Below are positions 1 through 64,000 of a stretch of 64,000 bases of DNA, one piece after another. Source of the stretch: Halolamina sediminis (GTDB lineage Archaea > Halobacteriota > Halobacteria > Halobacteriales > Haloferacaceae). The stretch is taken from NCBI RefSeq assembly GCF_001282785.1, contig NZ_CVUA01000001.1, forward strand, positions 868,001 through 932,000, read 5' to 3'. Numbering within the stretch: position 1 is the first letter of the stretch; each line of letters begins with the position of its first letter. Made by a program: the position numbers and the translations under genes. The notes under the pieces were generated by a model, which made no database searches, was not told where the DNA came from, and saw nothing but the letters and a program-made list of their open reading frames with translations.

Positions 1-148
1 CGAACTCGACCTCGACGTGGATCCGGAGATCGACGCCGCGAAACGCTACGTCACCGAGACGTGGGGGGTTGACGCCGACGAGGTCGAGCGCGGCTTCGAA
101 CGCATCGAGGAGTCGCTGGTCCAGACCGGGCTCGACGACTGGACGTAG
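1..148 (+). CDS. fen: Flap endonuclease FEN-1, C-terminal fragment (partial)
   Basis: The window opens inside this gene; 48 codons remain and end at TAG 146-148. The tail reads as a helical segment ([17 protein letters not shown]) followed by [18 protein letters not shown]. The final QTGLDDWT fits a PCNA-interacting (PIP) box, with Gln at position 1, an aliphatic residue at position 4 and an aromatic near the end. A PIP box after such a helix is how archaeal FEN-1 proteins finish. FEN-1 removes 5' flaps during Okazaki-fragment maturation and excision repair while bound to PCNA. The nuclease core lies outside the window, so the call rests only on the tail. Another PCNA-binding protein is possible. 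Confidence 0.6.
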
Positions 149-272
149 CCGGGCCTCTCGCAGGGAGTCATTTCTTCCTGACAGTTCCCAATTCGAGAAG
201 AACCCCGGCTCAGTCGTGTGATCGTCGCGTTGCTGACGATAGACTTATCAGGAAAGAGTAGTAGAAACTGGT

Positions 273-557
273 GTGCCAATCGAGCGCGCACTCACGGTCG
301 GCACCACGCTCGCGCTGCTCGGGTCGTTCGCGTTCTCGCTGGTCGCCGTTCGGGGGTACTGGAACGCCCCGTTCGGCGACGTGCTCCGCCCGCTACCGGT
401 CGCCTTCGGTGGCTTCCTCGCTGCCGCAGTCCCCGGTGCGCTCGGAGTCGCAGTCCCGCTCCGCTACCGTGCAGTCGTCGCAAGCGCCGCCGTCCTCGCC
501 GCGTTTGTCGCCGCCACCCAGGGTGTGGTCCTGCTCACGGGGTGGCGCCGCGTATGA
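273..557 (+). CDS. Small membrane protein, first gene of a three-gene operon
   Basis: 94 residues from a GTG start (PIERALTVGTTLALLGSFAF). Three hydrophobic segments are visible at about residues 8-27, 40-62 and 66-88, so it is an integral membrane protein. A TATA-like GACTTATCA lies about 28 nt before the GTG, which suits a leaderless transcript. The TGA overlaps the ATG of the next gene (ATGA), so the two are translationally coupled. I do not recognise a family. The downstream RecA-like DUF7504-type gene suggests a role in a membrane-associated signalling or motility module, but this is inference only. Confidence 0.7.
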   Translation: MPIERALTVGTTLALLGSFAFSLVAVRGYWNAPFGDVLRPLPVAFGGFLAAAVPGALGVAVPLRYRAVVASAAVLAAFVAATQGVVLLTGWRRV

Positions 558-901
558 CTGCTGTCACGCCCGTCGGGCTGCTGGCGCTGCTCGACGCGCT
601 GACGCTGTCGGTCACGAGCGCGTTGCTCGTCTACCCGATCGTTCGTTACTCCAGCCACGTCGCCCACACGGCGGGGTTCCTCGCGCTCGCGACGGCGTTC
701 TTCCTGCTGACGGCGGCCGCGGTCGACGTGCTCCTGTTCGGCGGGAGCCTCCGCGTGTCGGCGCTCGTGCTGTTGGCGTCGCTCGCCGCCCTCGTCGGTA
801 CCGTGTCGTTCGCCCGGCCGTTCCTGGCCGTGCCGACGGCGGACGACGAACCGGAGCCGGCGGCGTTCGAAGGCCGGTTCGAGGGGGGTGGTGGACAGTG
901 A
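554..901 (+). CDS. Membrane protein, second gene of the operon
   Basis: 115 residues starting MTAVTPVGLLALLDALTLSV. The ATG overlaps the previous stop, and the gene's own TGA overlaps the next start (GTGA at 898-901). Four hydrophobic stretches fill about residues 5-90, followed by a short acidic tail (ADDEPEPAAFEGRFEGGGGQ). No family is recognised. The paired overlaps show that these two small membrane proteins are made together with the soluble DUF7504-like protein downstream. Confidence 0.7.
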   Translation: MTAVTPVGLLALLDALTLSVTSALLVYPIVRYSSHVAHTAGFLALATAFFLLTAAAVDVLLFGGSLRVSALVLLASLAALVGTVSFARPFLAVPTADDEPEPAAFEGRFEGGGGQ

Positions 902-1485
902 GCTTCGGCAGCCGGTCGATGCTGTCCTCGCCCGAAGTCGGCCAGGAGCGCCCGGCGAACGAGGTTCCGGGGGACACGGCGACGCTGCCCGAGGAGCCCG
1001 GGCGGCAGTCGCTGGTGACGATCCCGTCGATGAGCACCGGGCTGACGGCGCTACCCGAGCGGGGCTGTGAGAACCTCCTCGTCGTCTCGCCGTGGGCGCC
1101 CGATCGGATCGAGTCCGCGCTTCGGGATCGCGGCGTGCCGGTGGGCAACTGCGGCCTGATCCCGGTCAACGGCTCGCCGGTGCGCTACGACGGGCCGCTC
1201 TGGACGACCGAGGCGGTCTCGCCCGCGGACCTGACCGGCCTGTCGATGCGGTACTGCGAAGCGATGCGACACGTCGAGCCCGGCGAGGGCTGGGTGCTGA
1301 TCGACAACGTTCAGGTGTTGCTGATGTACGTCGACGCCGACCGGGCGGTCCGGTTGTTGCGCCGCCTCACCCGGCAGGCACACGAGCGCGACGTGACGGG
1401 CGTGGTCTCGGTCGACCGCAGCGCCGTCGAAACGCGGACGATCGCGACGCTCGGCCAACTCGTCGGCACGGTCGTCGAGCGCTGA
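898..1485 (+). CDS. DUF7504-like RecA/KaiC-fold protein
   Basis: 195 residues from a GTG embedded in the previous stop codon. After an N-terminal linker come a degenerate RecA-like core, NLLVVSPWAPDRIESALRDR near residue 60, and a hydrophobic strand-plus-Asp segment (GWVLIDNVQVLLMYVD) like a Walker B strand. No intact P-loop is visible, so ATP binding is doubtful. The arrangement resembles the haloarchaeal DUF7504 family, KaiC-fold proteins often found next to signalling or motility genes; this is from memory, not a search. Context: third gene of an operon with two membrane proteins. Confidence 0.6.
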   Translation: MSFGSRSMLSSPEVGQERPANEVPGDTATLPEEPGRQSLVTIPSMSTGLTALPERGCENLLVVSPWAPDRIESALRDRGVPVGNCGLIPVNGSPVRYDGPLWTTEAVSPADLTGLSMRYCEAMRHVEPGEGWVLIDNVQVLLMYVDADRAVRLLRRLTRQAHERDVTGVVSVDRSAVETRTIATLGQLVGTVVER

Positions 1486-1586
1486 CGGCGAAGCGGGGAC
1501 AGTCGGCCCCGACAGCGTCGATGGCTCCCGCATTCTCGACGGTCACCACCGACTCCCTTTTCAGCGCGCACGACCGGGGGTAGCGT

Positions 1587-1859
1587 ATGGAGACGGACGA
1601 ACTCGAAGCGACGATCGAGGCCGAGATTCGCGACGCGGAGGCCACCGTGAGCCTCCCGCGTGCTCACCACGACCGGAACCACCAGGACGCCCACTTCGCG
1701 GCGGTCGTCGTCTCCCCCGCGTTCGAGGGAGAGACGCTGGTCGAACAGCACCAGATGGTGTACGACGCCGTCGGCGACGAGATGACTGACAGCGTCCACG
1801 CGCTGGAGATCGAGACGTACACGCCCGAGGAGTACGCCGAGCGCGAGCACGACGAGTAG
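1587..1859 (+). CDS. bolA: BolA family protein
   Basis: 90 residues. The class II KH-like BolA fold is recognisable from HFAAVVVSPAFEGETLVEQHQMVYDAV and the closing VHALEIETYTPEEY. The first matches the family pattern in which the protected strand is followed by F-x-G-x-S/T-x-V-x-x-H/Q. The second is the family's conserved -HAL-x-I-x-T- end. BolA proteins usually partner with monothiol glutaredoxins in iron-sulfur cluster handling or act as regulators. A CxxC/G or conserved His that would settle the metal role is not obvious. It stands alone, 50 nt before fumC. Confidence 0.8.
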   Translation: METDELEATIEAEIRDAEATVSLPRAHHDRNHQDAHFAAVVVSPAFEGETLVEQHQMVYDAVGDEMTDSVHALEIETYTPEEYAEREHDE

Positions 1860-1908
1860 TCACGCCGACATCGGAGGGTTTTACGCCGCACCGGCCGATC
1901 GGCCGGGC

Positions 1909-3321
1909 ATGAGCGAAGAGGACTACCGAACCGAAGCGGACAGCCTCGGCGAAGTGCAGGTGCCGGCGGACGCCTACTGGGGCGCCCAGACCCAGCGCGC
2001 GATCCAGAACTTCCCCATCTCCGACAGCGCGTTCGGCCGGCGGTTCGTCCGCGCACTCGGCGTCGTGAAGAAGGCGGCCGCGCAGGCCAACCACGATCTG
2101 GGCCACCTCGACGAGGAGACCGCCGACGCGATCGTCGCCGCCGCCGACGAAGTGATCGCCGGCGAGTACGACGACCAGTTCCCGGTCGACGTGTTCCAGA
2201 CCGGCTCCGGTACCTCCTCGAACATGAACGCCAACGAAGTGATCGCCAACCGCGCCGCGGAGATCCTCGGCGCCGAGGTCGGCGATCGCGTCGTCCACCC
2301 CAACGACGACGTGAACTTCGGGCAGTCATCCAACGACGTGATCCCGACGGCGATGCACGTCGCCGCGCTGGAAGCCGTCGAGAAGGACCTCACGCCCGCG
2401 CTGGAGACCCTCGCCGACGAACTCGGAGCGAAGGAAAAGGAGTTCGACGGCGTGGTCAAGACCGGCCGCACCCACCTGCAGGACGCCACGCCCGTCCGGC
2501 TGGGACAGGAGTTCGGCGGCTACCGCACGCAGGTCGAGAAGGGGATCGACCGGCTGGAGAGCGCCCGCCTGCGGCTCGCGGAACTGGCGCTGGGCGGCAC
2601 CGCCGTCGGCACCGGGCTCAACACCGACCCCGAGTTCCCCGAACTCGCCGCGGAGTACATCAGCGAGGAGACCGGCCTCGGCTTCCGCGAGGCCGACGAC
2701 CACTTCGAGGCACAGGCGGCCCACGACGCCATGAGCGAGGCCCACGGCGCGCTGCGGGTGGTCGCGGGCAGCCTGAACAAGATCGCCAACGACCTCCGGC
2801 TGCTCGCCTCCGGCCCGCGGAACGGGCTGGGCGAGATCGAACAGCCCGAGAATCAGCCCGGGAGCTCGATCATGCCCGGCAAGATCAACCCCGTCGTCGC
2901 CGAGGCGGTGAATCAGGTCCACAAGCAGGTCGTGGGCAACGACGCCGCAGTGTCGGCGGGCGCCGCGGAGGGCCAGATCGACCTGAACCTCTACAAGCCC
3001 GTCATCGCGCACAACTTCCTCGAGTCCGCCGAACTGCTCTCGAACAGCGCGTCGACGTTCGCCGAGAAGTTCGTCGCGAAGCTGGAAGCGAACGAGGAGC
3101 ACTGCGAAGCCCAGGTCGAGCGCTCGATGGCGCTCGCGACGGCGCTCAACCCCGCGATCGGCTACGACAAGGCGTCGAAGGTCGCGAAGCAGGCCCTCGC
3201 TGAGGGGAAGTCGGTGAAGGAAGTGGCCGTGTCCGAGGGCTACCTGACCGAAGCGGAGGCTGAAGAGGTGCTCGATCCCGAGAAGATGACCCACCGCGGG
3301 ATCCTCGGCGACGAGGACTGA
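1909..3321 (+). CDS. fumC: Fumarate hydratase, class II
   Basis: 470 residues, the usual class II fumarase length. It interconverts fumarate and malate in the citric acid cycle in the cytosol, without an iron-sulfur cluster. The superfamily signature GSSIMPGKINPV sits at residues 318-329 and carries the catalytic serine loop. GSGTSSNMNANEV and KTGRTHLQDATPV, the other active-site regions shared with aspartase and argininosuccinate lyase, are intact. Fumarase rather than aspartase is favoured by the N-terminal YWGAQTQRAIQNFPIS segment. A TTTTAC box about 25 nt before the ATG suggests a leaderless monocistronic gene. Confidence 0.95.
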   Translation: MSEEDYRTEADSLGEVQVPADAYWGAQTQRAIQNFPISDSAFGRRFVRALGVVKKAAAQANHDLGHLDEETADAIVAAADEVIAGEYDDQFPVDVFQTGSGTSSNMNANEVIANRAAEILGAEVGDRVVHPNDDVNFGQSSNDVIPTAMHVAALEAVEKDLTPALETLADELGAKEKEFDGVVKTGRTHLQDATPVRLGQEFGGYRTQVEKGIDRLESARLRLAELALGGTAVGTGLNTDPEFPELAAEYISEETGLGFREADDHFEAQAAHDAMSEAHGALRVVAGSLNKIANDLRLLASGPRNGLGEIEQPENQPGSSIMPGKINPVVAEAVNQVHKQVVGNDAAVSAGAAEGQIDLNLYKPVIAHNFLESAELLSNSASTFAEKFVAKLEANEEHCEAQVERSMALATALNPAIGYDKASKVAKQALAEGKSVKEVAVSEGYLTEAEAEEVLDPEKMTHRGILGDED

Positions 3322-3396
3322 CGAAGCGTCCTGACGAACACCCCCGACCGCCCGCGACTGCGACCATTTTTACCCCCACCGCTCCCCACACTACCC

Positions 3397-5271
3397 ATGA
3401 GCGACGACGCCCGCGACTACGAGGAACTCGGCCTCGTGGCCGGCCTCGAGATCCACCAACAGCTCGACACCGAGACCAAGCTGTTCTGTGACTCGCCGAC
3501 CGAACTCCGCGAGCCCGAGGAGGCGACCCACACGATCACCCGCGAGCTCCACCCGACCCGGAGCGAGCTCGGCGAGCTCGACGAGGCGGCGATGGAGGAG
3601 AGCCGCGTCGACCGCACGTTCGAGTACCTCGCCTACGACACCACCTGTCTGGTCGAGGAGGACGACGAGCCGCCCGCCCGCATCGACGAGGAGGCGCTCT
3701 CGGTCGCGATGAGCATCGCGGACCTGCTCGACGCCGACGTGGTCGATCAGGGCCACGTGATGCGCAAGCTGGTGATCGACGGCTCGAACACCTCCGGCTT
3801 CCAGCGCTCGATGCTGCTGGCCCAGCACGGCGAGATCGAGACCAGCGAGGGCAGTGTGGGGATCACCGACGTGATGCTGGAGGAGGAGTCCGCCCAGCGC
3901 GTCGAGGAGACCGACGAGGGCGTACGCTACTCGCTGGACCGCCTCGGCATCCCCCTCGTGGAGATCGGCACCGCGCCGGACATCAGTTCGCCCGAGCAGG
4001 CGTACGAGGCCGCCGAGCACATCGGGATGCTCCTGCGCTCGACGGGCTCGGTCAAGCGCGGGCTCGGGACGATCCGGCAGGACGTGAACGTCTCCATCGC
4101 CGACGGCGCCCGCGTCGAGATCAAGGGCGTGCAGGCGCTGGGCGACATCCGCGAGATCGTCGCCAACGAGGTGGACCGACAGGTCGAACTGCTCGCGATC
4201 CGCGACGAACTGGAGTCCCGCGGTGCCGCGGTGGGCGAGGTCAGCGACGTGGCCGGGGCCTTCGCCGACACCGACTCGGGCGTGATCCGCGGCGCACTGG
4301 ATTCGGGCGGCGAGGTGCTCGCAGTCCCCCTCTATGGCTTCGACGGCCTCGTCGGTCGAGAGATCCAGCCCGACCGCCGCCTCGGCACCGAGTTCTCCGA
4401 CCACGCCAAGCGCGCCGGGGCGGGCGGGATCTTCCACACCGACGAACTGCCGGCCTACGGCGTGACCGAGGACGAGGTCGACGAACTGAAGACTGCTGTC
4501 GATGCGGGCGAGGACGACGCCGTGGCGCTGGTCGCCGCCGACAGCGAGGTGGCCGGGCAGGCGATCGAGGCCGCGGCCGACCGCGCCCGGACCGCGATCG
4601 AGGGCGTGCCCGAGGAGACCCGCGGCGCGAACGACGACGGGACGACGCGCTACCTCCGGCCGCTCCCCGGCGCGGCGCGGATGTACCCCGAGACCGACGT
4701 GCCGCCCGTCGAGCCCGACCCCAGCGAGATCGAGACGCCCGAACTCTTGACCGAGCGCGTCGAGCGCTACGCCGAGGAACTCGGGCTGGACGAGGGGCTC
4801 GCCGAGCAGGTCGCGTTCGGCCGCCGGATGGTGCTGTTCGAGGAGGCCGTCGAGGCGGGCGTCGACCCCACCTTCGCCGCCTCCACGCTGGAGTCGACGC
4901 TGACGGAACTCAGCCGCGACGGCGTCGAGGTGGAGAACATCCGCGACGACGCGCTGCTCGGGACGCTGCTGCTCGTCGACGAGGGCGAACTCCCGAAGGA
5001 AGGTGTCAACCCCGTGTTGACCGCGCTGGCCGCCGAGCCCGACCTCACCCCCGAAGAAGCGATGGAGGAGGAGGGCGTCGGCGGCGTCAGCGAGGCGGAA
5101 GTGCGCGAGGCGGTGCAGGAGGTCGTCGAGCGCAACGCCGGACAGGTCGAAGAAGAGGGGATGGAGGCGTTCTCCGGGCTCATGGGCGAGTGTATGGGCG
5201 CGCTGCGCGGGCAGGCCGGCGGCGACCTCGTGAGCGAGCTGCTGCGTGAGGAGATCCAGAAGCGCGCCTGA
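3397..5271 (+). CDS. gatE: Glutamyl-tRNA(Gln) amidotransferase subunit E
   Basis: 624 residues. With GatD it converts Glu-tRNA(Gln) to Gln-tRNA(Gln), the archaeal route to glutaminyl-tRNA. The GatB/GatE cradle start is clear: GLEIHQQLDTETKLFCDSP, then MRKLVIDGSNTSGFQR and GLGTIRQDVNVSI. GatE rather than GatB is shown by the extra length and by the inserted GAD-like domain at about residues 290-400, as in bacterial AspRS (VPLYGFDGLVGREIQPDRR ... GAGGIFHTDELPAYGVT). The C-terminal YqeY-like helical tail (LMGECMGALRGQAGG) binds tRNA in relatives. GatD is not in the window. A TTTTTAC element precedes the ATG. Confidence 0.95.
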   Translation: MSDDARDYEELGLVAGLEIHQQLDTETKLFCDSPTELREPEEATHTITRELHPTRSELGELDEAAMEESRVDRTFEYLAYDTTCLVEEDDEPPARIDEEALSVAMSIADLLDADVVDQGHVMRKLVIDGSNTSGFQRSMLLAQHGEIETSEGSVGITDVMLEEESAQRVEETDEGVRYSLDRLGIPLVEIGTAPDISSPEQAYEAAEHIGMLLRSTGSVKRGLGTIRQDVNVSIADGARVEIKGVQALGDIREIVANEVDRQVELLAIRDELESRGAAVGEVSDVAGAFADTDSGVIRGALDSGGEVLAVPLYGFDGLVGREIQPDRRLGTEFSDHAKRAGAGGIFHTDELPAYGVTEDEVDELKTAVDAGEDDAVALVAADSEVAGQAIEAAADRARTAIEGVPEETRGANDDGTTRYLRPLPGAARMYPETDVPPVEPDPSEIETPELLTERVERYAEELGLDEGLAEQVAFGRRMVLFEEAVEAGVDPTFAASTLESTLTELSRDGVEVENIRDDALLGTLLLVDEGELPKEGVNPVLTALAAEPDLTPEEAMEEEGVGGVSEAEVREAVQEVVERNAGQVEEEGMEAFSGLMGECMGALRGQAGGDLVSELLREEIQKRA

Positions 5272-5277
5272 GGCCCG

Positions 5278-5763
5278 CTATTCGTCGGCGAGCATCTCCA
5301 CCAGGGTATCGAGCGAGTAGCTCTCCAACGGTCGCTGCCCGTCCCGGAGCGACTTGATCACGAACGTCGAATCGGTGCGGTCGACCTCCTCGATGTCCTC
5401 GAACGCCCGGATTAGTCGCTCCACGTCGTCGCTGTCGGGCAGCCGCGCGACGACGACGAAGTCGGTCTCGCCCATCGTGAAGTACGCCTCCGTCACGCCC
5501 TCGACCCCGAGCAGTCGTTCGCTCAGCTGTTCGTGGGAGCCGCTGTAGTCCGCCAGCACCTCGACGACGACCGTGACCCCCAACCCCAGCTCGTCGAGGT
5601 TCAGGTCGTAGAGGTCGTTCTCGATCACGCCGTCCTCCCGGAGATTGTTCAGCCGGTAGTGGATCGTCGAGACGGGGATCCCCGTCTCCTCGTGGAGTCG
5701 TTCCGGGCTACTGGTACCGAGATCCGAGATCGCCTTCAGCAGGCGCACGTCGCGCTCGTCCAT
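5278..5763 (-). CDS. Lrp/AsnC family transcriptional regulator
   Basis: 161 residues, starting MDERDVRLLKAISDLG. Residues 1-55 form the winged HTH (ETGIPVSTIHYRLNNLREDGVI recognition region). Residues 65-145 form the RAM/AsnC ligand-binding ferredoxin fold (GVTVVVEVLADYSGSHEQLSER ... ETDFVVVARLPDSDDVERLI). The ATG at 5763 is chosen because the HTH begins there; the reading frame stays open upstream but without coding character. It is divergent from the EamA exporter gene with 150 nt between them, the usual layout for an Lrp protein controlling an amino-acid or metabolite exporter. The effector cannot be read from sequence. Confidence 0.88.
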   Translation of the reverse strand: MDERDVRLLKAISDLGTSSPERLHEETGIPVSTIHYRLNNLREDGVIENDLYDLNLDELGLGVTVVVEVLADYSGSHEQLSERLLGVEGVTEAYFTMGETDFVVVARLPDSDDVERLIRAFEDIEEVDRTDSTFVIKSLRDGQRPLESYSLDTLVEMLADE

Positions 5764-5913
5764 AGATCTCGTTCGAAAGCGATACGCAAAGAGATTGCGG
5801 AAAAGTGAGTGGGATAAACAACCGAATCCCATATTTCTGAATAGCATTCCAAAAACGCCGAATCCGGTAGAGACAGGCATAAGTACAACAGTCAATTCGT
5901 CCCATATACGAAT
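5764..5913. promoter_or_regulatory. Divergent Lrp / EamA control region
   Basis: This 150-nt gap is far more AT-rich than the flanking genes. On the plus side GCATAAGTAC (5877-5886) lies about 30 nt before the EamA ATG. On the minus side TTTATCC, read from 5811-5817, lies about 50 nt before the lrp ATG. Several short A/T-rich blocks lie between the two. Binding of the Lrp product here is an inference from the divergent layout. Confidence 0.5.
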
Positions 5914-6888
5914 ATGAATGCAATTCGCTGGAGTCGTGGCCAACTTCTGGCCGCTCTGTTGTTCGTTTCCCTCGCGTCGATCTGGGGCGGCTCGTTCGTC
6001 GCCATCGAGATGGGGCTCGGTTCGGTGCCGCCGCTGTGGTTCGCGGGGCTGCGGTATCTCCTCGCCGGCGCGGTGATCTCTGGCGTCGCCGCCGCCACCG
6101 GCCGGTTCCGACCGAAGGATCGGTCGGAGTGGCTCTCGATCGCGCTCGTCGGCAGCTTCGTCGTCGCCGGCTACCACGGCCTACTCTACCTCGGGACGGC
6201 GGTGATCTCCGGGTCGATCTCCTCGGTGATCGTCAGCCTCTCGCCGGTGCTCACGACCGTCGCCGCCGGCGCGATGCTGGCCGACGAGTCGCCCGGCGTC
6301 GTCGACGGCCTCGGCCTCCTGGTCGGCCTCGCCGGTGTCGTCGTGATCGCGAACCCCGGCGGGAGCTCGGTGCCGCTCTCTGGGGTCGCGCTGGTGTTCG
6401 TCGGCGTCGCGCTGTTCGCGACGGGCTCGGTCGGGCTGCGCGCGCTGGATTCGGGGCTCCCGGCAGCGTCGCTGCAGGGCTGGGCGATGCTGCTCGGCTC
6501 GACGATGCTTGTCGGCGGCGCCGTCCTCCGCGGCGAGTCGTTCCCGACCGGCGTCGCCAGCGGCGAGTCGGCGCTGCCGTTCCTCTACCTGGTGTTCGGC
6601 GCCGCCGTCGTCGGCTACCTGATCTACTTCGACCTGCTCTCTCGGATCGGGCCGGTCCGGGTGAACTACGTCGCCTACCTCGAACCCGTGACCGCGGCGA
6701 TGGCCGCGTGGGCGGTGCTCGGGCGCGCGCCGACGGCGACGACCGCGGCGGGGTTCCTGCTCGTCGCGGCCGGTTTCGCGCTCGCGACCACCGACGATCC
6801 GCTCGACCGACTCGGGCTTCGCTCCGAGGAGATCGTCCAAAGTGACCTCTCGGACAACGGCAGCGTCGAAGTCCACTACGCGGACTGA
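5914..6888 (+). CDS. EamA family (DMT superfamily) transporter
   Basis: 324 residues with ten predicted membrane helices in two EamA repeats of five. The first repeat starts SLASIWGGSFVAIEMGLG and contains the loop PLWFAGLRYLLAG. The second ends GPVRVNYVAYLEPVTAAMAAWAVLG, matching the family's conserved proline-containing helix. Such carriers usually export amino acids or small metabolites across the cell membrane. A short acidic cytoplasmic tail follows residue 295. The divergent Lrp/AsnC regulator supports an amino-acid-related substrate, but the substrate is not known. Confidence 0.88.
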   Translation: MNAIRWSRGQLLAALLFVSLASIWGGSFVAIEMGLGSVPPLWFAGLRYLLAGAVISGVAAATGRFRPKDRSEWLSIALVGSFVVAGYHGLLYLGTAVISGSISSVIVSLSPVLTTVAAGAMLADESPGVVDGLGLLVGLAGVVVIANPGGSSVPLSGVALVFVGVALFATGSVGLRALDSGLPAASLQGWAMLLGSTMLVGGAVLRGESFPTGVASGESALPFLYLVFGAAVVGYLIYFDLLSRIGPVRVNYVAYLEPVTAAMAAWAVLGRAPTATTAAGFLLVAAGFALATTDDPLDRLGLRSEEIVQSDLSDNGSVEVHYAD

Positions 6889-6931
6889 CGAGCGCCGGAA
6901 CACCCAACACCACGCCGGCTGAACGGCCGCT

Positions 6932-7366
6932 GTGACCACCTACTTCGACGACCTGACCGTCGGCGACACCGACGAGTTCGGCACGTACGACGTGACCGAA
7001 GAGGAGATTCTGGAGTTCGCCGGACAGTACGACCCGCAGCCGTTCCACACAGATCCGGCCGCTGCGGCCGAGACGATCTACGGCGGCCTCATCGCCTCGG
7101 GCTGGCACACCTGCGCGATGACGATGCGGCTGCTCGTCGACGGCCACTTCGACGACAGCGCGGCGATGGGCGCGAAAGGCGTCGAGGAACTGCGTTTCCC
7201 GCGGCCGGTCCGGCCGGGGGACTCGCTCTCGGTCCGGACAGAAGTGCTGGAGAAGACGGTCGATGGCCAGGACCGCGGAACCGTCCGGGTTCACTCGGAG
7301 ACGGTAACGGAAAACGACGAGTTGGTGCTCTCGATGACCAGCGAGGTGATGTACGCCCGACGGTGA
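6932..7366 (+). CDS. MaoC-like hot-dog dehydratase
   Basis: 144 residues from a GTG start (TTYFDDLTVGDTDEFG). The hydratase-2 active-site motif is present as QYDPQPFHTDP, with the Asp-x4-His catalytic pair, followed by GGLIASGWHT. The family covers (R)-specific enoyl-CoA hydratases and related acyl dehydratases. The second half (RPVRPGDSLSVRTEVLEK) is the usual hot-dog strand pair. It lies 43 nt after the EamA gene on the same strand; a functional link to it is not evident. In haloarchaea such proteins serve beta-oxidation or polyhydroxyalkanoate supply, but the exact substrate is open. Confidence 0.85.
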   Translation: MTTYFDDLTVGDTDEFGTYDVTEEEILEFAGQYDPQPFHTDPAAAAETIYGGLIASGWHTCAMTMRLLVDGHFDDSAAMGAKGVEELRFPRPVRPGDSLSVRTEVLEKTVDGQDRGTVRVHSETVTENDELVLSMTSEVMYARR

Positions 7367-7381
7367 CGTTCGAACCGCGCC

Positions 7382-8212
7382 TCAGCGCCGCAGTTCGTCT
7401 TCCTCGTCGAGTTCGTCGAGCAGCTCCTTCCGTTCCTCGAGCTGGTCGGTCGCGCGCCGGAGCACGCCAAGCAGCGTGGTGACCTCGCGGTCGGTCGGCT
7501 TTACCCGGCCCAGCAGCCGGCGGAACATCCGCTCGGTCTTCTCGTGTTTGTGCTCGCGGTGGCCCATCGCGGTCAGGAACTCGTCCCAGTAGTCGTGCAG
7601 CCGCTCGACCTCGTCGGGCCCCGCGCGGTGTGGCTCGGTGTCGGGCAGTTGGGTGCCGTCAAGCGTGAGCTTTCGGAGCTCGTACAGGGTGACGGTCGCC
7701 GACTGCCCGAGGTTCATCACGGGGTACGCCTCGCTCGCGGGGATCGAGGCGACCTGATCCAGCCGTTCGAGCTCGTCGTTCGCGAGCCCCTTGTCTTCGC
7801 GGCCGAACACGAGCGCGACGGGGGCGTCGACGTCGCGGAGTTCGTCGACGAGATCGACGGGCGTGCTGTAGGGAAACCGGACGTGCTTGCGGCTGTCCTC
7901 GCCCGTGATCGCGGTGAAGCCGACCGTGTGGTAGTTCGCACACAGCTCGTCGAACGTGAGCTCCTCGGCGCCGGGGAGCACGTCCTGCCGGGCGTGGCCC
8001 GCAAATCCGTACGCCTCGCCGTCGGGCTCGATCTCGGGCGGATCGATCAACAGCAGGTCCTCGACACCGAAGTTCTTCATCGCCCGGGCGATGGTGCCGA
8101 CGTTCCCGGGGGTCTGGGCGTCGACGATACAGACCGAGATGTCGGGCCCGCCCTCGCTGCCGGCCGCCCCGCTCCCCGTCTCGGCGTCGTCGGACCGCTC
8201 TCCCTCGCTCAT
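7382..8212 (-). CDS. trmJ: tRNA/rRNA 2'-O-methyltransferase, TrmJ type (SPOUT)
   Basis: 276 residues. The SpoU/TrmH knotted fold is shown by three motifs in order: PGNVGTIARAMKNFGVEDL (about 35-53), LVFGREDKGLANDELE (about 135-150) and YPVMNLGQSATVTLYELRK (about 162-180). TrmJ modifies position 32 of tRNAs in archaea and bacteria. A charged helical C-terminal extension (MFRRLLGRVKPTDREVTTLLGVL) matches TrmJ relatives. The first 22 residues are a low-complexity acidic lead typical of halophiles. The ATG overlaps the stop of the upstream gene (ATGA), so the two are coupled. Confidence 0.88.
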   Translation of the reverse strand: MSEGERSDDAETGSGAAGSEGGPDISVCIVDAQTPGNVGTIARAMKNFGVEDLLLIDPPEIEPDGEAYGFAGHARQDVLPGAEELTFDELCANYHTVGFTAITGEDSRKHVRFPYSTPVDLVDELRDVDAPVALVFGREDKGLANDELERLDQVASIPASEAYPVMNLGQSATVTLYELRKLTLDGTQLPDTEPHRAGPDEVERLHDYWDEFLTAMGHREHKHEKTERMFRRLLGRVKPTDREVTTLLGVLRRATDQLEERKELLDELDEEDELRR

Positions 8213-8787
8213 CCGCTCCCGGGGTAGTCGGTGTCCAGATCCAGATCAGACACGTCGAGCTCCTCGCTCTCCTCCTCGTCGCTCTCTGGCGCCCGCAGGT
8301 CGTAGCGCTTCTCCTCGAACTCGACGGACTGCTCCAGCCGGCGCTGGGCCTCCTCGGGGGTCGGGAGGTTCGGCAGCTCGCCCGGCGACTCCTCGACGTG
8401 CTCGTCGGGGCCGTACCCCTCGGGGGCGCGGTTGTCGGCGACGAACCACTCGTGGAACTCGTCGCGGAACCGCTCCTCGCCCGCGAGCTCGCTGCCGCCT
8501 TCCTCGCGGAACCAGTAGAGGAAGTCCGCCTCGTGTTCGTTACACAGCAGCACCTCGTCCCCGGGTTCGCCGTAGACGATCGCCGCGGGGTTGGCGCGCC
8601 GCTTCGCTTCCTCGCCGTGTTCGAGGTAGCAGGCGTCGCAGGGCTGATCCATCAACAGGCCGAGACGCAGGAGCCGGTTCCGGGCGTCGTCGGGCATGTC
8701 GTCAAGCGGCGCCCACTCCCCGTCGTCGGTGAACACCTCTTCCTCGTCGAACCGCCAGCCGCGAAGGCCGACGCTCACTTTCGCCAT
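8209..8787 (-). CDS. Conserved haloarchaeal protein with a Cys zinc-site candidate
   Basis: 192 residues, strongly acidic. It begins MAKVSVGLRGWRFDEEEVF and carries CDACYLEH at about 51-58 and LLCNEHEADFLYWF at about 81-94. The three cysteines with nearby histidines could bind one zinc. The last third is a disordered Asp/Glu-rich tail (ESDEEESEELDVSDLDLD). I cannot assign a function. Its overlap with trmJ (ATGA) suggests a partner in RNA modification or at least co-translation. A TrmJ accessory role would be inference only. Confidence 0.7.
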   Translation of the reverse strand: MAKVSVGLRGWRFDEEEVFTDDGEWAPLDDMPDDARNRLLRLGLLMDQPCDACYLEHGEEAKRRANPAAIVYGEPGDEVLLCNEHEADFLYWFREEGGSELAGEERFRDEFHEWFVADNRAPEGYGPDEHVEESPGELPNLPTPEEAQRRLEQSVEFEEKRYDLRAPESDEEESEELDVSDLDLDTDYPGSG

Positions 8788-8878
8788 TACCGTGCGTTCC
8801 CGCTACGCGGGCAAAAAGGGCGCGCTCCCGGTCCGGGGCGGCGCACACTCTCTTTACCCTGCCCGCCGAAACACGCCC

Positions 8879-9319
8879 GTGCCCGACCTGCTCGACACGT
8901 ACATCGAGAACCGCGAGCGCGTCCAGCCGACCGACGCCAACAACTACGGGACGGCCCACGGGGGGTTCGTCACCAAGTGGATGGACGAGGTGGGCGCGCT
9001 CTCGGCGATGCGCTTCGCGGGCGAGAGCTGCGTCACCGCCTCGATCGACCAGATGTCCTTCGAACGCCCGATTCCCGTCGGCGACACCGCCGTGATCCGG
9101 GCGTACGTCTACGATGCGGGGCGAACGAGCGTCCACGTCAAGCTCGAAGCCGACCGGGAGGCGCCCCGAACCGGCGAGCGCGAGCAGACCACCGAGTCCT
9201 ACTTCGTGTTCGTCGCCGTCGACGACGAGGGGACGCCTCAGCCCGTGCCGGAGCTCACGACCGGGAGCGAACGCGGTGAGCGGCTCCGAAAACGGGCACT
9301 GGACGGCCGCAACGACTGA
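8879..9319 (+). CDS. Acyl-CoA thioesterase, YciA/ACOT hot-dog family
   Basis: 146 residues from GTG 8879 (PDLLDTYIENRERVQPTDANNYGTAHGG). The family active-site helix is clear: NYGTAHGGFVTKWMDEVGALSAMRFA, with the catalytic Asp in WMDEVG. The second strand set (SIDQMSFERPIPVGDTAVI) is the usual substrate-binding face. It hydrolyses acyl-CoA to free acid and CoA. The reading frame is open 60 codons upstream, but the hot-dog domain begins at this GTG and a TCTTTACCC box lies about 26 nt before it. It is divergent from the Cys-motif gene at 8787. Confidence 0.85.
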   Translation: MPDLLDTYIENRERVQPTDANNYGTAHGGFVTKWMDEVGALSAMRFAGESCVTASIDQMSFERPIPVGDTAVIRAYVYDAGRTSVHVKLEADREAPRTGEREQTTESYFVFVAVDDEGTPQPVPELTTGSERGERLRKRALDGRND

Positions 9320-9386
9320 CCAGAAACCCGGTCACGGCTCGCCGATGGCGGGCGGATAGACACGTGGACCGGGAGGAGAACGGCCG

Positions 9387-11588
9387 TCAGACCGACTCCA
9401 CGTCACTGATCTCGAAGCGCGCGCCGCCGGCGTCGCTCTCCGTTACCGAGATCTCCCAGCCGTGCGCGACGGCTAGCTGCTTGACGCTCGCCAGCCCGAC
9501 CCCGTGTTCGCCCTCCTTCACCGTGGTACCGATCTCGAACACGTCGTCGCGCTCCGCCTCGGGGATGCCGGGCCCGTTGTCGGCGACGTAGAACCCCTTC
9601 GGGAGGTCGCCGACGGTGACAGTCACCGTTCCCTCGCCGTGTTCGATGGCGTTCTTGAGGAGGTTCTCGAGCAGGCGTGTCAGCGCGCCCTCGTCGGCGT
9701 GGATCGTCCGGTCGGTCTCGACGGCGAGCGTCGCCCCCGCAGTCTCGAGGGCGTCCCACGCCGAGCGACTCGCCGCCCCGAGGTCGACCGCGGTCACGTC
9801 GGTCACGAGTTCGCCCTCCCGCATCACGCCCGCGAGGTTGCCGATGAGCTCGTCGAGGCGGTCCAGCGCCGCCTCGGCCTGTTCGAGATGGTCGGTCTCG
9901 CCGCTGTCGCGGGCGAGTTCGAGCCGCCCGCGGACGACGTTCAGCGGCGTCCGGAGGTCGTGTGAGAGCACGCTGGCGAACTCGTCGAACTGCGCTAGCT
10001 GTCGTCTCAGCCGGCGCTCGCGCCGCTGGCGGTCCCGGATGTCCCGCCCGATCCCGGCGACGTAGACGTTCCCGTCGTCGTCGACGATCCGCCGTTTCCG
10101 GAACTCGAAGGGGACAGTGTCGCCGTCTTTGGTCAGGATCGGCGCCTCCGTCGTCGCCGACCCGGTCTCGAGGGCGCGTTCGATATCCGACTCCACGCGC
10201 GGGCGTACCTCCGGCGAAAACAGTTCCAGCGGCGACATCGAGAGCAACTCCTCGCGGCTGTACCCGGTCACGGTCGCCTGCTCGCCGACCCGCACGATGT
10301 TGCCCTCGGGGTCGAACAGGTAGAACACGTCGTCGAGCACGTCGAGCGCGTAGTCGAGCAGGTCCTTCGGCACGTCGGGCGAACGGGCGCGCTCGTGGCG
10401 CTCGGTCGTGTCCCGGATCACCTTGAGGAACCCCTGGTGGGTCCCGTCGTCGTCGAACACGGCGGTGATGAGCGCTTTCGCCCAGAACCGCGACCCGTCC
10501 TTCCGGACCCGCCACCCCTCGTCCTGTACCGACCCCTCGGCCAGCGCCGTCTCCAAGAGCTCGTCTGGGTAGCCGATCTCGGCTTTCGCCTCGGGGTAGA
10601 ACACCGAGAAGTGGCGGCCGAGAATCTCCTCGCTCTCGTACCCACTGAGCCGCTCGGCGCCGCGGTTCCAGCTCGTGACGAACCCCTCGGTGTCGAGCGA
10701 GAAGATGGCGTACACCTCGACGGCGTCGATGAACTGTTCGAAGCGTCGGCGCTCCCGTTCGAGCGACCGCTCGACCTCCTTCTCCTCGGTGATGTCCTGT
10801 ACCAGACAGAGCAGGGTTCCGTCGTCGGTGTAGGTGAGCGCGTGGTCGACGACCAGTCGCTCGCCGTTCTTTCGCTGCTGGACGCTCTCGCCGCTCCAGC
10901 GGTCGTTCTCCGGCACCGACGGCAGGATATCCTCGTGGATCTGCTCGACGTGGTCCTCGGGGTAGAGGATCTCCCAGTGCTCGCCGACCATCTCCGCGCG
11001 GTCGTAGCCGTACACCTCCGCGTAGGCGGCGTTGACGTACTGGAACGTCCCCTCCTCGTCGAGGAACGCGATCCCCTCGCGGGCGGTCTCGATCGCCGAG
11101 AACCCCCGCTCGACCTCTCGGGTCGCGTAGTGCTGCTCGACGGCGTTCTCGACGCGGTGGGCGAGCACGGTGTACTGGTCGGTGCCGCGCTCCTTCTGGA
11201 GGTAGTCGGTGACGCCGGCGGAGATGGCGTCGCTGGCGATCTCCTCGCTCCCCTTCCCGGTGAACAGGATGAACGGCACGTCGAGCTCTCGCTCCCGGAC
11301 CGTCTCGAGGAACTCGAGCCCGTCGCGACCCGGCATCTCGTAGTCACTGACGATACAGTCGACGGCGGCGTCGTCGAGCCGTTCGAGCGCGTCGTCGACG
11401 TTCGTCTCCGTGAGGACCTCGAGTGCCCGGCTCTCCCGTTCCAGGTAGATCGACACCAGTTCGGAGAAATCGGGATCGTCGTCGACGTGGAGCACCGTGA
11501 TCGCGCGCTGCGCTGGCTCCTCCCGGCCGCTGTAGCGCTGCGCCTCTGTCGACGGATGCATGAACAACTGTTGGAGAACGAGCGGCAT
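9387..11588 (-). CDS. Hybrid sensor histidine kinase: REC - three PAS - HisKA - HATPase
   Basis: 733 residues from ATG 11588. In order: receiver domain (VLHVDDDPDFSEL, phospho-acceptor Asp in VDCIVSDYEMPGRDGLEF, K in FTGKGSEE); three PAS domains, each ending in a PAC-like D-x-T/R-D pattern (LVQDITEEKE, VIRDTTERHE, GIGRDIRDRQ); HisKA with phospho-acceptor His in FASVLSHDLRTPLNVVRG; HATPase with N box ENLLKNAIEHGEG and G box VADNGPGIPEAERDD. There are no membrane helices, so the sensor is cytoplasmic. A receiver placed first means it can take phosphate from another kinase. ATGs at 11612 and 11561 are alternatives; a CATAAAC box centred near 11635 supports 11612 or 11588. Confidence 0.9.
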   Translation of the reverse strand: MPLVLQQLFMHPSTEAQRYSGREEPAQRAITVLHVDDDPDFSELVSIYLERESRALEVLTETNVDDALERLDDAAVDCIVSDYEMPGRDGLEFLETVRERELDVPFILFTGKGSEEIASDAISAGVTDYLQKERGTDQYTVLAHRVENAVEQHYATREVERGFSAIETAREGIAFLDEEGTFQYVNAAYAEVYGYDRAEMVGEHWEILYPEDHVEQIHEDILPSVPENDRWSGESVQQRKNGERLVVDHALTYTDDGTLLCLVQDITEEKEVERSLERERRRFEQFIDAVEVYAIFSLDTEGFVTSWNRGAERLSGYESEEILGRHFSVFYPEAKAEIGYPDELLETALAEGSVQDEGWRVRKDGSRFWAKALITAVFDDDGTHQGFLKVIRDTTERHERARSPDVPKDLLDYALDVLDDVFYLFDPEGNIVRVGEQATVTGYSREELLSMSPLELFSPEVRPRVESDIERALETGSATTEAPILTKDGDTVPFEFRKRRIVDDDGNVYVAGIGRDIRDRQRRERRLRRQLAQFDEFASVLSHDLRTPLNVVRGRLELARDSGETDHLEQAEAALDRLDELIGNLAGVMREGELVTDVTAVDLGAASRSAWDALETAGATLAVETDRTIHADEGALTRLLENLLKNAIEHGEGTVTVTVGDLPKGFYVADNGPGIPEAERDDVFEIGTTVKEGEHGVGLASVKQLAVAHGWEISVTESDAGGARFEISDVESV

Positions 11589-11688
11589 AACCGTGGGGGA
11601 GTAATCCCGCATCTCGGCGCCGCGTGACACGTTTATGTTTGCCGAATGTAATTTCCGCGGAGGGTGACCGACGCGGCGGCGATCGGAG

Positions 11689-12423
11689 CTATAGTTCGGT
11701 CCAGAACCGTCGGACAGTGTCGGCAGGCCTGACAAGCGCTTGGCGGACGTTGGCGGCGACCCCTTCCGGGTCGGCGACGACCCGGCGTGTGGCGGGCAGG
11801 ACGCCGTGTTTGAGGCTCTCCAGGAGTTTGATTGAGAGCCCGCCGAACGCGGGCACAACTCCAACGATCGCCGGCAGCGCCCACAGCAGCGTGAGCCGCG
11901 ACAGCGCCTCGACCCCGAGAAACGTGTCTGGGACCCACAGTAGGGCGGCCGGAAGGAACAGCCACGCGGCGAGTCGCAGCAGTCGGTTCGCGCGTCGGCT
12001 CCACCGGCTCGTGTCGTCGTGTTCGCGCTCGAAGCGCTCGCGGCGCTCGGCCTCGGTCTCGAAGTCGAGCCGTGCGAGCGAGGCGGTGTCAGTCGGGCTC
12101 CCGGCGGCGACCGTCGCCCGCGTGTCGGCCCGGTCGACGATGCGGTCCCGGTCCAGTCCGCGTACTTCGGCGAGTCGGTCGAGCAGCACACGGCCGTCGG
12201 CGAGCGCCGTCACCAACGTCTCGTCGTCGATGCCCTCGACTGCGCGGGCGAACTGCTCGTCGGGGTAGTCGTTGAGCCGACTCAGGTCGCAGACGCCCGC
12301 GGCGAGTCGCTCGCGGATGCGACGCTCGTCCCGGCTTCGGCTGTCGTCGTCGAGGTCGTCGAACTCGTTTTCGATTCGCCGTCGCTGGGTCTTCGTGAGG
12401 AGGGACGCGGAGTCCGCAGGCAT
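11689..12423 (-). CDS. Conserved haloarchaeal membrane protein
   Basis: 244 residues starting MPADSASLLTKTQRRRIENEF. The first 130 residues are soluble, charged and helical (RIRERLAAGVCDLSRLNDY). Two membrane segments follow at about 150-170 (LLRLAAWLFLPAALLWVPDTF) and 178-200 (LLWALPAIVGVVPAFGGLSI). The Arg-rich basic tail (PATRRVVADPEGVAANVRQ) should be cytoplasmic. The N-terminal layout recalls small haloarchaeal regulatory proteins with a sequence-repeat helical domain, but I name no family. The next gene upstream on the same strand is the CPBP protease, 38 nt away. Confidence 0.7.
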   Translation of the reverse strand: MPADSASLLTKTQRRRIENEFDDLDDDSRSRDERRIRERLAAGVCDLSRLNDYPDEQFARAVEGIDDETLVTALADGRVLLDRLAEVRGLDRDRIVDRADTRATVAAGSPTDTASLARLDFETEAERRERFEREHDDTSRWSRRANRLLRLAAWLFLPAALLWVPDTFLGVEALSRLTLLWALPAIVGVVPAFGGLSIKLLESLKHGVLPATRRVVADPEGVAANVRQALVRPADTVRRFWTEL

Positions 12424-12461
12424 ACCCACCCCCTGCAGACGTGTCACCTTATCTTCGTTGC

Positions 12462-13214
12462 TCACAGCCCGAGCAGCGCCCCGACCGGGATCGTCCACGA
12501 GATCGCGTGTGCGGCGACGGTGACCGCGAGGTTGTCGGTTCGTTCGTACGCGAATCCCCACACGACGCCCGGGACACACGCCCTCACGCCCCACCGAACC
12601 GCCCCGACGATCCCCGTTCCGGGGGTGAGGAAGCCGACGAGCAGGTGCATCAGCCCGAACAGGGCACCGGCGAGGAGCACGCGCTCCCGCGTCGAGAACG
12701 CTTCGCGAAGCCGGCCGTGGATCAGGCCGCGGTACACCAGCTCCTCCGCGGGCGCGGCGAACAGGTACAGTCCGACGAACAGCGCCGGCACGGCGGCGGG
12801 GTGTTCGTACAGCGCGAACGCCTCGCCGTGGCTCCCCGTCGGGCCCATCCCGACCGCCGCGAGCGCCGCCCCCGCGAGCGTCGAGAGCAGCGGCACGGCG
12901 ACGATCACGGCGACCACCCACGCGACGTCCGGCAGCGTCGGCCAGCGCACCCGAACGTACCGACCGAGGTCGTCGCGCGTCCACAGGTACAGCACTGCGA
13001 ACGCGGCGAACCCCAACTGGATCTTGTGACCGCCGAACTGGTCGCCCGCGACGGTGCCGGCGAGGCCGAGGCCGGCGAGCACGGCGTCGAGCGGGAAGAG
13101 GATGAGCCCGACCACCCCCGCCGCGAGCCCGCCGAGACAGACCCCCAGCGCTCCGACCGCGGCCCGCGGTCGACCGTCACTGGCCGACAGGCCGAGACGA
13201 TCGATACCGGTCAT
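12462..13214 (-). CDS. CPBP family intramembrane metalloprotease
   Basis: 250 residues with about seven membrane helices. The CPBP/Abi signature is intact: EELVYRGLIHGRL gives the E-E-x-x-x-R motif, then LFGLMHLL supplies the third-motif histidine and VTVAAHAISWTI the last. Relatives are CAAX prenyl protease-like enzymes that cleave near the membrane face, some linked to bacteriocin immunity. The substrate is unknown here. A 217-nt gap separates it from the TrmB-type regulator gene on the same strand. That gap holds a short GCCGCAAATGCGGC hairpin near 13351 and no gene. Confidence 0.85.
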   Translation of the reverse strand: MTGIDRLGLSASDGRPRAAVGALGVCLGGLAAGVVGLILFPLDAVLAGLGLAGTVAGDQFGGHKIQLGFAAFAVLYLWTRDDLGRYVRVRWPTLPDVAWVVAVIVAVPLLSTLAGAALAAVGMGPTGSHGEAFALYEHPAAVPALFVGLYLFAAPAEELVYRGLIHGRLREAFSTRERVLLAGALFGLMHLLVGFLTPGTGIVGAVRWGVRACVPGVVWGFAYERTDNLAVTVAAHAISWTIPVGALLGL

Positions 13215-13432
13215 GGGTTGCAGACGAGACGGCGCAGACTGATCAGATCGTGTCGCTTCATTCCGACTCCGGCTCGTCGCGGCGTGACGAAAAAGGGGGG
13301 AGACAGTTTACGGCTGGTACGCCGATAGCGGGGAATAATGGACGTTTTAGGCCGCAAATGCGGCGTATCGTCGGGACGGCCGGAACGGGGGCTAGGGGCG
13401 TGGTATCTCGATACCGCGGTCGCGGCGTGGCG

Positions 13433-14218
13433 CTACCGCTCCTCAGAGAGCGGGACTGCCCTCTTCCAGAGCTCTTCGAAGTGGCGCGCGAACGTATCGA
13501 CGACAGCACCGTCCCGGACAGCGACGACGCCGAGTCGGTCACCGTCCGCCAGCGGATGCGGCACGTCGACTGTCGCGGTCGCGTCGTCGAGCACGTCGAA
13601 GGAGAGGTTGAGCTCCGGCAGCACGCGGACGGCGTCGTCCGCGCCGAAGCGCTCGAACGTGGAAGCCGGAACTGCGTCGAGCGCCCGTTCGCTGAGGAGG
13701 AGCGAGAGTCGAACGTCCGACTCGGCGCCGGCGAAGAACGCGTCCACCTCCCGTTCGAGCGTCTCCCACGACGCTTGCTCGTACGGCGGCCCGACGACCG
13801 CCTTCACCGACGACGTGGCCGTCCCCATGTGCTCCCGAAGCGCCGTCTGCATCTCCTCGCTCCCGAGCGAGCCGAGCCAGACGTGCCCCTCGGCCGGCCG
13901 ACTCGGGAGGAGGTTCGACCGGACGCTCGCGGCGACCTCGCGGTACCGCGCCCACTCCTCCCGGAGTTCGACTGCCCGCTCGGCCAGAAGCGTCGACACG
14001 GCCGTCTCCGGATCGACCGCGGCGTACCGCGCTGGCTCCGTCGATTGGGACCGGACGAGCCGGCGTGTTTCGAGGGCGGCCAGCACGTCGTAGATCCGAC
14101 CTCTGGGGACGCCGCTGGCGTCCGAGAGGTCGGCTGCGGTCGTCGCGCCGGTGACGAGCAGCGTCCGGTACGCCTGCTCCTCGTAGCTGGAGAGGCCGAG
14201 TTCGGTGAGTTCCGTCAT
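13433..14218 (-). CDS. TrmB-type HTH transcriptional regulator
   Basis: 261 residues, starting MTELTELGLSSYEEQAYRTL, the standard opening of TrmB proteins. The winged HTH covers about residues 1-75 (TTAADLSDASGVPRGRIYDVL). A coiled segment follows, then an effector-like domain (VWLGSLGSEEMQTALREHM ... SSVKAVVGPPYEQ) of the phospholipase-D-like or C-terminal TrmB class. It is divergent from the SMR gene across 200 nt that contain an AT-rich GAATATATCC at about 14340. The placement suggests it controls that efflux pump or itself. The ATG at 14218 is chosen because the HTH begins there. Confidence 0.82.
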   Translation of the reverse strand: MTELTELGLSSYEEQAYRTLLVTGATTAADLSDASGVPRGRIYDVLAALETRRLVRSQSTEPARYAAVDPETAVSTLLAERAVELREEWARYREVAASVRSNLLPSRPAEGHVWLGSLGSEEMQTALREHMGTATSSVKAVVGPPYEQASWETLEREVDAFFAGAESDVRLSLLLSERALDAVPASTFERFGADDAVRVLPELNLSFDVLDDATATVDVPHPLADGDRLGVVAVRDGAVVDTFARHFEELWKRAVPLSEER

Positions 14219-14418
14219 GTTGGGGAAGCGGGGGCGAGACGCCGCACCGACGGTGCGACGCGGCCGACTCGGTGGCCACGTCGAGCGCCGTCGGCGGCGC
14301 GTCCATCGGCGTCGATCGGGACGGAGGTGGACGCGAGCGCGAATATATCCCCGGGAATCCGCTGCAAGTGACACCCCGTTTCAGAACGCCCATCGCCGGC
14401 GACGAGCCAGCCCCGCCC

Positions 14419-14751
14419 ATGCACCCGTACGTCGCGCTCGCCGGTGCGATCCTCTCCGAACTGGTCGGGACAACGGCGCTCAAACTCTCCGAGGGGTTCA
14501 CCGAGCCCGTGCCGAGTCTGGGCGTCGTCGTCGGCTACGGCCTCGCGTTCTACCTCGTGTCGCTGGCGCTCGAAGAGCTCCCGATCGGGGTCGTGTACGG
14601 GACGTGGGCCGCCCTCGGCGTTGTCGGCGTCGCGGCGATCGGCGCTATCGTGTTCGAGGAGCCGGTCGATCTCGCCGGCGTCGTCGGCCTCCTCCTCATC
14701 GTCGCCGGCGTCTACTGCGTGAACGTCGTCTCCGAGATGGCGGCCCACTAG
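14419..14751 (+). CDS. Small multidrug resistance (SMR) transporter
   Basis: 110 residues and four membrane helices, the standard SMR size. The proton/drug-coupling glutamate is at residue 14 (AGAILSELVGTTALKLSEGF), exactly the EmrE Glu14 position. The helix-3 aromatic (YGTWAALGVVG) aligns with EmrE Trp63. The G-rich fourth helix (AGVVGLLLIVAGVYCVNVVS) is intact. As a dual-topology dimer it would export cationic compounds or guanidinium-like substrates in exchange for protons. The single gene, with no paired paralogue, fits a homodimeric EmrE or Gdx type. The divergent TrmB-like regulator may control it. Confidence 0.9.
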   Translation: MHPYVALAGAILSELVGTTALKLSEGFTEPVPSLGVVVGYGLAFYLVSLALEELPIGVVYGTWAALGVVGVAAIGAIVFEEPVDLAGVVGLLLIVAGVYCVNVVSEMAAH

Positions 14752-14829
14752 CTCCCGTGCGCGCCGCCCGTCCCGTCGCGATCCTGCTTCTGCTCGTCCG
14801 GTGTGACTCACCTCGACGACGGGGAGCGG

Positions 14830-16410
14830 TCACCCCCGGATCTGCCGGCGGCGTCCGACGACTGCGGCGAGCAGGAGGAGCGCCGTCGCGACAGCCACCC
14901 GCAGCGGCGTCCCTTGCGCCACCGACTCGGGGTGTGCGGCGACGAAATCCAGCGCGTACACGCCGTTCATCGGGCCGAAGTACCACAGCGTTAGGAACAG
15001 CACTTCGAACGCCCGAGGCGTGTCGAGCCAGATCCCGCCGGCGAGGGCGAGGGCGGGAACGAACAGCGCGCCGACGAGCACTGCTCCGGCGTCCGCGAGC
15101 ATCCCCGACGCCGCCAGCGAGCCGAGGACCCCCGCTGCGGGCACGAGCGCGACGACGACGCCGGCGAGGTAGACCGCGCCGAACTGCCCCAACGGGTACG
15201 GCGCGGTAAACACGAGTTCGGCGGTCCGGTGCCGTCGCTCGCGAACGCCCAGCCCCGCCCAGACGGGGAGCCCGAGCAGCCACGCGACCGGCAGGACGAA
15301 GCCCCGAGCCGGGCCGATCGGTGCCAGCGCCCCGGCGACGACACAGCCCGCGATTCCGAGGTACCACCACCAGCGCTGGCCGCGCAGCGCCATCCGAAGC
15401 TCCGCGCCGAGGAGACGCAGCTGCGGCAGCGGCCTCGGCGTCGGTTCGACGGCCGTGAGGGCGGTGTCCGGCGTGACGGCCGTCTCCGTTCGGCTCGTCT
15501 CGGCGCCGTCGTCCGCCGACTCGTCGTCGCTGGTGAGCGTCCCGAACGTGCGATCGAACAGGCTGGGCGACCGCTCGAAGCGGTCGAACGCGACGACCGC
15601 GAGGCCGAACGCGAGCGCGGCGGCCGCAAGCGTCGGCGCCCGGCTGAGGAGTTCGGCGGCCCCCCACTCGACGCCGTTCCACGTGAACGTCGTCACGCTC
15701 CCCGGGTCGCCGGTGAACGCGAACGAGCGGCTCTCCAGCCCCGTGGAGTCACCGCCCGCCGCCCTGACCATGCTGTTTCGCACGACGGCGAGCCCGGTCG
15801 GCCCGTAGGGGGCGCTCGTGGAGAGCGACATGACGGTGAACAGCGTCATCGACCCGAAGAAGTAGAGCACGGAGCCCGCCGTCCCGCGGAGCGGGTGGAC
15901 CGTCTCGGCGAGCACGGCGGCGGCGGCGACGAACGCCATCGCCGGCAGCGTCAGCACGACGAACGGCGAGACGATCGCCCAGAGGTCGAACGCGCCGGTG
16001 CCGTGGAGCGCGTAGCCGGCGATCGTCGCCAGCACGAGCAGCGCCGTCACGACCGCGAGAAGCGACACGTAGCCCAGCCACCGGCCGGCGAGATACGTCG
16101 CGTCCCGGATCGGTGAGGTCGCGACGAGTTCGCCGACGGCCGTCTCGCGGTCCCGGGTTATCGCTCCCCGGATCAGCGAGAAGCCGAACACGAACAGGAG
16201 GAACGTCCCCATCACCGCGACCATCCCGCCGAACCACGCGGCGTTCTGGACACCGGTGTACTCGGTGGCGACGACCAGGTACGTCTGCTCGGAGGTGAGC
16301 GTCTGGGCCAACCACGCGACCAGCAATGGGACGACGAGGTACTTCGGCGAACGGAGCCGCTGGCGCAGGTCCGCGAGCGCGACGTGGATCACTGCACGGC
16401 CGACGCTCAC
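14830..16410 (-). CDS. ABC-2 type exporter permease
   Basis: 526 residues with about twelve membrane helices in two halves joined by an acidic cytoplasmic linker at about 280-330 (TLTSDDESADDGAETSRTE). The first half has SLIRGAITRDRETAVGELVATSPI, the coupling region typical of NosY/GldF-like ABC-2 permeases. The second half repeats the pattern as GVRERRHRTAELVFTAPYPL. Such double-length permeases act with one ATPase to export lipids, polymers or drugs. The ATG overlaps the stop of the ATPase gene (ATGA). The cargo is unknown. Confidence 0.85.
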   Translation of the reverse strand: MSVGRAVIHVALADLRQRLRSPKYLVVPLLVAWLAQTLTSEQTYLVVATEYTGVQNAAWFGGMVAVMGTFLLFVFGFSLIRGAITRDRETAVGELVATSPIRDATYLAGRWLGYVSLLAVVTALLVLATIAGYALHGTGAFDLWAIVSPFVVLTLPAMAFVAAAAVLAETVHPLRGTAGSVLYFFGSMTLFTVMSLSTSAPYGPTGLAVVRNSMVRAAGGDSTGLESRSFAFTGDPGSVTTFTWNGVEWGAAELLSRAPTLAAAALAFGLAVVAFDRFERSPSLFDRTFGTLTSDDESADDGAETSRTETAVTPDTALTAVEPTPRPLPQLRLLGAELRMALRGQRWWWYLGIAGCVVAGALAPIGPARGFVLPVAWLLGLPVWAGLGVRERRHRTAELVFTAPYPLGQFGAVYLAGVVVALVPAAGVLGSLAASGMLADAGAVLVGALFVPALALAGGIWLDTPRAFEVLFLTLWYFGPMNGVYALDFVAAHPESVAQGTPLRVAVATALLLLAAVVGRRRQIRG

Positions 16411-17363
16411 GACAGATCACCGGTCGTCGCCGCGTCGTCTCCCCCGAGCAGGTCGAGATACGCCTCTTCGAGGGTGGGCTCGACGGCCGCCGCGTTCGCG
16501 GGCGGGTCCGCAGTCACCACACGCGCGTGGACGCCGTCGCTACGCCGCATCGTCGTACTGACGAGGTACTCCGTCTTGAGCGACTGGAGGTCGTCGCGGC
16601 TGACGACGACCTCCCAGACCCGGCCCGAGACGTCGGCGAGCAGCCGCTCGGGCGTCGTATGCGCCCGCAGGCGGCCCTCGTCGAGGACGGCGACCTCGCT
16701 GGCCGTCGACTCCACGTCGGAGGCGATATGCGTCGAGAGGACGACGACGCGGTCGTCGCCGAGCGAGGAGAGCACGTTCCGGAAGCGCACGCGCTCGGCG
16801 GGGTCGAGGCCTACCGTCGGTTCGTCGACGACGAGGAGCTCCGGGTCGGTCAGCAGCGCCTGTGCGATCCCGACGCGCTGGCGCATCCCGCCGGAGAACC
16901 CACCGAGCCGCCGGTCACGGGCGTCGGTCAGGTTCGTGAGTTCGAGGAGCTCGTCGATCCGCTCGCGGGATCGGGAGCCGTCGAGGCCCCGGATGGCCGC
17001 GAGGTACGAGAGGAACTCCTCGGCAGTGAGGTCCGGGTAGACGCCGAACTCTTGGGGGAGGTAGCCGACCCGCTCGCGGACGGCGTTCGGCGATTCGACC
17101 ACGTCCGTCCCGTCGAAGGTGACGGCTCCCTCGGTCGGTTGGAGGTACGTCGTGAGGATACGCATCAGCGTCGACTTCCCGGCGCCGTTCGGCCCGAGGA
17201 GGCCGATCACGCCCGGGCCGAGGTCGAGGGAGACGTCTCGAACGCCCCACACGTCGCCGTACTGCTTCCCGACGCCGTCGAGTCTGAGTCGCGTGTCACC
17301 GTCGCGTTCTCCGGGGGGTCGATCCGTCCCGACGCCTGTGGAGGGGGAGTCTGCGGGGTCCAT
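16407..17363 (-). CDS. ABC exporter ATP-binding protein
   Basis: 318 residues. All nucleotide-binding motifs are present: Walker A LLGPNGAGKSTLMRIL (about 55-70), Q-loop GYLPQEFGVYPDLT, signature GGFSGGMRQRVGIAQALL, Walker B ELLVVDEPTVGLDPAE and switch His in VVVLSTHIASD. A C-terminal regulatory segment of about 90 residues follows. It drives the permease encoded next. TTATTAG at 17388-17394 lies about 27 nt before the ATG, a likely TATA box for the two-gene operon. The upstream flank on the other side is the tRNA-scar region. Confidence 0.93.
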   Translation of the reverse strand: MDPADSPSTGVGTDRPPGERDGDTRLRLDGVGKQYGDVWGVRDVSLDLGPGVIGLLGPNGAGKSTLMRILTTYLQPTEGAVTFDGTDVVESPNAVRERVGYLPQEFGVYPDLTAEEFLSYLAAIRGLDGSRSRERIDELLELTNLTDARDRRLGGFSGGMRQRVGIAQALLTDPELLVVDEPTVGLDPAERVRFRNVLSSLGDDRVVVLSTHIASDVESTASEVAVLDEGRLRAHTTPERLLADVSGRVWEVVVSRDDLQSLKTEYLVSTTMRRSDGVHARVVTADPPANAAAVEPTLEEAYLDLLGGDDAATTGDLS

Positions 17364-17458
17364 CGTCCAAGCCGCGTGACTCCTCGTTATTAGCTGTTAA
17401 CAACTCCCCTCGTGTCAGCCCACCGCCGAAGCATGGTCTGCGTTGGGAAAACGTAGAA

Positions 17459-17521
17459 GCCGGAAGGGATTTGAACTACAGTCGTTCCGCTACGCTCCAC
17501 TCCCTAGTTCAAATCCTTCCG
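17459..17521. repeat. Inverted tRNA-Lys tail pair A (integration scar candidate)
   Basis: CCGGAAGGGATTTGAACTA (17460-17478) is followed about 25 nt later by its inverted copy, TAGTTCAAATCCTTCCGG, with one base missing. The arm matches the T-arm/acceptor end of tRNA-Lys (CCGGAAGGGATTTGAAC in the minus-strand gene at 23670-23743). The pair could fold as a long hairpin. It lies outside the present element, about 180 nt left of its end. No complete tRNA is present. Confidence 0.75.
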
Positions 17522-17590
17522 GTGATCGTTCCACACGCGACGCGGTCGACTCGCTGGCGATCGTCGGTGTTGCGTCGCCGAAAATGTCAC

Positions 17591-17661
17591 GGGCCGGAAG
17601 GGATTGTGAACTACGCCGAGACTCGCTTCGCTCGTCTTGCCTTGTTCAAATCCCTTCCGCG
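17591..17661. repeat. Inverted tRNA-Lys tail pair B (integration scar candidate)
   Basis: GGGCCGGAAGGGATT starts at 17591 and continues as GTGAAC, with one extra base compared with the tRNA tail. About 30 nt later GTTCAAATCCCTTCC (17644-17658) is the inverted copy. The spacer contains CTCGCTTCGCTCG, similar in style to the pair A spacer (GTTCCGCTACGCTCC). The full acceptor end GGGCCGG is kept on one side only. The best reading is an older, decayed attachment-site copy; a terminator-like fold is another possibility. Confidence 0.75.
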
Positions 17662-17700
17662 ACGCTCTCGGTTTCTCACGTTCGTTCGAAACACGAGAAG

Positions 17701-17728
17701 CGGGCCGGAAGGGATTTGAACCCTCGAC
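17701..17728. repeat. Left attachment site (28-bp direct repeat of tRNA-Lys 3' end)
   Basis: These 28 bases are identical to 23670-23697, the 3' end of tRNA-Lys (discriminator, acceptor strand, whole T-arm and the variable-loop edge). Identity stops at both sides. Just inside lies a stem GGCGCT-TTC-AGCGCC (17736-17750) enclosed by CCTCC/GGAGG (17731-17735/17759-17763), which may be an integrase arm site or remnant. The integrase gene starts 80 nt further on. Confidence 0.9.
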
Positions 17729-17808
17729 GCCCTCCGGCGCTTTCAGCGCCTACGGGCAGGAGGATTACCGGGGTATCGCTGTTGGTGTGCTGAGCGCGAG
17801 GCCCACTA

Positions 17809-18831
17809 ATGACGACCGAACTCCAACCCATCGAACCGCAGGAAGCGAAGGAATGGTATCTCGAAAACCGTCGCGGCGAATTGGCTGACGCCACCTACAA
17901 AGCCCACAAGTATCGGCTCTCTCCCTTCGTTGAGTGGTGCAATACCGAGGGAGACGTGACGAATATGAACGACCTCAGCGGTCGGCACTTCCACCGGTAC
18001 AAGAAGTGGCGTCGGGAGAAAGGCGACTGTAACAAGGTCACGATGGCGACACAACTGAGTACGCTCAAGGTCTTCATCGACTTCTGCGAGGGAATCGACG
18101 CGGTTCGACCTAATCTGTCGGACTACATCGACCCGCCGACGATGAAGAACAAGGAGGACGTGAACGACGACTACGTTGACTCCGAAACTGCACAGGCAAT
18201 CATCGAGTATCAACGGAACTTCAACTACTCTCAGCGGGAACACGTCATCTTCGAGCTACTGTGGCACACGGGGATGCGAAACGGCGCACTCCGCGCTATC
18301 GACCTCGATGACTACGACAACAACGAACGCACGCTTGAAGTCCATCACCGACCGGACGAAGACACTCCGTTGAAGAACGGGAAAGAAGGCGAGCGTGTCG
18401 TCTCTCTCAAGCCGAAGGTCAACCAAATCGTGCAGGACTATATCGACCATCATCGGTTTGCCAAGGCTGACGAATTCGGTCGTGAACCACTCCTAACAAC
18501 CCGTCAGGGGCGTATCTCGAAGACCTCTATTCGAAGTAACTGCTACCGCACTACCCGCCCGTGTGATTACGGCCTTGACTGTCCACATGACCGCGACACC
18601 GAGGAATGTGATGCCGCAAATTCCTACCACGCGGCGTCGAAGTGTCCATCCTCTCACGCCTCGCACTCCCTGCGAAAAGGTGCGATTACCTACGCCCGCC
18701 GTAGTGAAGTCCCGATTGAGGCTGTCTCTGAACGGATGGACGTGAGTGCAGATGTGCTGAAGAAGCACTACGACAAACGGACGAAGGAACAGGAAATGAA
18801 GAATCGCCGAGGACACTTCGACAACATCTAA
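17809..18831 (+). CDS. int: Tyrosine recombinase (integrase)
   Basis: 340 residues. A SAM-like core-binding domain (about 1-95: AKEWYLENRRGELADATYKAHKYRLS) precedes the catalytic domain. Catalytic residues: Arg in LLWHTGMRNGALRAIDL, the HxxR box in SHSLRKGAITYARR, and the nucleophile Tyr in VLKKHYDKRTKEQE. A Cys-rich insert (CDYGLDCPHDRDTEEC, later KCPSSH) lies just before the HxxR box and probably binds zinc. It would recombine the attachment sites at 17701 and 23670. Placement beside the distal att, reading into the element, is the usual haloarchaeal arrangement. All catalytic residues are present, so it may be active. Confidence 0.92.
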   Translation: MTTELQPIEPQEAKEWYLENRRGELADATYKAHKYRLSPFVEWCNTEGDVTNMNDLSGRHFHRYKKWRREKGDCNKVTMATQLSTLKVFIDFCEGIDAVRPNLSDYIDPPTMKNKEDVNDDYVDSETAQAIIEYQRNFNYSQREHVIFELLWHTGMRNGALRAIDLDDYDNNERTLEVHHRPDEDTPLKNGKEGERVVSLKPKVNQIVQDYIDHHRFAKADEFGREPLLTTRQGRISKTSIRSNCYRTTRPCDYGLDCPHDRDTEECDAANSYHAASKCPSSHASHSLRKGAITYARRSEVPIEAVSERMDVSADVLKKHYDKRTKEQEMKNRRGHFDNI

Positions 18832-18845
18832 CGCCGAGGACAAAC

Positions 18846-18875
18846 GCATAGAGCGGGAGTCCACCTCCTCGATGC
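18846..18875. repeat. Palindrome 1 of the GCATTGAG family
   Basis: GCATAGAGCGGGAG and CCTCCTCGATGC form an imperfect stem with almost no loop, starting 15 nt after the integrase stop. CCTTTTCGG follows. The position and shape fit a transcription terminator or an element-specific repeat. The arm relates to the palindromes at 18942 and 21006. Confidence 0.6.
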
Positions 18876-18941
18876 TGTGAATCCTTTTCGGAACTCCCCT
18901 ATTGGGTAGTATAGCCAACCTTCCGAAAGAAGTGGAACAAC

Positions 18942-18979
18942 ACATCGAGCGAGTGGGAACCAAAACCCACCCTCGATGC
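18942..18979. repeat. Palindrome 2 of the GCATTGAG family
   Basis: ACATCGAGCGAGTGGG pairs with CCCACCCTCGATGC around an A-rich loop (AACCAAAA). It lies 20 nt beyond the stop of the SWIM pseudogene on the minus strand and 110 nt beyond the integrase on the plus strand. It could terminate either. A weaker relative at 19527-19566 follows the gene fragment at 19348-19546. Confidence 0.65.
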
Positions 18980-18998
18980 AGTATTCCCCTATGTGAAC

Positions 18999-19399
18999 CT
19001 ACTCGGGTAGTTCCCTCCGTCCGTCTTCCACACAAGACCAGCAGGGGAAGTCGTCGCGGAGGTCGTCGCAGTCACACTCCTCAGGTTTCGCTTCATTGAG
19101 GGTGGGTGAATGCTCTGTAACTGCACCGCCGTCAGCTCGAAGTTTGTCTTCCAACGTTTGCACGGTGGTTTCCTCGGCGTCAACCGTGGGGTTTCGTAGT
19201 CAACTGCGGCTTGTAGAACGACAGGGCCGCCGACTGACGCGAGAGCAACCTTGTGTTTGCAGTCGTAGTCCTCCCGGAAGCGGTCGGCCTTACAGCCGCA
19301 CTCAGCGGGAACGACGACGCCGTCGCGGTCTTCGACGCCGACGATGTACGAGTGGTCATTGACGGCGGAGAGAACGTCGATGAAGACCTCCGCTACCAA
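18999..19399 (-). pseudogene. SWIM zinc-finger protein, frameshifted
   Basis: Frame 1 reads NDHSYIVGVEDRDGVVVPAE then CGCKADRFREDYDCKHKVAL, a complete SWIM motif (CxC ... CxH). It then loses sense after AAVDYETP. A second frame picks up at once with PTVDAEETTVQTLEDKLRAD, continues to ECDCDDLRDDFPCWSCVEDG, the usual haloarchaeal SWIM-protein tail, and ends at TAG 18999-19001. The change of frame falls in a run of four C near 19188, so one missing or extra base explains it. The N-terminus is also unclear: only a TTG at 19399 is available and an unrelated fragment on the other strand adjoins. SWIM proteins bind DNA or protein; many sit on haloarchaeal plasmids. Confidence 0.75.
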
Positions 19400-19546
19400 G
19401 CCATCTCCCGAGTCCGGCGGAAGATCGACGACGAACTCACGACCGACGTGGAGGTACTACGGGAGAATCATCCCGAACTGTACGAGGAGCTAAGGCAGGT
19501 AGTGTGCGACCCGGAGGGAATCAACACATCGAGCGAAGGAGAGTGA
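19348..19546 (+). pseudogene. C-terminal fragment of an unknown acidic protein
   Basis: The plus strand reads VRVVIDGGENVDEDLRYQAI, SRVRRKIDDELTTDVEVLRE and NHPELYEELRQVVCDPEG to a TGA at 19544-19546. This looks like a real charged helical protein end, but upstream of about 19350 the same strand is only the antisense of the SWIM gene. The sensible reading is a truncated gene joined to the SWIM pseudogene by a deletion. An ATG at 19253 gives a longer open frame whose first 30 codons I do not trust. The family is unrecognised. Confidence 0.5.
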
Positions 19547-19760
19547 ACAACCGACTCAATGCAGTACTCCCCACCGGTTAGAACATTGACCGACCGCACG
19601 TGAGCGCGTAATAAGTGACCCCGCTACGGAATTTTTGACTGAGAGTCAGGGTTTTCACCAATTGGTTTGGAGTGGAACATCCGATAAGTTGAGTTGCGTA
19701 TTCAGCACCGAACCCGGAGGATTATTTGTGAGGATGGTTGCCTCAAGTATCGGGTGCAGG

Positions 19761-20192
19761 CTACCCCTCCTCCAGTAGCTCAATATCGACAGCTGTTATA
19801 TCAGGAATGGTTTGTTCGGTGTTGAGCCCACCTTCATACGTGTAAATACCGTCATAGATACCCCATGCTTCGATAATGTCGTCTTGTAAGAATCTATCAC
19901 CATCCCACCGAATCAGGACGTCATCCTCGTATTGTTCGGGTTTTAGATACACACGGAACGCGAAACCTTCGTCTTCGTCCCCCAACACTTGGACGATCTG
20001 CCCTCGGGGAATGTGAATTTCCTCACCCTCGTATTGATCCTCATTTCGCATTAAATCGTCGTACGGGATCTCCTCCGCGTTAGCTTTCACCTCCTCCGGT
20101 TCTAATTCCTCTCCTCCCCCGCCACCGGAACAGCCAGCTAACCCTGCTGTCGTTACAGCTGATAGTCCAATAAAGAATTCACGTCGATCCAT
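19761..20192 (-). CDS. Tat-exported lipoprotein of unknown function
   Basis: 143 residues. The N-terminus MDRREFFIGLSAVTTAGLAG then Cys gives a twin-arginine motif (RREFF) and a lipobox (LAGC), so the protein should be exported folded and lipid-anchored outside the cell. A glycine spacer follows the cysteine. The mature part has NEDQYEGEEIHIPRGQIVQV, AFRVYLKPEQYEDDVLIRWD and EAWGIYDGIYTYEGG, a beta-rich layout resembling OB-fold-like lipoproteins. This matches, loosely, proteins in which a bound ligand is measured at the surface; no function is claimed. It is cargo of the integrated element and uses noticeably more A/T-ending codons than the chromosomal genes. Confidence 0.75.
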   Translation of the reverse strand: MDRREFFIGLSAVTTAGLAGCSGGGGGEELEPEEVKANAEEIPYDDLMRNEDQYEGEEIHIPRGQIVQVLGDEDEGFAFRVYLKPEQYEDDVLIRWDGDRFLQDDIIEAWGIYDGIYTYEGGLNTEQTIPDITAVDIELLEEG

Positions 20193-20331
20193 GTTTGAAA
20201 ACAGTTAGCGGAGAGATATGAAGTTGATGCCGGTATCGGCGTGGCCGGTCACTTGTATCCACCTTCGGGGTGTCACACCGTCCCTCATAGTTTTCACACA
20301 GTACTGAGTGCATCCTCTGCATAAAGCAATC

Positions 20332-20622
20332 TCAAAATGCTTGGATAGATGTTAGAACAGCACCAAAAAGAGAGATAACTAACGCTATAAAATTCGCTTT
20401 CACTAATTTCAAAAACAGGTTTTCAACGCAAATACGAGGTCCTTTGCCATCACCCATTGCTATACCTCCAGATATTAGCCCGTCTGGTGTAATATAGGTA
20501 TAACTCTCCGACTCATTGTGAAATCTATGTAACTTCAACCAAGTCATGAATACACTACTTGTTAAAATAAAATACATGACTACGATACCTATCCAAAACG
20601 GTAAGGTATTGACTGGTGGCAT
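20332..20622 (-). CDS. Small two-helix membrane protein
   Basis: 96 residues. Hydrophobic segments at about 8-28 (FWIGIVVMYFILTSSVFMTW) and 73-93 (KANFIALVISLFGAVLTSI) flank a soluble loop with SYTYITPDGLISGGIAMGDG. It belongs to the AT-rich part of the element, and its codon choice is unlike the chromosome. No family is recognised. A GATTTTACAC stretch about 10 nt before the ATG is AT-rich but too close to be a TATA box for a leaderless start. It could be immunity, anchoring or element-specific. Confidence 0.55.
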   Translation of the reverse strand: MPPVNTLPFWIGIVVMYFILTSSVFMTWLKLHRFHNESESYTYITPDGLISGGIAMGDGKGPRICVENLFLKLVKANFIALVISLFGAVLTSIQAF

Positions 20623-21191
20623 ACTGTTCCGATTTTACACTAAGCGTTGATGGTGATATACCTTAACAATCACTTCTAACTCAGCGAGCTATGTCCTGCT
20701 CGTCGCTTTATAACGATAAAAGAGTAGCGGGCAACAGATTACTAAGTCCATAAATGATATAGCTGTACTTACCGAAGACCGAGAGAACAACGTAGTCGTC
20801 GCCGCCTCAATGAAGTGAATTTTCGGGGTGTTCCCACTCGCCTAAGCGGCCAAAATTCAGGAGGTACGGGAATCGGGAAGCAGGGGGTATGGATGACCAC
20901 TCAACCCATCAATTTGCTTGCTGTTCATCTTCTCGAGGATTGACCGGGGATTCATCACGGGACGAATGAACTACGTGAGAGGCTCGCTACTCCCTCAGGG
21001 GAACAATGCATTGAGTGGGAGAGGAGTCCAACTCCCTCAATGAAGAGTTTCGTCCAGCTAAAGAACGGGCGGGTTGCTTCGCTCCCCGCCAAGGTTCTCT
21101 CCCGCTCAATGCATTGGAACGCTCCGAGTACAACTCCCACAGGTCATTGGGTAATCCACATAAGGACTCTAATGTGGGACACCCAACGACC
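20623..21191. other. Gene-free AT-rich stretch with palindromes
   Basis: No credible coding sequence is seen here. At 21006-21042 GCATTGAGTGGGAG (from 21008) pairs with CTCCCTCAATG (21032-21042). At 21092-21113 CTCTCCCGCTCAATGCATTG is an inverted copy of the first arm, so the outer arms can also pair across about 70 nt. Between them GGCGGG...CCCGCC encloses TTGCTTCGCT. This sits 80-190 nt after the stop of the helicase gene on the minus strand. It could be its terminator, a replication or partition site, or an old insertion. Confidence 0.6.
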
Positions 21192-23117
21192 TCACAAACC
21201 GAACACCACAAACATCCCGAACTCACCTCCACACCATTCCCACTCAGTTGCTCCCTGATACCCTGTCCCCGCAGACTTGGTGACATTGTTTTGGCGTTCC
21301 ATTTCATCGAGCCAATCGATGATGTATGACTTGTCGCTCCCTGTTTCGTCGGAGATTATCTTTGGCGTACACCCTGACGGATTCCGCTTCAACACTCGCA
21401 CGAACTCTTTTCGCTTCTTGGTGGCTCTCCGGTAGTTTGTCTCAATCTTCTCGTCAACAAGCTGCTGTGGAATCGCGTCAGACCAAACGTACACGGTCGC
21501 ACCGGAGTTGGGGTCGTCAGGATTCCGTGCGTATCTCCCTACGGCTTGCGCAAGGTTGTTCTCCCGAACTGACGCCAGAAATTCCATCGCAACATCTGCA
21601 TCCGGGCCAACGAATCCCCGATTTGTTTCCCGCTTTGTTTCCCCGGACTCCGTCACTATATGTTTCGGCTGAGCAATCTTCCCACAGAGCGCAAGGAAGT
21701 CCAAGATACTCTCGTCACCGGGGTCGATACATCCGAGAATTGTACCAACAGATTCGTCTGAGAAGTCGTTGCGGCTTTTCTGCTCGCCGTAGTGCATCGT
21801 CATTGGCTCCTCGATACTTGCCCCGGCCATCATCCGGGTAACGTCATCTTCGACGCTGTCCGGCGCGATACATGACTGAAACTCCTCTCCGTGCAACGTA
21901 CGAATCTTCTGGATGACTGCTTTGCCACGCGATTCGCCAGCTCCCCTTCCCCATCCATTGGTGTAGGAACGAGTATCATCCCCAATCTGCTTGACAACCA
22001 ATCCACGCTCATTCCGTCGCCACCATTTTCGTTCGCCACGGTACAGAGGCTTTACGAGTGAAAGGTCATCTACGGTGTTGACACGCCACCGCATCTCGGA
22101 GGGAAATGCGTCAAGACCGACGACACAACGAGCTTCCGAGAGGTCTGGTGTATGCTGAACGTGCCGGATTTCACCATCCGACGCCATCACCACCTCAACT
22201 TGGCCATCCTGTCCGTAGTACCGGTCTGCACATCTCTCCTCGGCGTCGAGAAGGGCACGTCCAATTGATGGAGCCAGTCGATGGGTCTCCTTTCTCGTGA
22301 ACAGCAGTTCCGATGTGATCTCCTCCTCGAAGTACGGAGCGAGTAGCGATTGCTTCTTTGTATCGCCACGAACGACGGCGTATCTGAGGTCAAGCATCGC
22401 GAGTTCATCGTCTGAACGGTGTTCGAGCAAATTGGTTATCGACCGCTGGAATTGCATACGCTCAGGATCTGAAAAGGTGAGTCCGTACTCCGGGCGTTCA
22501 TCGTAGATGATGTTCGCCCCCTCAATGAGGTCGTCCACATGAGCGAAATTCGCGGTTGTGTGCAGTACGTCATACTCCGGCTCCTCATCGTCGTCGTTTG
22601 CTATACCCCACCATTGAGTGACGGCGTCGCAATACGGCTCACAAGGGAGGTCACATTGTTGACCCAACGTTCTGTGTGCCTTCTGGAACGTATTGTTCCG
22701 TACGTTGCACATCCAGTCGAACCAATCTGAGGGGCAAAGACCATCCGGTGCAGTCAACTCGTCGTCGTAGTCACCAGCGGCGACAGGACAAGTATCAGTC
22801 CGGCCATGCAGTACGCAACATTCTACGCCGGGTTCGTTCTCGCTCTGTCGAATCGCATCGTCTCGCGCTTCCTTCGTCTGATGAATGTGGATGACGGGGT
22901 TGCCACCAGTAACCTCGGGATAGTCTCGCCACCGAGTAGTTGCGATTTGGTAGGTTTTCCCGAGAGAGGTGGGGGCGTCGATGAGCGTGTTTTTGCCTGC
23001 TTCGAGCGCCGAGAATAGGGCATCTTCGAGCCGATCACGGGCTTCACCGGTAGTTACTCTGGTTTGTTCTTTCGGTTCGTCGGAGCTGACGCTCTTCGAA
23101 ATGGATTCTGTCGTCAT
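21192..23117 (-). CDS. Helicase-like P-loop ATPase of the integrated element
   Basis: 641 residues from ATG 23117 (MTTESISKSVSSDEPKEQTR). Walker A is LIDAPTSLGKTYQIAT at about residues 47-62. A DE-box appears as IIYDERPEYGL, and QAVGRYARNPDD near residue 540 matches SF2 motif VI (Q-x-x-G-R-x-x-R). Between them are two Cys clusters (GVECCVLHGRTDTCPVA; CDLPCEPYCD), which could bind zinc or an Fe-S cluster as in XPD-like helicases. The C-terminus holds a winged-helix-like segment (CTPKIISDETGSDKSYIIDW). It probably acts in replication of the element; primase activity is not visible. The frame is open further upstream to 23474 but loses protein character. Confidence 0.75.
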   Translation of the reverse strand: MTTESISKSVSSDEPKEQTRVTTGEARDRLEDALFSALEAGKNTLIDAPTSLGKTYQIATTRWRDYPEVTGGNPVIHIHQTKEARDDAIRQSENEPGVECCVLHGRTDTCPVAAGDYDDELTAPDGLCPSDWFDWMCNVRNNTFQKAHRTLGQQCDLPCEPYCDAVTQWWGIANDDDEEPEYDVLHTTANFAHVDDLIEGANIIYDERPEYGLTFSDPERMQFQRSITNLLEHRSDDELAMLDLRYAVVRGDTKKQSLLAPYFEEEITSELLFTRKETHRLAPSIGRALLDAEERCADRYYGQDGQVEVVMASDGEIRHVQHTPDLSEARCVVGLDAFPSEMRWRVNTVDDLSLVKPLYRGERKWWRRNERGLVVKQIGDDTRSYTNGWGRGAGESRGKAVIQKIRTLHGEEFQSCIAPDSVEDDVTRMMAGASIEEPMTMHYGEQKSRNDFSDESVGTILGCIDPGDESILDFLALCGKIAQPKHIVTESGETKRETNRGFVGPDADVAMEFLASVRENNLAQAVGRYARNPDDPNSGATVYVWSDAIPQQLVDEKIETNYRRATKKRKEFVRVLKRNPSGCTPKIISDETGSDKSYIIDWLDEMERQNNVTKSAGTGYQGATEWEWCGGEFGMFVVFGL

Positions 23118-23669
23118 TGTTGAATTGGCCGCAGAAGTCTCTCGATGTACTCTCCTCCTCCATGCGGTGAATCCGCTAAGTGTAACCCGATAGTTACGAC
23201 TGGTCGGTTGGAGAGTCCCGCGAGAATCTGCCTCTACTCTACAAACAACGTCCATCGATATAGTGCTACCGAAATCCGCAAGACAGCGTTGGATTTTGTG
23301 GGATTTTTTGAAAGAGGTCTTGGGTGGTCTAACCCCCGGAGTTGCTCCCGGAGATGAGTCCAAGAACGTGGTGCTACTCCATTCCGAACTTCTTGTGGCG
23401 AACCTACTGCTACCAACGACCGATTGCGTGCCGAGATGCTCTTGAATCCTGCAACAGATTCCGCGCGCGCTCAATGCGGTGAACTCGATGGTGTCGGTGT
23501 CAGCCGGCGACGGCTAAGGAACAATCCCGGTATAGCGTCGAGCCTCGCCACATACGAAACGAACTGACGCCGATTTTGGGTGTGTTTCCGAACCTTATAG
23601 TGGGACTAACCCGTAGAAAGTAACAGCTTAGCCGCTAACAGTCTGACTCCGGTTCAGTCCTTCGGAAAA
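23118..23669. other. Non-coding stretch between helicase gene and tRNA-Lys
   Basis: I see no convincing gene. Short reading frames on both strands lack start context and acidic composition. Two further partial copies of the CTC(A/C)ATGC-type arm are present: TCCATGCGGTGAATCC near 23159 and GCTCAATGCGGTGAAC near 23470. A T-rich run (GGGATTTTTTGAAAG) lies at about 23301. The stretch should contain the helicase promoter and the inner attachment arm sites. Confidence 0.5.
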
Positions 23670-23697
23670 CGGGCCGGAAGGGATTTGAACCCTCGAC
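23670..23697. repeat. Right attachment site inside tRNA-Lys
   Basis: This is the second copy of the 28-bp repeat found at 17701-17728. It covers the discriminator base, the acceptor 3' strand, the T-arm and the edge of the variable loop of tRNA-Lys. Insertion here leaves the tRNA gene whole. Confidence 0.9.
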
Positions 23698-23743
23698 CGA
23701 CGGATTAAGAGTCCGTCGCTCTCCCTAACTGAGCTACCGGCCC
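23670..23743 (-). tRNA. tRNA-Lys (anticodon CTT)
   Basis: 74 nt and a full cloverleaf: acceptor GGGCCGG/CCGGCCC, D-arm GCTC...GAGC, anticodon arm ACGGA-CTCTTAA-TCCGT with anticodon CTT, five-base variable loop, T-arm GAGGG-TTCAAAT-CCCTT and discriminator G. CCA is not encoded. CTTTATCGG at about 23766-23774 lies 25-30 nt upstream of the 5' end and is a likely TATA box. The gene is the integration target of the element to its left. Confidence 0.97.
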
Positions 23744-23842
23744 TCACAACCACCTCACGGCGGCCCGATAAAGAGGGTTTCCTTTTCGCCCCGAACCGAA
23801 CGGTGGACCTTAAGTGTCGTCCCGCGGAAATCCCGGGTAGAC

Positions 23843-25294
23843 ATGAGCACCGGGGTCAGCATCTCCTCGATGTCGTCGTACGCCATCCTCGGCTGCGGGA
23901 GCGTCGGGCACGCCGTCGCCGAGTCGCTCGACGCCGAGGGGAAGGACGTCCTCATCCTCGACAAGGACGAAGACCGCGTCGAGGCGCTGCGGGATCAGGA
24001 CCTCAACGCGGTCGTCCAAGACATCGCGACCCCCGGCGTCGTCGACGCCGTCGCGGACCGGAACGTGGTGCTGATCCTCGCCTCAGACGTGGAGGCCAAC
24101 AAGGCCGCGGTGGAGGCGATCCGGGAGCGCAACGACGACCAGTTCCTCGTCGTCCGCGCGTCCGACCCCGTCAGCGGCGACGAGCTCCGCGAACTCGGCG
24201 CCGACGTGGTGATCAACCCCTCCGAGGTGATCGCCGACTCCGCGCTGCGAACGCTGGAGTCCGGCGAGATGGAGTACAAGGCGCGCCAGCTCGCGGAGAT
24301 CCTCCGCAACGCCGACGGCGACCTCGCGATCCTGACCCACCACAGCCCGGATCCCGACTCGATCGCGAGCGCGGTCGCGCTGCGAGCCATCGCCGAGAGC
24401 TACGACGTCGACGCCGACATCCTCTACGACGGCGACATCGGCCACCAGGAGAACCGCGCGTTCGTAAACCTCCTCGGGATCGAGCTCACCGACCGCGACG
24501 ACGCGCCCGCGCTCGAGTCCTACGGCGCGCTCGCGCTGGTCGACCACATGAAAAGCGGCGAGCTGGAGATCGAGGCGCCGATCGACGTGTTCATCGACCA
24601 CTACGAGCCTGAAGAAGCGATCGACGCCAGCTTCGTGGACGTGCGCCCGAACGTCTCCTCGACGTCGACGATCCTGACGAAGTACATGCAGGAGTTCGAC
24701 ATCTCCCCGAGCGAGGCGGTCGCAACCGCGCTTCTGTACGGGATTCGGGCGGAGACGCTCGACTTCAAACGGGACACGACGCCCGCCGATCTCACCGCTG
24801 CCGCGTACCTCTACCCCTTCGCGGACCACGAGACGCTCGAACAGGTCGAGTCGCCGTCGATGTCGCCGGAGACGCTGGACGTGCTCGCCGAGGCGATCCA
24901 GAACCGGGAGGTCCAGGGGAGCCACCTCATCTCCAACGCGGGGTTCATTCGCGACCGTGACGCGCTCACACAGGCCGCCTCACACCTCCTCAATCTGGAG
25001 GGGATCACCACGACCGCGGTGTTCGGCATCGCCGAGGACACGATCTACCTCTCGGCGCGCTCGAAGGACATCCGGCTCAACATCGGGAAGGTGCTGCAGG
25101 ACGCCTTCGGCGAGATCGGCGAGGCCGCGGGCCACTCCACCCAGGCCAGCGTCGAGATCCCGCTGGGCGTGTTCGGCGGAATCGAGACTACCGAGGAGAA
25201 CCGCGACACGCTGCTCAGCCTCGCCGAGGAGGCGGTTCGCCGGAAGCTGTTCGAAGCGATGGGCGTCGAAGGCGAGGCGTCGAACGGCTCCTGA
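23843..25294 (+). CDS. RCK/TrkA-N - DHH - DHHA1 phosphoesterase
   Basis: 483 residues. Residues 10-125 form a Rossmann RCK/TrkA-N domain (YAILGCGSVGHAVAESLDAE, ILDKDEDRVEAL). Residues 150-310 form a DHH phosphoesterase: LTHHSPDPDSIASAVALRAI is the first metal motif, DGDIGHQENRAF the second, ALVDHMKSG the third and IDVFIDHYEP the fourth. Residues 340-475 form a DHHA1 domain with FGGIETTEEN near the end. Relatives hydrolyse nano-RNA, pAp or cyclic di-AMP; RCK domains bind nucleotides including c-di-AMP. A role in c-di-AMP turnover tied to ion balance is plausible but inferred. It is leaderless from a CTTAAG box. Confidence 0.88.
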   Translation: MSTGVSISSMSSYAILGCGSVGHAVAESLDAEGKDVLILDKDEDRVEALRDQDLNAVVQDIATPGVVDAVADRNVVLILASDVEANKAAVEAIRERNDDQFLVVRASDPVSGDELRELGADVVINPSEVIADSALRTLESGEMEYKARQLAEILRNADGDLAILTHHSPDPDSIASAVALRAIAESYDVDADILYDGDIGHQENRAFVNLLGIELTDRDDAPALESYGALALVDHMKSGELEIEAPIDVFIDHYEPEEAIDASFVDVRPNVSSTSTILTKYMQEFDISPSEAVATALLYGIRAETLDFKRDTTPADLTAAAYLYPFADHETLEQVESPSMSPETLDVLAEAIQNREVQGSHLISNAGFIRDRDALTQAASHLLNLEGITTTAVFGIAEDTIYLSARSKDIRLNIGKVLQDAFGEIGEAAGHSTQASVEIPLGVFGGIETTEENRDTLLSLAEEAVRRKLFEAMGVEGEASNGS

Positions 25295-25365
25295 ACTGCC
25301 CGGCCGCTGCTCCCCGTCGTTGTCCGGCCAAACTCGATCGTCGATAACTGCCGCCAGAACTGTGC

Positions 25366-25656
25366 TTACGCCAGCGTCTCCTCGGCTTCTTCGGGCCCGC
25401 GGAGGCGTTCGATGATGTCGTTGATGAGGATCACGTCGCCGACCGCACGCACCCAGCGGTAGGGGACCATCACACCCTTGCCGCCCTCGACGTTGCCCTT
25501 GAACAGCTCCTCGTTCAGCCCCGACAGCGCCAGCCCGGTCACCTGTTCGGCGCCGAGATCGAGGCGGACGTCCTCGACCTCGCCGACGAAGACCCCGTTG
25601 TTGGAGTAGACCTCCCGACCCACGAGCGCCGTGATCTCTTGGGAATCGACGTTCAT
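25366..25656 (-). CDS. PRC-barrel domain protein
   Basis: 96 residues. Two strand pairs typical of the PRC barrel are seen: ALVGREVYSNNGVFVGEVED and VEGGKGVMVPYRWVRAVGDVILIND. Small archaeal PRC-barrel proteins are cytosolic and often take part in RNA processing or cell division (the family includes CdpB proteins that bind SepF in haloarchaea). This one has the length and single-domain layout of CdpB-type proteins, but that assignment needs a comparison I cannot run. It stands 49 nt from the next minus-strand gene. Confidence 0.82.
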   Translation of the reverse strand: MNVDSQEITALVGREVYSNNGVFVGEVEDVRLDLGAEQVTGLALSGLNEELFKGNVEGGKGVMVPYRWVRAVGDVILINDIIERLRGPEEAEETLA

Positions 25657-25705
25657 ACCGGGGTCGACGAACCGATGAACAATAATTCTTCGCTGTCGTG
25701 GGAAG

Positions 25706-25981
25706 CTACTCCCACTCGCCGACGTCCGAATCGAACTCCGCGATCTCCGGCTCGGCCGCCTCGATGATCTCCTCGGGCGTCTTGTCGTGTTCCTCCTCGA
25801 TGTCCTCCGCGAGCGCCCCCGCACCTTCCGAGAGGACGTGTGCGATCACGGCGTCGTCGACGGTCGACTGTTTGAACTCGGAGATCTCCTCCATCCGGAA
25901 GATCGTCCGCCCGTCGACCGCGACCTCGTAGAAACCCTCCAGTCGCTGTGCCTCCGGCGGATCCTCGGGTGGACCAGTCAT
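25706..25981 (-). CDS. Conserved acidic haloarchaeal protein
   Basis: 91 residues starting MTGPPEDPPEAQRLEGFYEV. The first half has a beta-like stretch (YEVAVDGRTIFRMEEISEF), the second is helical and acidic (HVLSEGAGALAEDIEEEHDK). No motif or family is recognised. The start at 25981 is chosen because the upstream frame turns into arginine/serine-rich antisense-like sequence. It is divergent from the PAC2 gene across 100 nt. Confidence 0.6.
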   Translation of the reverse strand: MTGPPEDPPEAQRLEGFYEVAVDGRTIFRMEEISEFKQSTVDDAVIAHVLSEGAGALAEDIEEEHDKTPEEIIEAAEPEIAEFDSDVGEWE

Positions 25982-26082
25982 GCGTCCGTCACGAACGGCA
26001 CCAGCCCTGCAAAAGTTTCGGATGGCGGAGCGCCGTGCCGCTTCGCGGCCGCCACAACACACTTGCGCCGAACGGCCCAACC

Positions 26083-26835
26083 ATGCCCATGGTCGAGATC
26101 CGCGTAACCGACGACTCGGTCGACCCGACGGGTGCGACGCTGATCGAAGGGATGCCGGGCGTCGGGCTGGTCGGCAAGATCGCCACCGACCATCTGATCG
26201 ACGAGCGTGAGATGCAGGAGTTCGCGAGCGTTCGCGGCGATGGGATCCCCCCGGTGACGGTGTTCGACGGCTCTGCCCGGAGCGTGAACTCACCGGTCCG
26301 GCTGTACATCGACGAGGAGGCAGAGCTCGTCGCGCTCCGGAGCGACGTGCCGGTCCACGTCATGGACGCGCCGCTGTTCGCGGAGCGACTCACCGACTGG
26401 ATCGACGAGCACGACGTGCTCCCCATCTACCTCGGCGGGCTCGCCGCCGAGCGCGACGCCGACGAACTGCCGTCCGTCGAGGGGATCGGCGTCGGCGACG
26501 GGCAAGCCCACCTCGCCGATGCTGGGGTCGCGCCGCCGGACGACGGCGGGATGATCTCGGGCCCCTGCGGCGCGCTGCTGTTCGAGGCCGCCGACGCCGA
26601 CGTAGAGGCCGTTGGGCTAATGGTCGATACCAACCCGCGGTTCCCGGACCCGCAGGGCTCCCACGCGCTGATCGAACAGGGGATCAACCCCATCGCTGGC
26701 GTCGATGCCGACACCGAGCGGCTGGTCGATCAGGCCGAGGAGATCATGGAACAGCGCAAGGAACTCGCCCAGAAGATGCAGCAGGCCGACCGGCACGAGG
26801 CCTCACAGGTCTCCCGGACCGGGATGTTCCAGTAG
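26083..26835 (+). CDS. PAC2-family proteasome-assembly-chaperone-like protein
   Basis: 250 residues. The PAC2 core is clear: GATLIEGMPGVGLVGKIATD near residue 18, VLPIYLGGLAAERD mid-domain, DDGGMISGPCGALLFEAADA and VGLMVDTNPRFPDPQGSHAL. The last 40 residues form a helical tail (ERLVDQAEEIMEQRKELAQK) ending in TGMFQ. The C-terminal hydrophobic-Phe-Gln end recalls the HbYX-type tails by which PAC2 chaperones or PbaB relatives dock on the 20S core, though it is not a strict match. The ATG at 26089 is an alternative start. Confidence 0.88.
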   Translation: MPMVEIRVTDDSVDPTGATLIEGMPGVGLVGKIATDHLIDEREMQEFASVRGDGIPPVTVFDGSARSVNSPVRLYIDEEAELVALRSDVPVHVMDAPLFAERLTDWIDEHDVLPIYLGGLAAERDADELPSVEGIGVGDGQAHLADAGVAPPDDGGMISGPCGALLFEAADADVEAVGLMVDTNPRFPDPQGSHALIEQGINPIAGVDADTERLVDQAEEIMEQRKELAQKMQQADRHEASQVSRTGMFQ

Positions 26836-26878
26836 CGCTATCCGTAACACTGAGGCGGTCCCGGGCTGACTCGCCCCT

Positions 26879-27166
26879 ATGGCGTCCCCGCTTGACTACG
26901 CAATTGTCGTCGCCTACCTCCTGATCCTCGTCGGTATCGCCGTCCAGTACCGCCGCGGCGCGCTCCCCCGCGACCGACTGCTCGTGCTCGTCGGCGCCTC
27001 TCTCACGTGGCTCTCCTACGGCGTCCTCCAGTTGACTCAGGACGGTCCCATCTCGACGGGGACCGGCCTCAACTACGTCGTGGACGGGGCGGCGGTACTA
27101 CTGTTGATCGCCGGACTGTACGCGCTCTACCGGTGGTCGCGGGAGCGCAACGGCGACGCCGGGTAG
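26879..27166 (+). CDS. Small three-helix membrane protein
   Basis: 95 residues with hydrophobic segments at about 6-24, 33-52 and 65-84, then a charged tail YRWSRERNGDAG. It follows the PAC2 gene by 43 nt and is convergent with the aminotransferase gene. No family is recognised. Confidence 0.65.
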   Translation: MASPLDYAIVVAYLLILVGIAVQYRRGALPRDRLLVLVGASLTWLSYGVLQLTQDGPISTGTGLNYVVDGAAVLLLIAGLYALYRWSRERNGDAG

Positions 27167-27170
27167 GCGG

Positions 27171-28289
27171 CTACACCACGGCGTCGTACGCTTCCGCCAT
27201 GATCGTCAGCGCCTCCTCCAGTTCCTCGGTGCTCGTCGCGTAGGAGACCCGGGCGTACCCCTCGCCGGCCGCGCCGAACGCCTCTCCCGGAACGACGACG
27301 ACTCCACGGTCGATACACTCGTCGACGAACCCCTCGGGCACTTCCGGCATCACGTAGAACGCCCCCTCCGGGGCGGGGACGTCGAGGCCGATATCGGTCA
27401 GCCCGTCGACGATCAGGTCCCGGCGCTCCTCGAAGCTGTCCACCATCCCGTCCACCACGCCTTGGGGGCCGGAGAGTGCGGCCTCGGCGGCGTACTGGGC
27501 CGGCGCGGACGCACAGGCCTGTACGTACTGGTGGACACGCAGCATGCGCTCGATGCGCTCGGGCGCGGCCGCGACCCAGCCCAGCCGCCAGCCGGTCATC
27601 GAGTACGTCTTCGAGCAGGCGTCGACGAGGACGGTGTGCTCGGGCGCGAACTCCGCGGGCGAGCGGTGCTCGCCGTCGAAGACGATCCGGCCGTACACCT
27701 CGTCGGAGACACAGAGCAGGTCGTGTTCCTCGGCGATGCGGGCGAACTCCTTCACGTCCGCGAGCGGCGAGACCGCGCCGGTCGGGTTGCCCGGGCTGTT
27801 GACGACGAACGCCGCGGTGTCCTCGGTGATCGCGTCCTCGATGGCGGCCGGGTCGATGGTGAGGTCGTCGCGGACCGGCACCGGGATCGGCTCGGCGCCG
27901 GTCAGCTTCGTCAGCGCGTCGTACGCGACGAAGCCGGGGTCCGGAATGATCACCTCGTCGCCCGGGCCGACGTGCGCTTCCAGCGCGATGTGGAGCGCCT
28001 CGCTCCCCCCGGCGGTCGCGATGACCTGTTCGGGATCGTAGTCGAGGCCGAGATCACGTTCGTGCTTCGCGACGATCCCCTCACGGAGCTCGGGGATCCC
28101 CTTGTTGCCGGTGTAGGCGTCGGTCTTCCCGGCCTGGATCGCGTCGATGGCGCCCTGCCGGGCGTGATCGGGCGTCGGGAAGTCGGGCTGACCGAGCCCG
28201 AGGTTGATCGCGTCCTCGCCGGCAGCCTCGAACACTTCCCGGATGCCGGAGATGGAGATGCGCTCCACGCGGTCGGAGAACTGGGGCAT
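27171..28289 (-). CDS. PLP-dependent aminotransferase, class I/II
   Basis: 372 residues, fold type I. The PLP lysine lies in VDACSKTYSMTGWRLGWVAA near residue 232 (SKTYSMTGWR). The cofactor-binding segment ATAGGSEALHIAL (about 90), VNSPGNPTGAVSPL (Asn and Pro-rich substrate loop, about 165) and the C-terminal arginine in GYARVSYATS complete the site. It most resembles aspartate or aromatic aminotransferases of archaea; the amino-donor preference cannot be read. It stands alone with its own start near 28289. Confidence 0.93.
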   Translation of the reverse strand: MPQFSDRVERISISGIREVFEAAGEDAINLGLGQPDFPTPDHARQGAIDAIQAGKTDAYTGNKGIPELREGIVAKHERDLGLDYDPEQVIATAGGSEALHIALEAHVGPGDEVIIPDPGFVAYDALTKLTGAEPIPVPVRDDLTIDPAAIEDAITEDTAAFVVNSPGNPTGAVSPLADVKEFARIAEEHDLLCVSDEVYGRIVFDGEHRSPAEFAPEHTVLVDACSKTYSMTGWRLGWVAAAPERIERMLRVHQYVQACASAPAQYAAEAALSGPQGVVDGMVDSFEERRDLIVDGLTDIGLDVPAPEGAFYVMPEVPEGFVDECIDRGVVVVPGEAFGAAGEGYARVSYATSTEELEEALTIMAEAYDAVV

Positions 28290-28340
28290 ACCTCCGAGGT
28301 TGGCGGGGAGTGCGTTAATGGTTGCTCTCCGCGTGGCCGA

Positions 28341-28817
28341 TCAGCGGGTGAACTCCTCGCGGCGCTGCGCGGAGCCTGCCCCGACCCCGACGTCACTGAC
28401 GACGTACGTCCCCGCCGCTCGGTCGAACAGTCGCTGGTTCTGGCCGTCCATCGCGATCACCGCCATCCCGACCAGCCACGTGAGCCACCCGCCGAACAGC
28501 GCCGGGATGTTGCGGACCAACGCCTGCCCGTAGCCGATATCGCGGCCGTGCCGCCCGACGACGCGGATTCCCGTTACCATCTTCCCGACCGTCTTCCCGT
28601 AGGCGCCTTCGAGCACGGTGCCGTAGCCGAGGCCGACCACGAGCAGCCCGAAGAAGGCGGTCGATTCGGCCCCGCCGCGGCTGCCGGTCGCCCCGGCGCC
28701 GACGAACACGACCACGATCAGCAGCAGGAACATCACGGCGTAGTCGAGCAACTGTGCGGCGATGCGGGCGCCGACGACGTCGACGTTACCGGGACTTCTG
28801 GAGGGCTGGCGCGACAT
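28341..28817 (-). CDS. RDD family membrane protein
   Basis: 158 residues. The RDD signature is read as VDVVGARIAAQLLDYAVMFL, with Arg and the following Asp on the first helix. Membrane segments lie at about 25-45, 58-78 and 105-125. GKTVGKMVTGIRVVGRHGRD is the conserved loop after helix 2. Function is unknown for most members; some are Na+ or K+ antiporters. The last 30 residues are soluble. It is separated by 35 nt from the small gene upstream. Confidence 0.85.
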   Translation of the reverse strand: MSRQPSRSPGNVDVVGARIAAQLLDYAVMFLLLIVVVFVGAGATGSRGGAESTAFFGLLVVGLGYGTVLEGAYGKTVGKMVTGIRVVGRHGRDIGYGQALVRNIPALFGGWLTWLVGMAVIAMDGQNQRLFDRAAGTYVVSDVGVGAGSAQRREEFTR

Positions 28818-28852
28818 AGCACCGTCTGAAACGGCGCCTCACCAAAAACTTC

Positions 28853-29005
28853 CTACTCCTCGGTCGCCTCCTGTAGCGTCTCGATCCGGCTTTCCAGCTG
28901 TGAGAGCGCCACGTCGGCGTTCATGTACCCCTGGTCGTACTCCTCGTATACGGTGTCCGCGGCGTCGAGGAACTCCGCGACTGCCTCGTCGGCGTTGTCG
29001 GTCAT
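28853..29005 (-). CDS. 50-residue acidic helical protein
   Basis: MTDNADEAVAEFLDAADTVY starts the protein, which ends ALSQLESRIETLQEATEE. It is predicted to be wholly helical, with a coiled-coil-like second half and no hydrophobic segment. The ATG at 29005 gives a compact protein; the longer frame upstream has no coding character. It faces the XPB gene divergently with 82 nt between them. No function is recognised. Confidence 0.65.
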   Translation of the reverse strand: MTDNADEAVAEFLDAADTVYEEYDQGYMNADVALSQLESRIETLQEATEE

Positions 29006-29087
29006 AGCCGTCGCTATCGGCTCCGGGGTGGTAAGCGGTTCGGAGCGCCCCCGAAATCCACAAGCGCCACGGTGGCTAACCCTGACT

Positions 29088-30449
29088 GTGACGCTCACGC
29101 TCCGCTTCGAGGACGGGACGGTTCGGGCCGTGAGCGACGACGCTCGTTCGCCGCTCGCCGAGATCGCCGACGAACACGCCTTCCTCGACGCCGACGACCG
29201 GACCGGCGGCTACCGCGCGCCGGCGTACCGCTACGCCGACCTTCGGGACGCGCTCGACGAACGGGGCGTGGCCTATCGGGACTGCGTGCTCGATGCGGAG
29301 CCGCTCTCGCTCTCGACCCGCTACCAACTGCGGGAGTACCAGCAAGCGGCGCTCGACGCGTGGCACGACGCCGGCGATCGCGGGATCGTGGAGCTCCCGA
29401 CCGGCGCGGGGAAGACGGTGCTCGCGATCGCCGCGATGGCCGAACTCGGCGTCCCGACACTGGTCGTCGTCCCGACGATCGACCTGCTCGATCAGTGGCG
29501 TCGCGAACTCGAAGCGGAGTTCGACACCGCGATCGGCCAGTTCGGCGGCGGCGAACAGCGCGCCGCGCCGATCACCGTCTCCACGTACGACTCGGCGTAC
29601 CTCAAGGCCGACGACGTGGGCGGGCAGTTCGGGCTCGTCGTCTTCGACGAAGTCCACCACCTCGGTGGCGAGGGGTACCGCGAGATCGCGCGGCTGCTGG
29701 CGGCGCCCGCACGGCTCGGCCTGACCGCGACGTTCGAGCGCCCCGACGGCGCCCACGAGGCCATCGCCGACCTCGTCGGGCCGCGGGTGTACACGCTCGA
29801 CGCCGACGATCTCGCCGGCGAACACCTCGCCGAGTACGAGATCCGGCGGATCGAGGTTGATCTCACTCCCGAGGAGCGCGAGGCCTACGAGGCGGCTCAG
29901 GGGACGTTCGTCGACTACCTCAAGCGATCGAACATCTCGATGCAGCGCGGGAGCGACTACCAGGAGCTCGTGAAGCGCTCCGGCCGCGACCCCGAGGCAC
30001 GAGAGGCGCTGCTTGCCAAACAGCGCGCCCGCCAGATCGTCCGCGAGGCCGACCGGAAAGTCGACGAGCTCGGCCGGCTGTTGGACCGCCACCGGAACGA
30101 CCGCGTCATCGTGTTCACCGCGAGCACCGATCTCGTGTACCGACTCTCCGAACGGTACCTCCTGCCGGCGATCACGAACGAGACCGGCGCCGCCGAGCGC
30201 CGGGAGATCCTGGACCGCTTCCGGTCCGGAGAGTACTCCCGGGTCGTGACGGCGAACGTGCTCGACGAGGGTGTCGACGTGCCGGACGCGAACGTGGGCG
30301 TGCTGCTCGCCGGCTCGGGGAGCGAGCGGGAGTTCACCCAACGCCTCGGCCGGATTCTCCGGCCCACCGAGGACGATTCGCAGGCGCTTCTGTACGAGGT
30401 CGTCAGCGAGGAGACCGCCGAGGAGCGCGTCGCCGAGCGTCGGCGCTGA
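29088..30449 (+). CDS. xpb: XPB/Rad25-type DNA helicase
   Basis: 453 residues from a GTG start. SF2 motifs: Q-like RYQLREYQQAALDAWH, Walker A VELPTGAGKTVLAIAAM (about 105), Ia LVVVPTIDLLDQW, Walker B VVFDEVHHLGG, III GLTATFERPDG, the RED-like charged loop region, then helicase lobe 2 with VIVFTASTDLVYRLSERY and motif VI EFTQRLGRILRP. It lacks the N-terminal damage-recognition extension of eukaryotic XPB. Archaeal XPB opens DNA in repair together with the nuclease Bax1, encoded at 31123. The intervening lipoprotein gene is on the other strand. Confidence 0.92.
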   Translation: MTLTLRFEDGTVRAVSDDARSPLAEIADEHAFLDADDRTGGYRAPAYRYADLRDALDERGVAYRDCVLDAEPLSLSTRYQLREYQQAALDAWHDAGDRGIVELPTGAGKTVLAIAAMAELGVPTLVVVPTIDLLDQWRRELEAEFDTAIGQFGGGEQRAAPITVSTYDSAYLKADDVGGQFGLVVFDEVHHLGGEGYREIARLLAAPARLGLTATFERPDGAHEAIADLVGPRVYTLDADDLAGEHLAEYEIRRIEVDLTPEEREAYEAAQGTFVDYLKRSNISMQRGSDYQELVKRSGRDPEAREALLAKQRARQIVREADRKVDELGRLLDRHRNDRVIVFTASTDLVYRLSERYLLPAITNETGAAERREILDRFRSGEYSRVVTANVLDEGVDVPDANVGVLLAGSGSEREFTQRLGRILRPTEDDSQALLYEVVSEETAEERVAERRR

Positions 30450-30457
30450 CGCCGGGC

Positions 30458-30871
30458 TCAGAACTGCCCGGCCCAGCCGTAGGAGAGCCCGCCGCCGCTC
30501 GCCCACGTCCCGTAGCTCACGTCGAAGACGAGCTCGATCTCGGCCGCGGTGCCACCGTCGAGCGAGACCTCCCGGCTGGTCTCGTACTCGGTGCTCCCCT
30601 CGTCGGTCTCGACCGTCGCTCGTCCGACGAGCGTGTCGCTTCGCGTGCCGTCGGCGGTGTTCTCGACGCCGACCCCGAGCACGAGCGCCCCATCCTCGCC
30701 CTCGTGCGGCGTCCCGTTGACGATCCGAAGCCCCCGTGTCCGCGCGTCAGACTCTCCGCCCTCGGCCTCGGTCGGCGCGTTTCGCGGCCCGGAGCCGTCG
30801 CTGGCGCTCACACAGCCCGCGAGGGGGACCGTGACCAGTGGGAGGAACTGGCGTCGCTGCACGGTCGTCAC
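30458..30871 (-). CDS. Tat-exported lipoprotein
   Basis: 137 residues from a GTG start. TTVQRRQFLPLVTVPLAGC gives twin arginines (RRQFL) and a lipobox with Cys near residue 20. The mature domain has beta strands GLRIVNGTPHEG, ALVLGVGVENTADG, RATVETDEGSTEYETSREV and ends FDVSYGTWASGG. It resembles FxLYD-like extracellular beta sandwiches. It lies antisense between xpb and bax1, its stop only 8 nt from that of xpb. Confidence 0.8.
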   Translation of the reverse strand: MTTVQRRQFLPLVTVPLAGCVSASDGSGPRNAPTEAEGGESDARTRGLRIVNGTPHEGEDGALVLGVGVENTADGTRSDTLVGRATVETDEGSTEYETSREVSLDGGTAAEIELVFDVSYGTWASGGGLSYGWAGQF

Positions 30872-31122
30872 TGTCGGGGGGAGACAATCAGCGTTCCCCT
30901 GTGACGCGCCGTCGCGGCGACGAGTTGAATGCCAGCCCAGTAGCTCACCGCCGCGATAGGGCGAACAGGCGGCGCGATCGCTCCACGGAGGGTGCGCCGC
31001 GCTCCCGCCTCGGCCGCTCCGTGGTCGTGCTCAGACGACGACGGGGTTGGTCCCGTCACCGTACTTGAACGCCGGGGTGGCTGCTCCGGCGGCGTTTTAC
31101 CGTTCGGCCGCCAACGCCGCCT

Positions 31123-32667
31123 GTGCTGCGGAAGGAACACCTCCGGGTGTCGCGGGCCGGCGGCGGCTACCACCCCCAGTTCACCGACGAGGACGACCGC
31201 ACGCTGGCGGCGAGTCTGCTGGGGACGTTTCAGGGCCACGTCGGCGAGCGTCGTGCTCGGCTCCGGGACGCGCTCGACGCGGCCGAGCGCGAGGCCGACT
31301 CGTTCAAGCTGGTCCGGGGGCTGGCGGCGCTGCTGGAGCGTGAAGCGACGTTCGAGACACGCGCGCCGGTCCCGCCGCGCCGGACTCGCCGAGTGACGTT
31401 CGAGAGTGCGGAGTCCGTCGGGGTCGCAAGCGACGCCGAACGCGGTGAGGCGCTCGCGGCTGCGGCCGAGCGGTTGGGTGTCACGGCCGACGCCGTCGAG
31501 CAGTCGCTGTACGCCGACCGTGAGGAGAACCAGATTCTCACGTCGTTCGACCCACGCTGGAACCCCGGGACGCTGCTGGAGCAGTACGACCTCTCGCTGG
31601 CCCAAACCGCGCTGTTCGACGCGACCGAGGTCCGCGTGCGGAGTTCGGAGCCGGCAGATCTGGTGCGGGCGGTGAAGCGACTCGGGCTGATGTACGAGGT
31701 CCGGCGGACGCACGAGGGACGGGAGCTCGTCGTGACGGGGCCGGACTCGCTGTTCCGATCGACGCGGCGCTACGGCACCGCGTTCGCCCGACTGCTGCGC
31801 TCGGTCGCGGCGACCGACGACTGGCGGCTCTCGGCCACGATCGACGACCGCGGTCGCGAGCGCACGATGACGCTGACCGACGAGGACGTGTCGGTGCCGG
31901 GCGTCGAACCGATCGCGGAGCCGACGTACGACTCCTCGGTCGAGGCGGAGTTCGCGGCCGCCTTCCGGAGCCTCGACACCGACTGGGAGCTCGTCCGCGA
32001 GCCCGAACCGCTGGAGACGGGGAACCGCGTGATGATTCCGGACTTCGCGTTCGACTACGCGCCAGCCGGCGCCGAGTCGAAACCGGTCGCGGAGCGGTTC
32101 CGCGTCTACTTCGAGATCATGGGGTTCTGGACCCCCGAGTACGTCGAGAAGAAGCTCTCACAGCTCGAAACCGTCGAGGACGTGGAACTGCTCGTCGCCG
32201 TCGACGAGTCCCTGGCCGCGAGCGAGGCGATCGAGGCCCGCGACCACCGCGCGATCCCCTACTCGGGGTCGGTCCGCGTGAAGGACGTTCTCGACGCGCT
32301 CCGGGAGTTCGAGGCGGATCTGGTGGCCGACGCTGCGGATAGCCTGCCCGACGAACTGGGTCCCGACCCTGACACGATCGGGCTCGAAGAACTGGCCGCC
32401 GAGTACGGGGTGAGCGTCGACGCGGTCGAAGACAAATCGTTCCCCGAACACCGCCTCGTCGGGCGGACGCTCGTCCGGCCCTCGGTGCTCGGTTCGGCGG
32501 GCGAATCGGTCGAAGCCGGGATGGATCTCTCCGCGGCGGAGGCGGTGCTGGCGGCGCACGGCCTCACCGACGCCTCGGCGGCGCTCTCGGCGCTGGGCTA
32601 CCGCGTCGAGTGGGAGGGACTCGGCGGCGGAATCGTGCGGGAGAAAGACGGCGAGTCGACGGGGTAG
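31123..32667 (+). CDS. bax1: Bax1-type nuclease (DUF790), XPB partner
   Basis: 514 residues from GTG 31123, with TTTTAC 25 nt upstream. The N-terminal 300 residues are the DUF790 region (LLRKEHLRVSRAGGGYHPQF, EENQILTSFDPRWNPGTLLE, YDLSLAQTALFDA). A PD-(D/E)xK-like nuclease core follows: SSVEAEFAAAFRSL, then MIPDFAFDY and RVYFEIMGFWTPEYVEKKLS, giving Glu, Asp and Glu-x-Met plus Lys. Archaeal Bax1 is a structure-specific endonuclease that binds and is stimulated by XPB. The usual xpb-bax1 adjacency is interrupted here by an antisense gene, but order and direction are kept. Confidence 0.9.
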   Translation: MLRKEHLRVSRAGGGYHPQFTDEDDRTLAASLLGTFQGHVGERRARLRDALDAAEREADSFKLVRGLAALLEREATFETRAPVPPRRTRRVTFESAESVGVASDAERGEALAAAAERLGVTADAVEQSLYADREENQILTSFDPRWNPGTLLEQYDLSLAQTALFDATEVRVRSSEPADLVRAVKRLGLMYEVRRTHEGRELVVTGPDSLFRSTRRYGTAFARLLRSVAATDDWRLSATIDDRGRERTMTLTDEDVSVPGVEPIAEPTYDSSVEAEFAAAFRSLDTDWELVREPEPLETGNRVMIPDFAFDYAPAGAESKPVAERFRVYFEIMGFWTPEYVEKKLSQLETVEDVELLVAVDESLAASEAIEARDHRAIPYSGSVRVKDVLDALREFEADLVADAADSLPDELGPDPDTIGLEELAAEYGVSVDAVEDKSFPEHRLVGRTLVRPSVLGSAGESVEAGMDLSAAEAVLAAHGLTDASAALSALGYRVEWEGLGGGIVREKDGESTG

Positions 32668-32670
32668 CGC

Positions 32671-33189
32671 TCAGTCGAGCGTCGCGAGCTCTTCCTGATA
32701 CCCTTTCGGCACCCGGGAGCGCAGCTCGCCGTGGAGGTAGAGGCCGACGCCGATCGGCTCGAGTTCGCCAGCGAGCTCGTGGGCCGCGATCAGGTAGCCC
32801 CAGTCGCCGTCCCAGCGGTCGAGCTGCTGGTCGTGGCCGGCGGCGAACGCCGCCGCCTCGCCGGGGCCGAGTTCGATCACGTTCTTCGTCGCGTCGCGGG
32901 CGAAGCGCTTCACGCCCGTCGTCGTCGGCTTCCAGTGCTCCTGCCGGGTCCGGAGCACGGTGATCCCTAGCCCCTCCGCTTCGACGGGGGAGGAGAGGTC
33001 GGCGCTGAACGCCCAGATCTTCCCCGAGCCCTTCTCCCAGAACGTCACGCCCTCGAACGTTTCTGGACCGACGTCGAAGCGCTCATGCCACCAGTCGACG
33101 ACCTCCTCGCGAGAGGCCCGTCCCTCGACCTCGCGGTCGTCGGGCGTCGCGGGCAGTCGGTCGAACCGCTGGCCGTCGTTCTCGCTCAT
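32671..33189 (-). CDS. PUA-like partner of the downstream m5C RNA methyltransferase
   Basis: 172 residues. It has the strand/loop order of a PUA-related domain (RFDVGPETFEGVTFWEKGSG, IWAFSADLSSPVEAEGLGIT, LYLHGELRSRVPKGYQEEL). The ATG overlaps the stop of the NSUN-type methyltransferase gene, and bacterial RsmF and archaeal/eukaryal NSUN6 relatives carry a PUA domain as a C-terminal part. The simplest reading is that this is the RNA-binding half encoded separately. This is inference; it may correspond to the haloarchaeal DUF7122. Confidence 0.65.
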   Translation of the reverse strand: MSENDGQRFDRLPATPDDREVEGRASREEVVDWWHERFDVGPETFEGVTFWEKGSGKIWAFSADLSSPVEAEGLGITVLRTRQEHWKPTTTGVKRFARDATKNVIELGPGEAAAFAAGHDQQLDRWDGDWGYLIAAHELAGELEPIGVGLYLHGELRSRVPKGYQEELATLD

Positions 33190-34118
33190 CAGGCGCTCAC
33201 CCCCTCATCCTCACCGCCGACCCGGAGTTTCGCGACGAAGAACCCGCCCGTGTCGTTCTGGTGGGGGTAGACGCGGTGGGCCTTCCGGAGCGAGTCGTCG
33301 AACTGCTGGCCCTCCCACTCGGTGACGCCGGGCGACGTGTCCAGCGGCGCGTCCCACTCGACCAGCTCGGCGTCGGTGGTCTCGATCGCGTGGTCAACGA
33401 CGGCCTCGTTCTCCTCGGGGGCGAACGTACAGGTCGAGTACACCACCTCGCCGCCCGGGCGGGTGAGGTCGATCGCGCGCCGGAGGATCCCCTTCTGGAT
33501 ACCGACGAGGCTCTCGACGTGGCCCAGCGACCACTTCTCCAGCACGTCGGGGTTCTTCCGGCAGGTGCCCTCACACGAGCAGGGTACGTCCGCGACCGCA
33601 CCGTCCAGCGCGTCGATCCCCAACGAGTCGAACGAGAGGTTCCGGGCGTCGTCGTTCGTCACGATCAGGTTACTGACGCCGAGCCGTTCGGCGTTGTGCC
33701 GGAGCGCCGAGAGCCGGCCGAGGTTGTTGTCGTTGCCGATCAGCACGCCCGAGTCGTCCATCAGATCCGCGAGGTGGCAGGTCTTGCTCCCCGGCGCCGC
33801 GCAGGCGTCCCAGACACGGTCGCCCGGATCGGGGTCGAGCGCGAGCGCGGGCAGCGCGGAAACCTCCTCCTGCCCGTGGAGCCAGCCGTGGACGTACGGC
33901 CACGTCGTGCCGGGCGACCCGTCGGGCAGTCGGAGCAGACGGTCGGTCCAGTCGACCGTCTCGTACGTGACTCCCTCCGCCTCGAGCGCCTCGCGGGCGC
34001 GTTCGGGGGTGGCAGCGATGCCGTTGACCCGGACCACCGAGGGGAGCGGTCGGTCGCAGGCGGCGCGGAACGCCTCGGCGTCGTCGACGAGGCGCTCGTA
34101 GCGATCGAGTGGGTTCAT
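33189..34118 (-). CDS. tRNA/rRNA cytosine-C5 methyltransferase, NSUN/Trm4 family
   Basis: 309 residues. Motif I DRVWDACAAPGSKTCHLADL binds SAM. Motif IV gives the first cysteine in VADVPCSCEGTCRKN, motif VI the nucleophile in VVYSTCTFAPEENE; together the two Cys mark m5C RNA methyltransferases. The C-terminal HQNDTGGFFVAKLRV is motif X-like. Start ATG 34118 (MNPLDRYERLVDDAEAF) is chosen because the helical N-terminal domain begins there. The target RNA is unknown. It is translationally coupled to the PUA-like gene. Confidence 0.88.
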   Translation of the reverse strand: MNPLDRYERLVDDAEAFRAACDRPLPSVVRVNGIAATPERAREALEAEGVTYETVDWTDRLLRLPDGSPGTTWPYVHGWLHGQEEVSALPALALDPDPGDRVWDACAAPGSKTCHLADLMDDSGVLIGNDNNLGRLSALRHNAERLGVSNLIVTNDDARNLSFDSLGIDALDGAVADVPCSCEGTCRKNPDVLEKWSLGHVESLVGIQKGILRRAIDLTRPGGEVVYSTCTFAPEENEAVVDHAIETTDAELVEWDAPLDTSPGVTEWEGQQFDDSLRKAHRVYPHQNDTGGFFVAKLRVGGEDEGVSA

Positions 34119-34161
34119 ACCGGCGGTCGGCGGCCGCGGCGCTTGTCGGTTTCGGAGCGGG

Positions 34162-34686
34162 CTAGCCGTCGAGAGCGCGGCCGAGGACCGGCTCACCCTG
34201 CATCAGTCGCCACAGTCCGGTCCCGACCGCGAGCACGGCGGTGAGCACGACGCCCGTGAGGCTCCCGACGGCGGCACCGAACCACGCGAATGCGTACGTG
34301 CCGGAGACGACCTGCGGGAGCGAGTCCGGCAGCACCCAGCCGAGCGCCATCAGCAGGGCCAATCCGCCGACGAACACTGCGGCCGCCGCGGCGGCACGGA
34401 CGACGGCGGCCCGATCCGCGAGCGGACCGAACCGGAACCGGCCGCTCCCCGCGGGCAGGGCGTAGCCGACGTGGGCGAGTGAGGCGCCGACGGACTGGGC
34501 GATCAGCACGAATATGACCGCGAACCCCGTCGGAACCCCGTCGCTGTTCGGCGGTGGTTCGGGAATCGTCGCACCGACGTAGATGCCGTAGCAGAACACG
34601 CCGGCACCGACGAGCAGGAGGGCGGCACGTGCGAGGCCGAAGTATTGTTTCGGGGACACGATCGGAGCATGTGGGCTGGCCGGCAT
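34162..34686 (-). CDS. Four-helix membrane protein
   Basis: 174 residues with hydrophobic segments at about 16-36, 55-78, 95-118 and 130-158. A short basic loop follows helix 2 (GSGRFRFGPLADRAAVVRAA). No motif is recognised. The start could be shifted by a few codons. A zinc-ribbon gene lies 102 nt upstream on the same strand; a link is not shown. Confidence 0.65.
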   Translation of the reverse strand: MPASPHAPIVSPKQYFGLARAALLLVGAGVFCYGIYVGATIPEPPPNSDGVPTGFAVIFVLIAQSVGASLAHVGYALPAGSGRFRFGPLADRAAVVRAAAAAAVFVGGLALLMALGWVLPDSLPQVVSGTYAFAWFGAAVGSLTGVVLTAVLAVGTGLWRLMQGEPVLGRALDG

Positions 34687-34788
34687 AGGCTTTCTGTCCC
34701 GAACCGCGGACGGTTCTACACGGCCACAGCGGGGTGGGCCGTCACCGTGAGCCAGCGCTCGCGGCCGATCGCGAGTCGCGGCTGATTT

Positions 34789-34932
34789 TCACCCGTGCGT
34801 CGCGGTGTCCGTCGTCCCCAAGATGGTCTCGCAGTGGGGGCACTGCCAGACAACAGGCTCGCCCCAGTCGGCGTCGATGAACGCGCGTTCGAGCTTGCGC
34901 ACTTCCCGATCGCAGGACGGACAGTTGGTCAT
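34789..34932 (-). CDS. 47-residue double-CxxC zinc-ribbon protein
   Basis: Reads MTNCPSCDREVRKLERAFID to VVWQCPHCETILGTTDTATH and a TGA. Two CPxC knuckles (residues 4-7 and 31-34) set 27 residues apart form a complete rubredoxin-like zinc ribbon. The protein is too short for most gene finders. Small haloarchaeal zinc ribbons of this kind can act as RNA- or protein-binding adaptors in growth regulation. This one has no informative partner and no known family that I can name. Confidence 0.8.
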   Translation of the reverse strand: MTNCPSCDREVRKLERAFIDADWGEPVVWQCPHCETILGTTDTATHG

Positions 34933-35017
34933 AGTTCGGCTCCCGACCGGGACTGATTAATCGTTTCCCTCCCGGAACCCCGGGACGCTTTTGCGCTCCG
35001 GGCGCCCATACCGCCCC

Positions 35018-35635
35018 ATGACGACGTGTATCGACGTGCTGCTGTACGACGGGTTCGACGAACTCGACGCCGTCGGCCCGTTCGAGGTGTTCCAGAACGC
35101 CGCCCGCGAGGGAGCCGACTGCACCGTCTCGCTGGTCACCCACGAGCCTCGCGAGCGCGTGGTCGCCAGCCACGGTCTCGACGTCGGCACCGACGGTACA
35201 CTCGCCGATCCCGGGAAGGAGGACGCTCCGGACCTACTCGTGATCCCCGGCGGCGGATGGGCCGCGGGCGAGGGCGGCGTTCGCCGCGAGTACGACGCTG
35301 GCGACCTCCCCGAAGCGATCGCCGAGCACCACGCGGCCGGGACGACCATCGCCTCGGTCTGTACCGGCGCGATGCTGCTCGAACGCGCCGGCGTGTTGGG
35401 TGACGGCCCGGCGATCACCCACCAGTCCGCGGTCGAGGATCTCCGCGACGCCGGCGTCGAGGTGGCCGACGCACGTGTGGTCGACACCGGGCAGGTCGTG
35501 AGCGCCGGCGGCGTCACGAGCGGGATCGACCTCGCGTTGCATCTGGCCGAGCGGGAGTTCCGCACCGAGATCGCCGCGAGCGTGGCGACGACGCTTGAGT
35601 ACGAGCGGACCGGCGACGTACTGGTCGCGAACTAA
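35018..35635 (+). CDS. DJ-1/PfpI family protein
   Basis: 205 residues with a class I glutamine amidotransferase-like fold. The elbow cysteine is in TIASVCTGAMLLERAGVL near residue 117, and the acidic partner is in YDGFDELDAVGPFEVF near residue 15. VTSGIDLALHLAEREF is the last helix as in AraC-type or isonitrile-hydratase-like DJ-1 members. Substrate or chaperone function is uncertain. The stop overlaps the stop of the MFS remnant on the other strand by three bases. Confidence 0.88.
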   Translation: MTTCIDVLLYDGFDELDAVGPFEVFQNAAREGADCTVSLVTHEPRERVVASHGLDVGTDGTLADPGKEDAPDLLVIPGGGWAAGEGGVRREYDAGDLPEAIAEHHAAGTTIASVCTGAMLLERAGVLGDGPAITHQSAVEDLRDAGVEVADARVVDTGQVVSAGGVTSGIDLALHLAEREFRTEIAASVATTLEYERTGDVLVAN

Positions 35636-36635
35636 CTTCTGACGACGCCGACCCAGACGACGACGGCCGCGGCGGTCGTGAGAACGGCGAGCGCGGCCCA
35701 GCCGACGTCGTAGCCGACCGTCTCCGCGACGGTCCCGAACAGCGGCGGCGCGAGCAGGCCGCCCGCGTTGAGTGCGGTCTGCCCGCCGGCGGTGGCGGCG
35801 CCGACCTCCGCGTCGTCGACCATCGCGGTCATCACGGCGTAGTAGACGCCCGGGAAGCCGAGCATGAAGACGCCGAGGAAACCGAACGCGGCCCACGTCG
35901 CCGCCTCCCCGCGGGCGACGACGACCGCGAGAAAGCCCGCCGTCGAGAGCGCGGCCTGCCCGGCGAGCACTAGCCCGGGGCCGCGGGTGGGCCGGCCGGG
36001 GATCCGATCGGCGAGTTCGCCGCCCGCGAGTCGACCCAGGCTCCCAGTTACCTGTGCCGTCGCGAGCACCGCGCCCGCGACGCCGGCGGTGGCGGCGACG
36101 GTGTCGGTGACGTGCGGGACGACGTAGCTGGTGGTGGTGAACACCGCGGCGCCGAGGAAGAAGCCGGAGACGAGCAGTCCGCGGTAGGCGCGGTCGTCGA
36201 GCAGCGATCGCACGTCGGGAACCGAGAGCTTCCCGCCCGCAGGCTTACCGTCGTAGCGGAGCGCCGTTACGACCGCGACGACGACGGCCAGCGCGGCGCC
36301 CACGAGGAACGCGGCCTGCCAGTCGAACCGGATGACCCCCAACACGGCGGCGGCATTACTGGTCGCGAGCCGCGTGAGGAGGATCGCCGAGACCGCGCTG
36401 CCGGCGGTGACGCCCACTTGCTTGACGTTCATCGCGAGCGCCTCCCGCCCCGGCGGCGCCACGTGCATCGCTGCGCGGTGTACCCGAGCATTACCGCGGT
36501 CACGGTCAGTCCGGTGACGCCGAGGGAGACGCCGAACCCCTCGCGGACGAACGCGGTGGCGGCGAACACGGTGTAGAAACAGAGGCTGGCGGTGAACTGC
36601 CACGCCGAGACCAGCGACACCCCGCGCCAGCTCAT
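35632..36635 (-). pseudogene. Major facilitator superfamily transporter, deleted and frameshifted
   Basis: The N-terminal part reads MSWRGVSLVSAWQFTASLCF ... LGVTGLTVTAVMLGYTA, the first helix and a half of an MFS carrier. It then runs into RRRGGRRSR and a stop. A second frame begins with AMHVAPPGREALAMNVKQVG and continues through helices 5-12 to VVWVGVVRS. PGREALAMNVKQ is the cytoplasmic loop after helix 4, so the segment for helices 2 to 4, about 60-80 codons by comparison with normal MFS length, is gone and the frame shifted. The junction lies near 36470. The protein cannot be made intact. The 3' part has no damage, so the loss may be recent. Confidence 0.82.
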
Positions 36636-36777
36636 ACGCCCACTGTGGGGCAGCCACGGAAGTGTGTACCCGTTCCGGAGACTCCCGGAGCCCAAACCGC
36701 CGTGTGTGGGCCGCTACCATACGTCTCCTCAAGATTTAACACGAACCGCAACCCAATGAACGGATGGGTGACTCACG

Positions 36778-37380
36778 ATGACTGATTACGAACTGCCGCC
36801 GCTGCCGTACGAGTACGACGCGCTGGAACCGCACATTTCCGAGCAGGTGCTGACGTGGCACCACGACACGCACCATCAGGGGTACGTCAACGGCTGGAAC
36901 AGCGCCGAGGAGACGCTGGCGGAGAACCGTGAGAACGGCGAGTTCGGTTCCTCGCCGGGCGCAATCGGGAACGTGACCCACAACGGGTCGGGCCACATTC
37001 TCCACGACCTGTTCTGGCAGTCGATGAGCCCCGAGGGCGGTGACGAGCCGTCCGGTTCGCTGGCGGACCGCATCGCGGAGGACTTCGGCTCCTACGACGC
37101 TTGGAAGGGCGAGTTCGAGGCCGCTGCCGGCGCGGCCGGCGGCTGGGCGCTGCTCGTCTACGACTCCTACAGCAACCAGCTGCGCAACGTCGTGGTGGAT
37201 AAGCACGACCAGGGCGCGCTCTGGGGGAGCCACCCCATCCTCGCGCTGGACGTGTGGGAGCACTCCTACTACTACGACTACGGTCCCGCGCGTGGTGACT
37301 TCATCGACGCGTTCTTCGAGGTCGTCGACTGGGAGGAGCCGTCTGCCCGCTACGAGCAGGCAGTCGAGCTCTTCGAGTAA
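36778..37380 (+). CDS. sod: Superoxide dismutase, Mn/Fe family
   Basis: 200 residues, full length. Metal ligands: His28 in VLTWHHDTHHQGYVNGW, His in NGSGHILHDLFWQSM, and the Asp/His of DVWEHSYYYDYG near 164-168. The first-shell Tyr, Trp and Gly-rich region (AAGAAGGWALLVYD) are normal. Haloarchaeal enzymes of this type use manganese. It converts superoxide to peroxide and oxygen in the cytoplasm. GATTTAACAC lies about 40 nt upstream, so a short leader is likely. Nested hairpins start three nucleotides after the stop. Confidence 0.95.
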   Translation: MTDYELPPLPYEYDALEPHISEQVLTWHHDTHHQGYVNGWNSAEETLAENRENGEFGSSPGAIGNVTHNGSGHILHDLFWQSMSPEGGDEPSGSLADRIAEDFGSYDAWKGEFEAAAGAAGGWALLVYDSYSNQLRNVVVDKHDQGALWGSHPILALDVWEHSYYYDYGPARGDFIDAFFEVVDWEEPSARYEQAVELFE

Positions 37381-37382
37381 CG

Positions 37383-37482
37383 ACGATCACGGCGCGTGAC
37401 CGACGATCGGCGACGGCCGATCGCCCGGAACGCCATGCCGTGATCGTGTCGAAGTGAACGGAGCGAGAACGCGTCGCCGTTC
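37383..37482. terminator. Nested hairpins downstream of sod
   Basis: Outer arms ACGATCACGGC (37383-37393) and GCCGTGATCGT (37437-37447) are an exact 11-bp inverted repeat. Inside sits CGATCGGC-GACG-GCCGATCG (37404-37423), a perfect 8-bp stem. A third stem GAACGGAGCGA/TCGCCGTTC follows at 37456-37482, then CTTTCTTTCG. Terminator or mRNA-stabilising structure for sod is the likely role; there is no clean T run directly after the first stem. Confidence 0.6.
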
Positions 37483-37574
37483 CGCTTTCTTTCGACGCTC
37501 GTTCGGGAGCGACCGCTCGGTCCCTGGCGGCCCGGATCGGTAGCGTTTACGCGGCTCCGTCCGAACGCGAGCGT

Positions 37575-37874
37575 ATGCCACGCGCCAAGGAGAGCTTCGA
37601 CGCGCTCCATCCGTGTGACTTCTACACGCCCGAGGAGCTCCTCGTCGAGGACCAGATGTACACCGTCTACGAGATCGCCCGGCTGCTGCAGGGGCTCGAC
37701 CCCGGCGCGGAGATCGACGAGGAGACCGAGTCGGTACTGCTCGACTGGGCGATACCGTGGGTGATGAACAACGCCGACGACCTCGTCGTCGCCGACCCAC
37801 CCGCGGAGGACGCGCCCGGCTACTACGGCCTCCGACGGTCCGAGGACGTGGACGAGAGCACGGACTCGGCGTAA
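37575..37874 (+). CDS. Conserved haloarchaeal protein (DUF5827-like)
   Basis: 99 residues, starting MPRAKESFDALHPCDFYTPE. The core LLVEDQMYTVYEIARLLQGL and TESVLLDWAIPWVMNNADDL reads as a compact helical domain. The DFYTPEELL and LLDWAIPWVM segments recall a family restricted to haloarchaea that I know as DUF5827; this is memory only. It has no known function. The acidic tail SEDVDESTDSA is disordered. No partner gene is apparent. Confidence 0.72.
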   Translation: MPRAKESFDALHPCDFYTPEELLVEDQMYTVYEIARLLQGLDPGAEIDEETESVLLDWAIPWVMNNADDLVVADPPAEDAPGYYGLRRSEDVDESTDSA

Positions 37875-37962
37875 CAGTTTCCTCCCCCTGCCGCGTTGGG
37901 GGTGAAACGGGTCTTTGGCGTCGGTAGGAACAGCCCGACGACGTCCACTCCTCCCCGTTCGC

Positions 37963-38754
37963 CTACTCGCCGAACAGCGACTCGTACTGCTCTCGCACTG
38001 AGCGTGCGCCCCGTCGGAGGTAGCCGATGTCGGTGCCGGCGATGAGGTAGTCGACGCCGCGGTCGTGCCACGTGTCGATCTGGTCGGGGCCGGTCGCGAG
38101 CGTCCCCACGGGGACGCCCGCGGCCTCGCCGGCCGCGAGCACGCGGTCGAACGCCTCCCGGAACTCGGGGTCGTCGTACTCGCCGAAGCAACTGAGGTTC
38201 GCCGAGAGGTCGGCGGGGCCGACGAACAGCGTGTCCACGCCGTCGACACGGGCGATCGCCTCGGCATGTTCGACGCCCGCAGGAGTCTCGATCTGGGGCA
38301 GCACCGCGACGGCGTCGTTGGCCGACTCGAAGTACGCCCCGGTGTGGGCGCCGTAGCCGTTGGCCCGGCTCCCGGCGACACCCCGGTCGCCCTCCGGCGG
38401 GTAGCGGGCGGCGGCGACCAGCGACTCGGCCGCGGCGGCGCTCTCGATCTTCGGCGCCATCACGCCCGCGGCGCCGAGATCCAGCGCGCGCTTGACCTGC
38501 GTGGCGTCGTTCTCGGGCACCCGGACCACCGTGTCGGTGTCGCCGGCGGCGTCGACGGCCCGGACGAGTTCGCCGGCGCTCTCGACCGACAGCGGCGTGT
38601 GTTCGGTGTCGACGACGACGAAGTCGAACTCGAGGCCGCCGGCGACCTCCGCGGCGGCCGGCGAGCCGAGCGACACCCAGCTCCCGACCGGCGAACCGTC
38701 GGCGGCAAGGCGATCCCGGAGCTCCATCCCGTCGGTACGCACGTCGTTACTCAT
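37963..38754 (-). CDS. HpcH/HpaI family aldolase
   Basis: 263 residues forming a TIM-barrel. Motifs: FDFVVVDTEHTPLSVESAGE (metal-site Glu/His region near residue 48), MAPKIESAAAAESLVAAARY, VLPQIETPAGVEHAEAIARV (the metal-binding Glu) and TLFVGPADLSANL. The family cleaves 4-hydroxy-2-oxo acids to pyruvate and an aldehyde, or acts as a related citrate-lyase-like enzyme. Neither substrate nor pathway is shown by the neighbours. ATG at 38754 is a good start. Confidence 0.9.
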   Translation of the reverse strand: MSNDVRTDGMELRDRLAADGSPVGSWVSLGSPAAAEVAGGLEFDFVVVDTEHTPLSVESAGELVRAVDAAGDTDTVVRVPENDATQVKRALDLGAAGVMAPKIESAAAAESLVAAARYPPEGDRGVAGSRANGYGAHTGAYFESANDAVAVLPQIETPAGVEHAEAIARVDGVDTLFVGPADLSANLSCFGEYDDPEFREAFDRVLAAGEAAGVPVGTLATGPDQIDTWHDRGVDYLIAGTDIGYLRRGARSVREQYESLFGE

Positions 38755-38836
38755 ACGGACATCGCGTCGGCGAGCGGCAAAAGTCGGCAGGGTTCCGGTC
38801 AGTACAGTCGCTAGCCGTCCGAACGGAACGTGAGAA

Positions 38837-38986
38837 TGGCCGGGGCGGGCTCCGAACCCGCGATCTCCGCATGACCCAGGTTCGAGGCTCGGCGGGCCCC
38901 GTGGGCTGCGGATGGTTCCTAGGCGTACCGCACCGAATCTCGATACCCTATGAGTGCGGCGCTATGTCCAGCTAAGCCACCCGGCC
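38837..38986 (-). tRNA. Elongator tRNA-Met (CAT) with a 76-nt intron
   Basis: Exon 1 is 38949-38986 (38 nt, ends CTCATA) and exon 2 is 38837-38872 (36 nt, begins ATGCGG). Mature cloverleaf: acceptor GGCCGGG/CCCGGCC, anticodon stem CCGCA/TGCGG, anticodon CAT, T-arm GCGGG-TTCGGAG-CCCGC, discriminator A. The intron lies at the canonical position 37/38, so the splicing endonuclease (bulge-helix-bulge) should remove it. The intron can form an internal helix TCGAG/CTCGA. No C/D-box motifs are apparent in it. A CTTAAGT box lies about 25 nt upstream of the 5' end. Confidence 0.93.
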
Positions 38987-39083
38987 GCACTCCTCCGTAG
39001 TCCCATGTCGAACTTAAGCCCTCCCATCTCCGTCGGCGGATCGACCGGGTCGGATTTATGCCCACGGGCGTGAACGACTACCC

Positions 39084-40094
39084 ATGACCCTGCCGGAGAC
39101 CGTCACGGACCACCTCGACGGCGAGGAGCCGGTCGCGGAGGTCGACCTCGGCGGCGAGGATCGACTGTTGGTCACGCCGACCCGAACGCTCGTCTACCGC
39201 GCGGAGGGGCTGCTTTCCGACGAGACCGTCGAGGCGTACCCCCACGACGCCGAGCGCATCACGCTCACCACGAGCCGCCGGAAGGCGAAGCTCACCCTCG
39301 ACTACGGCCTCGACGGCGAGGAGACGCTCTCGGTGCCGAAGGCGAAGATCGACGAGGTGCTCCACCCGCTGCTCGCCGGGGTGCTCGACGCAAACGGGAT
39401 CACCGACCCCGGCGAGACCGTCAAGCGGACGTTCCGGTTTTCGGAGCTCACCCTGATCGTCACCGACGAGCGCGTCGTCAAGCACATCGGACAAGCCCTC
39501 TGGGACGAGGAGTTCGAGGAGTACCCTTTCGAGAACGTCACCGATCTCGCGTTCGAGCCCGGCAACGTCGCGACCAGCGTCGTCCTCACCCACGACGGCC
39601 GGCAGGAGCGGTTCAAGGCGCCGAACGACGACGCTCGCGCGGTCGAGGCGGCGATCACCGACGCGCTGCTCTCCTACCACGACGTTCGTGACCTCGACGA
39701 ACTCCGGGCGGAGACCGCCGACGAGGAGGTGGACGACGCCGACAGCGAGGCCGGCGAGGACTCGCCGTTCGGCGAAGGTCCAGAACTGTTCGGCGAGGAG
39801 GAGTCAGTCGCGACGGAGACCGACCCCGACGACCAGTCCGAAGACGGTGTGTCCGACTCGGACGACGACACCGACCAACTCATTCGGCAGGTCGAGGAAG
39901 CCACCGACGACGAGCCCGCGGAGGGACCCACCCACGCCGATGTCGGCTCTCCCGGAGACGAAACTCCCGATACCGCCAACCTCGCGGCCGAGATCGACGA
40001 GCTCCGCGACGCCGTCGAGAGCCAGCAGGCCGAGCTCGAACGACAGAACGACCTGATCGAACAGTTGATCGAAGAGCTCCGGCAGGGCCGCTAG
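39084..40094 (+). CDS. PH-like domain protein with acidic coiled-coil tail (DUF7115-like)
   Basis: 336 residues. Two beta-rich PH-like repeats fill about 1-200: EDRLLVTPTRTLVYRAEGLL with AYPHDAERITLTTSRRKAKL, then ELTLIVTDERVVKHIGQALW with VVLTHDGRQERFKAPNDDAR. Then comes an Asp/Glu/Ser-rich stretch of about 80 residues and a C-terminal coiled coil (IDELRDAVESQQAELERQND). The fold resembles bacterial YdbT-like or short PH domains. It might act at a membrane surface, but no signal or helix is present. I recall it as haloarchaeal DUF7115; not verified. Confidence 0.72.
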   Translation: MTLPETVTDHLDGEEPVAEVDLGGEDRLLVTPTRTLVYRAEGLLSDETVEAYPHDAERITLTTSRRKAKLTLDYGLDGEETLSVPKAKIDEVLHPLLAGVLDANGITDPGETVKRTFRFSELTLIVTDERVVKHIGQALWDEEFEEYPFENVTDLAFEPGNVATSVVLTHDGRQERFKAPNDDARAVEAAITDALLSYHDVRDLDELRAETADEEVDDADSEAGEDSPFGEGPELFGEEESVATETDPDDQSEDGVSDSDDDTDQLIRQVEEATDDEPAEGPTHADVGSPGDETPDTANLAAEIDELRDAVESQQAELERQNDLIEQLIEELRQGR

Positions 40095-40969
40095 GGCTCC
40101 TCGCCGCGCTGATAGGCGTCGATCGCCGGCTCGTACCCCTCGTACACCGACGGGTACTGTGGCTCGTACCCCAGTTCGAGCAGCCGGTCGTTCCGACAGC
40201 GCTTCTGACTCGCGACCCGCAGCGACGCCGGCCCGTCCAGCCCGTCTAGCCGCTCCTCGACGGTCAGTTTCTCCGGCGCCGGCACGCCACAGCGCTCGGC
40301 CAGCCAGTCGGCGAACTCCCAGCGGTCCACGGGCGTGCCGTCGCAGACGAGTATGGTCTCCTCCCGTGCCACGTCCTCGGTCAGGAACCACGCCAGTGCG
40401 CCCGCGGCGTCGTCACGATGGACGGAGTTCCGCCAGCCTGCGGTCACCGAGTCGAGGTAGGCGTCGATCCGGTAGCGCCCGGGCCCGTAGAGCCCGGCGA
40501 ACCGGGCGACGGTGCAGTCGATGTCGCTCCGGTGGACGATCGCTTCCGTCTCGGCGATCACGGTCGCCTTCGGCCGCTCCGGGTCGATCGCCGTGGACTC
40601 GTCGACCCAGTCGCCGCCGTGGTCGCCGTAGACCCCGGTCGTGGAGGTCAGAAACAGTCGATCCGGCGGCGACTCGCGCCCCTCGAACTCGGAAACGATC
40701 GTGCGGAGCCCGTCGACGTACAGCGCTCGCGCCTCCGCGACGCTGCCGCGCCCCGCCGAGGCCGCGAACACCAGCGCGTCGGCGTCGGGCAGCGCCGAGA
40801 TGGCATCCGGGTCGGTCAAATCCCCTCGAACGGGCTCGATCCCCTCTGCCGAGAGGCTATCGGCGCTGGACTTCGATCGAACGACACCGGTCACGTCGTG
40901 GCTGGCGTCGAGCAGCCGCCGGCCGAGTTCGCGGCCGACGTAGCCACAGCCGAGGACGAGAACGTGCAT
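40091..40969 (-). CDS. NAD(P)-dependent epimerase/dehydratase-like SDR protein
   Basis: 292 residues from ATG 40969. Rossmann motif VLVLGCGYVGRELGRRLL at the very start and VRGDLTDPDAISALPDADAL as the second strand-loop. The extended-SDR active-site triad is altered: the Tyr-x-x-x-Lys segment is read as TSTTGVYGDHGGDWVDEST, with YG but no close Lys. It therefore belongs to the atypical YeeZ-like SDR5 group. The substrate is unknown. The ATG overlaps the stop of the upstream gene (ATGA) and the two stops around 40094 are interleaved with the PH-like gene. Confidence 0.85.
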   Translation of the reverse strand: MHVLVLGCGYVGRELGRRLLDASHDVTGVVRSKSSADSLSAEGIEPVRGDLTDPDAISALPDADALVFAASAGRGSVAEARALYVDGLRTIVSEFEGRESPPDRLFLTSTTGVYGDHGGDWVDESTAIDPERPKATVIAETEAIVHRSDIDCTVARFAGLYGPGRYRIDAYLDSVTAGWRNSVHRDDAAGALAWFLTEDVAREETILVCDGTPVDRWEFADWLAERCGVPAPEKLTVEERLDGLDGPASLRVASQKRCRNDRLLELGYEPQYPSVYEGYEPAIDAYQRGEEP

Positions 40970-41394
40970 CAGCGTCGGCCGTCGATGTACGCCTGGATCG
41001 CGGCGAACTGTTCGAGCGTGGTCGGGAGTCGTCCCTCGATCGCCTGCTGGATCTCCTTCCCGTCGAGCTCGATGTCGGTCTCCCGGGCGACGGTGTCCAC
41101 GTCGACGACCGCGGTGGTCATCCCCATCAGGACGTGGTCGCGGGCCTCCCACGCGATGTCCTCGGCGTCGGGGGCACCCTCCGTCAGTGCCAACACCTCC
41201 GCCGCCTCCTCGACGGTGAGTTCGGGTTGTTCGCCCTCGCCGATCGCTTCGACGGTCGCCCGGTCGAGGCCGGTTCCCCCCACGACGGTGTCGACCCCCA
41301 GTTCGGCGACGGCCGTCGCGAGCTCCTCGAAGTAGGCGGCGTGGAACGCTGCCGGCGACGCCTCGCCGTCGGCCTCGACTGCGTCGTACAGCAT
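40969..41394 (-). CDS. Conserved helical haloarchaeal protein (DUF5791-like)
   Basis: 141 residues, all helical by pattern: SPAAFHAAYFEELATAVAEL, VEAIGEGEQPELTVEEAAEV and AWEARDHVLMGMTTAVVDVD. The last third, IELDGKEIQQAIEGRLPTTL and EQFAAIQAYIDGRR, has a helix-turn-helix-like spacing. From memory this layout is the haloarchaeal DUF5791. Coupling to the SDR gene through an ATGA overlap is the only functional hint. Confidence 0.7.
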   Translation of the reverse strand: MLYDAVEADGEASPAAFHAAYFEELATAVAELGVDTVVGGTGLDRATVEAIGEGEQPELTVEEAAEVLALTEGAPDAEDIAWEARDHVLMGMTTAVVDVDTVARETDIELDGKEIQQAIEGRLPTTLEQFAAIQAYIDGRR

Positions 41395-41430
41395 TACCCG
41401 TAGGTCGGCGGTCGCGGGGCAAAACCGTTG

Positions 41431-44400
41431 TTACTCCGGATTGTCGGTCGCTTTGCACGACTCGTCCCCGTCGACACCCGGGCAGGGCCACCCCGGCGAC
41501 TGCTCGTCGCGGTTCCCGTCCACGTCGCCGACGCCGGGCATCCCCGGCGGCACGACCGCGACGACGGTGGTCGACGCCTCGAAGTCGACACGTTTCCCCC
41601 GCCCGACCCGCTCGGCACGGCCATCCCTGTCAACGTCTAGGTGGGCCACGGTCCCGTCCCTGACGTACCGAACTGTCCCACTGCCGCCGTCGGGGGCGAC
41701 CCCTCGTGCCCGGAGGGCGAAGCGCTGGTACTCCCCGCGGACAGTGACGCTCCAGGCGTTCACCGTCGCGATCCAGCTGTACGGCGGCGGCGCGACGGGC
41801 ATCCCAGCCGGCAGCCGGGAGGCGCCGGTCAGCCTCCGGGTCGCTTTCGCGCTGGCGTTTTCCAGCGTTCCACTCAGCTCCGTCTGGGCAGTGTCCCGGG
41901 CCACCTGCTGCACCATCGATGCGGTGCGGTTGGTCGTCGCCGCGGGGACGCCGACCGCCCGCTCGGCGCTGAGTTCGCGGAGCCGTACCCGAACTCGGAC
42001 GCCCGCCTCGTCGGCCGTCGCCCGGTCGACACCGCGGGCCGCCAACGCGGCGGCGAACGGCGGAACGTAACTGCCGTTAGCCATCGCCTGCCCCCGGTGG
42101 CCCAGGGTCGGCCACCGATCGCGAGCGTCGACGACGGCCGCTCGACACGTCGATCGTTCCACGCCGGTTCCGTTCGTCGCGGCGGCACAGACAGCCCGCT
42201 CCGCTTCTTGGACCGAGTTTCCGACGGCAGCGGCCAGTTCGTCGCGGTTCGCGGCGAGCGCAGCCGACTCCTCGGACTGGTTCTCTGGGCTCGTCACGAC
42301 AGTCCGGTTCGCCGCGATCAGCGTCCCGGCGGCGGCGTCGAGGCTGACCTGCCGGCTGCCGCCACCCAGCAGCGTGTCGACGATCCCGGAGGCGGCGTCC
42401 CCGTACGGGAGCGCGATCCAGTTCGTCGTCCGCGCGGTCAAGGGGTGGGCTGACTCCCCGGCCGGCACGCTGGGCACCTGCCCGTGATCGACCGACTGGA
42501 GGGTGAGATACCCCGGGGAGGCGTCGGGCGTAATCACGATGTCGTCGTCCGACCTCCCCGAGTCGGTGTAGGCGTCGCTCGGCCGTCCCTCCGAACGGCC
42601 GCGTCCGAGTTCGATCAGTTCCGAGAGCCCGGCGGTCGCCCGGTCCCCGAGTTCGTCTTGGTAGTCGACGTTCCGGTCTCTGGTGTCGGCGGCGCGCGCG
42701 TCCAGTTCCGCGAGCACGCGGTCGAGGTACGCCGCGCGGGCGGCGACTCGCGCCCTGTCGGCGGCGCCGTCGTACGTCGCCGGCGCGTCGAGCAGTTCGT
42801 CCCGACGCTCACGAAGCGCCGCTGCCAGCTGAGCGCGGGCGTTCGCATCGCCGCTGGCGACCGCCGTCCGTGGAATCGACACCGAGACGTTCGCGACTTC
42901 GCGGCGGAGCTCTCGCAGGTCGGCGGTGATCCACGTGTCGATCCCACCCGGTCGCCTCCCGGTGATGGTCCGGCTCCGAACGAGCGTATCTCCGCCGCCC
43001 GCCGCGACCCGTTCGGCCACGGTGTCGGCGCCGCCGTTGGCGTCGAGAACCGCCTCGGCTGCCCGTTCGCGTGCGCCGTCGAGGTTCGGGCCGTCGAGCG
43101 CACCGCCGGGTTCGAACAGCGGTTCAGTCAGCCGGTCGGGCGCGGCGTCGTCTGGGTCGTACGCCGCGGTCGCGCGTACCGCGACGCGGGCGGTCTCGGT
43201 CCACTCGGCGCTTGTCGTTCGAACCGTCCCGTTCCGGCGCCAGTGCCGCTCGACCGTGTGGTGGGTCGTCACGTCCAGCACCCTGTCGACGACGGCCTCG
43301 GTGGAACCGGCCGGCGCGTCCTCGACGGTTCTGACGACCGTTCGCTCGCTCGTCTCCTCGTCTACCAGCGTCCAGTCGCGTAGCCGTGGCTCTGGCCTCG
43401 ATTCGATCGCTCGACTGCGAACCGTGACCCGGAGTTGGCCTCGAACGCGGTAGCTCCCGGCGGTCGACACGTCGTCGATCGAACCGAGGAACGCCCGATC
43501 GGCAGCGGCGTCCGGGGAGGCGTTGATCGGTGGATCGTCCGGTCGGCGTGGGGCGAACTCGCCCGGCGCCGGCTCGCTCGTGGCGCCGCCGACGGCGTTG
43601 GGGTTCACGAACGCCTTCGTCACGGCCGCGGCGTCGCCGTGGCGACCGCCGAGCACGTCGAGGACGCCGACCTTCACCGTCGCTACGTCCATCGCGCGTG
43701 CGCCGGCTGGATCGTGGCGCCCGAACGCGGCGCGCTGCTGGGCGAGCACTGCAGCGTTGGTCGAGAGTTCGACGTGGCGGTTCCCGAGCACGTTCCGAAT
43801 CGGCGTGCCGGCGTAGCGACCGTAGCCCCGCGCCATGGCCACCGCGGTCAGGCGAGTCGTCAGCCCTCGGGCGAGCCCCGGCCCGGCGAGCGCACCGCGG
43901 TTCAGCCGCCGCTCGTACGTGCTGGCCCGTCGGTGGAGCGCCAGCACCGGCGTCTCGACGGTGAACGTGACGTTCCGCCGCCGCTGGGCGATCGTCCGAT
44001 CCCCGTCCCGGGCTCGGACGGTGAGGTTTCGGATCGTCACACGCATCGCCGCCCCGCCGTCGACTGCCGTGATCCCGATGTCCGACTTCGCGCGTCGGAG
44101 CGAGGCAGTCGAGCCGTCGATCGGGGGGAGGTCGACGGTCGCCCTGACGCCGCCGCGCTCACGAGCCAGCTCCGACACGGACTCGCGGGCCGCGACGGCG
44201 ATCCGCAGCCTGAGCGCGTCGACGAACGGCCGGGAGTCGTTCAGCGCCCTCCCTGCCGCGGTGTCGGCCGGAGCCGTGACCGGCGTTCCGGCCGACTCGC
44301 GTGCGGCGTCCCGGACCGCCATTCGGAGCGCGGGCCGCGCGTCCCGGGTTACGCCGTCCATCGCGGCGGCCGCGGGTCGCTCGATCGAGGGATGTGTGCG

Positions 44401-44499
44401 ATCCGCGACTCCCGTCGCGTACACGGAGGCGCCGAGCAGCAGCAGGACGCCGACGAGCGCAAACGGAATCCGGCCACGGTCGTCGTCGGCGAAACTCAC
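41431..44499 (-). CDS. Giant membrane-anchored exported protein of the secretion/pilus cluster (DUF7286-like)
   Basis: 1022 residues from GTG 44499, which overlaps the previous stop as GTGA; a GTG at 44508 is nine bases further upstream. Near the N-terminus DDDRGRIPFALVGVLLLLGA is a charged, prepilin-like or signal-anchor segment. The rest is outside-facing, rich in Arg, Thr and Ala, with long helical parts and many potential N-glycosylation sequons (NLTVRA, NVSVSI, NRTVVT, NGSYVP, NRTASM). The C-terminus has a small domain with VVPPGMPGVGDVDGNRDEQS and two Cys (GWPCPGVDGDESCKATDNPE), possibly a disulfide. Likely role: structural or pseudopilin-like component. Confidence 0.72.
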   Translation of the reverse strand: MSFADDDRGRIPFALVGVLLLLGASVYATGVADRTHPSIERPAAAAMDGVTRDARPALRMAVRDAARESAGTPVTAPADTAAGRALNDSRPFVDALRLRIAVAARESVSELARERGGVRATVDLPPIDGSTASLRRAKSDIGITAVDGGAAMRVTIRNLTVRARDGDRTIAQRRRNVTFTVETPVLALHRRASTYERRLNRGALAGPGLARGLTTRLTAVAMARGYGRYAGTPIRNVLGNRHVELSTNAAVLAQQRAAFGRHDPAGARAMDVATVKVGVLDVLGGRHGDAAAVTKAFVNPNAVGGATSEPAPGEFAPRRPDDPPINASPDAAADRAFLGSIDDVSTAGSYRVRGQLRVTVRSRAIESRPEPRLRDWTLVDEETSERTVVRTVEDAPAGSTEAVVDRVLDVTTHHTVERHWRRNGTVRTTSAEWTETARVAVRATAAYDPDDAAPDRLTEPLFEPGGALDGPNLDGARERAAEAVLDANGGADTVAERVAAGGGDTLVRSRTITGRRPGGIDTWITADLRELRREVANVSVSIPRTAVASGDANARAQLAAALRERRDELLDAPATYDGAADRARVAARAAYLDRVLAELDARAADTRDRNVDYQDELGDRATAGLSELIELGRGRSEGRPSDAYTDSGRSDDDIVITPDASPGYLTLQSVDHGQVPSVPAGESAHPLTARTTNWIALPYGDAASGIVDTLLGGGSRQVSLDAAAGTLIAANRTVVTSPENQSEESAALAANRDELAAAVGNSVQEAERAVCAAATNGTGVERSTCRAAVVDARDRWPTLGHRGQAMANGSYVPPFAAALAARGVDRATADEAGVRVRVRLRELSAERAVGVPAATTNRTASMVQQVARDTAQTELSGTLENASAKATRRLTGASRLPAGMPVAPPPYSWIATVNAWSVTVRGEYQRFALRARGVAPDGGSGTVRYVRDGTVAHLDVDRDGRAERVGRGKRVDFEASTTVVAVVPPGMPGVGDVDGNRDEQSPGWPCPGVDGDESCKATDNPE

Positions 44500-45350
44500 G
44501 GTGACCACGTCCGGACGGAGATCTCGACGGTGTCCAGTTCGAGCGACGCCACAGCGTCGGTCGGGCTCCCACTGCCTCGGCGGAGGTCGCTCGCGACGCG
44601 GTCGGCCATCGCGGCCGCGATCCGGCTGTTCGCGGCGGTGGTGTCTCCTCGCTCGATCGCTCCCGCCGTCTCGACGCCGTACCGGGCGCTCACCCGTCGG
44701 TAGCGGTGCTGAACGAGCGCGTCGAGCGGCGGATCGTCGGCGAGCGCCAGTCGGCCCTTCTCGGGTGGGAGCAGTCCCGCGACCAGTGACGCTGCGACGA
44801 CGCGGCCGAGGCGTGCGAACCCACCTTCGGTCGCCGCGACCGACGCGTTCGCGGGCGGATCGACGCCGCTCGGTGCGTGAACCGTCGCCGCGTTTATGTT
44901 GGCGTCCGCCGGCGGCTCCGGACCGACGGCGAACGCTCGACCCATGTGGGCGTCGGGGTACGGCCGCCAGCGGACGACGACCCGGGTTCGGGCCGGCAGG
45001 CGTTCGACGACCGTCGCCCGAACCGCGGCCGCGAACCCCTCGCTGGTGCCAGTGAGTGCCTCACCGTCGACACGGACGGTCCGGACCGCGGCATCGGCCA
45101 GCAACGAGATGAGCGTCCCGTGGGCGACACGCTCGTACTCCGGGTTCGTGTCGGCGTCCCGGTCCCCCTCCCCGTCCGGCGCCGGCCGCAGCGTGTACGG
45201 TACGTCCGCGGTCGCCGCAGTCAGTGTCTCCGCGACTGGGTCGGCCCGGTCGGGCTCGTCGGTCGTGGGTGCCGGCGTACTGGTCACCGTGACCGCGGCC
45301 GCGCTGATCAACAGCAGGCAGAGACAGGCGTCGAGTGCGGTGGCACTCAT
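44496..45350 (-). CDS. Exported protein of the secretion/pilus cluster (DUF7284-like)
   Basis: 284 residues. MSATALDACLCLLLISAAAV is a hydrophobic leader or anchor. The exported part has VVERLPARTRVVVRWRPYPD and a second hydrophobic-like helix RLGRVVAASLVAGLLPPEKG. It ends VASLELDTVEISVRTWSP. The N-terminus overlaps the stop of the DUF7285-like gene by four bases and the C-terminus overlaps the giant gene. No catalytic motif is seen. It probably packs in the extracellular complex. Confidence 0.7.
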   Translation of the reverse strand: MSATALDACLCLLLISAAAVTVTSTPAPTTDEPDRADPVAETLTAATADVPYTLRPAPDGEGDRDADTNPEYERVAHGTLISLLADAAVRTVRVDGEALTGTSEGFAAAVRATVVERLPARTRVVVRWRPYPDAHMGRAFAVGPEPPADANINAATVHAPSGVDPPANASVAATEGGFARLGRVVAASLVAGLLPPEKGRLALADDPPLDALVQHRYRRVSARYGVETAGAIERGDTTAANSRIAAAMADRVASDLRRGSGSPTDAVASLELDTVEISVRTWSP

Positions 45351-45754
45351 CGGGACACAACCACCCGGAGCCAGCCGGACACCACTCGGCCGGGTGCGAT
45401 CCGTACCGGGACTCGCCGGCCCGCCGACTGGCTCTCCTCGTTCGGAGCAGGAGTGTCGCCGGCCGCCCAGTGCTGCGACCCGGCACGGAGCTCGACTCGG
45501 AGTGTCCAGCCCGTCGGTCCCTCGTCGACGGCTGCGCCGAGCCGGCCGGCCGACGCGACGCCGGCCGGCGCGACGGCGTCGTTGACTCGAGAGAGCGTCG
45601 GCTCGGCGACCTCGCGATCCGTGGTCGGGAGAACGCCGGCGAACACCGTCGCGTACAGCGACAGCCCGAGCCCGATCGCCGCCACGGCGACGAGCGTCGC
45701 CGTCGGCGACGCCTGCCCGCGGTCAAGCACCGACGAGCGTGGCGCGGTAGCCAT
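45347..45754 (-). CDS. Pilin-like membrane-anchored protein (DUF7285-like)
   Basis: 135 residues. After MATAPRSSVLDRGQASPTAT comes the hydrophobic segment LVAVAAIGLGLSLYATVFAG. The charged leader with RGQ before a 20-residue hydrophobic run is the class III-type signal found in archaeal pilins and pseudopilins, probably processed by a PibD/PilD-type peptidase. The rest is a beta-rich exported domain (WTLRVELRAGSQHWAAGDTP). It overlaps the DUF7283-like gene by 32 bases and the DUF7284-like gene by four. Confidence 0.72.
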   Translation of the reverse strand: MATAPRSSVLDRGQASPTATLVAVAAIGLGLSLYATVFAGVLPTTDREVAEPTLSRVNDAVAPAGVASAGRLGAAVDEGPTGWTLRVELRAGSQHWAAGDTPAPNEESQSAGRRVPVRIAPGRVVSGWLRVVVSR

Positions 45755-46187
45755 CCCAGCTCACCTCCCTGACGGCGATCTCGTCCGACGCGATCCACTC
45801 AGGCTCGCGCTCCCGTGCAGCTTCGACCGTGTCGCGGAACGCGTCGCGATCCGCGAACACCGTTCGCGGCGGTTCCCCGTCGAGAACTCGACGGAGCTTC
45901 CCGTCGTCGACCGTCACGACGGGGCCGAACGCGAACGTCGCCCGCGTGGTCCCGCGGCTGTTCCGCATCGAGATTCCGTGGGGACGGAGCCGGACGGCGT
46001 CGGCGCCGTGTTCGTGTGTCGCGCTTGATGGCGCGTCGCCGGCCGCGACCGAGTCGACGGTGTCTGCGACGCCCGCCGCGTCGGGCGCGGGGCGAGCGGG
46101 GAGCGTTCCGGCGACGGCGAGAAACGCCGCCGCGGCCACCACGAGACCGGCGTGCAACGCCGTCGAGTCGACTGGAGGTCCGATCAT
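45723..46187 (-). CDS. Exported protein of the secretion/pilus cluster (DUF7283-like)
   Basis: 154 residues. The N-terminal hydrophobic stretch STALHAGLVVAAAAFLAVAG is a signal anchor. The mature part has ISMRNSRGTTRATFAFGPVV and ends SWDGYRATLVGA. The ATG at 46187 lies 9 nt from the 30-nt conserved upstream motif, so this gene probably starts its own transcript as well as being read through from the F gene 39 nt upstream. Confidence 0.7.
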   Translation of the reverse strand: MIGPPVDSTALHAGLVVAAAAFLAVAGTLPARPAPDAAGVADTVDSVAAGDAPSSATHEHGADAVRLRPHGISMRNSRGTTRATFAFGPVVTVDDGKLRRVLDGEPPRTVFADRDAFRDTVEAAREREPEWIASDEIAVREVSWDGYRATLVGA

Positions 46188-46195
46188 GGGACGGA

Positions 46196-46225
46196 CTGGT
46201 TCCGGTTTCGTACTTGAACTCTCGG
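46196..46225 (-). promoter_or_regulatory. Conserved 30-nt promoter-position motif, copy 1
   Basis: The core on the plus strand is TTCGTACTTGAACTCT (46207-46222), so the minus strand reads AGAGTTCAAGTACGAA. The block matches 26 of 30 positions of 49914-49943 without gaps, and starts 9 nt before the start codon of the DUF7283-like gene. It sits in a gap of only 39 nt between genes. The A/T-rich part is at the TATA distance of a leaderless gene. Confidence 0.7.
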
Positions 46226-46226
46226 C

Positions 46227-47975
46227 TCAGAGTAGCGTGCCACCGGCGACGACCGCCGCGACGTAGGCTGCCGTCGCGGTGGGGAGTGCGAGCCCGACCC
46301 GGTAACCGAGCAGCGATCGATCGATCCCGCGCTCCAGCGCGGTCGCGAGCCCGGTCAAGGTCGCCGCGAGCAGGAGCACGTAGACGCCGACGATCGGCCC
46401 GATCGAGGCCGGAGCGAGCGCGGCCGATGCGGACGCACCGCTGCCTCCGAGCGCCCCGCCGGTACCGCCAGCGTCCGCGGGGATACGCCCTACCATCGCG
46501 ACGGAGACACCCCCGACCAGCGGGCCGAACAGCGCCGCCGTGTTCGAGAGTGTGCCGGTGATCGTCGCCAGCTCCCGACGCGCCTCGCGCTCGACGCGGG
46601 CGAGTTCACGGAGATGATCGCCCACGGCGACGAGCGCCTCCCCCGCCGGCGCGCCTTCCGTCGCCGCGAGGGCGAACAGCCGGCCGGCGTCCCGGGCTCG
46701 CGGGCTCGGCACGTCCCGGAGCGCTCCGAACCGGCCGAAGAACGCCTTCTCGACCGGAACCCCCAACCGCTCTCCCCGTTCCGCAGCGTCGGCCAGCAGG
46801 TCGCCGGCGTCGCCGGGCAGCTCCGCTGCGGTCTCCGCGAGTGCCCGTTCGACGGCCGTTCCGCCGGCGACTCGCCGACCGACCAGCGCCAGCGCGTCCG
46901 GCAGCCCCGACTCGATCTCCCGAACTTCCCGCCGAAGCTCCCGTGCGGGTGCGAACAGCCACAGCAGCGCGGCACCCGACCCGGCGCCGACGGCGACGAT
47001 CGAGGCTGCCCACGGCAGCACGAACAGACAGCCCGCGCCCGTGGCGACAGCCACGAACACGCCGAGCGCGGCAGCGCTCCGCCGGCGGTCGGGAACCGCG
47101 GGGTGGTCGCTATCGACTTCGGGTGGCGGGAACGAGACCGGCCGCCGGGCGAGCAGCCAACCGCTCGCGACGAGCAGCCCTGTCGGGAGAAGCAGATCGT
47201 AGAGCACCGTTAGCGTGCCGAGCCCGACGTTCACACCCGTGAGCCGTGCCGCGGGGAGCACGCCGACGAGCGCGAGCGGGAGCAACACGCCGAAGGCGTA
47301 CAGCCCCGTCAGCGGCGCCCGGATCTCCCCCGCGAACGACGCGGCACGCTCCTCGACGCCCGAGCGCACGGCCGAGAGCGCGCGCTCACAGCCGCGTTCG
47401 CGTGCGTCCGCGGGGGCGTCGGCGGCGTCGGCGACCAGCGCCGCGGCGCGTTCGATCTCCGGCGCCGTCTCGCCCCAGGCCGCGGCGAACGACGCCAACC
47501 CCGAGCCGGGCGTTCCACGGGCGTCGCGAGCGTGCTCGCGCAGCGAGTTGGCGAGATCGTCGTCGCCGGACCGCCCGGCGAACGCGACTGCCCGTTCCAG
47601 GCTCGGCTCCACCCGGAGCCGGAGCGTCAGCCGACCGAACAGCCCCGGCGCGTCGCCGACGGCACGGGTACGTGACAGCGCCGCGGCGGCGATCGGGGCG
47701 TTTCGGGCGGCGAGCAGCAGTCCCGTGCCGAGGACGACCGCGAGCGAGAGCAACGTGACTGCGCCGATCGCGACGGCGGTGAGGGTACCGGCGACCACGA
47801 TCAGGCTCCCGATCGCCTCGCTCGCAGCGACCAACTGCGGTGCCGCCGGCCAGTCGAGTTCCTCGCAGGCGTCACGCAGCGCTCCGTCGACGGCGGGTGT
47901 CCGTGGCCACGACGCCCCGACTCGCTCGACGAGCCGGGCGAACTGCTCCCGTCCGTCCGACGAGCGAGCTACCAC
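46227..47975 (-). CDS. Type II/IV secretion system F (PilC-like) membrane protein
   Basis: 582 residues from a GTG start. Two GspF/T2SSF domains are visible, each a cytoplasmic helical bundle followed by membrane helices. Domain 1 covers about 120-270 (LRVEPSLERAVAFAGRSGDD) and domain 2 about 375-520 (GLPDALALVGRRVAGGTAVE, LATITGTLSNTAALFGPLVG). Together with the ATPase it forms the inner-membrane platform on which a pilus-like fibre is assembled. The start overlaps the ATPase stop by seven bases, so the two subunits are made together. Confidence 0.88.
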   Translation of the reverse strand: MVARSSDGREQFARLVERVGASWPRTPAVDGALRDACEELDWPAAPQLVAASEAIGSLIVVAGTLTAVAIGAVTLLSLAVVLGTGLLLAARNAPIAAAALSRTRAVGDAPGLFGRLTLRLRVEPSLERAVAFAGRSGDDDLANSLREHARDARGTPGSGLASFAAAWGETAPEIERAAALVADAADAPADARERGCERALSAVRSGVEERAASFAGEIRAPLTGLYAFGVLLPLALVGVLPAARLTGVNVGLGTLTVLYDLLLPTGLLVASGWLLARRPVSFPPPEVDSDHPAVPDRRRSAAALGVFVAVATGAGCLFVLPWAASIVAVGAGSGAALLWLFAPARELRREVREIESGLPDALALVGRRVAGGTAVERALAETAAELPGDAGDLLADAAERGERLGVPVEKAFFGRFGALRDVPSPRARDAGRLFALAATEGAPAGEALVAVGDHLRELARVEREARRELATITGTLSNTAALFGPLVGGVSVAMVGRIPADAGGTGGALGGSGASASAALAPASIGPIVGVYVLLLAATLTGLATALERGIDRSLLGYRVGLALPTATAAYVAAVVAGGTLL

Positions 47976-49906
47976 GGCTCCCCACTCCCGTCGGTGCGAC
48001 CGTCGTCCTCCGCCCGGATGGCTGCCGGGCGCGTCACGCCGTCGGCGGCGAGTGACCGCAGGTGATCGGCCCGCGCGTTCAACGCCGTCAGCGTCTCGCC
48101 GTACCCCTCGCCCGGCGCCGCGAGATCCGCTAGCAGGCTGCTCTCGCCGCGGTCGAGCCGGTCGGTCGGTTCGAGCTCGCCGTCGTCGAGCGCGAACAAC
48201 GGATGGAGCTCGGTCCCGTCGTCGACTGATTCGACCTCCTCGATCGCGACTGCGCGCCGGCCGCGTTCCGTGTCGGCGACGGTGAGCACGAACCCCGTCG
48301 CGGCGAACGCGGACTCGCTCACGCCTAGATCCTCGATCATTCTGGTCCGGACTGCGTCGGCGCCGTCGCCGTGGACCGTGCCGAGCACCGTCCCCGAGGC
48401 CGCGCCGACGCGCATCGCCTCGTACAGCGTGCTCGCTTCCTCGCCCCTGACTTCGCCGACGATCAGCGCGCCCTCGCCGAGTCTGAGTGCGGTCCGGAGC
48501 GCGGATGCGGGGCTCGTCTGGGCGGAGTCGTCGTCGTCGCGGGCGACCCGGAGCGACTGCACGTCACGGCCCGCAGCACGGAGCGCCGCGGCCGGAAGTT
48601 CGGGAGTGTCCTCGATCAGTACCGTCCGCGTGGATCGAGGGAGCGCCCACAGCAGCGCGCCGAGCGTCGTCGTCTTCCCCGCGCCGCGTGCGCCGGCGAC
48701 CAACCCGGTCCCGCCGCGTTCGACCGCCAGGGAGAGCAGCGCCGCCGCCCGCGGCGTCAGGGAGCCGACGGCGACGAGCCGGGGGAGCGTCCATGGCTCG
48801 GCGTCGTGGCGCCGCACGGCGAACGCTGGCCCGGGCGAGAGCGGTCGGGTGACGCCGGCGATCCGCACCTCCTCGCGGTCGTCGGGCGGGCCGACGGGCA
48901 GCGTCGCGTCCACCTGTGGGGTCGCTCGCGAGAACGCGCGCCCGCTGCTCCGGCGGACCCGTGACGCGAGCGTCCCGACTCCCTCGGGGGTGAGCCGGAC
49001 GTTCGTCGGCATCGTCTCGTCGTCGACGACGACCCGGATGGGCGTCTCCGCCGCGGGTGCGGTGACGTAGACGTCCGAGACGCGGTCGTCCGCGAACAGG
49101 TCCGCGAACACGCCGTTGCCGCGCGTGTGCTTCCGGAGCGTCGCCGACAGCTCGGCGATCGGGGCGTCGGGATTCGCCACCTCCCGAACCGCACGGGCCG
49201 GAGCAAGATCACCACCCCCGTCGCGCTCCGCCAGTCGCTCCGCCGCGGCGTCGAGCAGTTCGAACGCGGCCGCGTCGAACGACGCCGACGCGGGCGTGAG
49301 GTGGTAGATCGCGTCCGATTCGGCCGCCGAGTCAAGCGCGTATTGCCGGACTGTCCCGCCGGTCGAGAGCGCCACCGTCTCGCGCAGTCGGGCGTCGGTC
49401 GGCGGCCGGTGGTCGATCCGGGATCGGGCGATCGCCGGCCCGCCGTGGGCACGCAGTGCCTCCTCGTGGTCGGCGGCCCGCTCAGCGCCCGCTGCGAGCC
49501 CGGTCTCCGCGGCAAGGCGGCCGATCGTGGCGGCGCGGCCAGTTGCGTCGCGGGCAGCCCGTAGCGGGGCCGTGCGCGCGGTCGCGGCGATCTCGGCGTC
49601 GTGGTGCTCGGCCAGTGCCGCGAACCGGCCGGCAGCGTGGAGTAGTCCGACGGCGCCGTCGGTGTACCAGCGTTCGTACCCCGCCGATCGGACGCGAACG
49701 GATTCGGCGTCCCGGTCGGCGAGTGCGTCGACGGCGGTCGCTCGACAGGCCGGCTCGGTCGCGAGGTCGCCGTCGCCGGGGCAGTCGTCGGCGTCGATAT
49801 GGAGTTCGACGCGGTTTTCGATCCCCGTCCCGGCGGGCTCGACGAACGCCGGCCGGCAGGCACACGCCCCGTCGTCGTCCTCGGCCCGCCACGGCAGCAG
49901 TGACAT
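47969..49906 (-). CDS. Type II/IV secretion system ATPase E (PilB-like)
   Basis: 645 residues. The catalytic part lies at about 290-560: Walker A LVAGARGAGKTTTLGALLWA, Asp box VLIEDTPELPAA, Walker B LRLGEGALIVGEVRGEEAST and His box LGTVHGDGADAVRTRMIED. It hydrolyses ATP to drive pilus or secretion-fibre assembly with the F protein. The first 40 residues have three cysteines (CACRPAF and DDCPGDGDL) that may bind zinc or link to the next domain. This is longer than a minimal PilB by an N-terminal domain of about 250 residues of unknown role. Confidence 0.92.
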   Translation of the reverse strand: MSLLPWRAEDDDGACACRPAFVEPAGTGIENRVELHIDADDCPGDGDLATEPACRATAVDALADRDAESVRVRSAGYERWYTDGAVGLLHAAGRFAALAEHHDAEIAATARTAPLRAARDATGRAATIGRLAAETGLAAGAERAADHEEALRAHGGPAIARSRIDHRPPTDARLRETVALSTGGTVRQYALDSAAESDAIYHLTPASASFDAAAFELLDAAAERLAERDGGGDLAPARAVREVANPDAPIAELSATLRKHTRGNGVFADLFADDRVSDVYVTAPAAETPIRVVVDDETMPTNVRLTPEGVGTLASRVRRSSGRAFSRATPQVDATLPVGPPDDREEVRIAGVTRPLSPGPAFAVRRHDAEPWTLPRLVAVGSLTPRAAALLSLAVERGGTGLVAGARGAGKTTTLGALLWALPRSTRTVLIEDTPELPAAALRAAGRDVQSLRVARDDDDSAQTSPASALRTALRLGEGALIVGEVRGEEASTLYEAMRVGAASGTVLGTVHGDGADAVRTRMIEDLGVSESAFAATGFVLTVADTERGRRAVAIEEVESVDDGTELHPLFALDDGELEPTDRLDRGESSLLADLAAPGEGYGETLTALNARADHLRSLAADGVTRPAAIRAEDDGRTDGSGEPW

Positions 49907-49913
49907 AGCGCGG

Positions 49914-49943
49914 CTGGTCCGGCTTTCGTACTTGAACTCTGGG
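49914..49943 (-). promoter_or_regulatory. Conserved 30-nt promoter-position motif, copy 2
   Basis: It carries the same TTCGTACTTGAACTCT core at 49925-49940 on the plus strand and lies 8 nt before the start codon of the ATPase gene, inside a 65-nt gap. Copy 1 has the same spacing. The two genes are the second ATPase-led unit and the exported-protein unit of the same cluster, so a shared activator or unusual basal element is implied. Confidence 0.7.
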
Positions 49944-49971
49944 CCGCGTGTCGCTGCGGTCCCGGCGTTGG

Positions 49972-50391
49972 TCAGCCCCGAACCGTGACGACCCGGCCGC
50001 CGTCGCCGCGAGCGAGGCCGAGCCGCAGTCGGTGATCCCCGGGCGTCCCGAACCGAACGGGGCCGTCCGGGGTTACGAGCGGGAGTGAAAGCCGTCGCGT
50101 TCGGGTCGCGCCGTTCCGGAGGCTGTACCGGACTCCACACGCGGGGTCGCAGTCGACGACGAACCGCTCCACGCCGACCGCCACCAACGAGTTCGCGGGG
50201 AGCGTGACCGTGAGTACCCGTCGTGCACCGGGATCGTCGGCGGCGAGCAGCGACTCCCCCGCCCGTTCAAGTCGGTTCACGTCGCGGTCGAGCGCCGCGG
50301 CCGTTCGGTCCGCCGCCGCCGCCTCGACTGCTGGCAGCGATACGGCGAGCAGCGCGGCCGCGAGCGAGACCGCGAGCAGCGCCCGGATCAC
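49972..50391 (-). CDS. Exported protein of the cluster (DUF7311-like)
   Basis: 139 residues from a GTG that overlaps the upstream stop (GTGA). IRALLAVSLAAALLAVSLPA is a signal peptide or anchor, then helix ADRTAAALDRDVNRLERAGE, then a beta domain with two Cys (FVVDCDPACGVRYSLR) that can form a short disulfide loop. It ends LRLGLARGDGGRVVTVRG. Context: second gene of the cluster, 65 nt before the ATPase. No enzyme motif is seen. Confidence 0.7.
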   Translation of the reverse strand: MIRALLAVSLAAALLAVSLPAVEAAAADRTAAALDRDVNRLERAGESLLAADDPGARRVLTVTLPANSLVAVGVERFVVDCDPACGVRYSLRNGATRTRRLSLPLVTPDGPVRFGTPGDHRLRLGLARGDGGRVVTVRG

Positions 50392-50837
50392 CGGAGCTCC
50401 CGGAGGCGCTCGCGCAGCCCCGACTCGGTAGATTCGTCGCTGCTACTCCCGTTCTCGGTATTGCTGTGAGCCTCGGCGTTACTCCCGTCGCCGACTGTCG
50501 GCGGTATCCCGCCTGAGTCCTCACTACCTCCTCGGGCGTCGAGAGCGTCGTCCGCGTCCTCGCTTCCGTCGAGGCGTCGTTCCAGGCGTTCGACCGCCGC
50601 GACGGCGGCGTCGGCACGCTGCTCGACCGACTCGTTCACCGCGGAGACGCCGCCGAGGAACCCCCTGACCGACTGTACCGCGGCCTCGAGCTCGTCGACT
50701 CTGGATTCGAGCGTCTCGATACGGGACTCGATCGCGTCGTCCTCGCTGTTGCTCCGCGCCGGATCACGCTGTTCCCCGTCGAGTGCGCGTTCGACGGCCG
50801 CGAGCCGTCGTTCCAGCGTCTCGTCGCTGTCGGGCAT
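50388..50837 (-). CDS. Coiled-coil protein, first gene of the secretion/pilus cluster (DUF7310-like)
   Basis: 149 residues, acidic. Residues 5-30 (ETLERRLAAVERALDGEQRD) and 40-62 (ESRIETLESRVDELEAAVQS) form coiled coils, followed by VEQRADAAVAAVERLERRLD. The Ser/Asn/Glu-rich tail is disordered. It probably links cytoplasmic parts of the machine. ACTTATCAC about 25-30 nt before the ATG is the likely promoter of the whole cluster. It diverges from cetZ across 84 nt. Confidence 0.72.
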   Translation of the reverse strand: MPDSDETLERRLAAVERALDGEQRDPARSNSEDDAIESRIETLESRVDELEAAVQSVRGFLGGVSAVNESVEQRADAAVAAVERLERRLDGSEDADDALDARGGSEDSGGIPPTVGDGSNAEAHSNTENGSSSDESTESGLRERLRELR

Positions 50838-50921
50838 GGGCGAGGTGGTCGCCCAATCGGTGATAAGTGTCGGGGCGGATCGCGGGGGAATCTTAAGGCG
50901 GATCGGAGCAAACGGGAACCT

Positions 50922-52055
50922 ATGAAGACGGTCCTCGTTGGCGTCGGTCAGGCGGGCGGGAAGGTGGCGACAGCGCTGGCCGAGTTCGACGACGAGATGG
51001 GGTTCCACGCGGTGCGGGACGCCATCGCCGTCAACAGCGCGAAAACGGACCTCCGTGACATCCCGCTGGACACGGTGTTGGTCGGGCAGGACGTGGTGAA
51101 GGGCCACGGCGTCGGCGGCGACAACGAACTCGGTGCGGAGGTGATGGCGAACGACGCCGAGGAGGTGATGAGCGAGCTGAGCGGGAAGATCGGCTCCGAG
51201 ACCGAGGCGATCTTCGTGATCGCGGGGCTCGGCGGCGGCACTGGCTCCGGCGGCGCGCCAGTGCTCGCGAAGGAGCTGAGCCGGGTGTACGACACGCCCG
51301 TCTACGCGATCGGTATCCTCCCCGGCCGCGACGAGGGGTCGCTCTATCAGGCCAACGCGGGCCGATCGCTCAAGACGCTCGCCCGCGAGGCCGACGCGAC
51401 GATCCTGATAGACAACGACGCCTGGCGCGAGACGGGCGACAGCGTCGCCGAGGGGATGGCGGCGATCAACGAGAACATCGCCCGCCGGATCGGCCTCCTA
51501 CTCGCCGCGGGCGAGCCCGTCGAGGACCGCTCGCTCGGACTGGGCGGCGGCGGGCTCGACCGCGACGTGGCCCAGAGCGTCGTCGACACCAGCGAGGTGA
51601 TCAACACCCTCCGCTCGGGCGGGCTCGCGGCAGTGGGATACGCCGAGTCCGAGGCCAGCGAGGACCCCGACGAGAACGTCAACGTCGTCACGAGCACGAC
51701 CCGGAAGGCGCTGCTCAGCGGCACGAGCCTGCCGGGGGCGAGCGAGGCCGACGCCGCACTGCTGGTCGTCGCCGGTCAGCCCGATTCGCTCTCACGAAAG
51801 GGCGTCGAACGTGCCCGCTCGTGGGTGGAGGAGGAGACCGGCAGCATGGAGGTCCGCGGTGGCGACTTCCCGCTCGACACCGGCCGGATCTCGTCGCTCG
51901 TCCTGATGAGCGGCGTCGAGCGCTCCGACCGCGTCCAGGAGTTCATGGATCGCGCCGCCGACGCGCAGGCCGACTCCCACGACCGAACCGAGGGCCAGCG
52001 CAAGCGCGACGCCGCCGAGACGTTCCAGAACGACGAACTCGACGATCTGCTCTGA
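50922..52055 (+). CDS. cetZ: CetZ-type tubulin/FtsZ-superfamily GTPase
   Basis: 377 residues. Tubulin signature [20 protein letters not shown] at about 102-121; N-terminal GVGQAGGKVATALAEF and the GHGVGGDNELGAEVM loop that distinguish CetZ from FtsZ; T6-like NDAWRETGDSVAEG. CetZ proteins control cell shape and motility in haloarchaea rather than the division ring. No long unstructured C-terminus or FtsZ-type tail is seen beyond DDLL. A CTTAAGG box precedes it. Its divergent partner is the coiled-coil gene of the pilus cluster. Confidence 0.93.
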   Translation: MKTVLVGVGQAGGKVATALAEFDDEMGFHAVRDAIAVNSAKTDLRDIPLDTVLVGQDVVKGHGVGGDNELGAEVMANDAEEVMSELSGKIGSETEAIFVIAGLGGGTGSGGAPVLAKELSRVYDTPVYAIGILPGRDEGSLYQANAGRSLKTLAREADATILIDNDAWRETGDSVAEGMAAINENIARRIGLLLAAGEPVEDRSLGLGGGGLDRDVAQSVVDTSEVINTLRSGGLAAVGYAESEASEDPDENVNVVTSTTRKALLSGTSLPGASEADAALLVVAGQPDSLSRKGVERARSWVEEETGSMEVRGGDFPLDTGRISSLVLMSGVERSDRVQEFMDRAADAQADSHDRTEGQRKRDAAETFQNDELDDLL

Positions 52056-52121
52056 TCCCGCGCCGTCGATGGAATCGGGACCCCCGCCGCCTATTTCCTC
52101 CCGGCGGCCCCAGCGTCGGGC

Positions 52122-52646
52122 ATGCGTGAGTACGCTGTCGACCCGCCGGTCGAGGAACGCATCGGCGACGCGCTGCGGGAGATAGACGCCACAGTCGCCG
52201 TCGCCGAGTCCTGTACGGGGGGACTGATCGGCTCGCTGCTGACCGACGTACCGGGCTCCTCGGACTACTTCGATCGCTCGGTCGTGACCTACTCCTACGA
52301 CGCCAAACTCCAGGAGTTGGCCGTTTCCCGGGAGAGCCTCGACGACCACGGCGCCGTCTCGGCGCCCGTCGCCGAGCAGATGGCCGCGGGCGTGCGCGAC
52401 ACCGCGGGAACGACGTTCGGGCTCTCGACCACCGGGATCGCCGGCCCCGAGGGCGGGAGCAAGGAGAAGCCCGTCGGGACGGTGTTCATCGGTCGCTCGT
52501 ACGCCGCCGACTGGGGCACCGGCGGCTCCGACACCGAGGTCTCCCGGCACGTGTTCGACGGCGGCCGGACCGAGATCAAAGAGCAGATCGCCCGAAAGGC
52601 GCTGGCGCTGTTGCTGGAGGACGCTCGGGACCTGTCGGAACGCTGA
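52122..52646 (+). CDS. cinA: CinA family nicotinamide-nucleotide amidase-like protein
   Basis: 174 residues, only the C-terminal CinA (PncC) domain. Motifs: VAVAESCTGGLIGSLLTDVP near residue 24 (catalytic Ser/Lys region) and STTGIAGPEGGSKEKPVGTV near residue 105. The enzyme deamidates nicotinamide mononucleotide in NAD recycling; some single-domain members have other roles. Length and motifs fit the amidase. It follows cetZ by 66 nt and precedes the HNH gene by 27. Confidence 0.9.
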   Translation: MREYAVDPPVEERIGDALREIDATVAVAESCTGGLIGSLLTDVPGSSDYFDRSVVTYSYDAKLQELAVSRESLDDHGAVSAPVAEQMAAGVRDTAGTTFGLSTTGIAGPEGGSKEKPVGTVFIGRSYAADWGTGGSDTEVSRHVFDGGRTEIKEQIARKALALLLEDARDLSER

Positions 52647-52673
52647 TTACCTCGTCGGGTCTGTCCCAACCAC

Positions 52674-53606
52674 ATGCGACTCTGGGTGCTCAACACGCTC
52701 CCCGCCCACTGGGCGCGCTGTCGCGACGGGCCACAGGACCCCACACACCACCCCGAGCGACACCTCGGCCACCCGTGGCATGGCATCCCGTCGGGCGGTC
52801 GCGCCCCGGATCCGCGCGACCTCACGCCGGGCGAGGACCTGTTCGTCGTCCGGCAGACCGGCGGCGTCGGCGTCTCGGGCATCTGGACGTTCGAGGAGGC
52901 ACGCCGCGTCGAGAATCAGGCCGCGGTTCCGGACGTGTGGCGCGATCACGACGGCGAGATGCGGGAGTACGAGTGGTTTCTCCACTGTCGAGGGGCGCCC
53001 GAACTGACCGTCGAACCGCCGATGCGCGAGGATTTCGGCGGCTCGTTCCCGTTCCACCACTCGAAACTGACCGGAACGGCGATCGCGATGCGGGGCGACG
53101 ACCGCGCGGCGTACGTGAACGCGCTGCTCGACCACGGGGTCTCCGAGGCCGCCGAACAGCGGCTCCGTGACGCGCTGGAGCTGTCGGCGACGGGGAGCGT
53201 TCGGTCGGCCGACGCCGAGCCGCCCGAGCGGACCGAGTACGCCACGACGCGGACGATCCGCGATACGAAGCTCTCCGAGATGACGAAGGAGCTGTACGAC
53301 CACCGGTGTCAGCTCTGTGGCGACCGTCGCGAGAGCCGCGACGGGAGCGCGTACGCGGAGGCCCACCACGTCAAACCGCTGGGGGCGCCCCACCGCGGCC
53401 CCGACAGCGCGGCGAACCTCCTCGTGCTCTGCCCGAACCACCACGCGGACTTCGACTACGGCCGTGTCCGGGTCGACCCCGAGTCGCTCGTCGTCGAGCA
53501 CGCCTTCGACGACGAGGTCGACGGAACCGTCCTGACCGTCGACGCCGACCACGACCTCGATCCCGAGCACCTCGCGTACCACAGCGAACGGATCGCCGAC
53601 TTCTGA
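52674..53606 (+). CDS. HNH endonuclease with an EVE/PUA-like N-terminal domain
   Basis: 310 residues. The N-terminal 130 residues (MRLWVLNTLPAHWARCRDGP, LTPGEDLFVVRQTGGVGVSG, GGSFPFHHSKLTGTAIAMRG) resemble EVE or PUA-like modified-base readers: a tryptophan-based opening and a glycine-rich beta barrel. A linker follows, then an HNH domain: CQLCGDRRESRDG supplies the first Cys pair, AEAHHVKPLG the catalytic His, LVLCPNHHADFDYG the second knuckle. This looks like a type IV restriction-type nuclease reading modified DNA, or a repair nuclease. The EVE assignment is tentative; the HNH one is strong. Confidence 0.82.
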   Translation: MRLWVLNTLPAHWARCRDGPQDPTHHPERHLGHPWHGIPSGGRAPDPRDLTPGEDLFVVRQTGGVGVSGIWTFEEARRVENQAAVPDVWRDHDGEMREYEWFLHCRGAPELTVEPPMREDFGGSFPFHHSKLTGTAIAMRGDDRAAYVNALLDHGVSEAAEQRLRDALELSATGSVRSADAEPPERTEYATTRTIRDTKLSEMTKELYDHRCQLCGDRRESRDGSAYAEAHHVKPLGAPHRGPDSAANLLVLCPNHHADFDYGRVRVDPESLVVEHAFDDEVDGTVLTVDADHDLDPEHLAYHSERIADF

Positions 53607-53679
53607 TCCATCGCCGCCCGCCAACGGGGGCTGTGGGCCGACCGAAACGCTTTGCGGGGTGCCGACCACGCACACGAGT

Positions 53680-54180
53680 ATGGACAAGAAGGGTCACGTG
53701 CTCAACGCCGTCCTGCTGGCGATCGGCGTCGGGTACGTCCTCGAACCGTCGGGCGACGTGTCGACGTTCGTCGCGATCGCGGAGGTGTCGCTCCCGCTGG
53801 TGTTGGGTGCGCTGTTCCCGGACGTCGACACCGCGTTCGGCAAACACCGCAAGACGCTGCACAACCTCCCGATCCTCGGGATCGCGCTGGCGTATCCCTA
53901 CTTCTTCGGTAACCTCAACTTCGTCTGGGCGGGGATCCTGAGTCACTACGTGCTCGACATGCTGGGGAGCAGGCGGGGGATCGCGCTGTTCTACCCGTTC
54001 TGGAGCGAGGAGTTCGGCTCGCCGACGGGCGTGACGACGACCAGCAAGTACGCCGACGTGGTCACGATCGTCGTCACGCTGCTCGAGGTCGCCGTGTTCG
54101 CGGCGTTCGTCCACCTGCTGCCCCAGTATCTCCCGCCCGGACTGGAGCTCAGCGGGCTCGGGATGATCGGCGGTCAGTAG
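53680..54180 (+). CDS. Membrane-bound metal-dependent hydrolase (YdjM/LexA-regulated type)
   Basis: 166 residues from ATG 53680 (MDKKGHVLNAVLLAIGVGYV). Metal-site motifs of the DUF457/YdjM family: HVLNAVLL, GALFPDVDTAFGKHRKTLHN (Asp, His, His) and GILSHYVLDMLGSRRGIALF. Four membrane helices are visible. A longer start at GTG 53659 adds seven codons and is less likely. The substrate is probably a membrane lipid; unknown. Its stop overlaps the stop of the PHP gene on the other strand. Confidence 0.85.
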   Translation: MDKKGHVLNAVLLAIGVGYVLEPSGDVSTFVAIAEVSLPLVLGALFPDVDTAFGKHRKTLHNLPILGIALAYPYFFGNLNFVWAGILSHYVLDMLGSRRGIALFYPFWSEEFGSPTGVTTTSKYADVVTIVVTLLEVAVFAAFVHLLPQYLPPGLELSGLGMIGGQ

Positions 54181-54935
54181 ACCGAGACGTCGTCGAACCG
54201 CCCGTCGTACGCGATGTGGTCGGGGTGAGTGGGCTCGGTGCCGGAGAGGAACAGGCGGTCGATCTTCCCCCACGAGTTCTCGTAGCCCAGGTGGGCGAAC
54301 TCTGCGAGGTTCCAGAAGCGATGCCGCGGCCCCGAGCGGTGGACGACCTGTCGGTCGACGCTGGAGACCAACGCTTCGACGAGGTCAGCCTCACTCTCGA
54401 TGGCAGTGTCGAACTCGGTCCACGCCTCGCCGACGGTGCCCCGGAGGTGGGCGTACGACGAGCCGAACGTGGACAGTCCGGTCTCCTCGGCGACGCGTTT
54501 GGCCCGTTCGTTGACGTGAGGGAGCGATTTGGCGTTGTAGCTCTCGACGGCGTCGATGTGGTCGGCGTAGGCACGGATCTCCGGCCGGCCGAGGCTGACG
54601 TTCAGCAGCGTCGGGTGGGGGACACAGAGCGCGGCGCCCTGGTCGGCGAGCTCCGAGAGCGCGCCCTCGAAAGAGATGAAGTCCGGCACCGGATCGGAGA
54701 GCCCCACCGCGAGCAGGTGGCGGCGGTTCTGCCAGTTGCCCGTGAAAATCTCCCGCCCCGGCACGACCAGCAGCTCGTCGTCGCTGTGTCGCTCGGCCTG
54801 CTCGCGGATCTCCGGCAGTCGCGTGAAGTGGGGTGCGTACACGAGCACGTCGATCCCCCGGGCTTTCGCCCGCTCGACGACCCGCCCGTCGAGCATCTTG
54901 ACGTGCATGTCGACCCGCGTCGGCGCCGTAGTCAC
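54174..54935 (-). CDS. PHP-domain metal-dependent phosphoesterase
   Basis: 253 residues from GTG 54935; a CTATTTGG box lies about 30 nt before it. The start VTTAPTRVDMHVKMLDGRVV contains the first metal motif in altered form (DMHVKM in place of DLHxHT), then DVLVYAPHFTRLPEIREQAE (about residue 33). GREIFTGNWQNRRHLLAVGL and ALCVPHPTLLNVSLG give the later His and Asp/Glu. The C-terminus (DVSVY) is short. Polymerase/histidinol-phosphatase relatives hydrolyse phosphate esters. The altered first motif leaves metal occupancy uncertain. Confidence 0.82.
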   Translation of the reverse strand: MTTAPTRVDMHVKMLDGRVVERAKARGIDVLVYAPHFTRLPEIREQAERHSDDELLVVPGREIFTGNWQNRRHLLAVGLSDPVPDFISFEGALSELADQGAALCVPHPTLLNVSLGRPEIRAYADHIDAVESYNAKSLPHVNERAKRVAEETGLSTFGSSYAHLRGTVGEAWTEFDTAIESEADLVEALVSSVDRQVVHRSGPRHRFWNLAEFAHLGYENSWGKIDRLFLSGTEPTHPDHIAYDGRFDDVSVY

Positions 54936-55031
54936 GTTCCACCGCAGTCGGTCGTTCCCCAAATAGCCTCCGTGTTCGATGCCGGGCGTCGGGGAGAACC
55001 CTTTTGATGCACCCACTCCGATGGAGCGCGT

Positions 55032-55331
55032 ATGAGCCGCTGGAACTGCGGGATCGCCGGCTGTGGCCGCGAGTTCGACGGTCCCGAGGCCGTGATCGTC
55101 CACCAGACGACCGAACACCAGCGTCACGAGTGTAAGGTGTGTGGCACCATCGTCCCCGAGGGGTACTTCGCGATCCGCCACGCGTTCGACGAACACACCC
55201 GCGCGGAGTACGTCCGCGCCTACGACGCCGACGGGAGCGACGTACGCGTCCGCGAGGGAATCAAGGAGACCATCGAGGAGAACGCAGACCTCCAGCGCGT
55301 CGTCGACGAGCTCAACGGCAACTCGGGGTAG
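55032..55331 (+). CDS. C2H2-like zinc-finger protein (DUF7565-like)
   Basis: 99 residues. Two zinc-finger candidates: WNCGIAGCGREFDGPEAVIV then HQTTEH (C2H2 spacing), and HECKVCGTIVPEGYFAIRHA with FDEH. A helical tail (REGIKETIEENADLQRVVDE) follows. Haloarchaeal small zinc fingers of this type bind RNA, DNA or protein. I recall the family as DUF7565; not checked. It is divergent from the PHP gene by 96 nt. Confidence 0.75.
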   Translation: MSRWNCGIAGCGREFDGPEAVIVHQTTEHQRHECKVCGTIVPEGYFAIRHAFDEHTRAEYVRAYDADGSDVRVREGIKETIEENADLQRVVDELNGNSG

Positions 55332-55377
55332 CGGGCGCGGGCAGGGGAGAGCAGTTCCGTGATCCTGCGATCGGAGA

Positions 55378-55920
55378 TCAGCGTTCGCGGCTCTCGATCC
55401 GTTCCTTCACGACCGGGAGCTTCTCCTCGAGCTCCCGATGTATCCCGTCCTCGCCGATGTACGGCTCGGACCGATCTATGAAGTATCGCATCTTCTCGAT
55501 CTGGTCCGCTCGCAGCTCCTCGGACTCGCCCAAGTGGTAGTAATCACTGTTGTCGAGGAGGTCCGCGGCTTTGACTGCCACCGCGCCCCTCCCCGACTCG
55601 AAACACCGCTCGTAGATATCGTAGCACCGCTCCAGATAGTCGTCGATGCTCTCGTCGAAGCTGGCGGCCTCCACGATCTCCGCGACGGTCTCGCCGAACG
55701 TCGAACGGATCTCGTCGGCGGTTACGTCCGTATCTTCGAGCAGGTCGTGGAGGAAGCCCGCGACGACGACGTGCTCCTCGTACCCCCTGTCGTAGAGATC
55801 CATCCCCACCCTCGTGCTGTGGAGTATCACTGGCTTCGGGTTGTCACCCGATGACTCGAAGGCGTGCACCAGATACTGCATAGCCCGTTCGATCTCCTCG
55901 TCCTCCGCTTTGCTCCTCAT
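55378..55920 (-). CDS. HD-domain hydrolase, SpoT/MESH1-like
   Basis: 180 residues from ATG 55920 (MRSKAEDEEIERAMQYLVHA). The HD motif is VVVAGFLHDLLEDTDVTADE, with the SpoT-type HDLLEDT. The first His is in VILHSTRVGMDL and the last Asp in AVAVKAADLLDNSDYYHLG. Single-domain members (MESH1 or small alarmone hydrolases) remove pyrophosphate from ppGpp or dephosphorylate NADPH. Archaea generally lack RelA, so another substrate is likely. A longer start at 55965 is possible. Confidence 0.82.
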   Translation of the reverse strand: MRSKAEDEEIERAMQYLVHAFESSGDNPKPVILHSTRVGMDLYDRGYEEHVVVAGFLHDLLEDTDVTADEIRSTFGETVAEIVEAASFDESIDDYLERCYDIYERCFESGRGAVAVKAADLLDNSDYYHLGESEELRADQIEKMRYFIDRSEPYIGEDGIHRELEEKLPVVKERIESRER

Positions 55921-56072
55921 TCCTGTGACTGGAGAGACGGGGCGGTAGCAAAGTCCTTCTGACACGAGTTGGGCCGACCGACCCGAGCGATCTCGCGTTC
56001 CACCTCTCGAAGGACCGAGACGCAGCTAACGGCTTCACACAGGAGAGTCGGAGTTAGTAGATCTCGGAGTCC

Positions 56073-56099
56073 GACACACGGCGCCGCGCGCCGTGTGTC
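56073..56099 (-). terminator. Perfect 11-bp hairpin after spt5
   Basis: GACACACGGCG (56073-56083) and CGCCGTGTGTC (56089-56099) are exact inverted copies with the five-base loop CCGCG. The stem starts 11 nt after the spt5 stop on the minus strand. No T-rich tract follows. Likely a terminator or 3'-end stabiliser for secE-spt5. Confidence 0.65.
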
Positions 56100-56110
56100 T
56101 GCACGAGGAA

Positions 56111-56548
56111 CTACCGTTCCTCGGAGTCCAGCACGCGGATCTGATCCCCGCGGACCGTGACCGGGATCGGGACCGTCGCCTCGTACAGCTCGACCGTCAC
56201 CTGATCCTTCCCCTCGTCGATGCGCTGGACCTGCGCCTTCTCGCCCTTGAACGGGCCGGCGATCAGTTCGACGATGTCGCCCTCGGCGATTCCCTCCACG
56301 TCGGGGGTCGGCGAGAGGAAATGCTCGACCTCGGTCATCGACGACGTGCCCGGCACGATCCCGTTGGCGTGGGGGATCTCGTCGAGCACGCGCTCGATGA
56401 TCGAGTCGTCCTCGGCCTCGACCATCACGTAGGAGGTCAGCGAGTCCGGCGCCAGCACGGCGTGGATCTCGGGCATCTCCTTCGAGGCGATCATGTCCGC
56501 GACGGTCTCCTCCTGGCTCGCGGTGGTCTTGACGGCGTAGATCGGCAT
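56111..56548 (-). CDS. spt5: Transcription elongation factor Spt5 (NusG-like)
   Basis: 145 residues. NGN domain at 1-85: [20 protein letters not shown] ... [20 protein letters not shown], with [16 protein letters not shown] domain at 90-145: [20 protein letters not shown]. It clamps RNA polymerase with Spt4 for processive elongation. Its ATG directly follows the secE TAG, without a gap. This secE-spt5 order, next to ftsZ1, is conserved in haloarchaea. Confidence 0.95.
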
Positions 56549-56734
56549 CTACGCACCACCCGGGACCGCGCCCGGCACGAAGCTCATGATCGCGAACATC
56601 AGGAACCCGAGGAAGCCGATCAGGAAGATGCCGGCGCCGGAGATCTTGGCGACCATCGAGAACTCCTCCCACTCGGGAGTGCTCGCGAGCTTGAGCACGC
56701 GCACGTACTCCGAGAGGTCGTATTTGACGTCCAT
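56549..56734 (-). CDS. secE: Preprotein translocase subunit SecE (Sec61 gamma)
   Basis: 61 residues with a single C-terminal membrane helix (GAGIFLIGFLGFLMFAIMSF) and an amphipathic front helix (DLSEYVRVLKLASTPEWEEF). It clamps the two halves of the SecY channel in the cell membrane. It shares a transcript with spt5. A strongly AT-rich TTTTCTATCTATTGAATACG (about 56761-56780) is its probable promoter, separate from ftsZ1. Confidence 0.93.
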   Translation of the reverse strand: MDVKYDLSEYVRVLKLASTPEWEEFSMVAKISGAGIFLIGFLGFLMFAIMSFVPGAVPGGA

Positions 56735-56841
56735 CTTGTCGTGTGGTTCAGCCCGGCGCCTTTTCTATCTATTGAATACGCCTTCGCCGGGGGAAACGCC
56801 GGTACGGCCGGCGACGGCGACCGAAAAACGAGGCGACGCCG

Positions 56842-57990
56842 TCAGTTCACGTCCTGAATCTGGTCGGGGGAGGGGCCGCGCTGGGCGGCCTCGCCGCCGC
56901 CGTAGATCTGGGGGGACTCCACCCCGGTCACGACGATCATCGTGCGCATCCGGCCCTCGATCTCCTCGTCGACGGAGGTGCCCCAGATGATGCGGGCGTC
57001 GGGGTCGATGCGGTCGTAGATCTCCTCGACGACGCCCTCGGCCTCGCCGATGGACATGTCCGACCCACCGGTGACGTTGACCAGCGCCGAGTTGGCGCCG
57101 GAGATGTCCACGTCCAACAGCGGCGACCGCAAGGCGGACTGCACCGAGTCCTCGGCCTTGTCGTCGGTATCGGACTCGCCGAGCCCGATCATCGCGACGC
57201 CGCCTTTCTCCATCACGGTGCGAACGTCGGCGAAGTCGAGGTTCACCAGCCCGGGCTTGGTGATGAGCTCGGTGATCCCCTTGACCGAGCGCATCAGCAC
57301 CTCGTCGGACACCTTGAACGCCTGCTTGACGGGCAGTTTGCCCACCGCGTCGAGGAGGCGGTCGTTCGGCACGACGATCACGGTGTCGGAGACGTCGCGC
57401 AGCCGTTCGAGGCCGGCCTCGGCGTTGGTGCGCCGGACCTCACCCTCCGCGGTGAAGGGGGTGGTGACGATCGAGATCGTCAGCGCGCCGGCGGCCTGTG
57501 CGGCCTTGGCGACGACGGGCGCCGAACCCGTCCCGGTGCCGCCGCCGAGCCCGGCGGTGACGAACACCATGTCCGAGCCGGCGATCGACTCCTTGATCTC
57601 CTCCTGGGACTCGATGGCGGCCTCCTCGCCGACCTGCGGGAGCGAGCCCGCGCCGCGACCCTGCGTTTTCTCCTTGCCCATCAGGATCTTCGTGTCGGCC
57701 TCGATAGAGACGAGATGCTGGACGTCAGTGTTCGCGGCGACCAGCTTCGCGCCGTGGATCCCCTCCTCGTGCATGCGGTTGACGGTGTTGCCGCCGGCGC
57801 CGCCACAGCCGACCACGGTGATGTTGGTCTTGAGGTCCTGCAGAACGTCCTGGAGCTGCTCGTCGGTCATCTTCCCGGACGACGGCGTCTCGTCGGTCTC
57901 CGGGCTGGTCTCCTCCTCGGCCGCGGCGTCGGGCCCCTCGCCGCCCTCGCCTTCGGCCTCGTCGATTGCCTCCTCTACGATAGAGTCCAT
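56842..57990 (-). CDS. ftsZ1: Cell division GTPase FtsZ1
   Basis: 382 residues. An acidic N-terminal lead of about 40 residues, typical of haloarchaeal FtsZ, precedes the GTPase domain: [20 protein letters not shown], then [20 protein letters not shown] (tubulin signature, about 148) and [20 protein letters not shown] (T6/T7 region). The C-terminal domain ends [20 protein letters not shown]. It forms the division ring with FtsZ2. Location beside secE-spt5 matches ftsZ1 rather than ftsZ2. A CAATAGG element precedes the ATG. Confidence 0.95.
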
Positions 57991-58063
57991 TTGACCCTGA
58001 GTATTGGGCGGAGCCTATTGACCTTTCTCCCTCTCCGGCGATTCTCGCCACCACCGACACCGT

Positions 58064-59401
58064 TCAGATCGGGAACTCCTTCTCACGCTGACTCAGCACC
58101 GCCGACGGGGGGATCACCTCGTCGCTGACCTCGACGGACTCGCCGCTCGACAGCATCCCCATCTTCGGGCCTTCCGGCACGCCCAGTTTCTGCGCTTTCT
58201 CGGGGTCGAACGCCTCCTCCCGCGCGACGACGGCGTCGTCGTCGACGGCTACCTCCTCGTACTCCGCCCGCAGGATCGCCGCGAGGTCGTCGATCAGTTC
58301 GTCGTACGCGTCGGCGTTGGGCACCGCTGCCTCGCCGTTTGCCCGGGTCCCGCTCTCGATCGTGTCGAACGCGACGGTCGACTCCCGGACCGCGTCACGC
58401 GTCGCCTCGCCGTCGACGTTCTGGGCCGTCGCGAGCAGCTCGTCGGGGAGGCTCACCTTCTCCCAGTCCTCCGGATCGTCGGGGACGTGGGCGCCGAACC
58501 GGAGCCCCTCGTCGACGGTCGCGACCGAGGACTCCAGCGCCCGGGCCAGCGCCAGCGGGCGGTCGTCGACGGTCCGGACCCACGTCTCGCTCACGATCCG
58601 GTAGCCGAGATCCTCGATCGCGTCGGCGACCTCGGGCTGGTCGCCGTCGAACAGTGCGTGGGTGGCGCCGCTGCGCTCGAACGCCGCCTCGAGCACCGCC
58701 CGGGCGTCCTCGTCCCGCGGGTGGCCCAGTTCCTCCAGTTGCCAGTCGCTGGCGATGTGGCCGACCGCCCACGGCGTCTCGCGAAGCACGCGGCCGAACC
58801 GCGGGGCGTAGTGGCCGCCGCCGATCCCGACGATCTGGCGGTCGCGGTGGGCCGCCACCCCGCGCAGCGAGAGCACCGCCTGCGCGACCGCGCGGGCGCC
58901 CTCGGGGTCGTCCCACTGCTCCTCGTCGCTCCCGAGCTCCGCGAACATCGACGGTGTGTCGATCGCGGTCGGCCCGTGGTGGGTCCCCTCGATCGCCACG
59001 TCGTACCCCTCCGGCGCGTGAGCGGCGAGCGCCTCGACGTACGCCGAGAGTGCGCTCGGTGCGGCTGCAGCAAGGTCGCCGTCTTCCCCGCCGTACTCCG
59101 CCTCGCCGAAGTTCCCCGTGAAGTGCCCCGTCAGCAGCGCGCCCGTCTCGCCGGAGTGCCGGGAGACGAACACCAGCAGGCGGGGCTCCTCGCTGAACGC
59201 CGGCGCGGGGTCGTCGAGTTCGATGTGGAGCTCGTCGAACTCCCGGAGTTCGAACGGCCCGTCCCGGTAGTACGTCCCGCCGCCCTCGGCGTCCGGTCGC
59301 TCATCGTCCTCGTGTTTGGTCCAGTCCCCCTGCGCGAGCAGCTGCTCCCCGATGTGGAGCGAGGCGGTGTCGGCCCGTGACACCACGATCCCGATAGTCA
59401 T
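58064..59401 (-). CDS. dtdA: D-aminoacyl-tRNA deacylase, archaeal type (DtdA/GEK1)
   Basis: 445 residues. It removes D-amino acids wrongly attached to tRNA. Motifs: [20 protein letters not shown] then [43 protein letters not shown] and [15 protein letters not shown]. The last 100 residues are acidic, ending in a segment with [20 protein letters not shown], unusually long for the family. ATG 59401 fits [20 protein letters not shown]. The frame is open upstream as arginine-rich noise. Confidence 0.9.
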
Positions 59402-59494
59402 CGACTCGGCGTCCGACCGCGCCGGCAAAGTAGCCGTCGGCTCCGGGCCCGCCGCGGGCGCGGGCTTTTTCTCCCGGGCTCGCCCACGGCGACC

Positions 59495-60307
59495 ATGGAC
59501 GTCTACGGGCTGATCGGGCGGCCGGTCGAACACTCGCTCTCGCCGCCGATGCACGAGGCCGGCTACGAGGCGCGCTCGCTGGACGCGCGGTACGTCACGC
59601 TCGAACCGGACCCCGATCGGATCGACGAGGCCGTCACCGGCGCCGACGCGATCGGTATCGCCGGGCTCAACGTCACGGTCCCGTTCAAGCGGGACGTACT
59701 CCCCCACGTCGAGCCGACCCCGACCGCCGAGGCGGTCGGCGCCGTGAACACGATCACGTTCGGGGGCGAGGGCGCTCCCGAGGGGCACAACACCGACGTC
59801 GAGGGCGTCGTCCGCGCGTTCGCGCACCACGACGTCGAAATCGAGGGGCAGTCAGCGGTCGTCGTCGGGGCGGGCGGCGCGGGGCGGGCAGCTACCTACG
59901 CGCTGGCCGACGCTGGCGCCGACACGTTCGTCGCCAACCGAACGGTCGAGCGTGCCGAGGCGCTCGCGGCCGACTTCGCGGAACTCGGCGTCGACGCCGG
60001 CGGGCTTGCGGCACTCGACGAACGCGTCCCCGAGGCCGATATCCTCGTCAACGCGACCAGTGTCGGAATGGACGACCTCGACTCGTCGCCCGTGCCCGCG
60101 CACGTCCTTCACGAGGATCTGGCGGTCCTCGACGCGGTGTACTCTCCGCTCCGGACCAAGCTCCTGCGGGACGCCGCCGCTGCGGGCGCCGGGACCGTCG
60201 ACGGTGCGTGGATGCTGCTGTACCAAGGCGTCGCCGCGTTCGAGCGGTGGACCGGGGTCGACGCGCCGGTGGCGGCGATGAACGAGGCGCTCCGGGATCG
60301 CCTCTGA
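59495..60307 (+). CDS. aroE: Shikimate dehydrogenase (NADP-dependent)
   Basis: 270 residues. It reduces 3-dehydroshikimate to shikimate in the aromatic amino-acid pathway. [20 protein letters not shown] is the substrate-binding start, [16 protein letters not shown] carries the catalytic Lys and [13 protein letters not shown] the catalytic Asp. The NADP fold has [20 protein letters not shown] and [14 protein letters not shown], in which the Asn-Arg-Thr pattern selects NADP. Aspartate and glutamine ligands near the end ([14 protein letters not shown]) are intact. Divergent from dtdA. Confidence 0.95.
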
Positions 60308-60399
60308 GGCTCGTTTCGGCTCGACGGGGCGTTTGCCGGGGTGAACCGGCCGAGGGCGACGCTGGCTTTTTACCACCGCGGGTCATTTTCGCCCACAGC

Positions 60400-60984
60400 A
60401 TGGTACTCCGGAAGATCAAACGGCTCCTCGGGCTGGGTGCCGACGAGGGCGACGGTCGGTCCGAGCGCGACGTGACGGTGCAGGATCGCTCCGACGCCGA
60501 CGCCGAGACCGAGGCGGCGGCGAAGGGCACCGACGAATCGAGCGACACGACTGCCGACGACGGCGACGAGGTCGAGAGCGTCGACGAGGCGATCGACGAG
60601 GCCGAACCGGACGACGAGCCCGTCGCCGCCGACACCGACGCGGACGCGTCGACGGAGTCGTTGGTCGACGAGGAGATCGCACAGGACGAGCCCGCCGGAC
60701 GCGCCGAACCGGCGGAGGCGGCCGGCCCGGGTGCCGAGGACGAGACCACCGACGTCGACGAGACGGGCGCGGACGTCGAGGAGGAAGCCGAGGCAGCCGA
60801 CGACGCCCCCTCGGTCGACGAGATCAAGGGGATCGGCCCGGCGTACTCCGAGCGACTGGCCGAAATCGACATCGTGACGGTCGCCGACCTCCGGGGCGCC
60901 GACGCCGAGGAAGTCGCCGAGCGGACGACGGCGCCGGAGGGGACGGTCCAGAAGTGGATCGACCGCGCGAACGAGTACGAGTGA
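60400..60984 (+). CDS. Acidic protein with C-terminal helix-hairpin-helix domain
   Basis: 194 residues. VLRKIKRLLGLGADEGDGRS is a basic amphipathic start, perhaps a membrane or nucleic-acid contact. About 110 residues of Asp/Glu/Ala-rich disordered linker follow. Residues 145-194 form an HhH2 pair, VDEIKGIGPAYSERLAEIDI with VTVADLRGADAEEVAERTTA, as in DNA polymerase X or RadA-type DNA-binding modules. No catalytic domain is visible. It may be a DNA-binding adaptor, but the partner is unknown. It precedes pabB by 44 nt on the same strand. Confidence 0.78.
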   Translation: MVLRKIKRLLGLGADEGDGRSERDVTVQDRSDADAETEAAAKGTDESSDTTADDGDEVESVDEAIDEAEPDDEPVAADTDADASTESLVDEEIAQDEPAGRAEPAEAAGPGAEDETTDVDETGADVEEEAEAADDAPSVDEIKGIGPAYSERLAEIDIVTVADLRGADAEEVAERTTAPEGTVQKWIDRANEYE

Positions 60985-61028
60985 CCGAACCCCCCCGTTT
61001 TTAGCGGATCGGCGCCGTTTCCCGACGC

Positions 61029-62609
61029 ATGACCGAGACGACGGTGATCACCGAGCCCGAGCAGTTCCACGCCGTGGCCGGCGAGGCCCCGGCGGGCGCT
61101 CGGGTGCCCGTCGAAATCCGGACCGTCGTCGACGACCCGTTCGACGCCTACCGCCGCGCCCGGAAGGAGCGCGGCGGGGTGTTCCTCGAAACGTCGGGCG
61201 GGCAGGAAGGCTGGGGCTACTTCGGCGTCGAGCCCGCGGAGTTTCTCACTGTCTCCGAGGGGTCGGTGCTGGCCGAGGGCTTAGGTGGAGAGGCGGGCGA
61301 CCGCCGGTTCGGGCAGAAGCAGTCCGAAACGCTCGCGGCGCTATCGGGACTGCTCGACGGCGAGGCGCTCGTTCGCGGCGACTGCGACGTGCCCTACCCG
61401 TGTGGCGCGATCGGCTGGCTCTCCTACGACATCGCTCGGGAACTGGAGTCCTTCGGCGACGGCGACCCCGACGACCGCGAGCTGCCGACGCTCCAGATCG
61501 GCGTGTACGACTGTCTCGCGGCGTGGGAGGAGCCACGCGGCGACGAGGTGACGCTGCGGATCACCGCCTGCCCTCGCGTGCCCGCCGAGGCCGACGACGC
61601 GACGCTCGACGCCTGCTACGACCGCGCACTGACGAAAGCTGCGTCGCTGGGTCGCCGGGCACACATCGGCGACTCCGCGGTCGGCCCCCCGCCCGCCGAC
61701 GCCGAGGCGGCGGCGTTCGAGAGCACCTGCGGGCGCGAGCAGTTCTGCGAGCGCGTCCGCCGCGCGAAGGCGTACATCCGCGAGGGGGACACGTTCCAGG
61801 CGAACGTCTCCCAGCGCCTCGAAGCGCCCGCAGCCGTCCACCCCGTCGAGGCGTACAACGCGCTGCGGGCGGTCAACCCTGCGCCCTACTCCGGGCTGTT
61901 GGAGTTCCGTGGCGTCGACCTCGTCAGCGCGAGCCCCGAACTCCTGCTCGAGCGCGACGGCGACCGTCTGCTGACCGAACCCATCGCCGGCACGCGCCCT
62001 CGTGGCGACACTGACGAGGAAGACGCCGCACTCGCGGACGACCTCCGAACCGACGAGAAGGAGCGCGCCGAGCACGCGATGCTGGTCGACCTCGAACGCA
62101 ACGACCTCGGGAAGGTCAGCGAGTATGGCAGCGTCGAGGTGACGGAGTACCGCCGCGTCGACCGCTACTCGGCGGTGATGCACCTCGTCTCGCTGATCGA
62201 GGGGCGGCTCCGCGAGGACGGCACGCTGACCGACGCCGTCGCGGCGACGTTCCCCGGCGGCACCATCACCGGCGCGCCCAAACCCCGGACGATGGAGATC
62301 ATCGACGAGCTCGAAGACCGCCGTCGGGGCCCCTACACCGGCAGCGTCGGGATCTTCGGCTTCGACGGTCGTGCGACGCTCAACATCGTGATCCGGACGC
62401 TGGTCCGTCACGCCGACGAGTACCACCTCAGCGTCGGCGCGGGTATCGTCCACGATTCCGATCCCGACGCCGAGTACGACGAGACGCTCGCAAAAGCCCG
62501 CGGGCTGCTCGACGCGATCGACGACGCGCTCGATCGGGGCCACCTCGACGTGGCGGAGGGTTCCGAGCGGGAGGAAACCACTGCCGACGGCGGGGAGGCC
62601 GAGCGATGA
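61029..62609 (+). CDS. pabB: Aminodeoxychorismate synthase component I (PabB-like)
   Basis: 526 residues of the anthranilate synthase/PabB family. [20 protein letters not shown] starts the core; [34 protein letters not shown] and [20 protein letters not shown] are active-site motifs. PabB-like features are GTITGAPK and the [10 protein letters not shown] end. The signature position reads PIAGT, not the PIKGT lysine of E. coli PabB, so chorismate chemistry without a covalent lysine is implied. Neighbours pabA and pabC favour p-aminobenzoate synthesis over tryptophan. The stop overlaps the pabA start (ATGA). Confidence 0.85.
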
Positions 62610-63205
62610 GCGCCCCCGAGATCCTCGTGATCGACAACTACGACTCGTTCGTCTACAACCTCGTGCAGTACCTCGGCGAGGCGGTTCAACAGCGCGACGG
62701 CGAGGTGACGGTCCGGCGCAACGACGCGATCGACCGCCGGGGAATCCGCGAGCTCGACCCCGACGGGATCGTCGTCTCGCCGGGTCCCGGCACGCCCGCG
62801 GCGGCGGGCGTCTCGATGGACGTGTTCGACCTCGACTACCCGACGCTGGGCGTCTGTCTCGGCCACCAGGCGCTCTGTGCGCACAACGGCGCGCCCGTGG
62901 GCCACGCCGACGCGGTCGTCCACGGCAAGCCCTCCCAGATCAGCCACGACGGCGAGGGCGTGTTCGACGGGCTCCCGCAGGGGATCCGGGTCGGCCGCTA
63001 CCACTCGCTGGCGGTCGACCGCGACGCGATCCCCGACGGGCTGGCGGAGACGGCGACCACCGACGACGAGGACGTGGTGATGGCGGTGCGCCACCGCGAG
63101 AAACCCCACGTCGGCGTGCAGTTCCACCCCGAGAGCATCCTGACCGACCACGGCAAAACCATGATCCGAAACTTCCTGCGGCTCTCCCGAGAGTGGTACC
63201 GATGA
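62606..63205 (+). CDS. pabA: Aminodeoxychorismate synthase component II (PabA/TrpG glutaminase)
   Basis: 199 residues, class I glutamine amidotransferase. The nucleophile Cys is in [20 protein letters not shown] near residue 86; His and Glu are in [20 protein letters not shown]. The N-terminus [20 protein letters not shown] is standard. It supplies ammonia to PabB. Overlap with both neighbours (ATGA each side) shows strong translational coupling. It could serve an anthranilate synthase as well; such dual use is known in other organisms. Confidence 0.9.
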
Positions 63206-64000
63206 CCGACGACAGCGACGGTGACGCGAACTTGCTGTACCACGTCGACGGCGACCTCCGCCCGGCCGACGCAGCGACCGTCTCCGTCGAGGATCGCGGG
63301 TTCCAGTACGGCGACGCCGCCTTCGAGACGCTGCGGGCCTACGGGGGCGACGTGTTCGGCTGGAACGCCCACGCCGACCGGCTCGCGGAGACCTGCGACC
63401 TGCTCGCGATCGACCACGGGCTATCTCGCGACGAGCTTTACGGCCGTATCCGGGCGGCCCTCGACGCCAACGACCTCGACGACGCGTACGTCCGGCTCTC
63501 GATCTCGCGGGGCGTCCAACCGGGGAAGCTCGACCCCGACCTCGAGGCCGATCCGACGGTCGTGATCGTCGTCAAGCCGCTCCCACGTGGCGGGCTCGAC
63601 GGCGAGTCCGTCTGGGACGGCTCGGCGACGCTTCGGACCGTCTCCACCCAGCGAATCCCGGACGCCGCCGTGCCCGCGCGGGCGAAGACCCACAACTACC
63701 TGAACGGGATTCTCGCCCGCCTCGAACTCCGCGGCACCGACGCCGACGAGGCGGTGATGCTCGACGCGGCGGGCCACGTCGCCGAGGGCGCGACGAGCAA
63801 CGTGTTCGCGGTTGACGGCGACGGCCTGCTCACGCCGGCGCTCTCGGGGCCGGTGCTGCCCGGCATCACCCGGGCGACGGTGATGGATATCGCCGAGGAG
63901 GAAGGGATCCCCGTCAGGGAGGTGACCATCGGCCCGGACGCGCTCCGCAGCGCGGAGGAACTGTTCTGCACCAACTCGACGTGGGAGATCCGTCCCGTCG
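63202..64000 (+). CDS. pabC: Aminodeoxychorismate lyase / class IV aminotransferase (PabC-like), truncated by window end
   Basis: 266 codons are visible before the right edge. Fold type IV PLP enzyme: VSVEDRGFQYGDAAFETLRA at about 25-45, LRTVSTQRIPDAAVPARAKT (the PLP lysine in RAKTHNYLN near residue 165), VAEGATSNVFAVDGDGLLTP. These fit PabC/DAAT/BCAT; PabC is preferred because the gene overlaps pabA. It would release pyruvate from aminodeoxychorismate to give p-aminobenzoate. The C-terminus is outside the window. Confidence 0.85.
   Translation, partial: MTDDSDGDANLLYHVDGDLRPADAATVSVEDRGFQYGDAAFETLRAYGGDVFGWNAHADRLAETCDLLAIDHGLSRDELYGRIRAALDANDLDDAYVRLSISRGVQPGKLDPDLEADPTVVIVVKPLPRGGLDGESVWDGSATLRTVSTQRIPDAAVPARAKTHNYLNGILARLELRGTDADEAVMLDAAGHVAEGATSNVFAVDGDGLLTPALSGPVLPGITRATVMDIAEEEGIPVREVTIGPDALRSAEELFCTNSTWEIRPV

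What the first reader, a model, noticed from the sequence alone, without database searches (positions are those of the whole stretch)
41431..50837. Long overlapping minus-strand cluster for a pilus or secretion machine with a giant exported protein
The E ATPase and F membrane protein are clear. They are accompanied by five other membrane-anchored or exported or coiled-coil proteins, two with charged DRG-type leaders before hydrophobic segments (DRGQASP, DRGRIPF) and one of about 1022 residues. No classical pilin, prepilin peptidase or archaellum gene is present. The system is widespread in haloarchaea as DUF7283-7286/7310/7311 proteins (from memory) but its product is, to my knowledge, not described.
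Basis: partly seen in the sequence, partly recalled or inferred. Interest (0 to 1): 0.7.

Follow-up and report, generated by a model that had tools for sequence, protein, structure and literature searches.

The report
Known haloarchaeal type IV pilus locus
These genes encode a type IV pilus assembly machine already predicted in the literature for salt-loving archaea; new here is that its assembly motor, its set of anchored surface proteins and a separately encoded pilus subunit are kept or lost together across hundreds of archaeal genomes, although nobody has yet tested what the pilus does.

Summary
Eight minus-strand genes (50837 down to 41431) form a tight, conserved cluster: coiled-coil DUF7310, N-anchored DUF7311, secretion ATPase E, membrane platform F, and four more single-pass N-anchored proteins, DUF7283, DUF7285 (DRG|QASP), DUF7284 and DUF7286 (DRG|RIPF, 1022 aa). 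It is not an undescribed system. It matches the predicted "subclade 4F" archaeal type IV pilus (Makarova 2016) and the cetZ2-linked pilB2/C2 regulon (Brown & Duggin 2023): Cys-rich ATPase N-terminus, coiled-coil partner, divergent CetZ. A pilin family anchored on methanogen E/F loci has a member at G000:585,438. Across 393 genomes this E, DUF7286 and this pilin co-occur almost perfectly (103 have all three; pairwise Fisher p about 1e-83), and genomes without E carry truncated or broken DUF7286 and pilin remnants. In methanogens, homologues of DUF7311, 7285, 7284 and 7286 sit together, unlinked from E/F. Best reading: E/F assemble a filament of the trans-encoded pilin; the anchored proteins are minor pilins or an initiation/tip complex, DUF7286 being the likely tip adhesin. 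Function is untested.

The parts
50388..50837 (-). DUF7310 cytoplasmic coiled-coil protein, 149 aa; counterpart of the coiled-coil partner (arCOG07564) reported for haloarchaeal 4F loci
   Evidence: Pfam PF23991 2e-24; no membrane helix; coiled-coil component described in PMC4858521
49972..50391 (-). DUF7311, 139 aa, single N-terminal membrane anchor (MIRALLAVSLAAALLAVSL), no prepilin motif
   Evidence: Pfam PF23993 3e-40; homologous to the first gene of the methanogen module, hhalign prob 96.8, E 3e-10
47969..49906 (-). E: PilB/TadA-type secretion ATPase (PilB2-like), 645 aa, with Cys-rich N-terminus
   Evidence: T2SSE 1e-21; C15, C42, C54 invariant in 14 orthologues; closest solved chains are archaeal GspE 2oap, CpaF and FlaI; clade with methanogen partners 100/99
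46227..47975 (-). F: polytopic assembly platform (PilC/TadC-like), 582 aa, overlaps E by 7 nt
   Evidence: at least 7 hydrophobic helices; weak T2SSF 0.0045; hhalign to the methanogen F partner E 1e-49
45723..46187 (-). DUF7283, 154 aa, one N-terminal helix, no [KR][GA] cleavage motif in any of 15 orthologues
   Evidence: Pfam PF23954 1e-45; motif count; alignment
45347..45754 (-). DUF7285, 135 aa, class III (PibD-type) leader DRG|QASP: minor-pilin candidate
   Evidence: Pfam PF23956 7e-34; [KR][GA]Q in 44/45; homologous to methanogen gene 3, hhalign E 6e-9
44496..45350 (-). DUF7284, 284 aa, N-terminal helix then alpha/beta domain with a roughly 100-residue helical insert before the last strand; many relatives carry R[GA]|xSTVxD, this copy has lost the leader (MSATALD)
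   Evidence: Pfam PF23955 2e-87; AF2 pLDDT 87; alignment; methanogen homologue hhalign E 7e-12
41431..44499 (-). DUF7286, 1022 aa, leader DRG|RIPF then one helix, large extracellular part with 12 N-glycosylation sequons; candidate tip adhesin or giant minor pilin
   Evidence: Pfam PF23957 E=0; motif 45/45; AF2 pLDDT 75; C-terminal region conserved in methanogens; sequons
50922..52055 (+). Divergent CetZ tubulin-like gene, conserved neighbour (60 of 80 named loci)
   Evidence: PF21011 CetZ_C 1e-59; synteny; PMC9856176
49915..49936 (-). Internal leaderless-type promoter before E (TTCAAGTACGAAAGCCGGACCA, 8 nt before ATG)
46197..46218 (-). Internal promoter before DUF7283, same element; also found before the unlinked pilin gene at G000:585372

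Best explanation
The cluster encodes the assembly machine of one dedicated archaeal type IV pilus, the predicted subclade 4F / pilB2-C2 system. Inferred working: E hydrolyses ATP beneath the platform F, and together they extract a small pilin from the membrane and polymerise it. That pilin is encoded elsewhere (G000:C1:585,438-585,878; DERA|IEGLPVRLVVSLVVG followed by an Ig-like / DUF7382 domain) and is cleaved by the genome's PibD-type A24 peptidase. The single-pass proteins DUF7285, DUF7284 and DUF7286, with class III type leaders, and the uncleaved anchors DUF7283 and DUF7311, are minor pilins or pseudopilins that start the filament and cap it. DUF7286, large and carrying glycosylation sequons, is the likeliest tip protein touching a surface or another cell. 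DUF7310 is a cytoplasmic coiled-coil accessory, and the neighbouring CetZ may place the machine. Shown here by sequence: membership, conservation, co-occurrence and conserved leaders. Inferred: polymerisation, tip position, adhesion, cleavage, CetZ involvement.
For: E belongs to one strongly supported clade (100/99) with methanogen ATPases, apart from all other ATPases of these genomes. Methanocella-like genomes encode E, F and the pilin side by side, and in 11 genomes the pilin lies within 5 kb of E. Over the same 393 genomes, E versus DUF7286 gives 107/6/4/276 (both / DUF7286 only / E only / neither; Fisher 4e-83) and pilin versus E 106/4/5/278 (5e-84). The link holds inside one methanogen family (E-DUF7286 41/0/3/17, p 2e-12; pilin-E 39/0/5/17, p 5e-11) and inside haloarchaea (pilin-E 56/3/0/22, p 6e-17). 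Genomes without E show decay: G055 has a stop in both DUF7286 and pilin; G012 and G066 keep only the C-terminal end of DUF7286; G066 has no pilin; G012's pilin match lacks its N-terminal part. DUF7311, 7285, 7284 and 7286 have homologues arranged together in methanogens, E/F being elsewhere. Class III leaders are conserved and an A24 peptidase is present.
Against: No filament has been seen for this system in the papers found. Neither predicted fold (DUF7284, DUF7286) resembles a solved pilin. DUF7286 has Arg at +1, outside the strict published prepilin pattern (pattern recalled from memory). DUF7284 of this organism lacks a leader. Homology of DUF7283 to its methanogen positional counterpart is unsupported. 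G044 keeps intact DUF7286 and pilin without this E. CetZ adjacency is absent in 20 of 80 loci, some of them truncated contigs.
Confidence: 0.8

Rival explanations
1. A pseudopilus-type secretion machine (type II-like): E and F drive a short membrane-bound pseudopilus made by DUF7283/7285/7284/7286 that pushes DUF7286 or other proteins out; no long filament.
For: E, F, three or four pseudopilin-like genes and one giant exported protein resemble the GspE/F/G-K layout; no pilin gene in the window's own locus.
Against: A dedicated pilin with an extracellular Ig-like domain co-occurs with E in 106 of 111 genomes and sits beside E in 11. Archaea have no outer membrane or secretin to cross (general knowledge).
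Confidence: 0.1
2. A DNA-uptake or cell-cell contact apparatus (Com- or Ups-like) that uses the same pilin and giant contact protein.
For: Type IV filaments serve these roles in other archaea and bacteria; an adhesin-like giant protein fits cell-cell contact.
Against: No competence or DNA-transport gene was recognised in the locus; nothing specific supports it.
Confidence: 0.08
3. E/F of this locus assembles the general PilA pilins of the genome and has no pilin of its own.
For: PilB3-C3 can rescue a pilB1-C1 mutant in Haloferax volcanii (PMC6491452), so pilin sets can be shared; the genome has 8 Pilin_N genes over the curated cut-off.
Against: One separate pilin family tracks this E nearly one to one and decays with it.
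Confidence: 0.07

Closest known systems
Archaeal type IV pili of subclade 4F (Makarova, Koonin & Albers 2016, PMC4858521)
   Same: Cys-rich ATPase N-terminus, halobacterial coiled-coil partner, FtsZ-like gene nearby, stand-alone dedicated major pilin also linked through Methanocella E/F loci
   Different: In the main text read, the five-protein anchored set is not set out as a module conserved in methanogens; arCOG identifiers could not be checked here and supplements were not readable
cetZ2-linked pilB2/C2 regulon of Haloferacales/Halobacteriales (Brown & Duggin 2023, PMC9856176)
   Same: pilB2/C2 operon divergent from cetZ, flanked by a sugar epimerase and a hypothetical gene, as in the window
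   Different: They count about seven predicted pilins and see a possible mobile unit; here only DUF7285, 7284 and 7286 carry pilin-type leaders in the family, and the likely major pilin lies elsewhere in most genomes
PilB1-C1 and PilB3-C3 pili of Haloferax volcanii (PMC6491452)
   Same: E/F pair using pilins encoded in trans; adhesion phenotype known for these paralogues
   Different: In the window genome the other ATPases group outside the window E clade
Tad pilus (TadA-B-C-E-F-G; general knowledge, and PMC6668835 for its archaeal origin)
   Same: Order ATPase, platform, then several anchored pseudopilins ending in one large protein; E matches CpaF structures
   Different: Platform is one protein, not separate TadB and TadC; no secretin, TadZ or TadD recognised; no sequence homology of DUF728x to TadE/F/G detected by Pfam

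Membership tests
Archaeal type IV pilus, subclade 4F | ATPase in a clade with the methanogen (Methanocella-type) 4F ATPases and apart from other archaeal pilus ATPases | tested here: met
   Tree of 53 rows, clade 100/99; bit scores fall into two groups, >270 against <=160. The published tree itself was not re-run
Archaeal type IV pilus, subclade 4F | Cysteine-rich N-terminal extension of the ATPase | tested here: met
   C15, C42, C54 invariant and C17 nearly so in 14 orthologues
Archaeal type IV pilus, subclade 4F | Cytoplasmic coiled-coil component in haloarchaea (arCOG07564) | tested here: met
   DUF7310 present and coiled-coil; the arCOG number could not be checked
Archaeal type IV pilus, subclade 4F | Dedicated major pilin (arCOG02981), usually stand-alone, beside E/F in Methanocella | tested here: met
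   Pilin family found from Methanocella-like E/F loci; co-occurrence p 5e-84; identity with arCOG02981 is inferred
Archaeal type IV pilus, subclade 4F | FtsZ-family gene in the context | tested here: met
   CetZ adjacent in the window and in 60 of 80 named loci
Archaeal type IV pilus, subclade 4F | Frequent S-layer-like protein gene | tested here: inconclusive
   DUF7286 may be what was meant; no S-layer domain was recognised
cetZ2-linked pilB2/C2 regulon | pilB/C next to cetZ with epimerase arCOG03095 and hypothetical arCOG04674 | tested here: met
   CetZ 50922-52055, epimerase 40091-41020, hypothetical 39084-40094; CetZ subfamily and arCOG numbers not tested
Archaellum | FlaI/ArlI-clade ATPase with archaellin and arlCDEFGHJ genes | tested here: not met
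   No such gene matched among the cluster proteins and neighbours scanned
Tad pilus | Separate TadB and TadC, TadZ, secretin | tested here: not met
   Single F protein; no such genes recognised in the locus
Type IV pilin-like proteins | Prepilin leader cleaved by PibD | not testable with these tools
   Motif conserved and peptidase present; cleavage needs an experiment

The most novel reading that the evidence does not exclude
DUF7311, 7283, 7285, 7284 and 7286 form an ancient, conserved extracellular complex, shared by haloarchaea and methanogens, with folds unlike known minor pilins, that initiates and tips a pilus positioned by a tubulin-family protein; a new type of pilus tip or initiation machinery.
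Probability: 0.25. Interest if true: 0.6.

Novelty: already known. Interest (0 to 1): 0.38.

Why it matters
The locus type is published as a predicted pilus, so the find is not a new system. The added value is a closed parts list: an E/F pair, an anchored protein set and one pilin that are inherited and lost together in two groups of archaea, even when scattered around the genome. That turns a 'hypothetical' pilus of many haloarchaea and Methanosarcina-type archaea into something testable with a few deletions, and gives DUF7283-7286, DUF7310/7311 and DUF7382 a common working hypothesis.

Tried and rejected
A structure search with DUF7284 (Foldseek and VIA-align) gave no hit with E <= 0.001, and best Z 4.1 to ribosomal protein S3-like chains, which I treat as noise. 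DUF7286 gave only weak SecB-like beta-sheet matches at E about 0.03. A profile of F found no solved structure. DUF7283 against its methanogen positional counterpart is not supported (prob 14). Unrelated pairs used as controls scored near zero. The promoter element shared by E, DUF7283 and the unlinked pilin first looked like a pilus regulon; a genome scan found it at about a dozen other places, mostly in front of a multicopy RNA element, so I do not call it pilus-specific. A paper search for the DUF numbers found nothing.
Full report
What is there. The minus-strand frames from 50837 down to 41431 are all real. In order of transcription: DUF7310 coiled coil (50388-50837), DUF7311 (49972-50391), ATPase E (47969-49906), platform F (46227-47975), DUF7283 (45723-46187), DUF7285 (45347-45754), DUF7284 (44496-45350), DUF7286 (41431-44499, 1022 aa). 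Pfam gives strong matches for all but F. Gaps are -4, +65, -7, +39, -32, -4 and -4 nt. Two gaps hold near-identical leaderless-type promoters, before E and before DUF7283. A CetZ gene lies divergently at 50922-52055; a small conserved gene (40969-41394; I labelled it DUF5791 in my scripts from memory, not tested) and a sugar epimerase follow downstream. Nearest named relatives are Halolamina pelagica strains (71-73% identity over DUF7286).

E and F. E matches archaeal GspE, CpaF and FlaI among solved structures and has a conserved N-terminal cysteine group (C15, C42, C54). F has no Pfam hit of its own, only a marginal T2SSF match over its C-terminal half (E = 0.0045); it has at least seven hydrophobic helices and aligns end to end with the F next to the methanogen E (hhalign E = 1e-49).

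The anchored proteins. DUF7311, 7283, 7285, 7284 and 7286 each have one hydrophobic helix, at the N-terminus. Among 44-45 haloarchaeal sequences, DUF7286 keeps [KR][GA]R[IV]PF in 45/45 and DUF7285 keeps [KR][GA]Q in 44/45; DUF7284 has R[GA]|xST..D in many members but a lost leader in others, including this one; DUF7283 never has it (15 checked). So three families carry pilin-type leaders and two are plain anchors. Whether PibD cuts them is untested. DUF7286 has 12 N-glycosylation sequons. Predicted folds: DUF7284 is confident (pLDDT 87), an alpha/beta domain with a helical insert; DUF7286 is moderate (pLDDT 75). Neither matches a solved structure; a missing match does not show that the fold is new.

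Relatives. DUF7286 occurs in 224 of 292 Halobacteria genomes and in 113 of 393 genomes drawn from the phylum, including methanogen families where its C-terminal region is best conserved. In the methanogen loci L064, L065, L066 and L069, five anchored genes occur in the order DUF7311-like, X, DUF7285-like, DUF7284-like, DUF7286, with no E/F nearby (in L066 the DUF7286 gene is on the other side of an unrelated gene; in L067 and L068 only the DUF7286 part was in the stretch fetched). Profile comparison supports the match for DUF7311 (E 3e-10), DUF7285 (6e-9) and DUF7284 (7e-12), but not for X against DUF7283; two unrelated control pairs score near zero. E and F sit elsewhere in those genomes, and in Methanocella-like genomes a small pilin sits beside them.

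The pilin in trans. A profile from those two methanogen pilins finds one gene in the window's genome (E 3e-14) and in the eight other haloarchaea tested that carry DUF7286. The only match among seven haloarchaea lacking DUF7286 is weak (E 0.004) and falls inside a larger frame. A 12-member profile over 393 genomes gives a two-peaked result (best E-values below 1e-16 or above 1e-7). Counts (both / first only / second only / neither): DUF7286 and E 107/6/4/276; pilin and E 106/4/5/278; pilin and DUF7286 107/3/6/277; 103 genomes have all three. Related genomes are not independent, so the p-values overstate; but the link also holds within one methanogen family (DUF7286 and E 41/0/3/17) and within haloarchaea (pilin and E 56/3/0/22). 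The haloarchaeal exceptions are telling: G055 has stops in both DUF7286 and pilin and no E of this type; G012 and G066 keep only the C-terminal end of DUF7286; G066 has no pilin; G012's pilin match lacks its N-terminal part; G044 keeps DUF7285-7284-7286 next to CetZ after loss of 7310 to 7283. In 11 genomes pilin and E lie within 5 kb. The window's own pilin gene (G000:585,438-585,878 matched; ATG just after the promoter at 585,372) has a DUF7382 / Ig-like domain and a promoter of the same type as E and DUF7283. An A24 prepilin peptidase with its archaeal C-terminal domain is encoded at G000:51,721.

Tree. The window E, 17 other haloarchaeal E rows and 12 methanogen rows (some are duplicate fetches of the same gene) form one clade (100/99); haloarchaeal (98/99) and methanogen (95/94) members each group together, and the other ATPases of these genomes fall outside.

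What is known. Makarova et al. 2016 (PMC4858521) describe subclade 4F with these marks: Cys-rich ATPase N-terminus, a coiled-coil protein specific to haloarchaea, a dedicated PilA-family pilin mostly stand-alone but next to E/F in Methanocella, and an FtsZ-like gene nearby. Brown & Duggin 2023 (PMC9856176) describe the same locus type as the pilB2/C2 regulon next to cetZ2, with an epimerase and a hypothetical gene on the flank, as here, and propose a scaffold role for CetZ. No paper found reports a deletion of this pilB2-C2 system; supplements were not readable. PMC6491452 places H. volcanii PilB2 in 4C rather than 4F; I could not resolve that naming. Whether the pil-2 locus of Halobacterium salinarum (PMC4292770) is this system is also unclear.

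Verdict. The new parts are the near-perfect co-inheritance of E, DUF7286 and pilin, the co-decay cases, and the methanogen module. Function is inferred, not shown.

Noticed in passing
window 30958-31069 (-), and about 11 more copies in the same genome (loci L223, L224, L227, L228, L229, L232, L233, L237, L238, L239, L249): A multicopy element of about 110 nt: a promoter (TTCAAGTACGATGACGGGACCA), a GTGACCTGAGA-like start, two interleaved helices with different sequence in each copy (H-type pseudoknot in 10 of 12 copies; summed score 238 against 37 +/- 22 in shuffles), and a constant end CCTGTTCGCC. No Rfam match. It looks like an undescribed pseudoknotted small RNA family; not yet sought in other genera beyond the loci held.
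   Followed up: partly
window 49915-49936, 46197-46218 (-) and G000:585372-585393 (L221): The same promoter element precedes E, DUF7283 and the unlinked pilin gene, and also the small RNA elements and a Cas4-like gene (L230); it is a promoter class rather than a pilus-specific operator.
   Followed up: partly
L059 (genome G044), 2791-8814: CetZ is followed directly by DUF7285-7284-7286, with DUF7310 to DUF7283, including E and F, missing; the pilin is intact elsewhere. Either a recent loss or the anchored set works without this E/F.
   Followed up: partly
L062, L063 (genomes G057, G005): A second, divergent version of the whole cluster, without CetZ next to it but with the pilin gene divergently upstream; G057 carries both versions.
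   Followed up: partly
L196 9594-10597: Next to the E/F pair of a Methanocella-like genome lie an A24 prepilin peptidase and a DUF7311-like anchored protein.
   Followed up: no
L205 2457-3113, L206 362-1009: In Methanosarcina-like genomes a coiled-coil membrane protein with a weak DUF7310 match (22.8 bits, below cut-off, in L206 only) sits near the pilin genes.
   Followed up: no

Follow-up and report, generated by a model that had tools for sequence, protein, structure and literature searches.

A repeated motif in a pilus gene cluster

The window, i.e., the whole stretch of 64,000 nucleotides (nt) analysed here, carries a secretion/pilus gene cluster in which two nearly identical 30-nt motifs directly precede two genes, which raises the question of what this repeat is and which other genes possess it. 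Direct comparison bore out the identity of 26/30 positions claimed for 46196-46225 and 49914-49943, and the coordinate differences agreed with the proposed distances of 9 and 8 nt to the start codons. The initial annotation had read the motif on the plus strand, which had to be corrected: both genes lie on the minus strand (DUF7283 ATG at 46185-46187, TadA ATG at 49904-49906), where the order is GAGTTCAAGTACGAAA, then GAACCA or GGACCA, then ATG. The features of the cluster are listed below with the scores of the promoter matrix (PWM) presented further on.

41431..44508, minus strand: DUF7286 gene of the same cluster (domain match)
44496..45350, minus strand: DUF7284 gene of the same cluster (1.8e-87)
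45723..46187, minus strand: DUF7283 gene (PF23954, 1.3e-45), first gene after promoter copy 1
46197..46225, minus strand: putative promoter copy 1, before DUF7283, with BRE-like CCGAGAG, TTCAAGTA, 9 nt and AACCA (PWM 30.8)
46227..47975, minus strand: 582-aa protein encoded behind tadA where TadC would be expected, without Pfam or NCBIfam match and named from position only
47969..49906, minus strand: TadA-type secretion/pilus ATPase with a Cys-containing N-terminus (T2SSE 1e-21; TadA family 3.9e-33, below the model cut-off)
49915..49943, minus strand: putative promoter copy 2, before the TadA-type ATPase gene, with TTCAAGTA, 9 nt and GACCA (PWM 27.5)
49972..50391, minus strand: DUF7311 gene (2.7e-40)
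50388..50837, minus strand: DUF7310 coiled-coil gene, with the ATG at 50837 taken as its start in place of the mechanical ORF start
50846..50874, minus strand: putative promoter of the same class, CTTATCACCGATTGGGCGACCA, before DUF7310 (PWM 15.6; next-best site of the window 11.2)

Promoter copy 1 begins right behind the stop codon of the gene before it, and the copy at 50846..50874 had been missed in the first reading of the sequence.

The 16-mer TTCGTACTTGAACTCT occurs exactly twice in the window; allowing up to 3 mismatches there were 2 matches against 0.11 expected, a number reached in 1/100 shuffles, and repeats of at least 26/30 with a common 12-mer arose in 1/20 Markov-1 simulations of the window. 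Throughout the 2.84-Mb genome, the exact 16-mer is restricted to the twin sites, with 2 further sites at 2 mismatches. The literal twin 17-mer (at most 1 mismatch) was found in 13/148 genomes of the family, mainly of the same genus. Conservation before the homologous genes of relatives, the check by which the reading as a dedicated promoter or activator site could have been refuted, was found: orthologous promoters are present at both twin sites in other Halolamina and in other genera, tadA and DUF7283 keeping the element across haloarchaeal genera. Since the literal word is mostly restricted to the genus, the conserved unit is the architecture, a TATA-like box plus GRCCA, and not the word itself.

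A multicopy family of predicted RNAs

A third stretch (31047-31076), identical to the twins at 21/30 and 22/30 positions, had been considered a weaker copy with no obvious start codon beyond it. There is indeed no start codon, because the promoter there is predicted to drive an 86-nt RNA, but the copy is not weak, its PWM score of 27.9 comparing with 30.8 and 27.5 for the twins.

31048..31076, minus strand: promoter of the same class, predicted driver of a non-coding RNA (PWM 27.9)
30956..31041, minus strand: predicted 86-nt pseudoknotted non-coding RNA (E 7.4e-10, 69.9 bits; family covariation)

In the absence of expression data, we predict that 30956..31041 is a non-coding RNA gene belonging to a multicopy family, which counts 16 copies in the source Halolamina genome, numbers as many as about 30 copies in a genome and was detected in 35/60 haloarchaeal genomes examined. 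In the family alignment, 90.4% of cells are paired vs 73.6% when shuffled and double changes number 190 vs 54, while pairing falls to 36-54% when the alignment is slid. The RNA and tadA tend to occur together in the 60 genomes (31 with both, 7 with tadA only, 4 with RNA only, 18 with neither; Fisher p 2e-6). Five of 73 RNA matches were dropped (3 duplicate loci and 2 weak long ones), as were 2 of 69 matches of the RNA model, truncated or partial, leaving 67 promoters. Six sites whose 3' end was not located, one of them a protein gene, were left out of one tabulation, and genomic contexts were tabulated for 13 copies of the source genome.

In 16 sources, no Rfam 15 family matched the RNA at its gathering threshold; at E<=1, 8 sources yielded only tRNA and chance-level matches elsewhere. 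No publication on the RNA family or the GRCCA promoter was found in a literature that largely excluded subscription journals and preprints. The RNA core had 0 matches in the viral contigs searched, so there is no sign of a viral origin. Twelve of 80 loci from a contig scan were bacterial; none of these twelve fitted the RNA model, so they are chance matches. Other identities were considered and set aside. A C/D box guide RNA would require a 5'-proximal box C (RUGAUGA), which is absent, the consensus being RTGNNCTGA. DNA-uptake sequences and transposon ends were rejected, as the copies occupy orthologous loci, have promoters of their own and retain G-U pairs in their stems.

Architecture of the proposed promoter

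Judging by its layout, the motif is best described as a two-part promoter common to a set of genes. The TATA-like box TTCAAGTA sits about 30 to 23 nt upstream of the start codon. Exactly 9 nt separate it from GRCCA, which stands at about -13, and a further 7-8 nt lead to the predicted leaderless start codon. The earlier proposal of a dedicated promoter or activator site is supported, with the correction that the site is better described as a two-part core promoter on the minus strand than as a 30-nt operator. The window DUF7283 promoter carries AACCA instead of GRCCA. GRCCA stands at -13/-14 in 50/67 RNA genes, picked by RNA sequence alone. Haloarchaeal basal promoters comprise a BRE (CGAAA), a TATA box (TTWT) and an A/T-rich -10 element, WW (consensus of Brenneis 2007, taken from PMC4983044). 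The two-part element resembles them in its TATA-like box at the expected distance (about 27 nt before a transcription start that is itself inferred), its predicted leaderless start and its purine-rich BRE position. It differs in that the conserved GC-rich GRCCA, at fixed spacing, replaces WW in those 50/67 RNA genes, in that the TATA box is often TTCAAGTA, and in its small gene set. What occupies the BRE position is CCGA-like (48/51 training promoters have C in PWM column 1), without being CGAAA.

GRCCA might be conceived as a 5'-leader RNA signal inside the transcript, an idea that is scarcely tenable: with a TATA centre 26-27 nt upstream of the start codon, transcription is expected to start at that codon, leaving GRCCA untranscribed, and GRCCA showed no consistent base pairing with the RNA. 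Recognition of GRCCA and its flanks by a classical activator or repressor, through an operator that overlaps an otherwise ordinary TATA promoter, deserves more attention, as rigid spacing and a coherent gene set would suit any dedicated DNA-binding protein. We nonetheless regard it as unlikely, given that the motif is asymmetric without inverted repeat, that TT precedes GRCCA by exactly 17 nt in 49/51 training promoters, a rigidity expected of the initiation complex itself, and that a protein bound at -13..-9 would block the polymerase unless it were a repressor. We favour instead an alternative initiation factor (a TFB or TBP paralogue) or the RNA polymerase as the inferred reader of GRCCA, likelier than an upstream activator because the position of GRCCA would be that at which the initiation complex contacts and melts DNA.

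Distribution across genes and genomes

The PWM was trained solely on RNA-gene promoters, using the 51/67 with GRCCA, and cannot serve to estimate how often GRCCA is absent. Upstream scores of at least 20 were obtained for 23/30 TctA-like, 24/30 PLD-nuclease, 28/38 tadA and 29/36 DUF7283 genes, the TctA and PLD promoters being tested at 30 loci out of 56 genomes with a match. Scores below 20 were found for 7/30 TctA, 6/30 PLD, 10/38 tadA and 7/36 DUF7283 genes; GRCCA is clearly missing in several TctA/PLD promoters (loci L391, L392, L404, L434, L436, L437). Some of the low-scoring upstream regions reflect start-site errors or a truncated contig. The Cas4-like, Rad3-like helicase and pilin genes have the promoter in some genomes; with it, the helicase was seen solely in Halolamina and the pilin in a single genome. 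The pilin gene (PF07790) with promoter lies elsewhere in the source genome.

Among 819 control genes, 17 reached 20, namely 15 adjoining an RNA gene, 1 DUF7283 and 1 PLD nuclease: in the first control set, all 15 hits in 433 genes were neighbouring RNA-gene promoters, and the 2 hits in the 386 genes of the second were DUF7283 and PLD. Within 400 kb of the source genome, 5 sites scored at least 12 vs 0 in the reversed sequence, and 60 of 61 sites scoring at least 18 in further haloarchaeal loci (543 kb, the same loci that supplied the training RNAs) were RNA-like. As far as these searches extend, the element was demonstrated to be near-exclusive to the named genes and the RNAs. Genome-wide statements on the source genome rest on pattern searches and on sequence stretches.

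Such sites could simply be strong ordinary core promoters, with TTCAAGTA as a good TATA box and GRCCA as a favoured -10 region, without dedicated regulation. The TATA position and leaderless spacing do match ordinary haloarchaeal promoters (A+T peak at -28), and the TATA-like word alone is not enriched in the source genome (84 TTYAWRTA vs 82 reversed-pattern sites). A strict 8-mer score for TATA boxes picked out merely 13 genes, without informative result. However, GRCCA was found at -15..-12 in 0/29 ordinary source-genome genes with a strong A+T box, the RNA-trained PWM recovers hardly anything besides the RNA genes and the few protein families named above, and these families are functionally coherent, which makes this explanation quite improbable. 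The unusual feature of the putative promoter is the fixed pairing of the TATA-like word with GRCCA.

A putative regulon for DNA uptake

We propose that this core promoter would be common to a small regulon present across haloarchaea. It would include the transcription units of a type IV-like pilus, namely DUF7310-7311, tadA with the gene behind it, the unit that starts with DUF7283, and a stand-alone pilin. Further members would be DUF7382, a TctA-like membrane protein, a PLD nuclease that is membrane-bound or secreted, a nuclease of Cas4-like type, a Rad3/DEAD_2 helicase and the pseudoknotted RNA family; transcription is inferred to start at the start codon, and the RNAs to act within the same process. 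The TctA-like protein (PF01970, 2.2e-59) occurs in 56/60 genomes, its orthology to MMJJ_13030 not being established. A TctA-like protein and the pilus are both needed for transformation in Methanococcus maripaludis (PMC10133366), on which ground we read the haloarchaeal set, RNA family included, as a putative DNA-uptake regulon. This function is inferred by analogy, without any haloarchaeal uptake data, and the nuclease, helicase and TctA-type genes probably handle incoming DNA.

The same genes might instead serve surface attachment or DNA exchange between cells (mating) and not the uptake of free DNA. Adhesion is a known role of haloarchaeal type IV pili (PMC4858521) and Sulfolobales exchange DNA by means of pili and a DNA importer (PMC11868833). 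We hold this possible though rather doubtful, since the TctA-like protein, nucleases and helicase fit DNA import; mating is not excluded, as uptake and exchange would both need import proteins. Altogether, the element, its fixed spacing and an RNA family of covarying structure are established at the sequence level, and we are reasonably confident in a two-part core promoter and a haloarchaeal regulon serving DNA uptake, with start sites, reader and RNA role inferred. Only tentatively, and with some reservation, may one go further and envisage a class-wide competence regulon under an alternative initiation factor acting through TATA and GRCCA, the largest part of which would be up to ~30 uncatalogued pseudoknotted RNAs per genome regulating or joining uptake.

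If true, one short promoter element would provide a parts list testable by gene deletion in laboratory haloarchaea and would expose an RNA family missing from Rfam 15, of which a genome may hold as many as about 30 copies.

Comparison with known systems

The gene set shares with the transformation genes of M. maripaludis a type IV-like pilus and a multi-spanning, TctA-like membrane protein. The secreted nuclease proposed there is a thermonuclease, whereas the haloarchaeal one is of PLD type, and a Cas4-like nuclease, a Rad3-like helicase, an RNA family and the promoter are unmentioned in the available text (PMC10133366). It also resembles the archaeal type IV pilus subclade 4F, described as having an ATPase with a Cys-containing N-terminus, a cytoplasmic coiled-coil protein and a stand-alone pilin (PMC4858521). 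Tree placement and arCOG membership apart, these three traits recur here in the cysteines within the first 55 residues of the window ATPase (judged by eye), the DUF7310 coiled coil and the PF07790 pilin.

The Ups/Ced system of Sulfolobales, under TFB3, offers a precedent for a TFB paralogue controlling pilus and import genes, and we know of no RNA family associated with it. As a DNA-exchange system combining pilus and DNA import genes it is similar to the present set, but its proteins are different and the system is damage-induced (PMC11868833). If our reading is true, the gene set would be defined by a core-promoter element rather than by an upstream operator. In streptococci, the alternative initiation factor ComX reads a short core-promoter element, the cin-box, at competence genes; ComX is a bacterial sigma factor, whereas the haloarchaeal factor is unidentified. 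Under the tentative reading of a class-wide competence regulon, the haloarchaeal promoter and its reader would form an archaeal counterpart of the ComX/cin-box system.

A probable composite promoter at the twin motifs

The initial annotation paired two 30-mers, at 46196-46225 (copy 1) and 49914-49943 (copy 2), which are indeed identical at 26/30 positions, and their shared 16-base core has no further exact copy, either in the window or in the rest of the 2.84-Mb genome. Both directly precede genes of the pilus cluster, as proposed; these genes lie on the minus strand. A weaker third copy (31047-31076) does resemble the twins (21-22 of 30 positions); the site is a promoter of the same type in front of a predicted RNA. 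The features concerned are the following, together with a tRNA gene that bears no relation to the promoter or the RNA.

45723-46187, minus strand: DUF7283 gene, with copy 1 upstream
47969-49906, minus strand: T2SSE/TadA-type ATPase gene (tadA), with copy 2 upstream
50846-50874, minus strand: fourth promoter of the class, preceding DUF7310
30956-31041, minus strand: predicted RNA gene behind the weaker copy
23670-23743, minus strand: tRNA gene (Rfam)

The cluster also contains DUF7310, DUF7311, DUF7284 and DUF7286. With a matrix trained on 51 RNA promoters of named haloarchaea, five being Halolamina loci, the twins, the RNA promoter and the site before DUF7310 are the four top sites of the 64-kb window. 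For DUF7310, the mechanical ORF call starts at 51107, probably some 90 codons ahead of the true start.

Upstream regions of tadA and DUF7283 were compared in 37 further genomes, where the expected conservation before homologous genes was mostly met by the architecture, the literal word varying. The layout retained is a TATA-like box (TTCAAGTA, TTTAAATA, TTTATATA), GRCCA exactly 9 nt downstream of it, then 7-8 nt and an ATG or GTG; the window DUF7283 promoter has AACCA in place of GRCCA. GAGTTCAAGTACGAAA itself is retained at both twin sites in several Halolamina species, and the literal 17-mer, allowing at most one mismatch, was found in 13 of the 148 genomes of the sampled family. The box coincides with the A+T peak of ordinary H. 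sediminis promoters (-31 to -25), as expected for leaderless transcripts, the class to which 72% of the protein-coding transcripts of Haloferax volcanii belong (PMC4983044). Alone, the TATA-like word is not enriched (84 sites vs 82 for the reversed pattern), and in 29 ordinary genes whose A+T box is complete (6/6) GRCCA is always absent from -15 to -12. GRCCA is thus the distinguishing feature of this promoter. The composite pattern occurs in 49/60 haloarchaeal genomes, the reversed control giving mostly 0-1 matches. Among RNA genes picked on RNA sequence alone, 50/67 carry GRCCA at -13 or -14, and TT stands exactly 17 nt upstream of it in 49/51 usable RNA promoters.

A near-identical site, TTCAAATACCGAGTCGGGACCAAACTGAGTG, is repeated among the composite-pattern sites of six sampled genomes (G002, G005, G006, G019, G033 and G051) and gives the impression of a mobile element that brings the promoter with it.

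A family of predicted pseudoknotted RNAs

When 40 composite sites were examined with their surroundings, 11 preceded a protein gene and 29 an apparent start codon followed by a stop one or two codons on. The latter share RTGNNCTGA, a hairpin P1 with loop GCGGGWGYGYGGC, then GYCRCCTGTTCGCC, whose pairing with that loop (P2) would complete an H-type pseudoknot. In 70 distinct sequences, 90.4% of P1 and P2 cells are paired (73.6% when shuffled; 36-54% when slid out of register), with 190 double changes vs 54 in shuffled alignments; the alignment model contained P2, not P1. A covariance model finds 16 copies in H. sediminis and is positive in 35/60 genomes (up to 32 copies in one), the RNA remaining undetected under strict filters in 25/60. 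No Rfam 15 family matches it, and a search of viral contigs found no copy. A pattern scan of named genomes gave at least 80 matches; of the 80 loci listed, 68 are haloarchaeal (Haloarcula, Haloferax, Halorubrum, Halobaculum, Natronomonas and others); all 68 match the RNA model, one partially and one cut by the locus end, and none of the 12 listed bacterial loci does. At 13 H. sediminis loci, copies mostly occupy tight gaps between unrelated genes, the next gene often being convergent, and therefore look like stand-alone genes. Even without transcription data, we have very little doubt that the family is real.

Nearly all copies start with RTG-NN-(C/T)TGA, i.e., start codon, one codon and stop at the predicted 5' end (e.g., loci L234, L231 and L195), whereas the window copy has GTC in place of RTG. 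The common 5' pattern may serve as an initiator signature or amount to a minimal ORF engaging ribosomes. In Haloferax species (loci L310, L273, L331) an RtcB-like gene is found within a few genes of the RNA gene, which is itself flanked by what we take to be a HAD-like gene and a gene for a small zinc-ribbon-like protein. This neighbourhood should allow the RNA gene to be located in existing Haloferax volcanii transcript data.

Genes sharing the predicted promoter

The promoter marks a small regulon of RNA and protein genes. Matrix scores of at least 20 were obtained upstream of TctA-like (23/30), PLD nuclease (24/30), tadA (28/38) and DUF7283 (29/36) genes, with family medians of 24.6-27.6. 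Of 433 control genes near the training loci (median -8.4), 15 reached 20, all through the adjoining RNA gene's own promoter; among 386 genes from H. sediminis stretches (median -9.4), only DUF7283 and the PLD nuclease did. In 400 kb of this genome sampled at even steps, five sites scored at least 12, against none once the sequence was reversed. Two belong to RNA genes and one to the PLD nuclease, a fourth lies upstream of the counterpart of an RNA-bearing Halolamina pelagica gene, and the fifth is unexplained. One genome has the promoter before a gene for a type IV pilin (PF07790); it also precedes a Cas4-like nuclease in four genomes, DUF7382 in five and a Rad3/DEAD_2 helicase in two Halolamina. 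Against the overall reading, GRCCA is missing from some TctA and PLD promoters, the window copy before DUF7283 has AACCA, and 25/60 genomes yield no RNA under strict filters. A dedicated promoter common to the gene set, inferred from sequence alone, appears highly probable. RNA and tadA co-occur (31 genomes with both, 7 with tadA only, 4 with RNA only, 18 with neither; p = 2e-6), the counts becoming 25/5/3/17 without ten further members of sampled genera, which removes relatedness among genomes only partly.

A sub-threshold promoter (L120:16847, plus strand) stands upstream of one gene; at the equivalent position by the corresponding gene of H. pelagica (L295) there is an RNA copy, and the site is probably a decayed RNA gene. 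Two Halolamina loci (L250, L257) have a TTCA..GACCA-like sequence with spacing one base short, upstream of a gene presumably trehalose-phosphate-synthase-like, and were excluded from the regulon.

At about -13, downstream of TATA, GRCCA would fall within the DNA that the initiation complex touches and opens, and the rigid spacing suggests recognition by that complex itself. Since more than one TFB and TBP paralogue, indeed several of each, exist in haloarchaea, a dedicated paralogue would be the most economical reader, for which TFB3 of Sulfolobales is reportedly a precedent. An alternative initiation factor is inferred only tentatively, at slightly under even chances.

Comparison with DNA-uptake systems

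TctA-like and PLD proteins are each present in 56/60 genomes. Methanococcus maripaludis reportedly cannot be naturally transformed without its TctA-like protein and its type IV-like pili, a TctA homologue is also required in Methanoculleus thermophilus (without complementation), and the authors proposed the protein as DNA channel because archaea lack an identifiable ComEC (PMC10133366). The pilus of the cluster agrees with the features listed for archaeal pilus subclade 4F (PMC4858521). On these grounds the gene set is read as a DNA-uptake regulon, an inference we somewhat favor, the sources consulted reporting no haloarchaeal member as uptake-tested. H. volcanii needs a surface nuclease, HVO_1477, for growth on DNA (PMC3929857), but this thermonuclease-type enzyme is a different protein from the PLD nuclease of the gene set.
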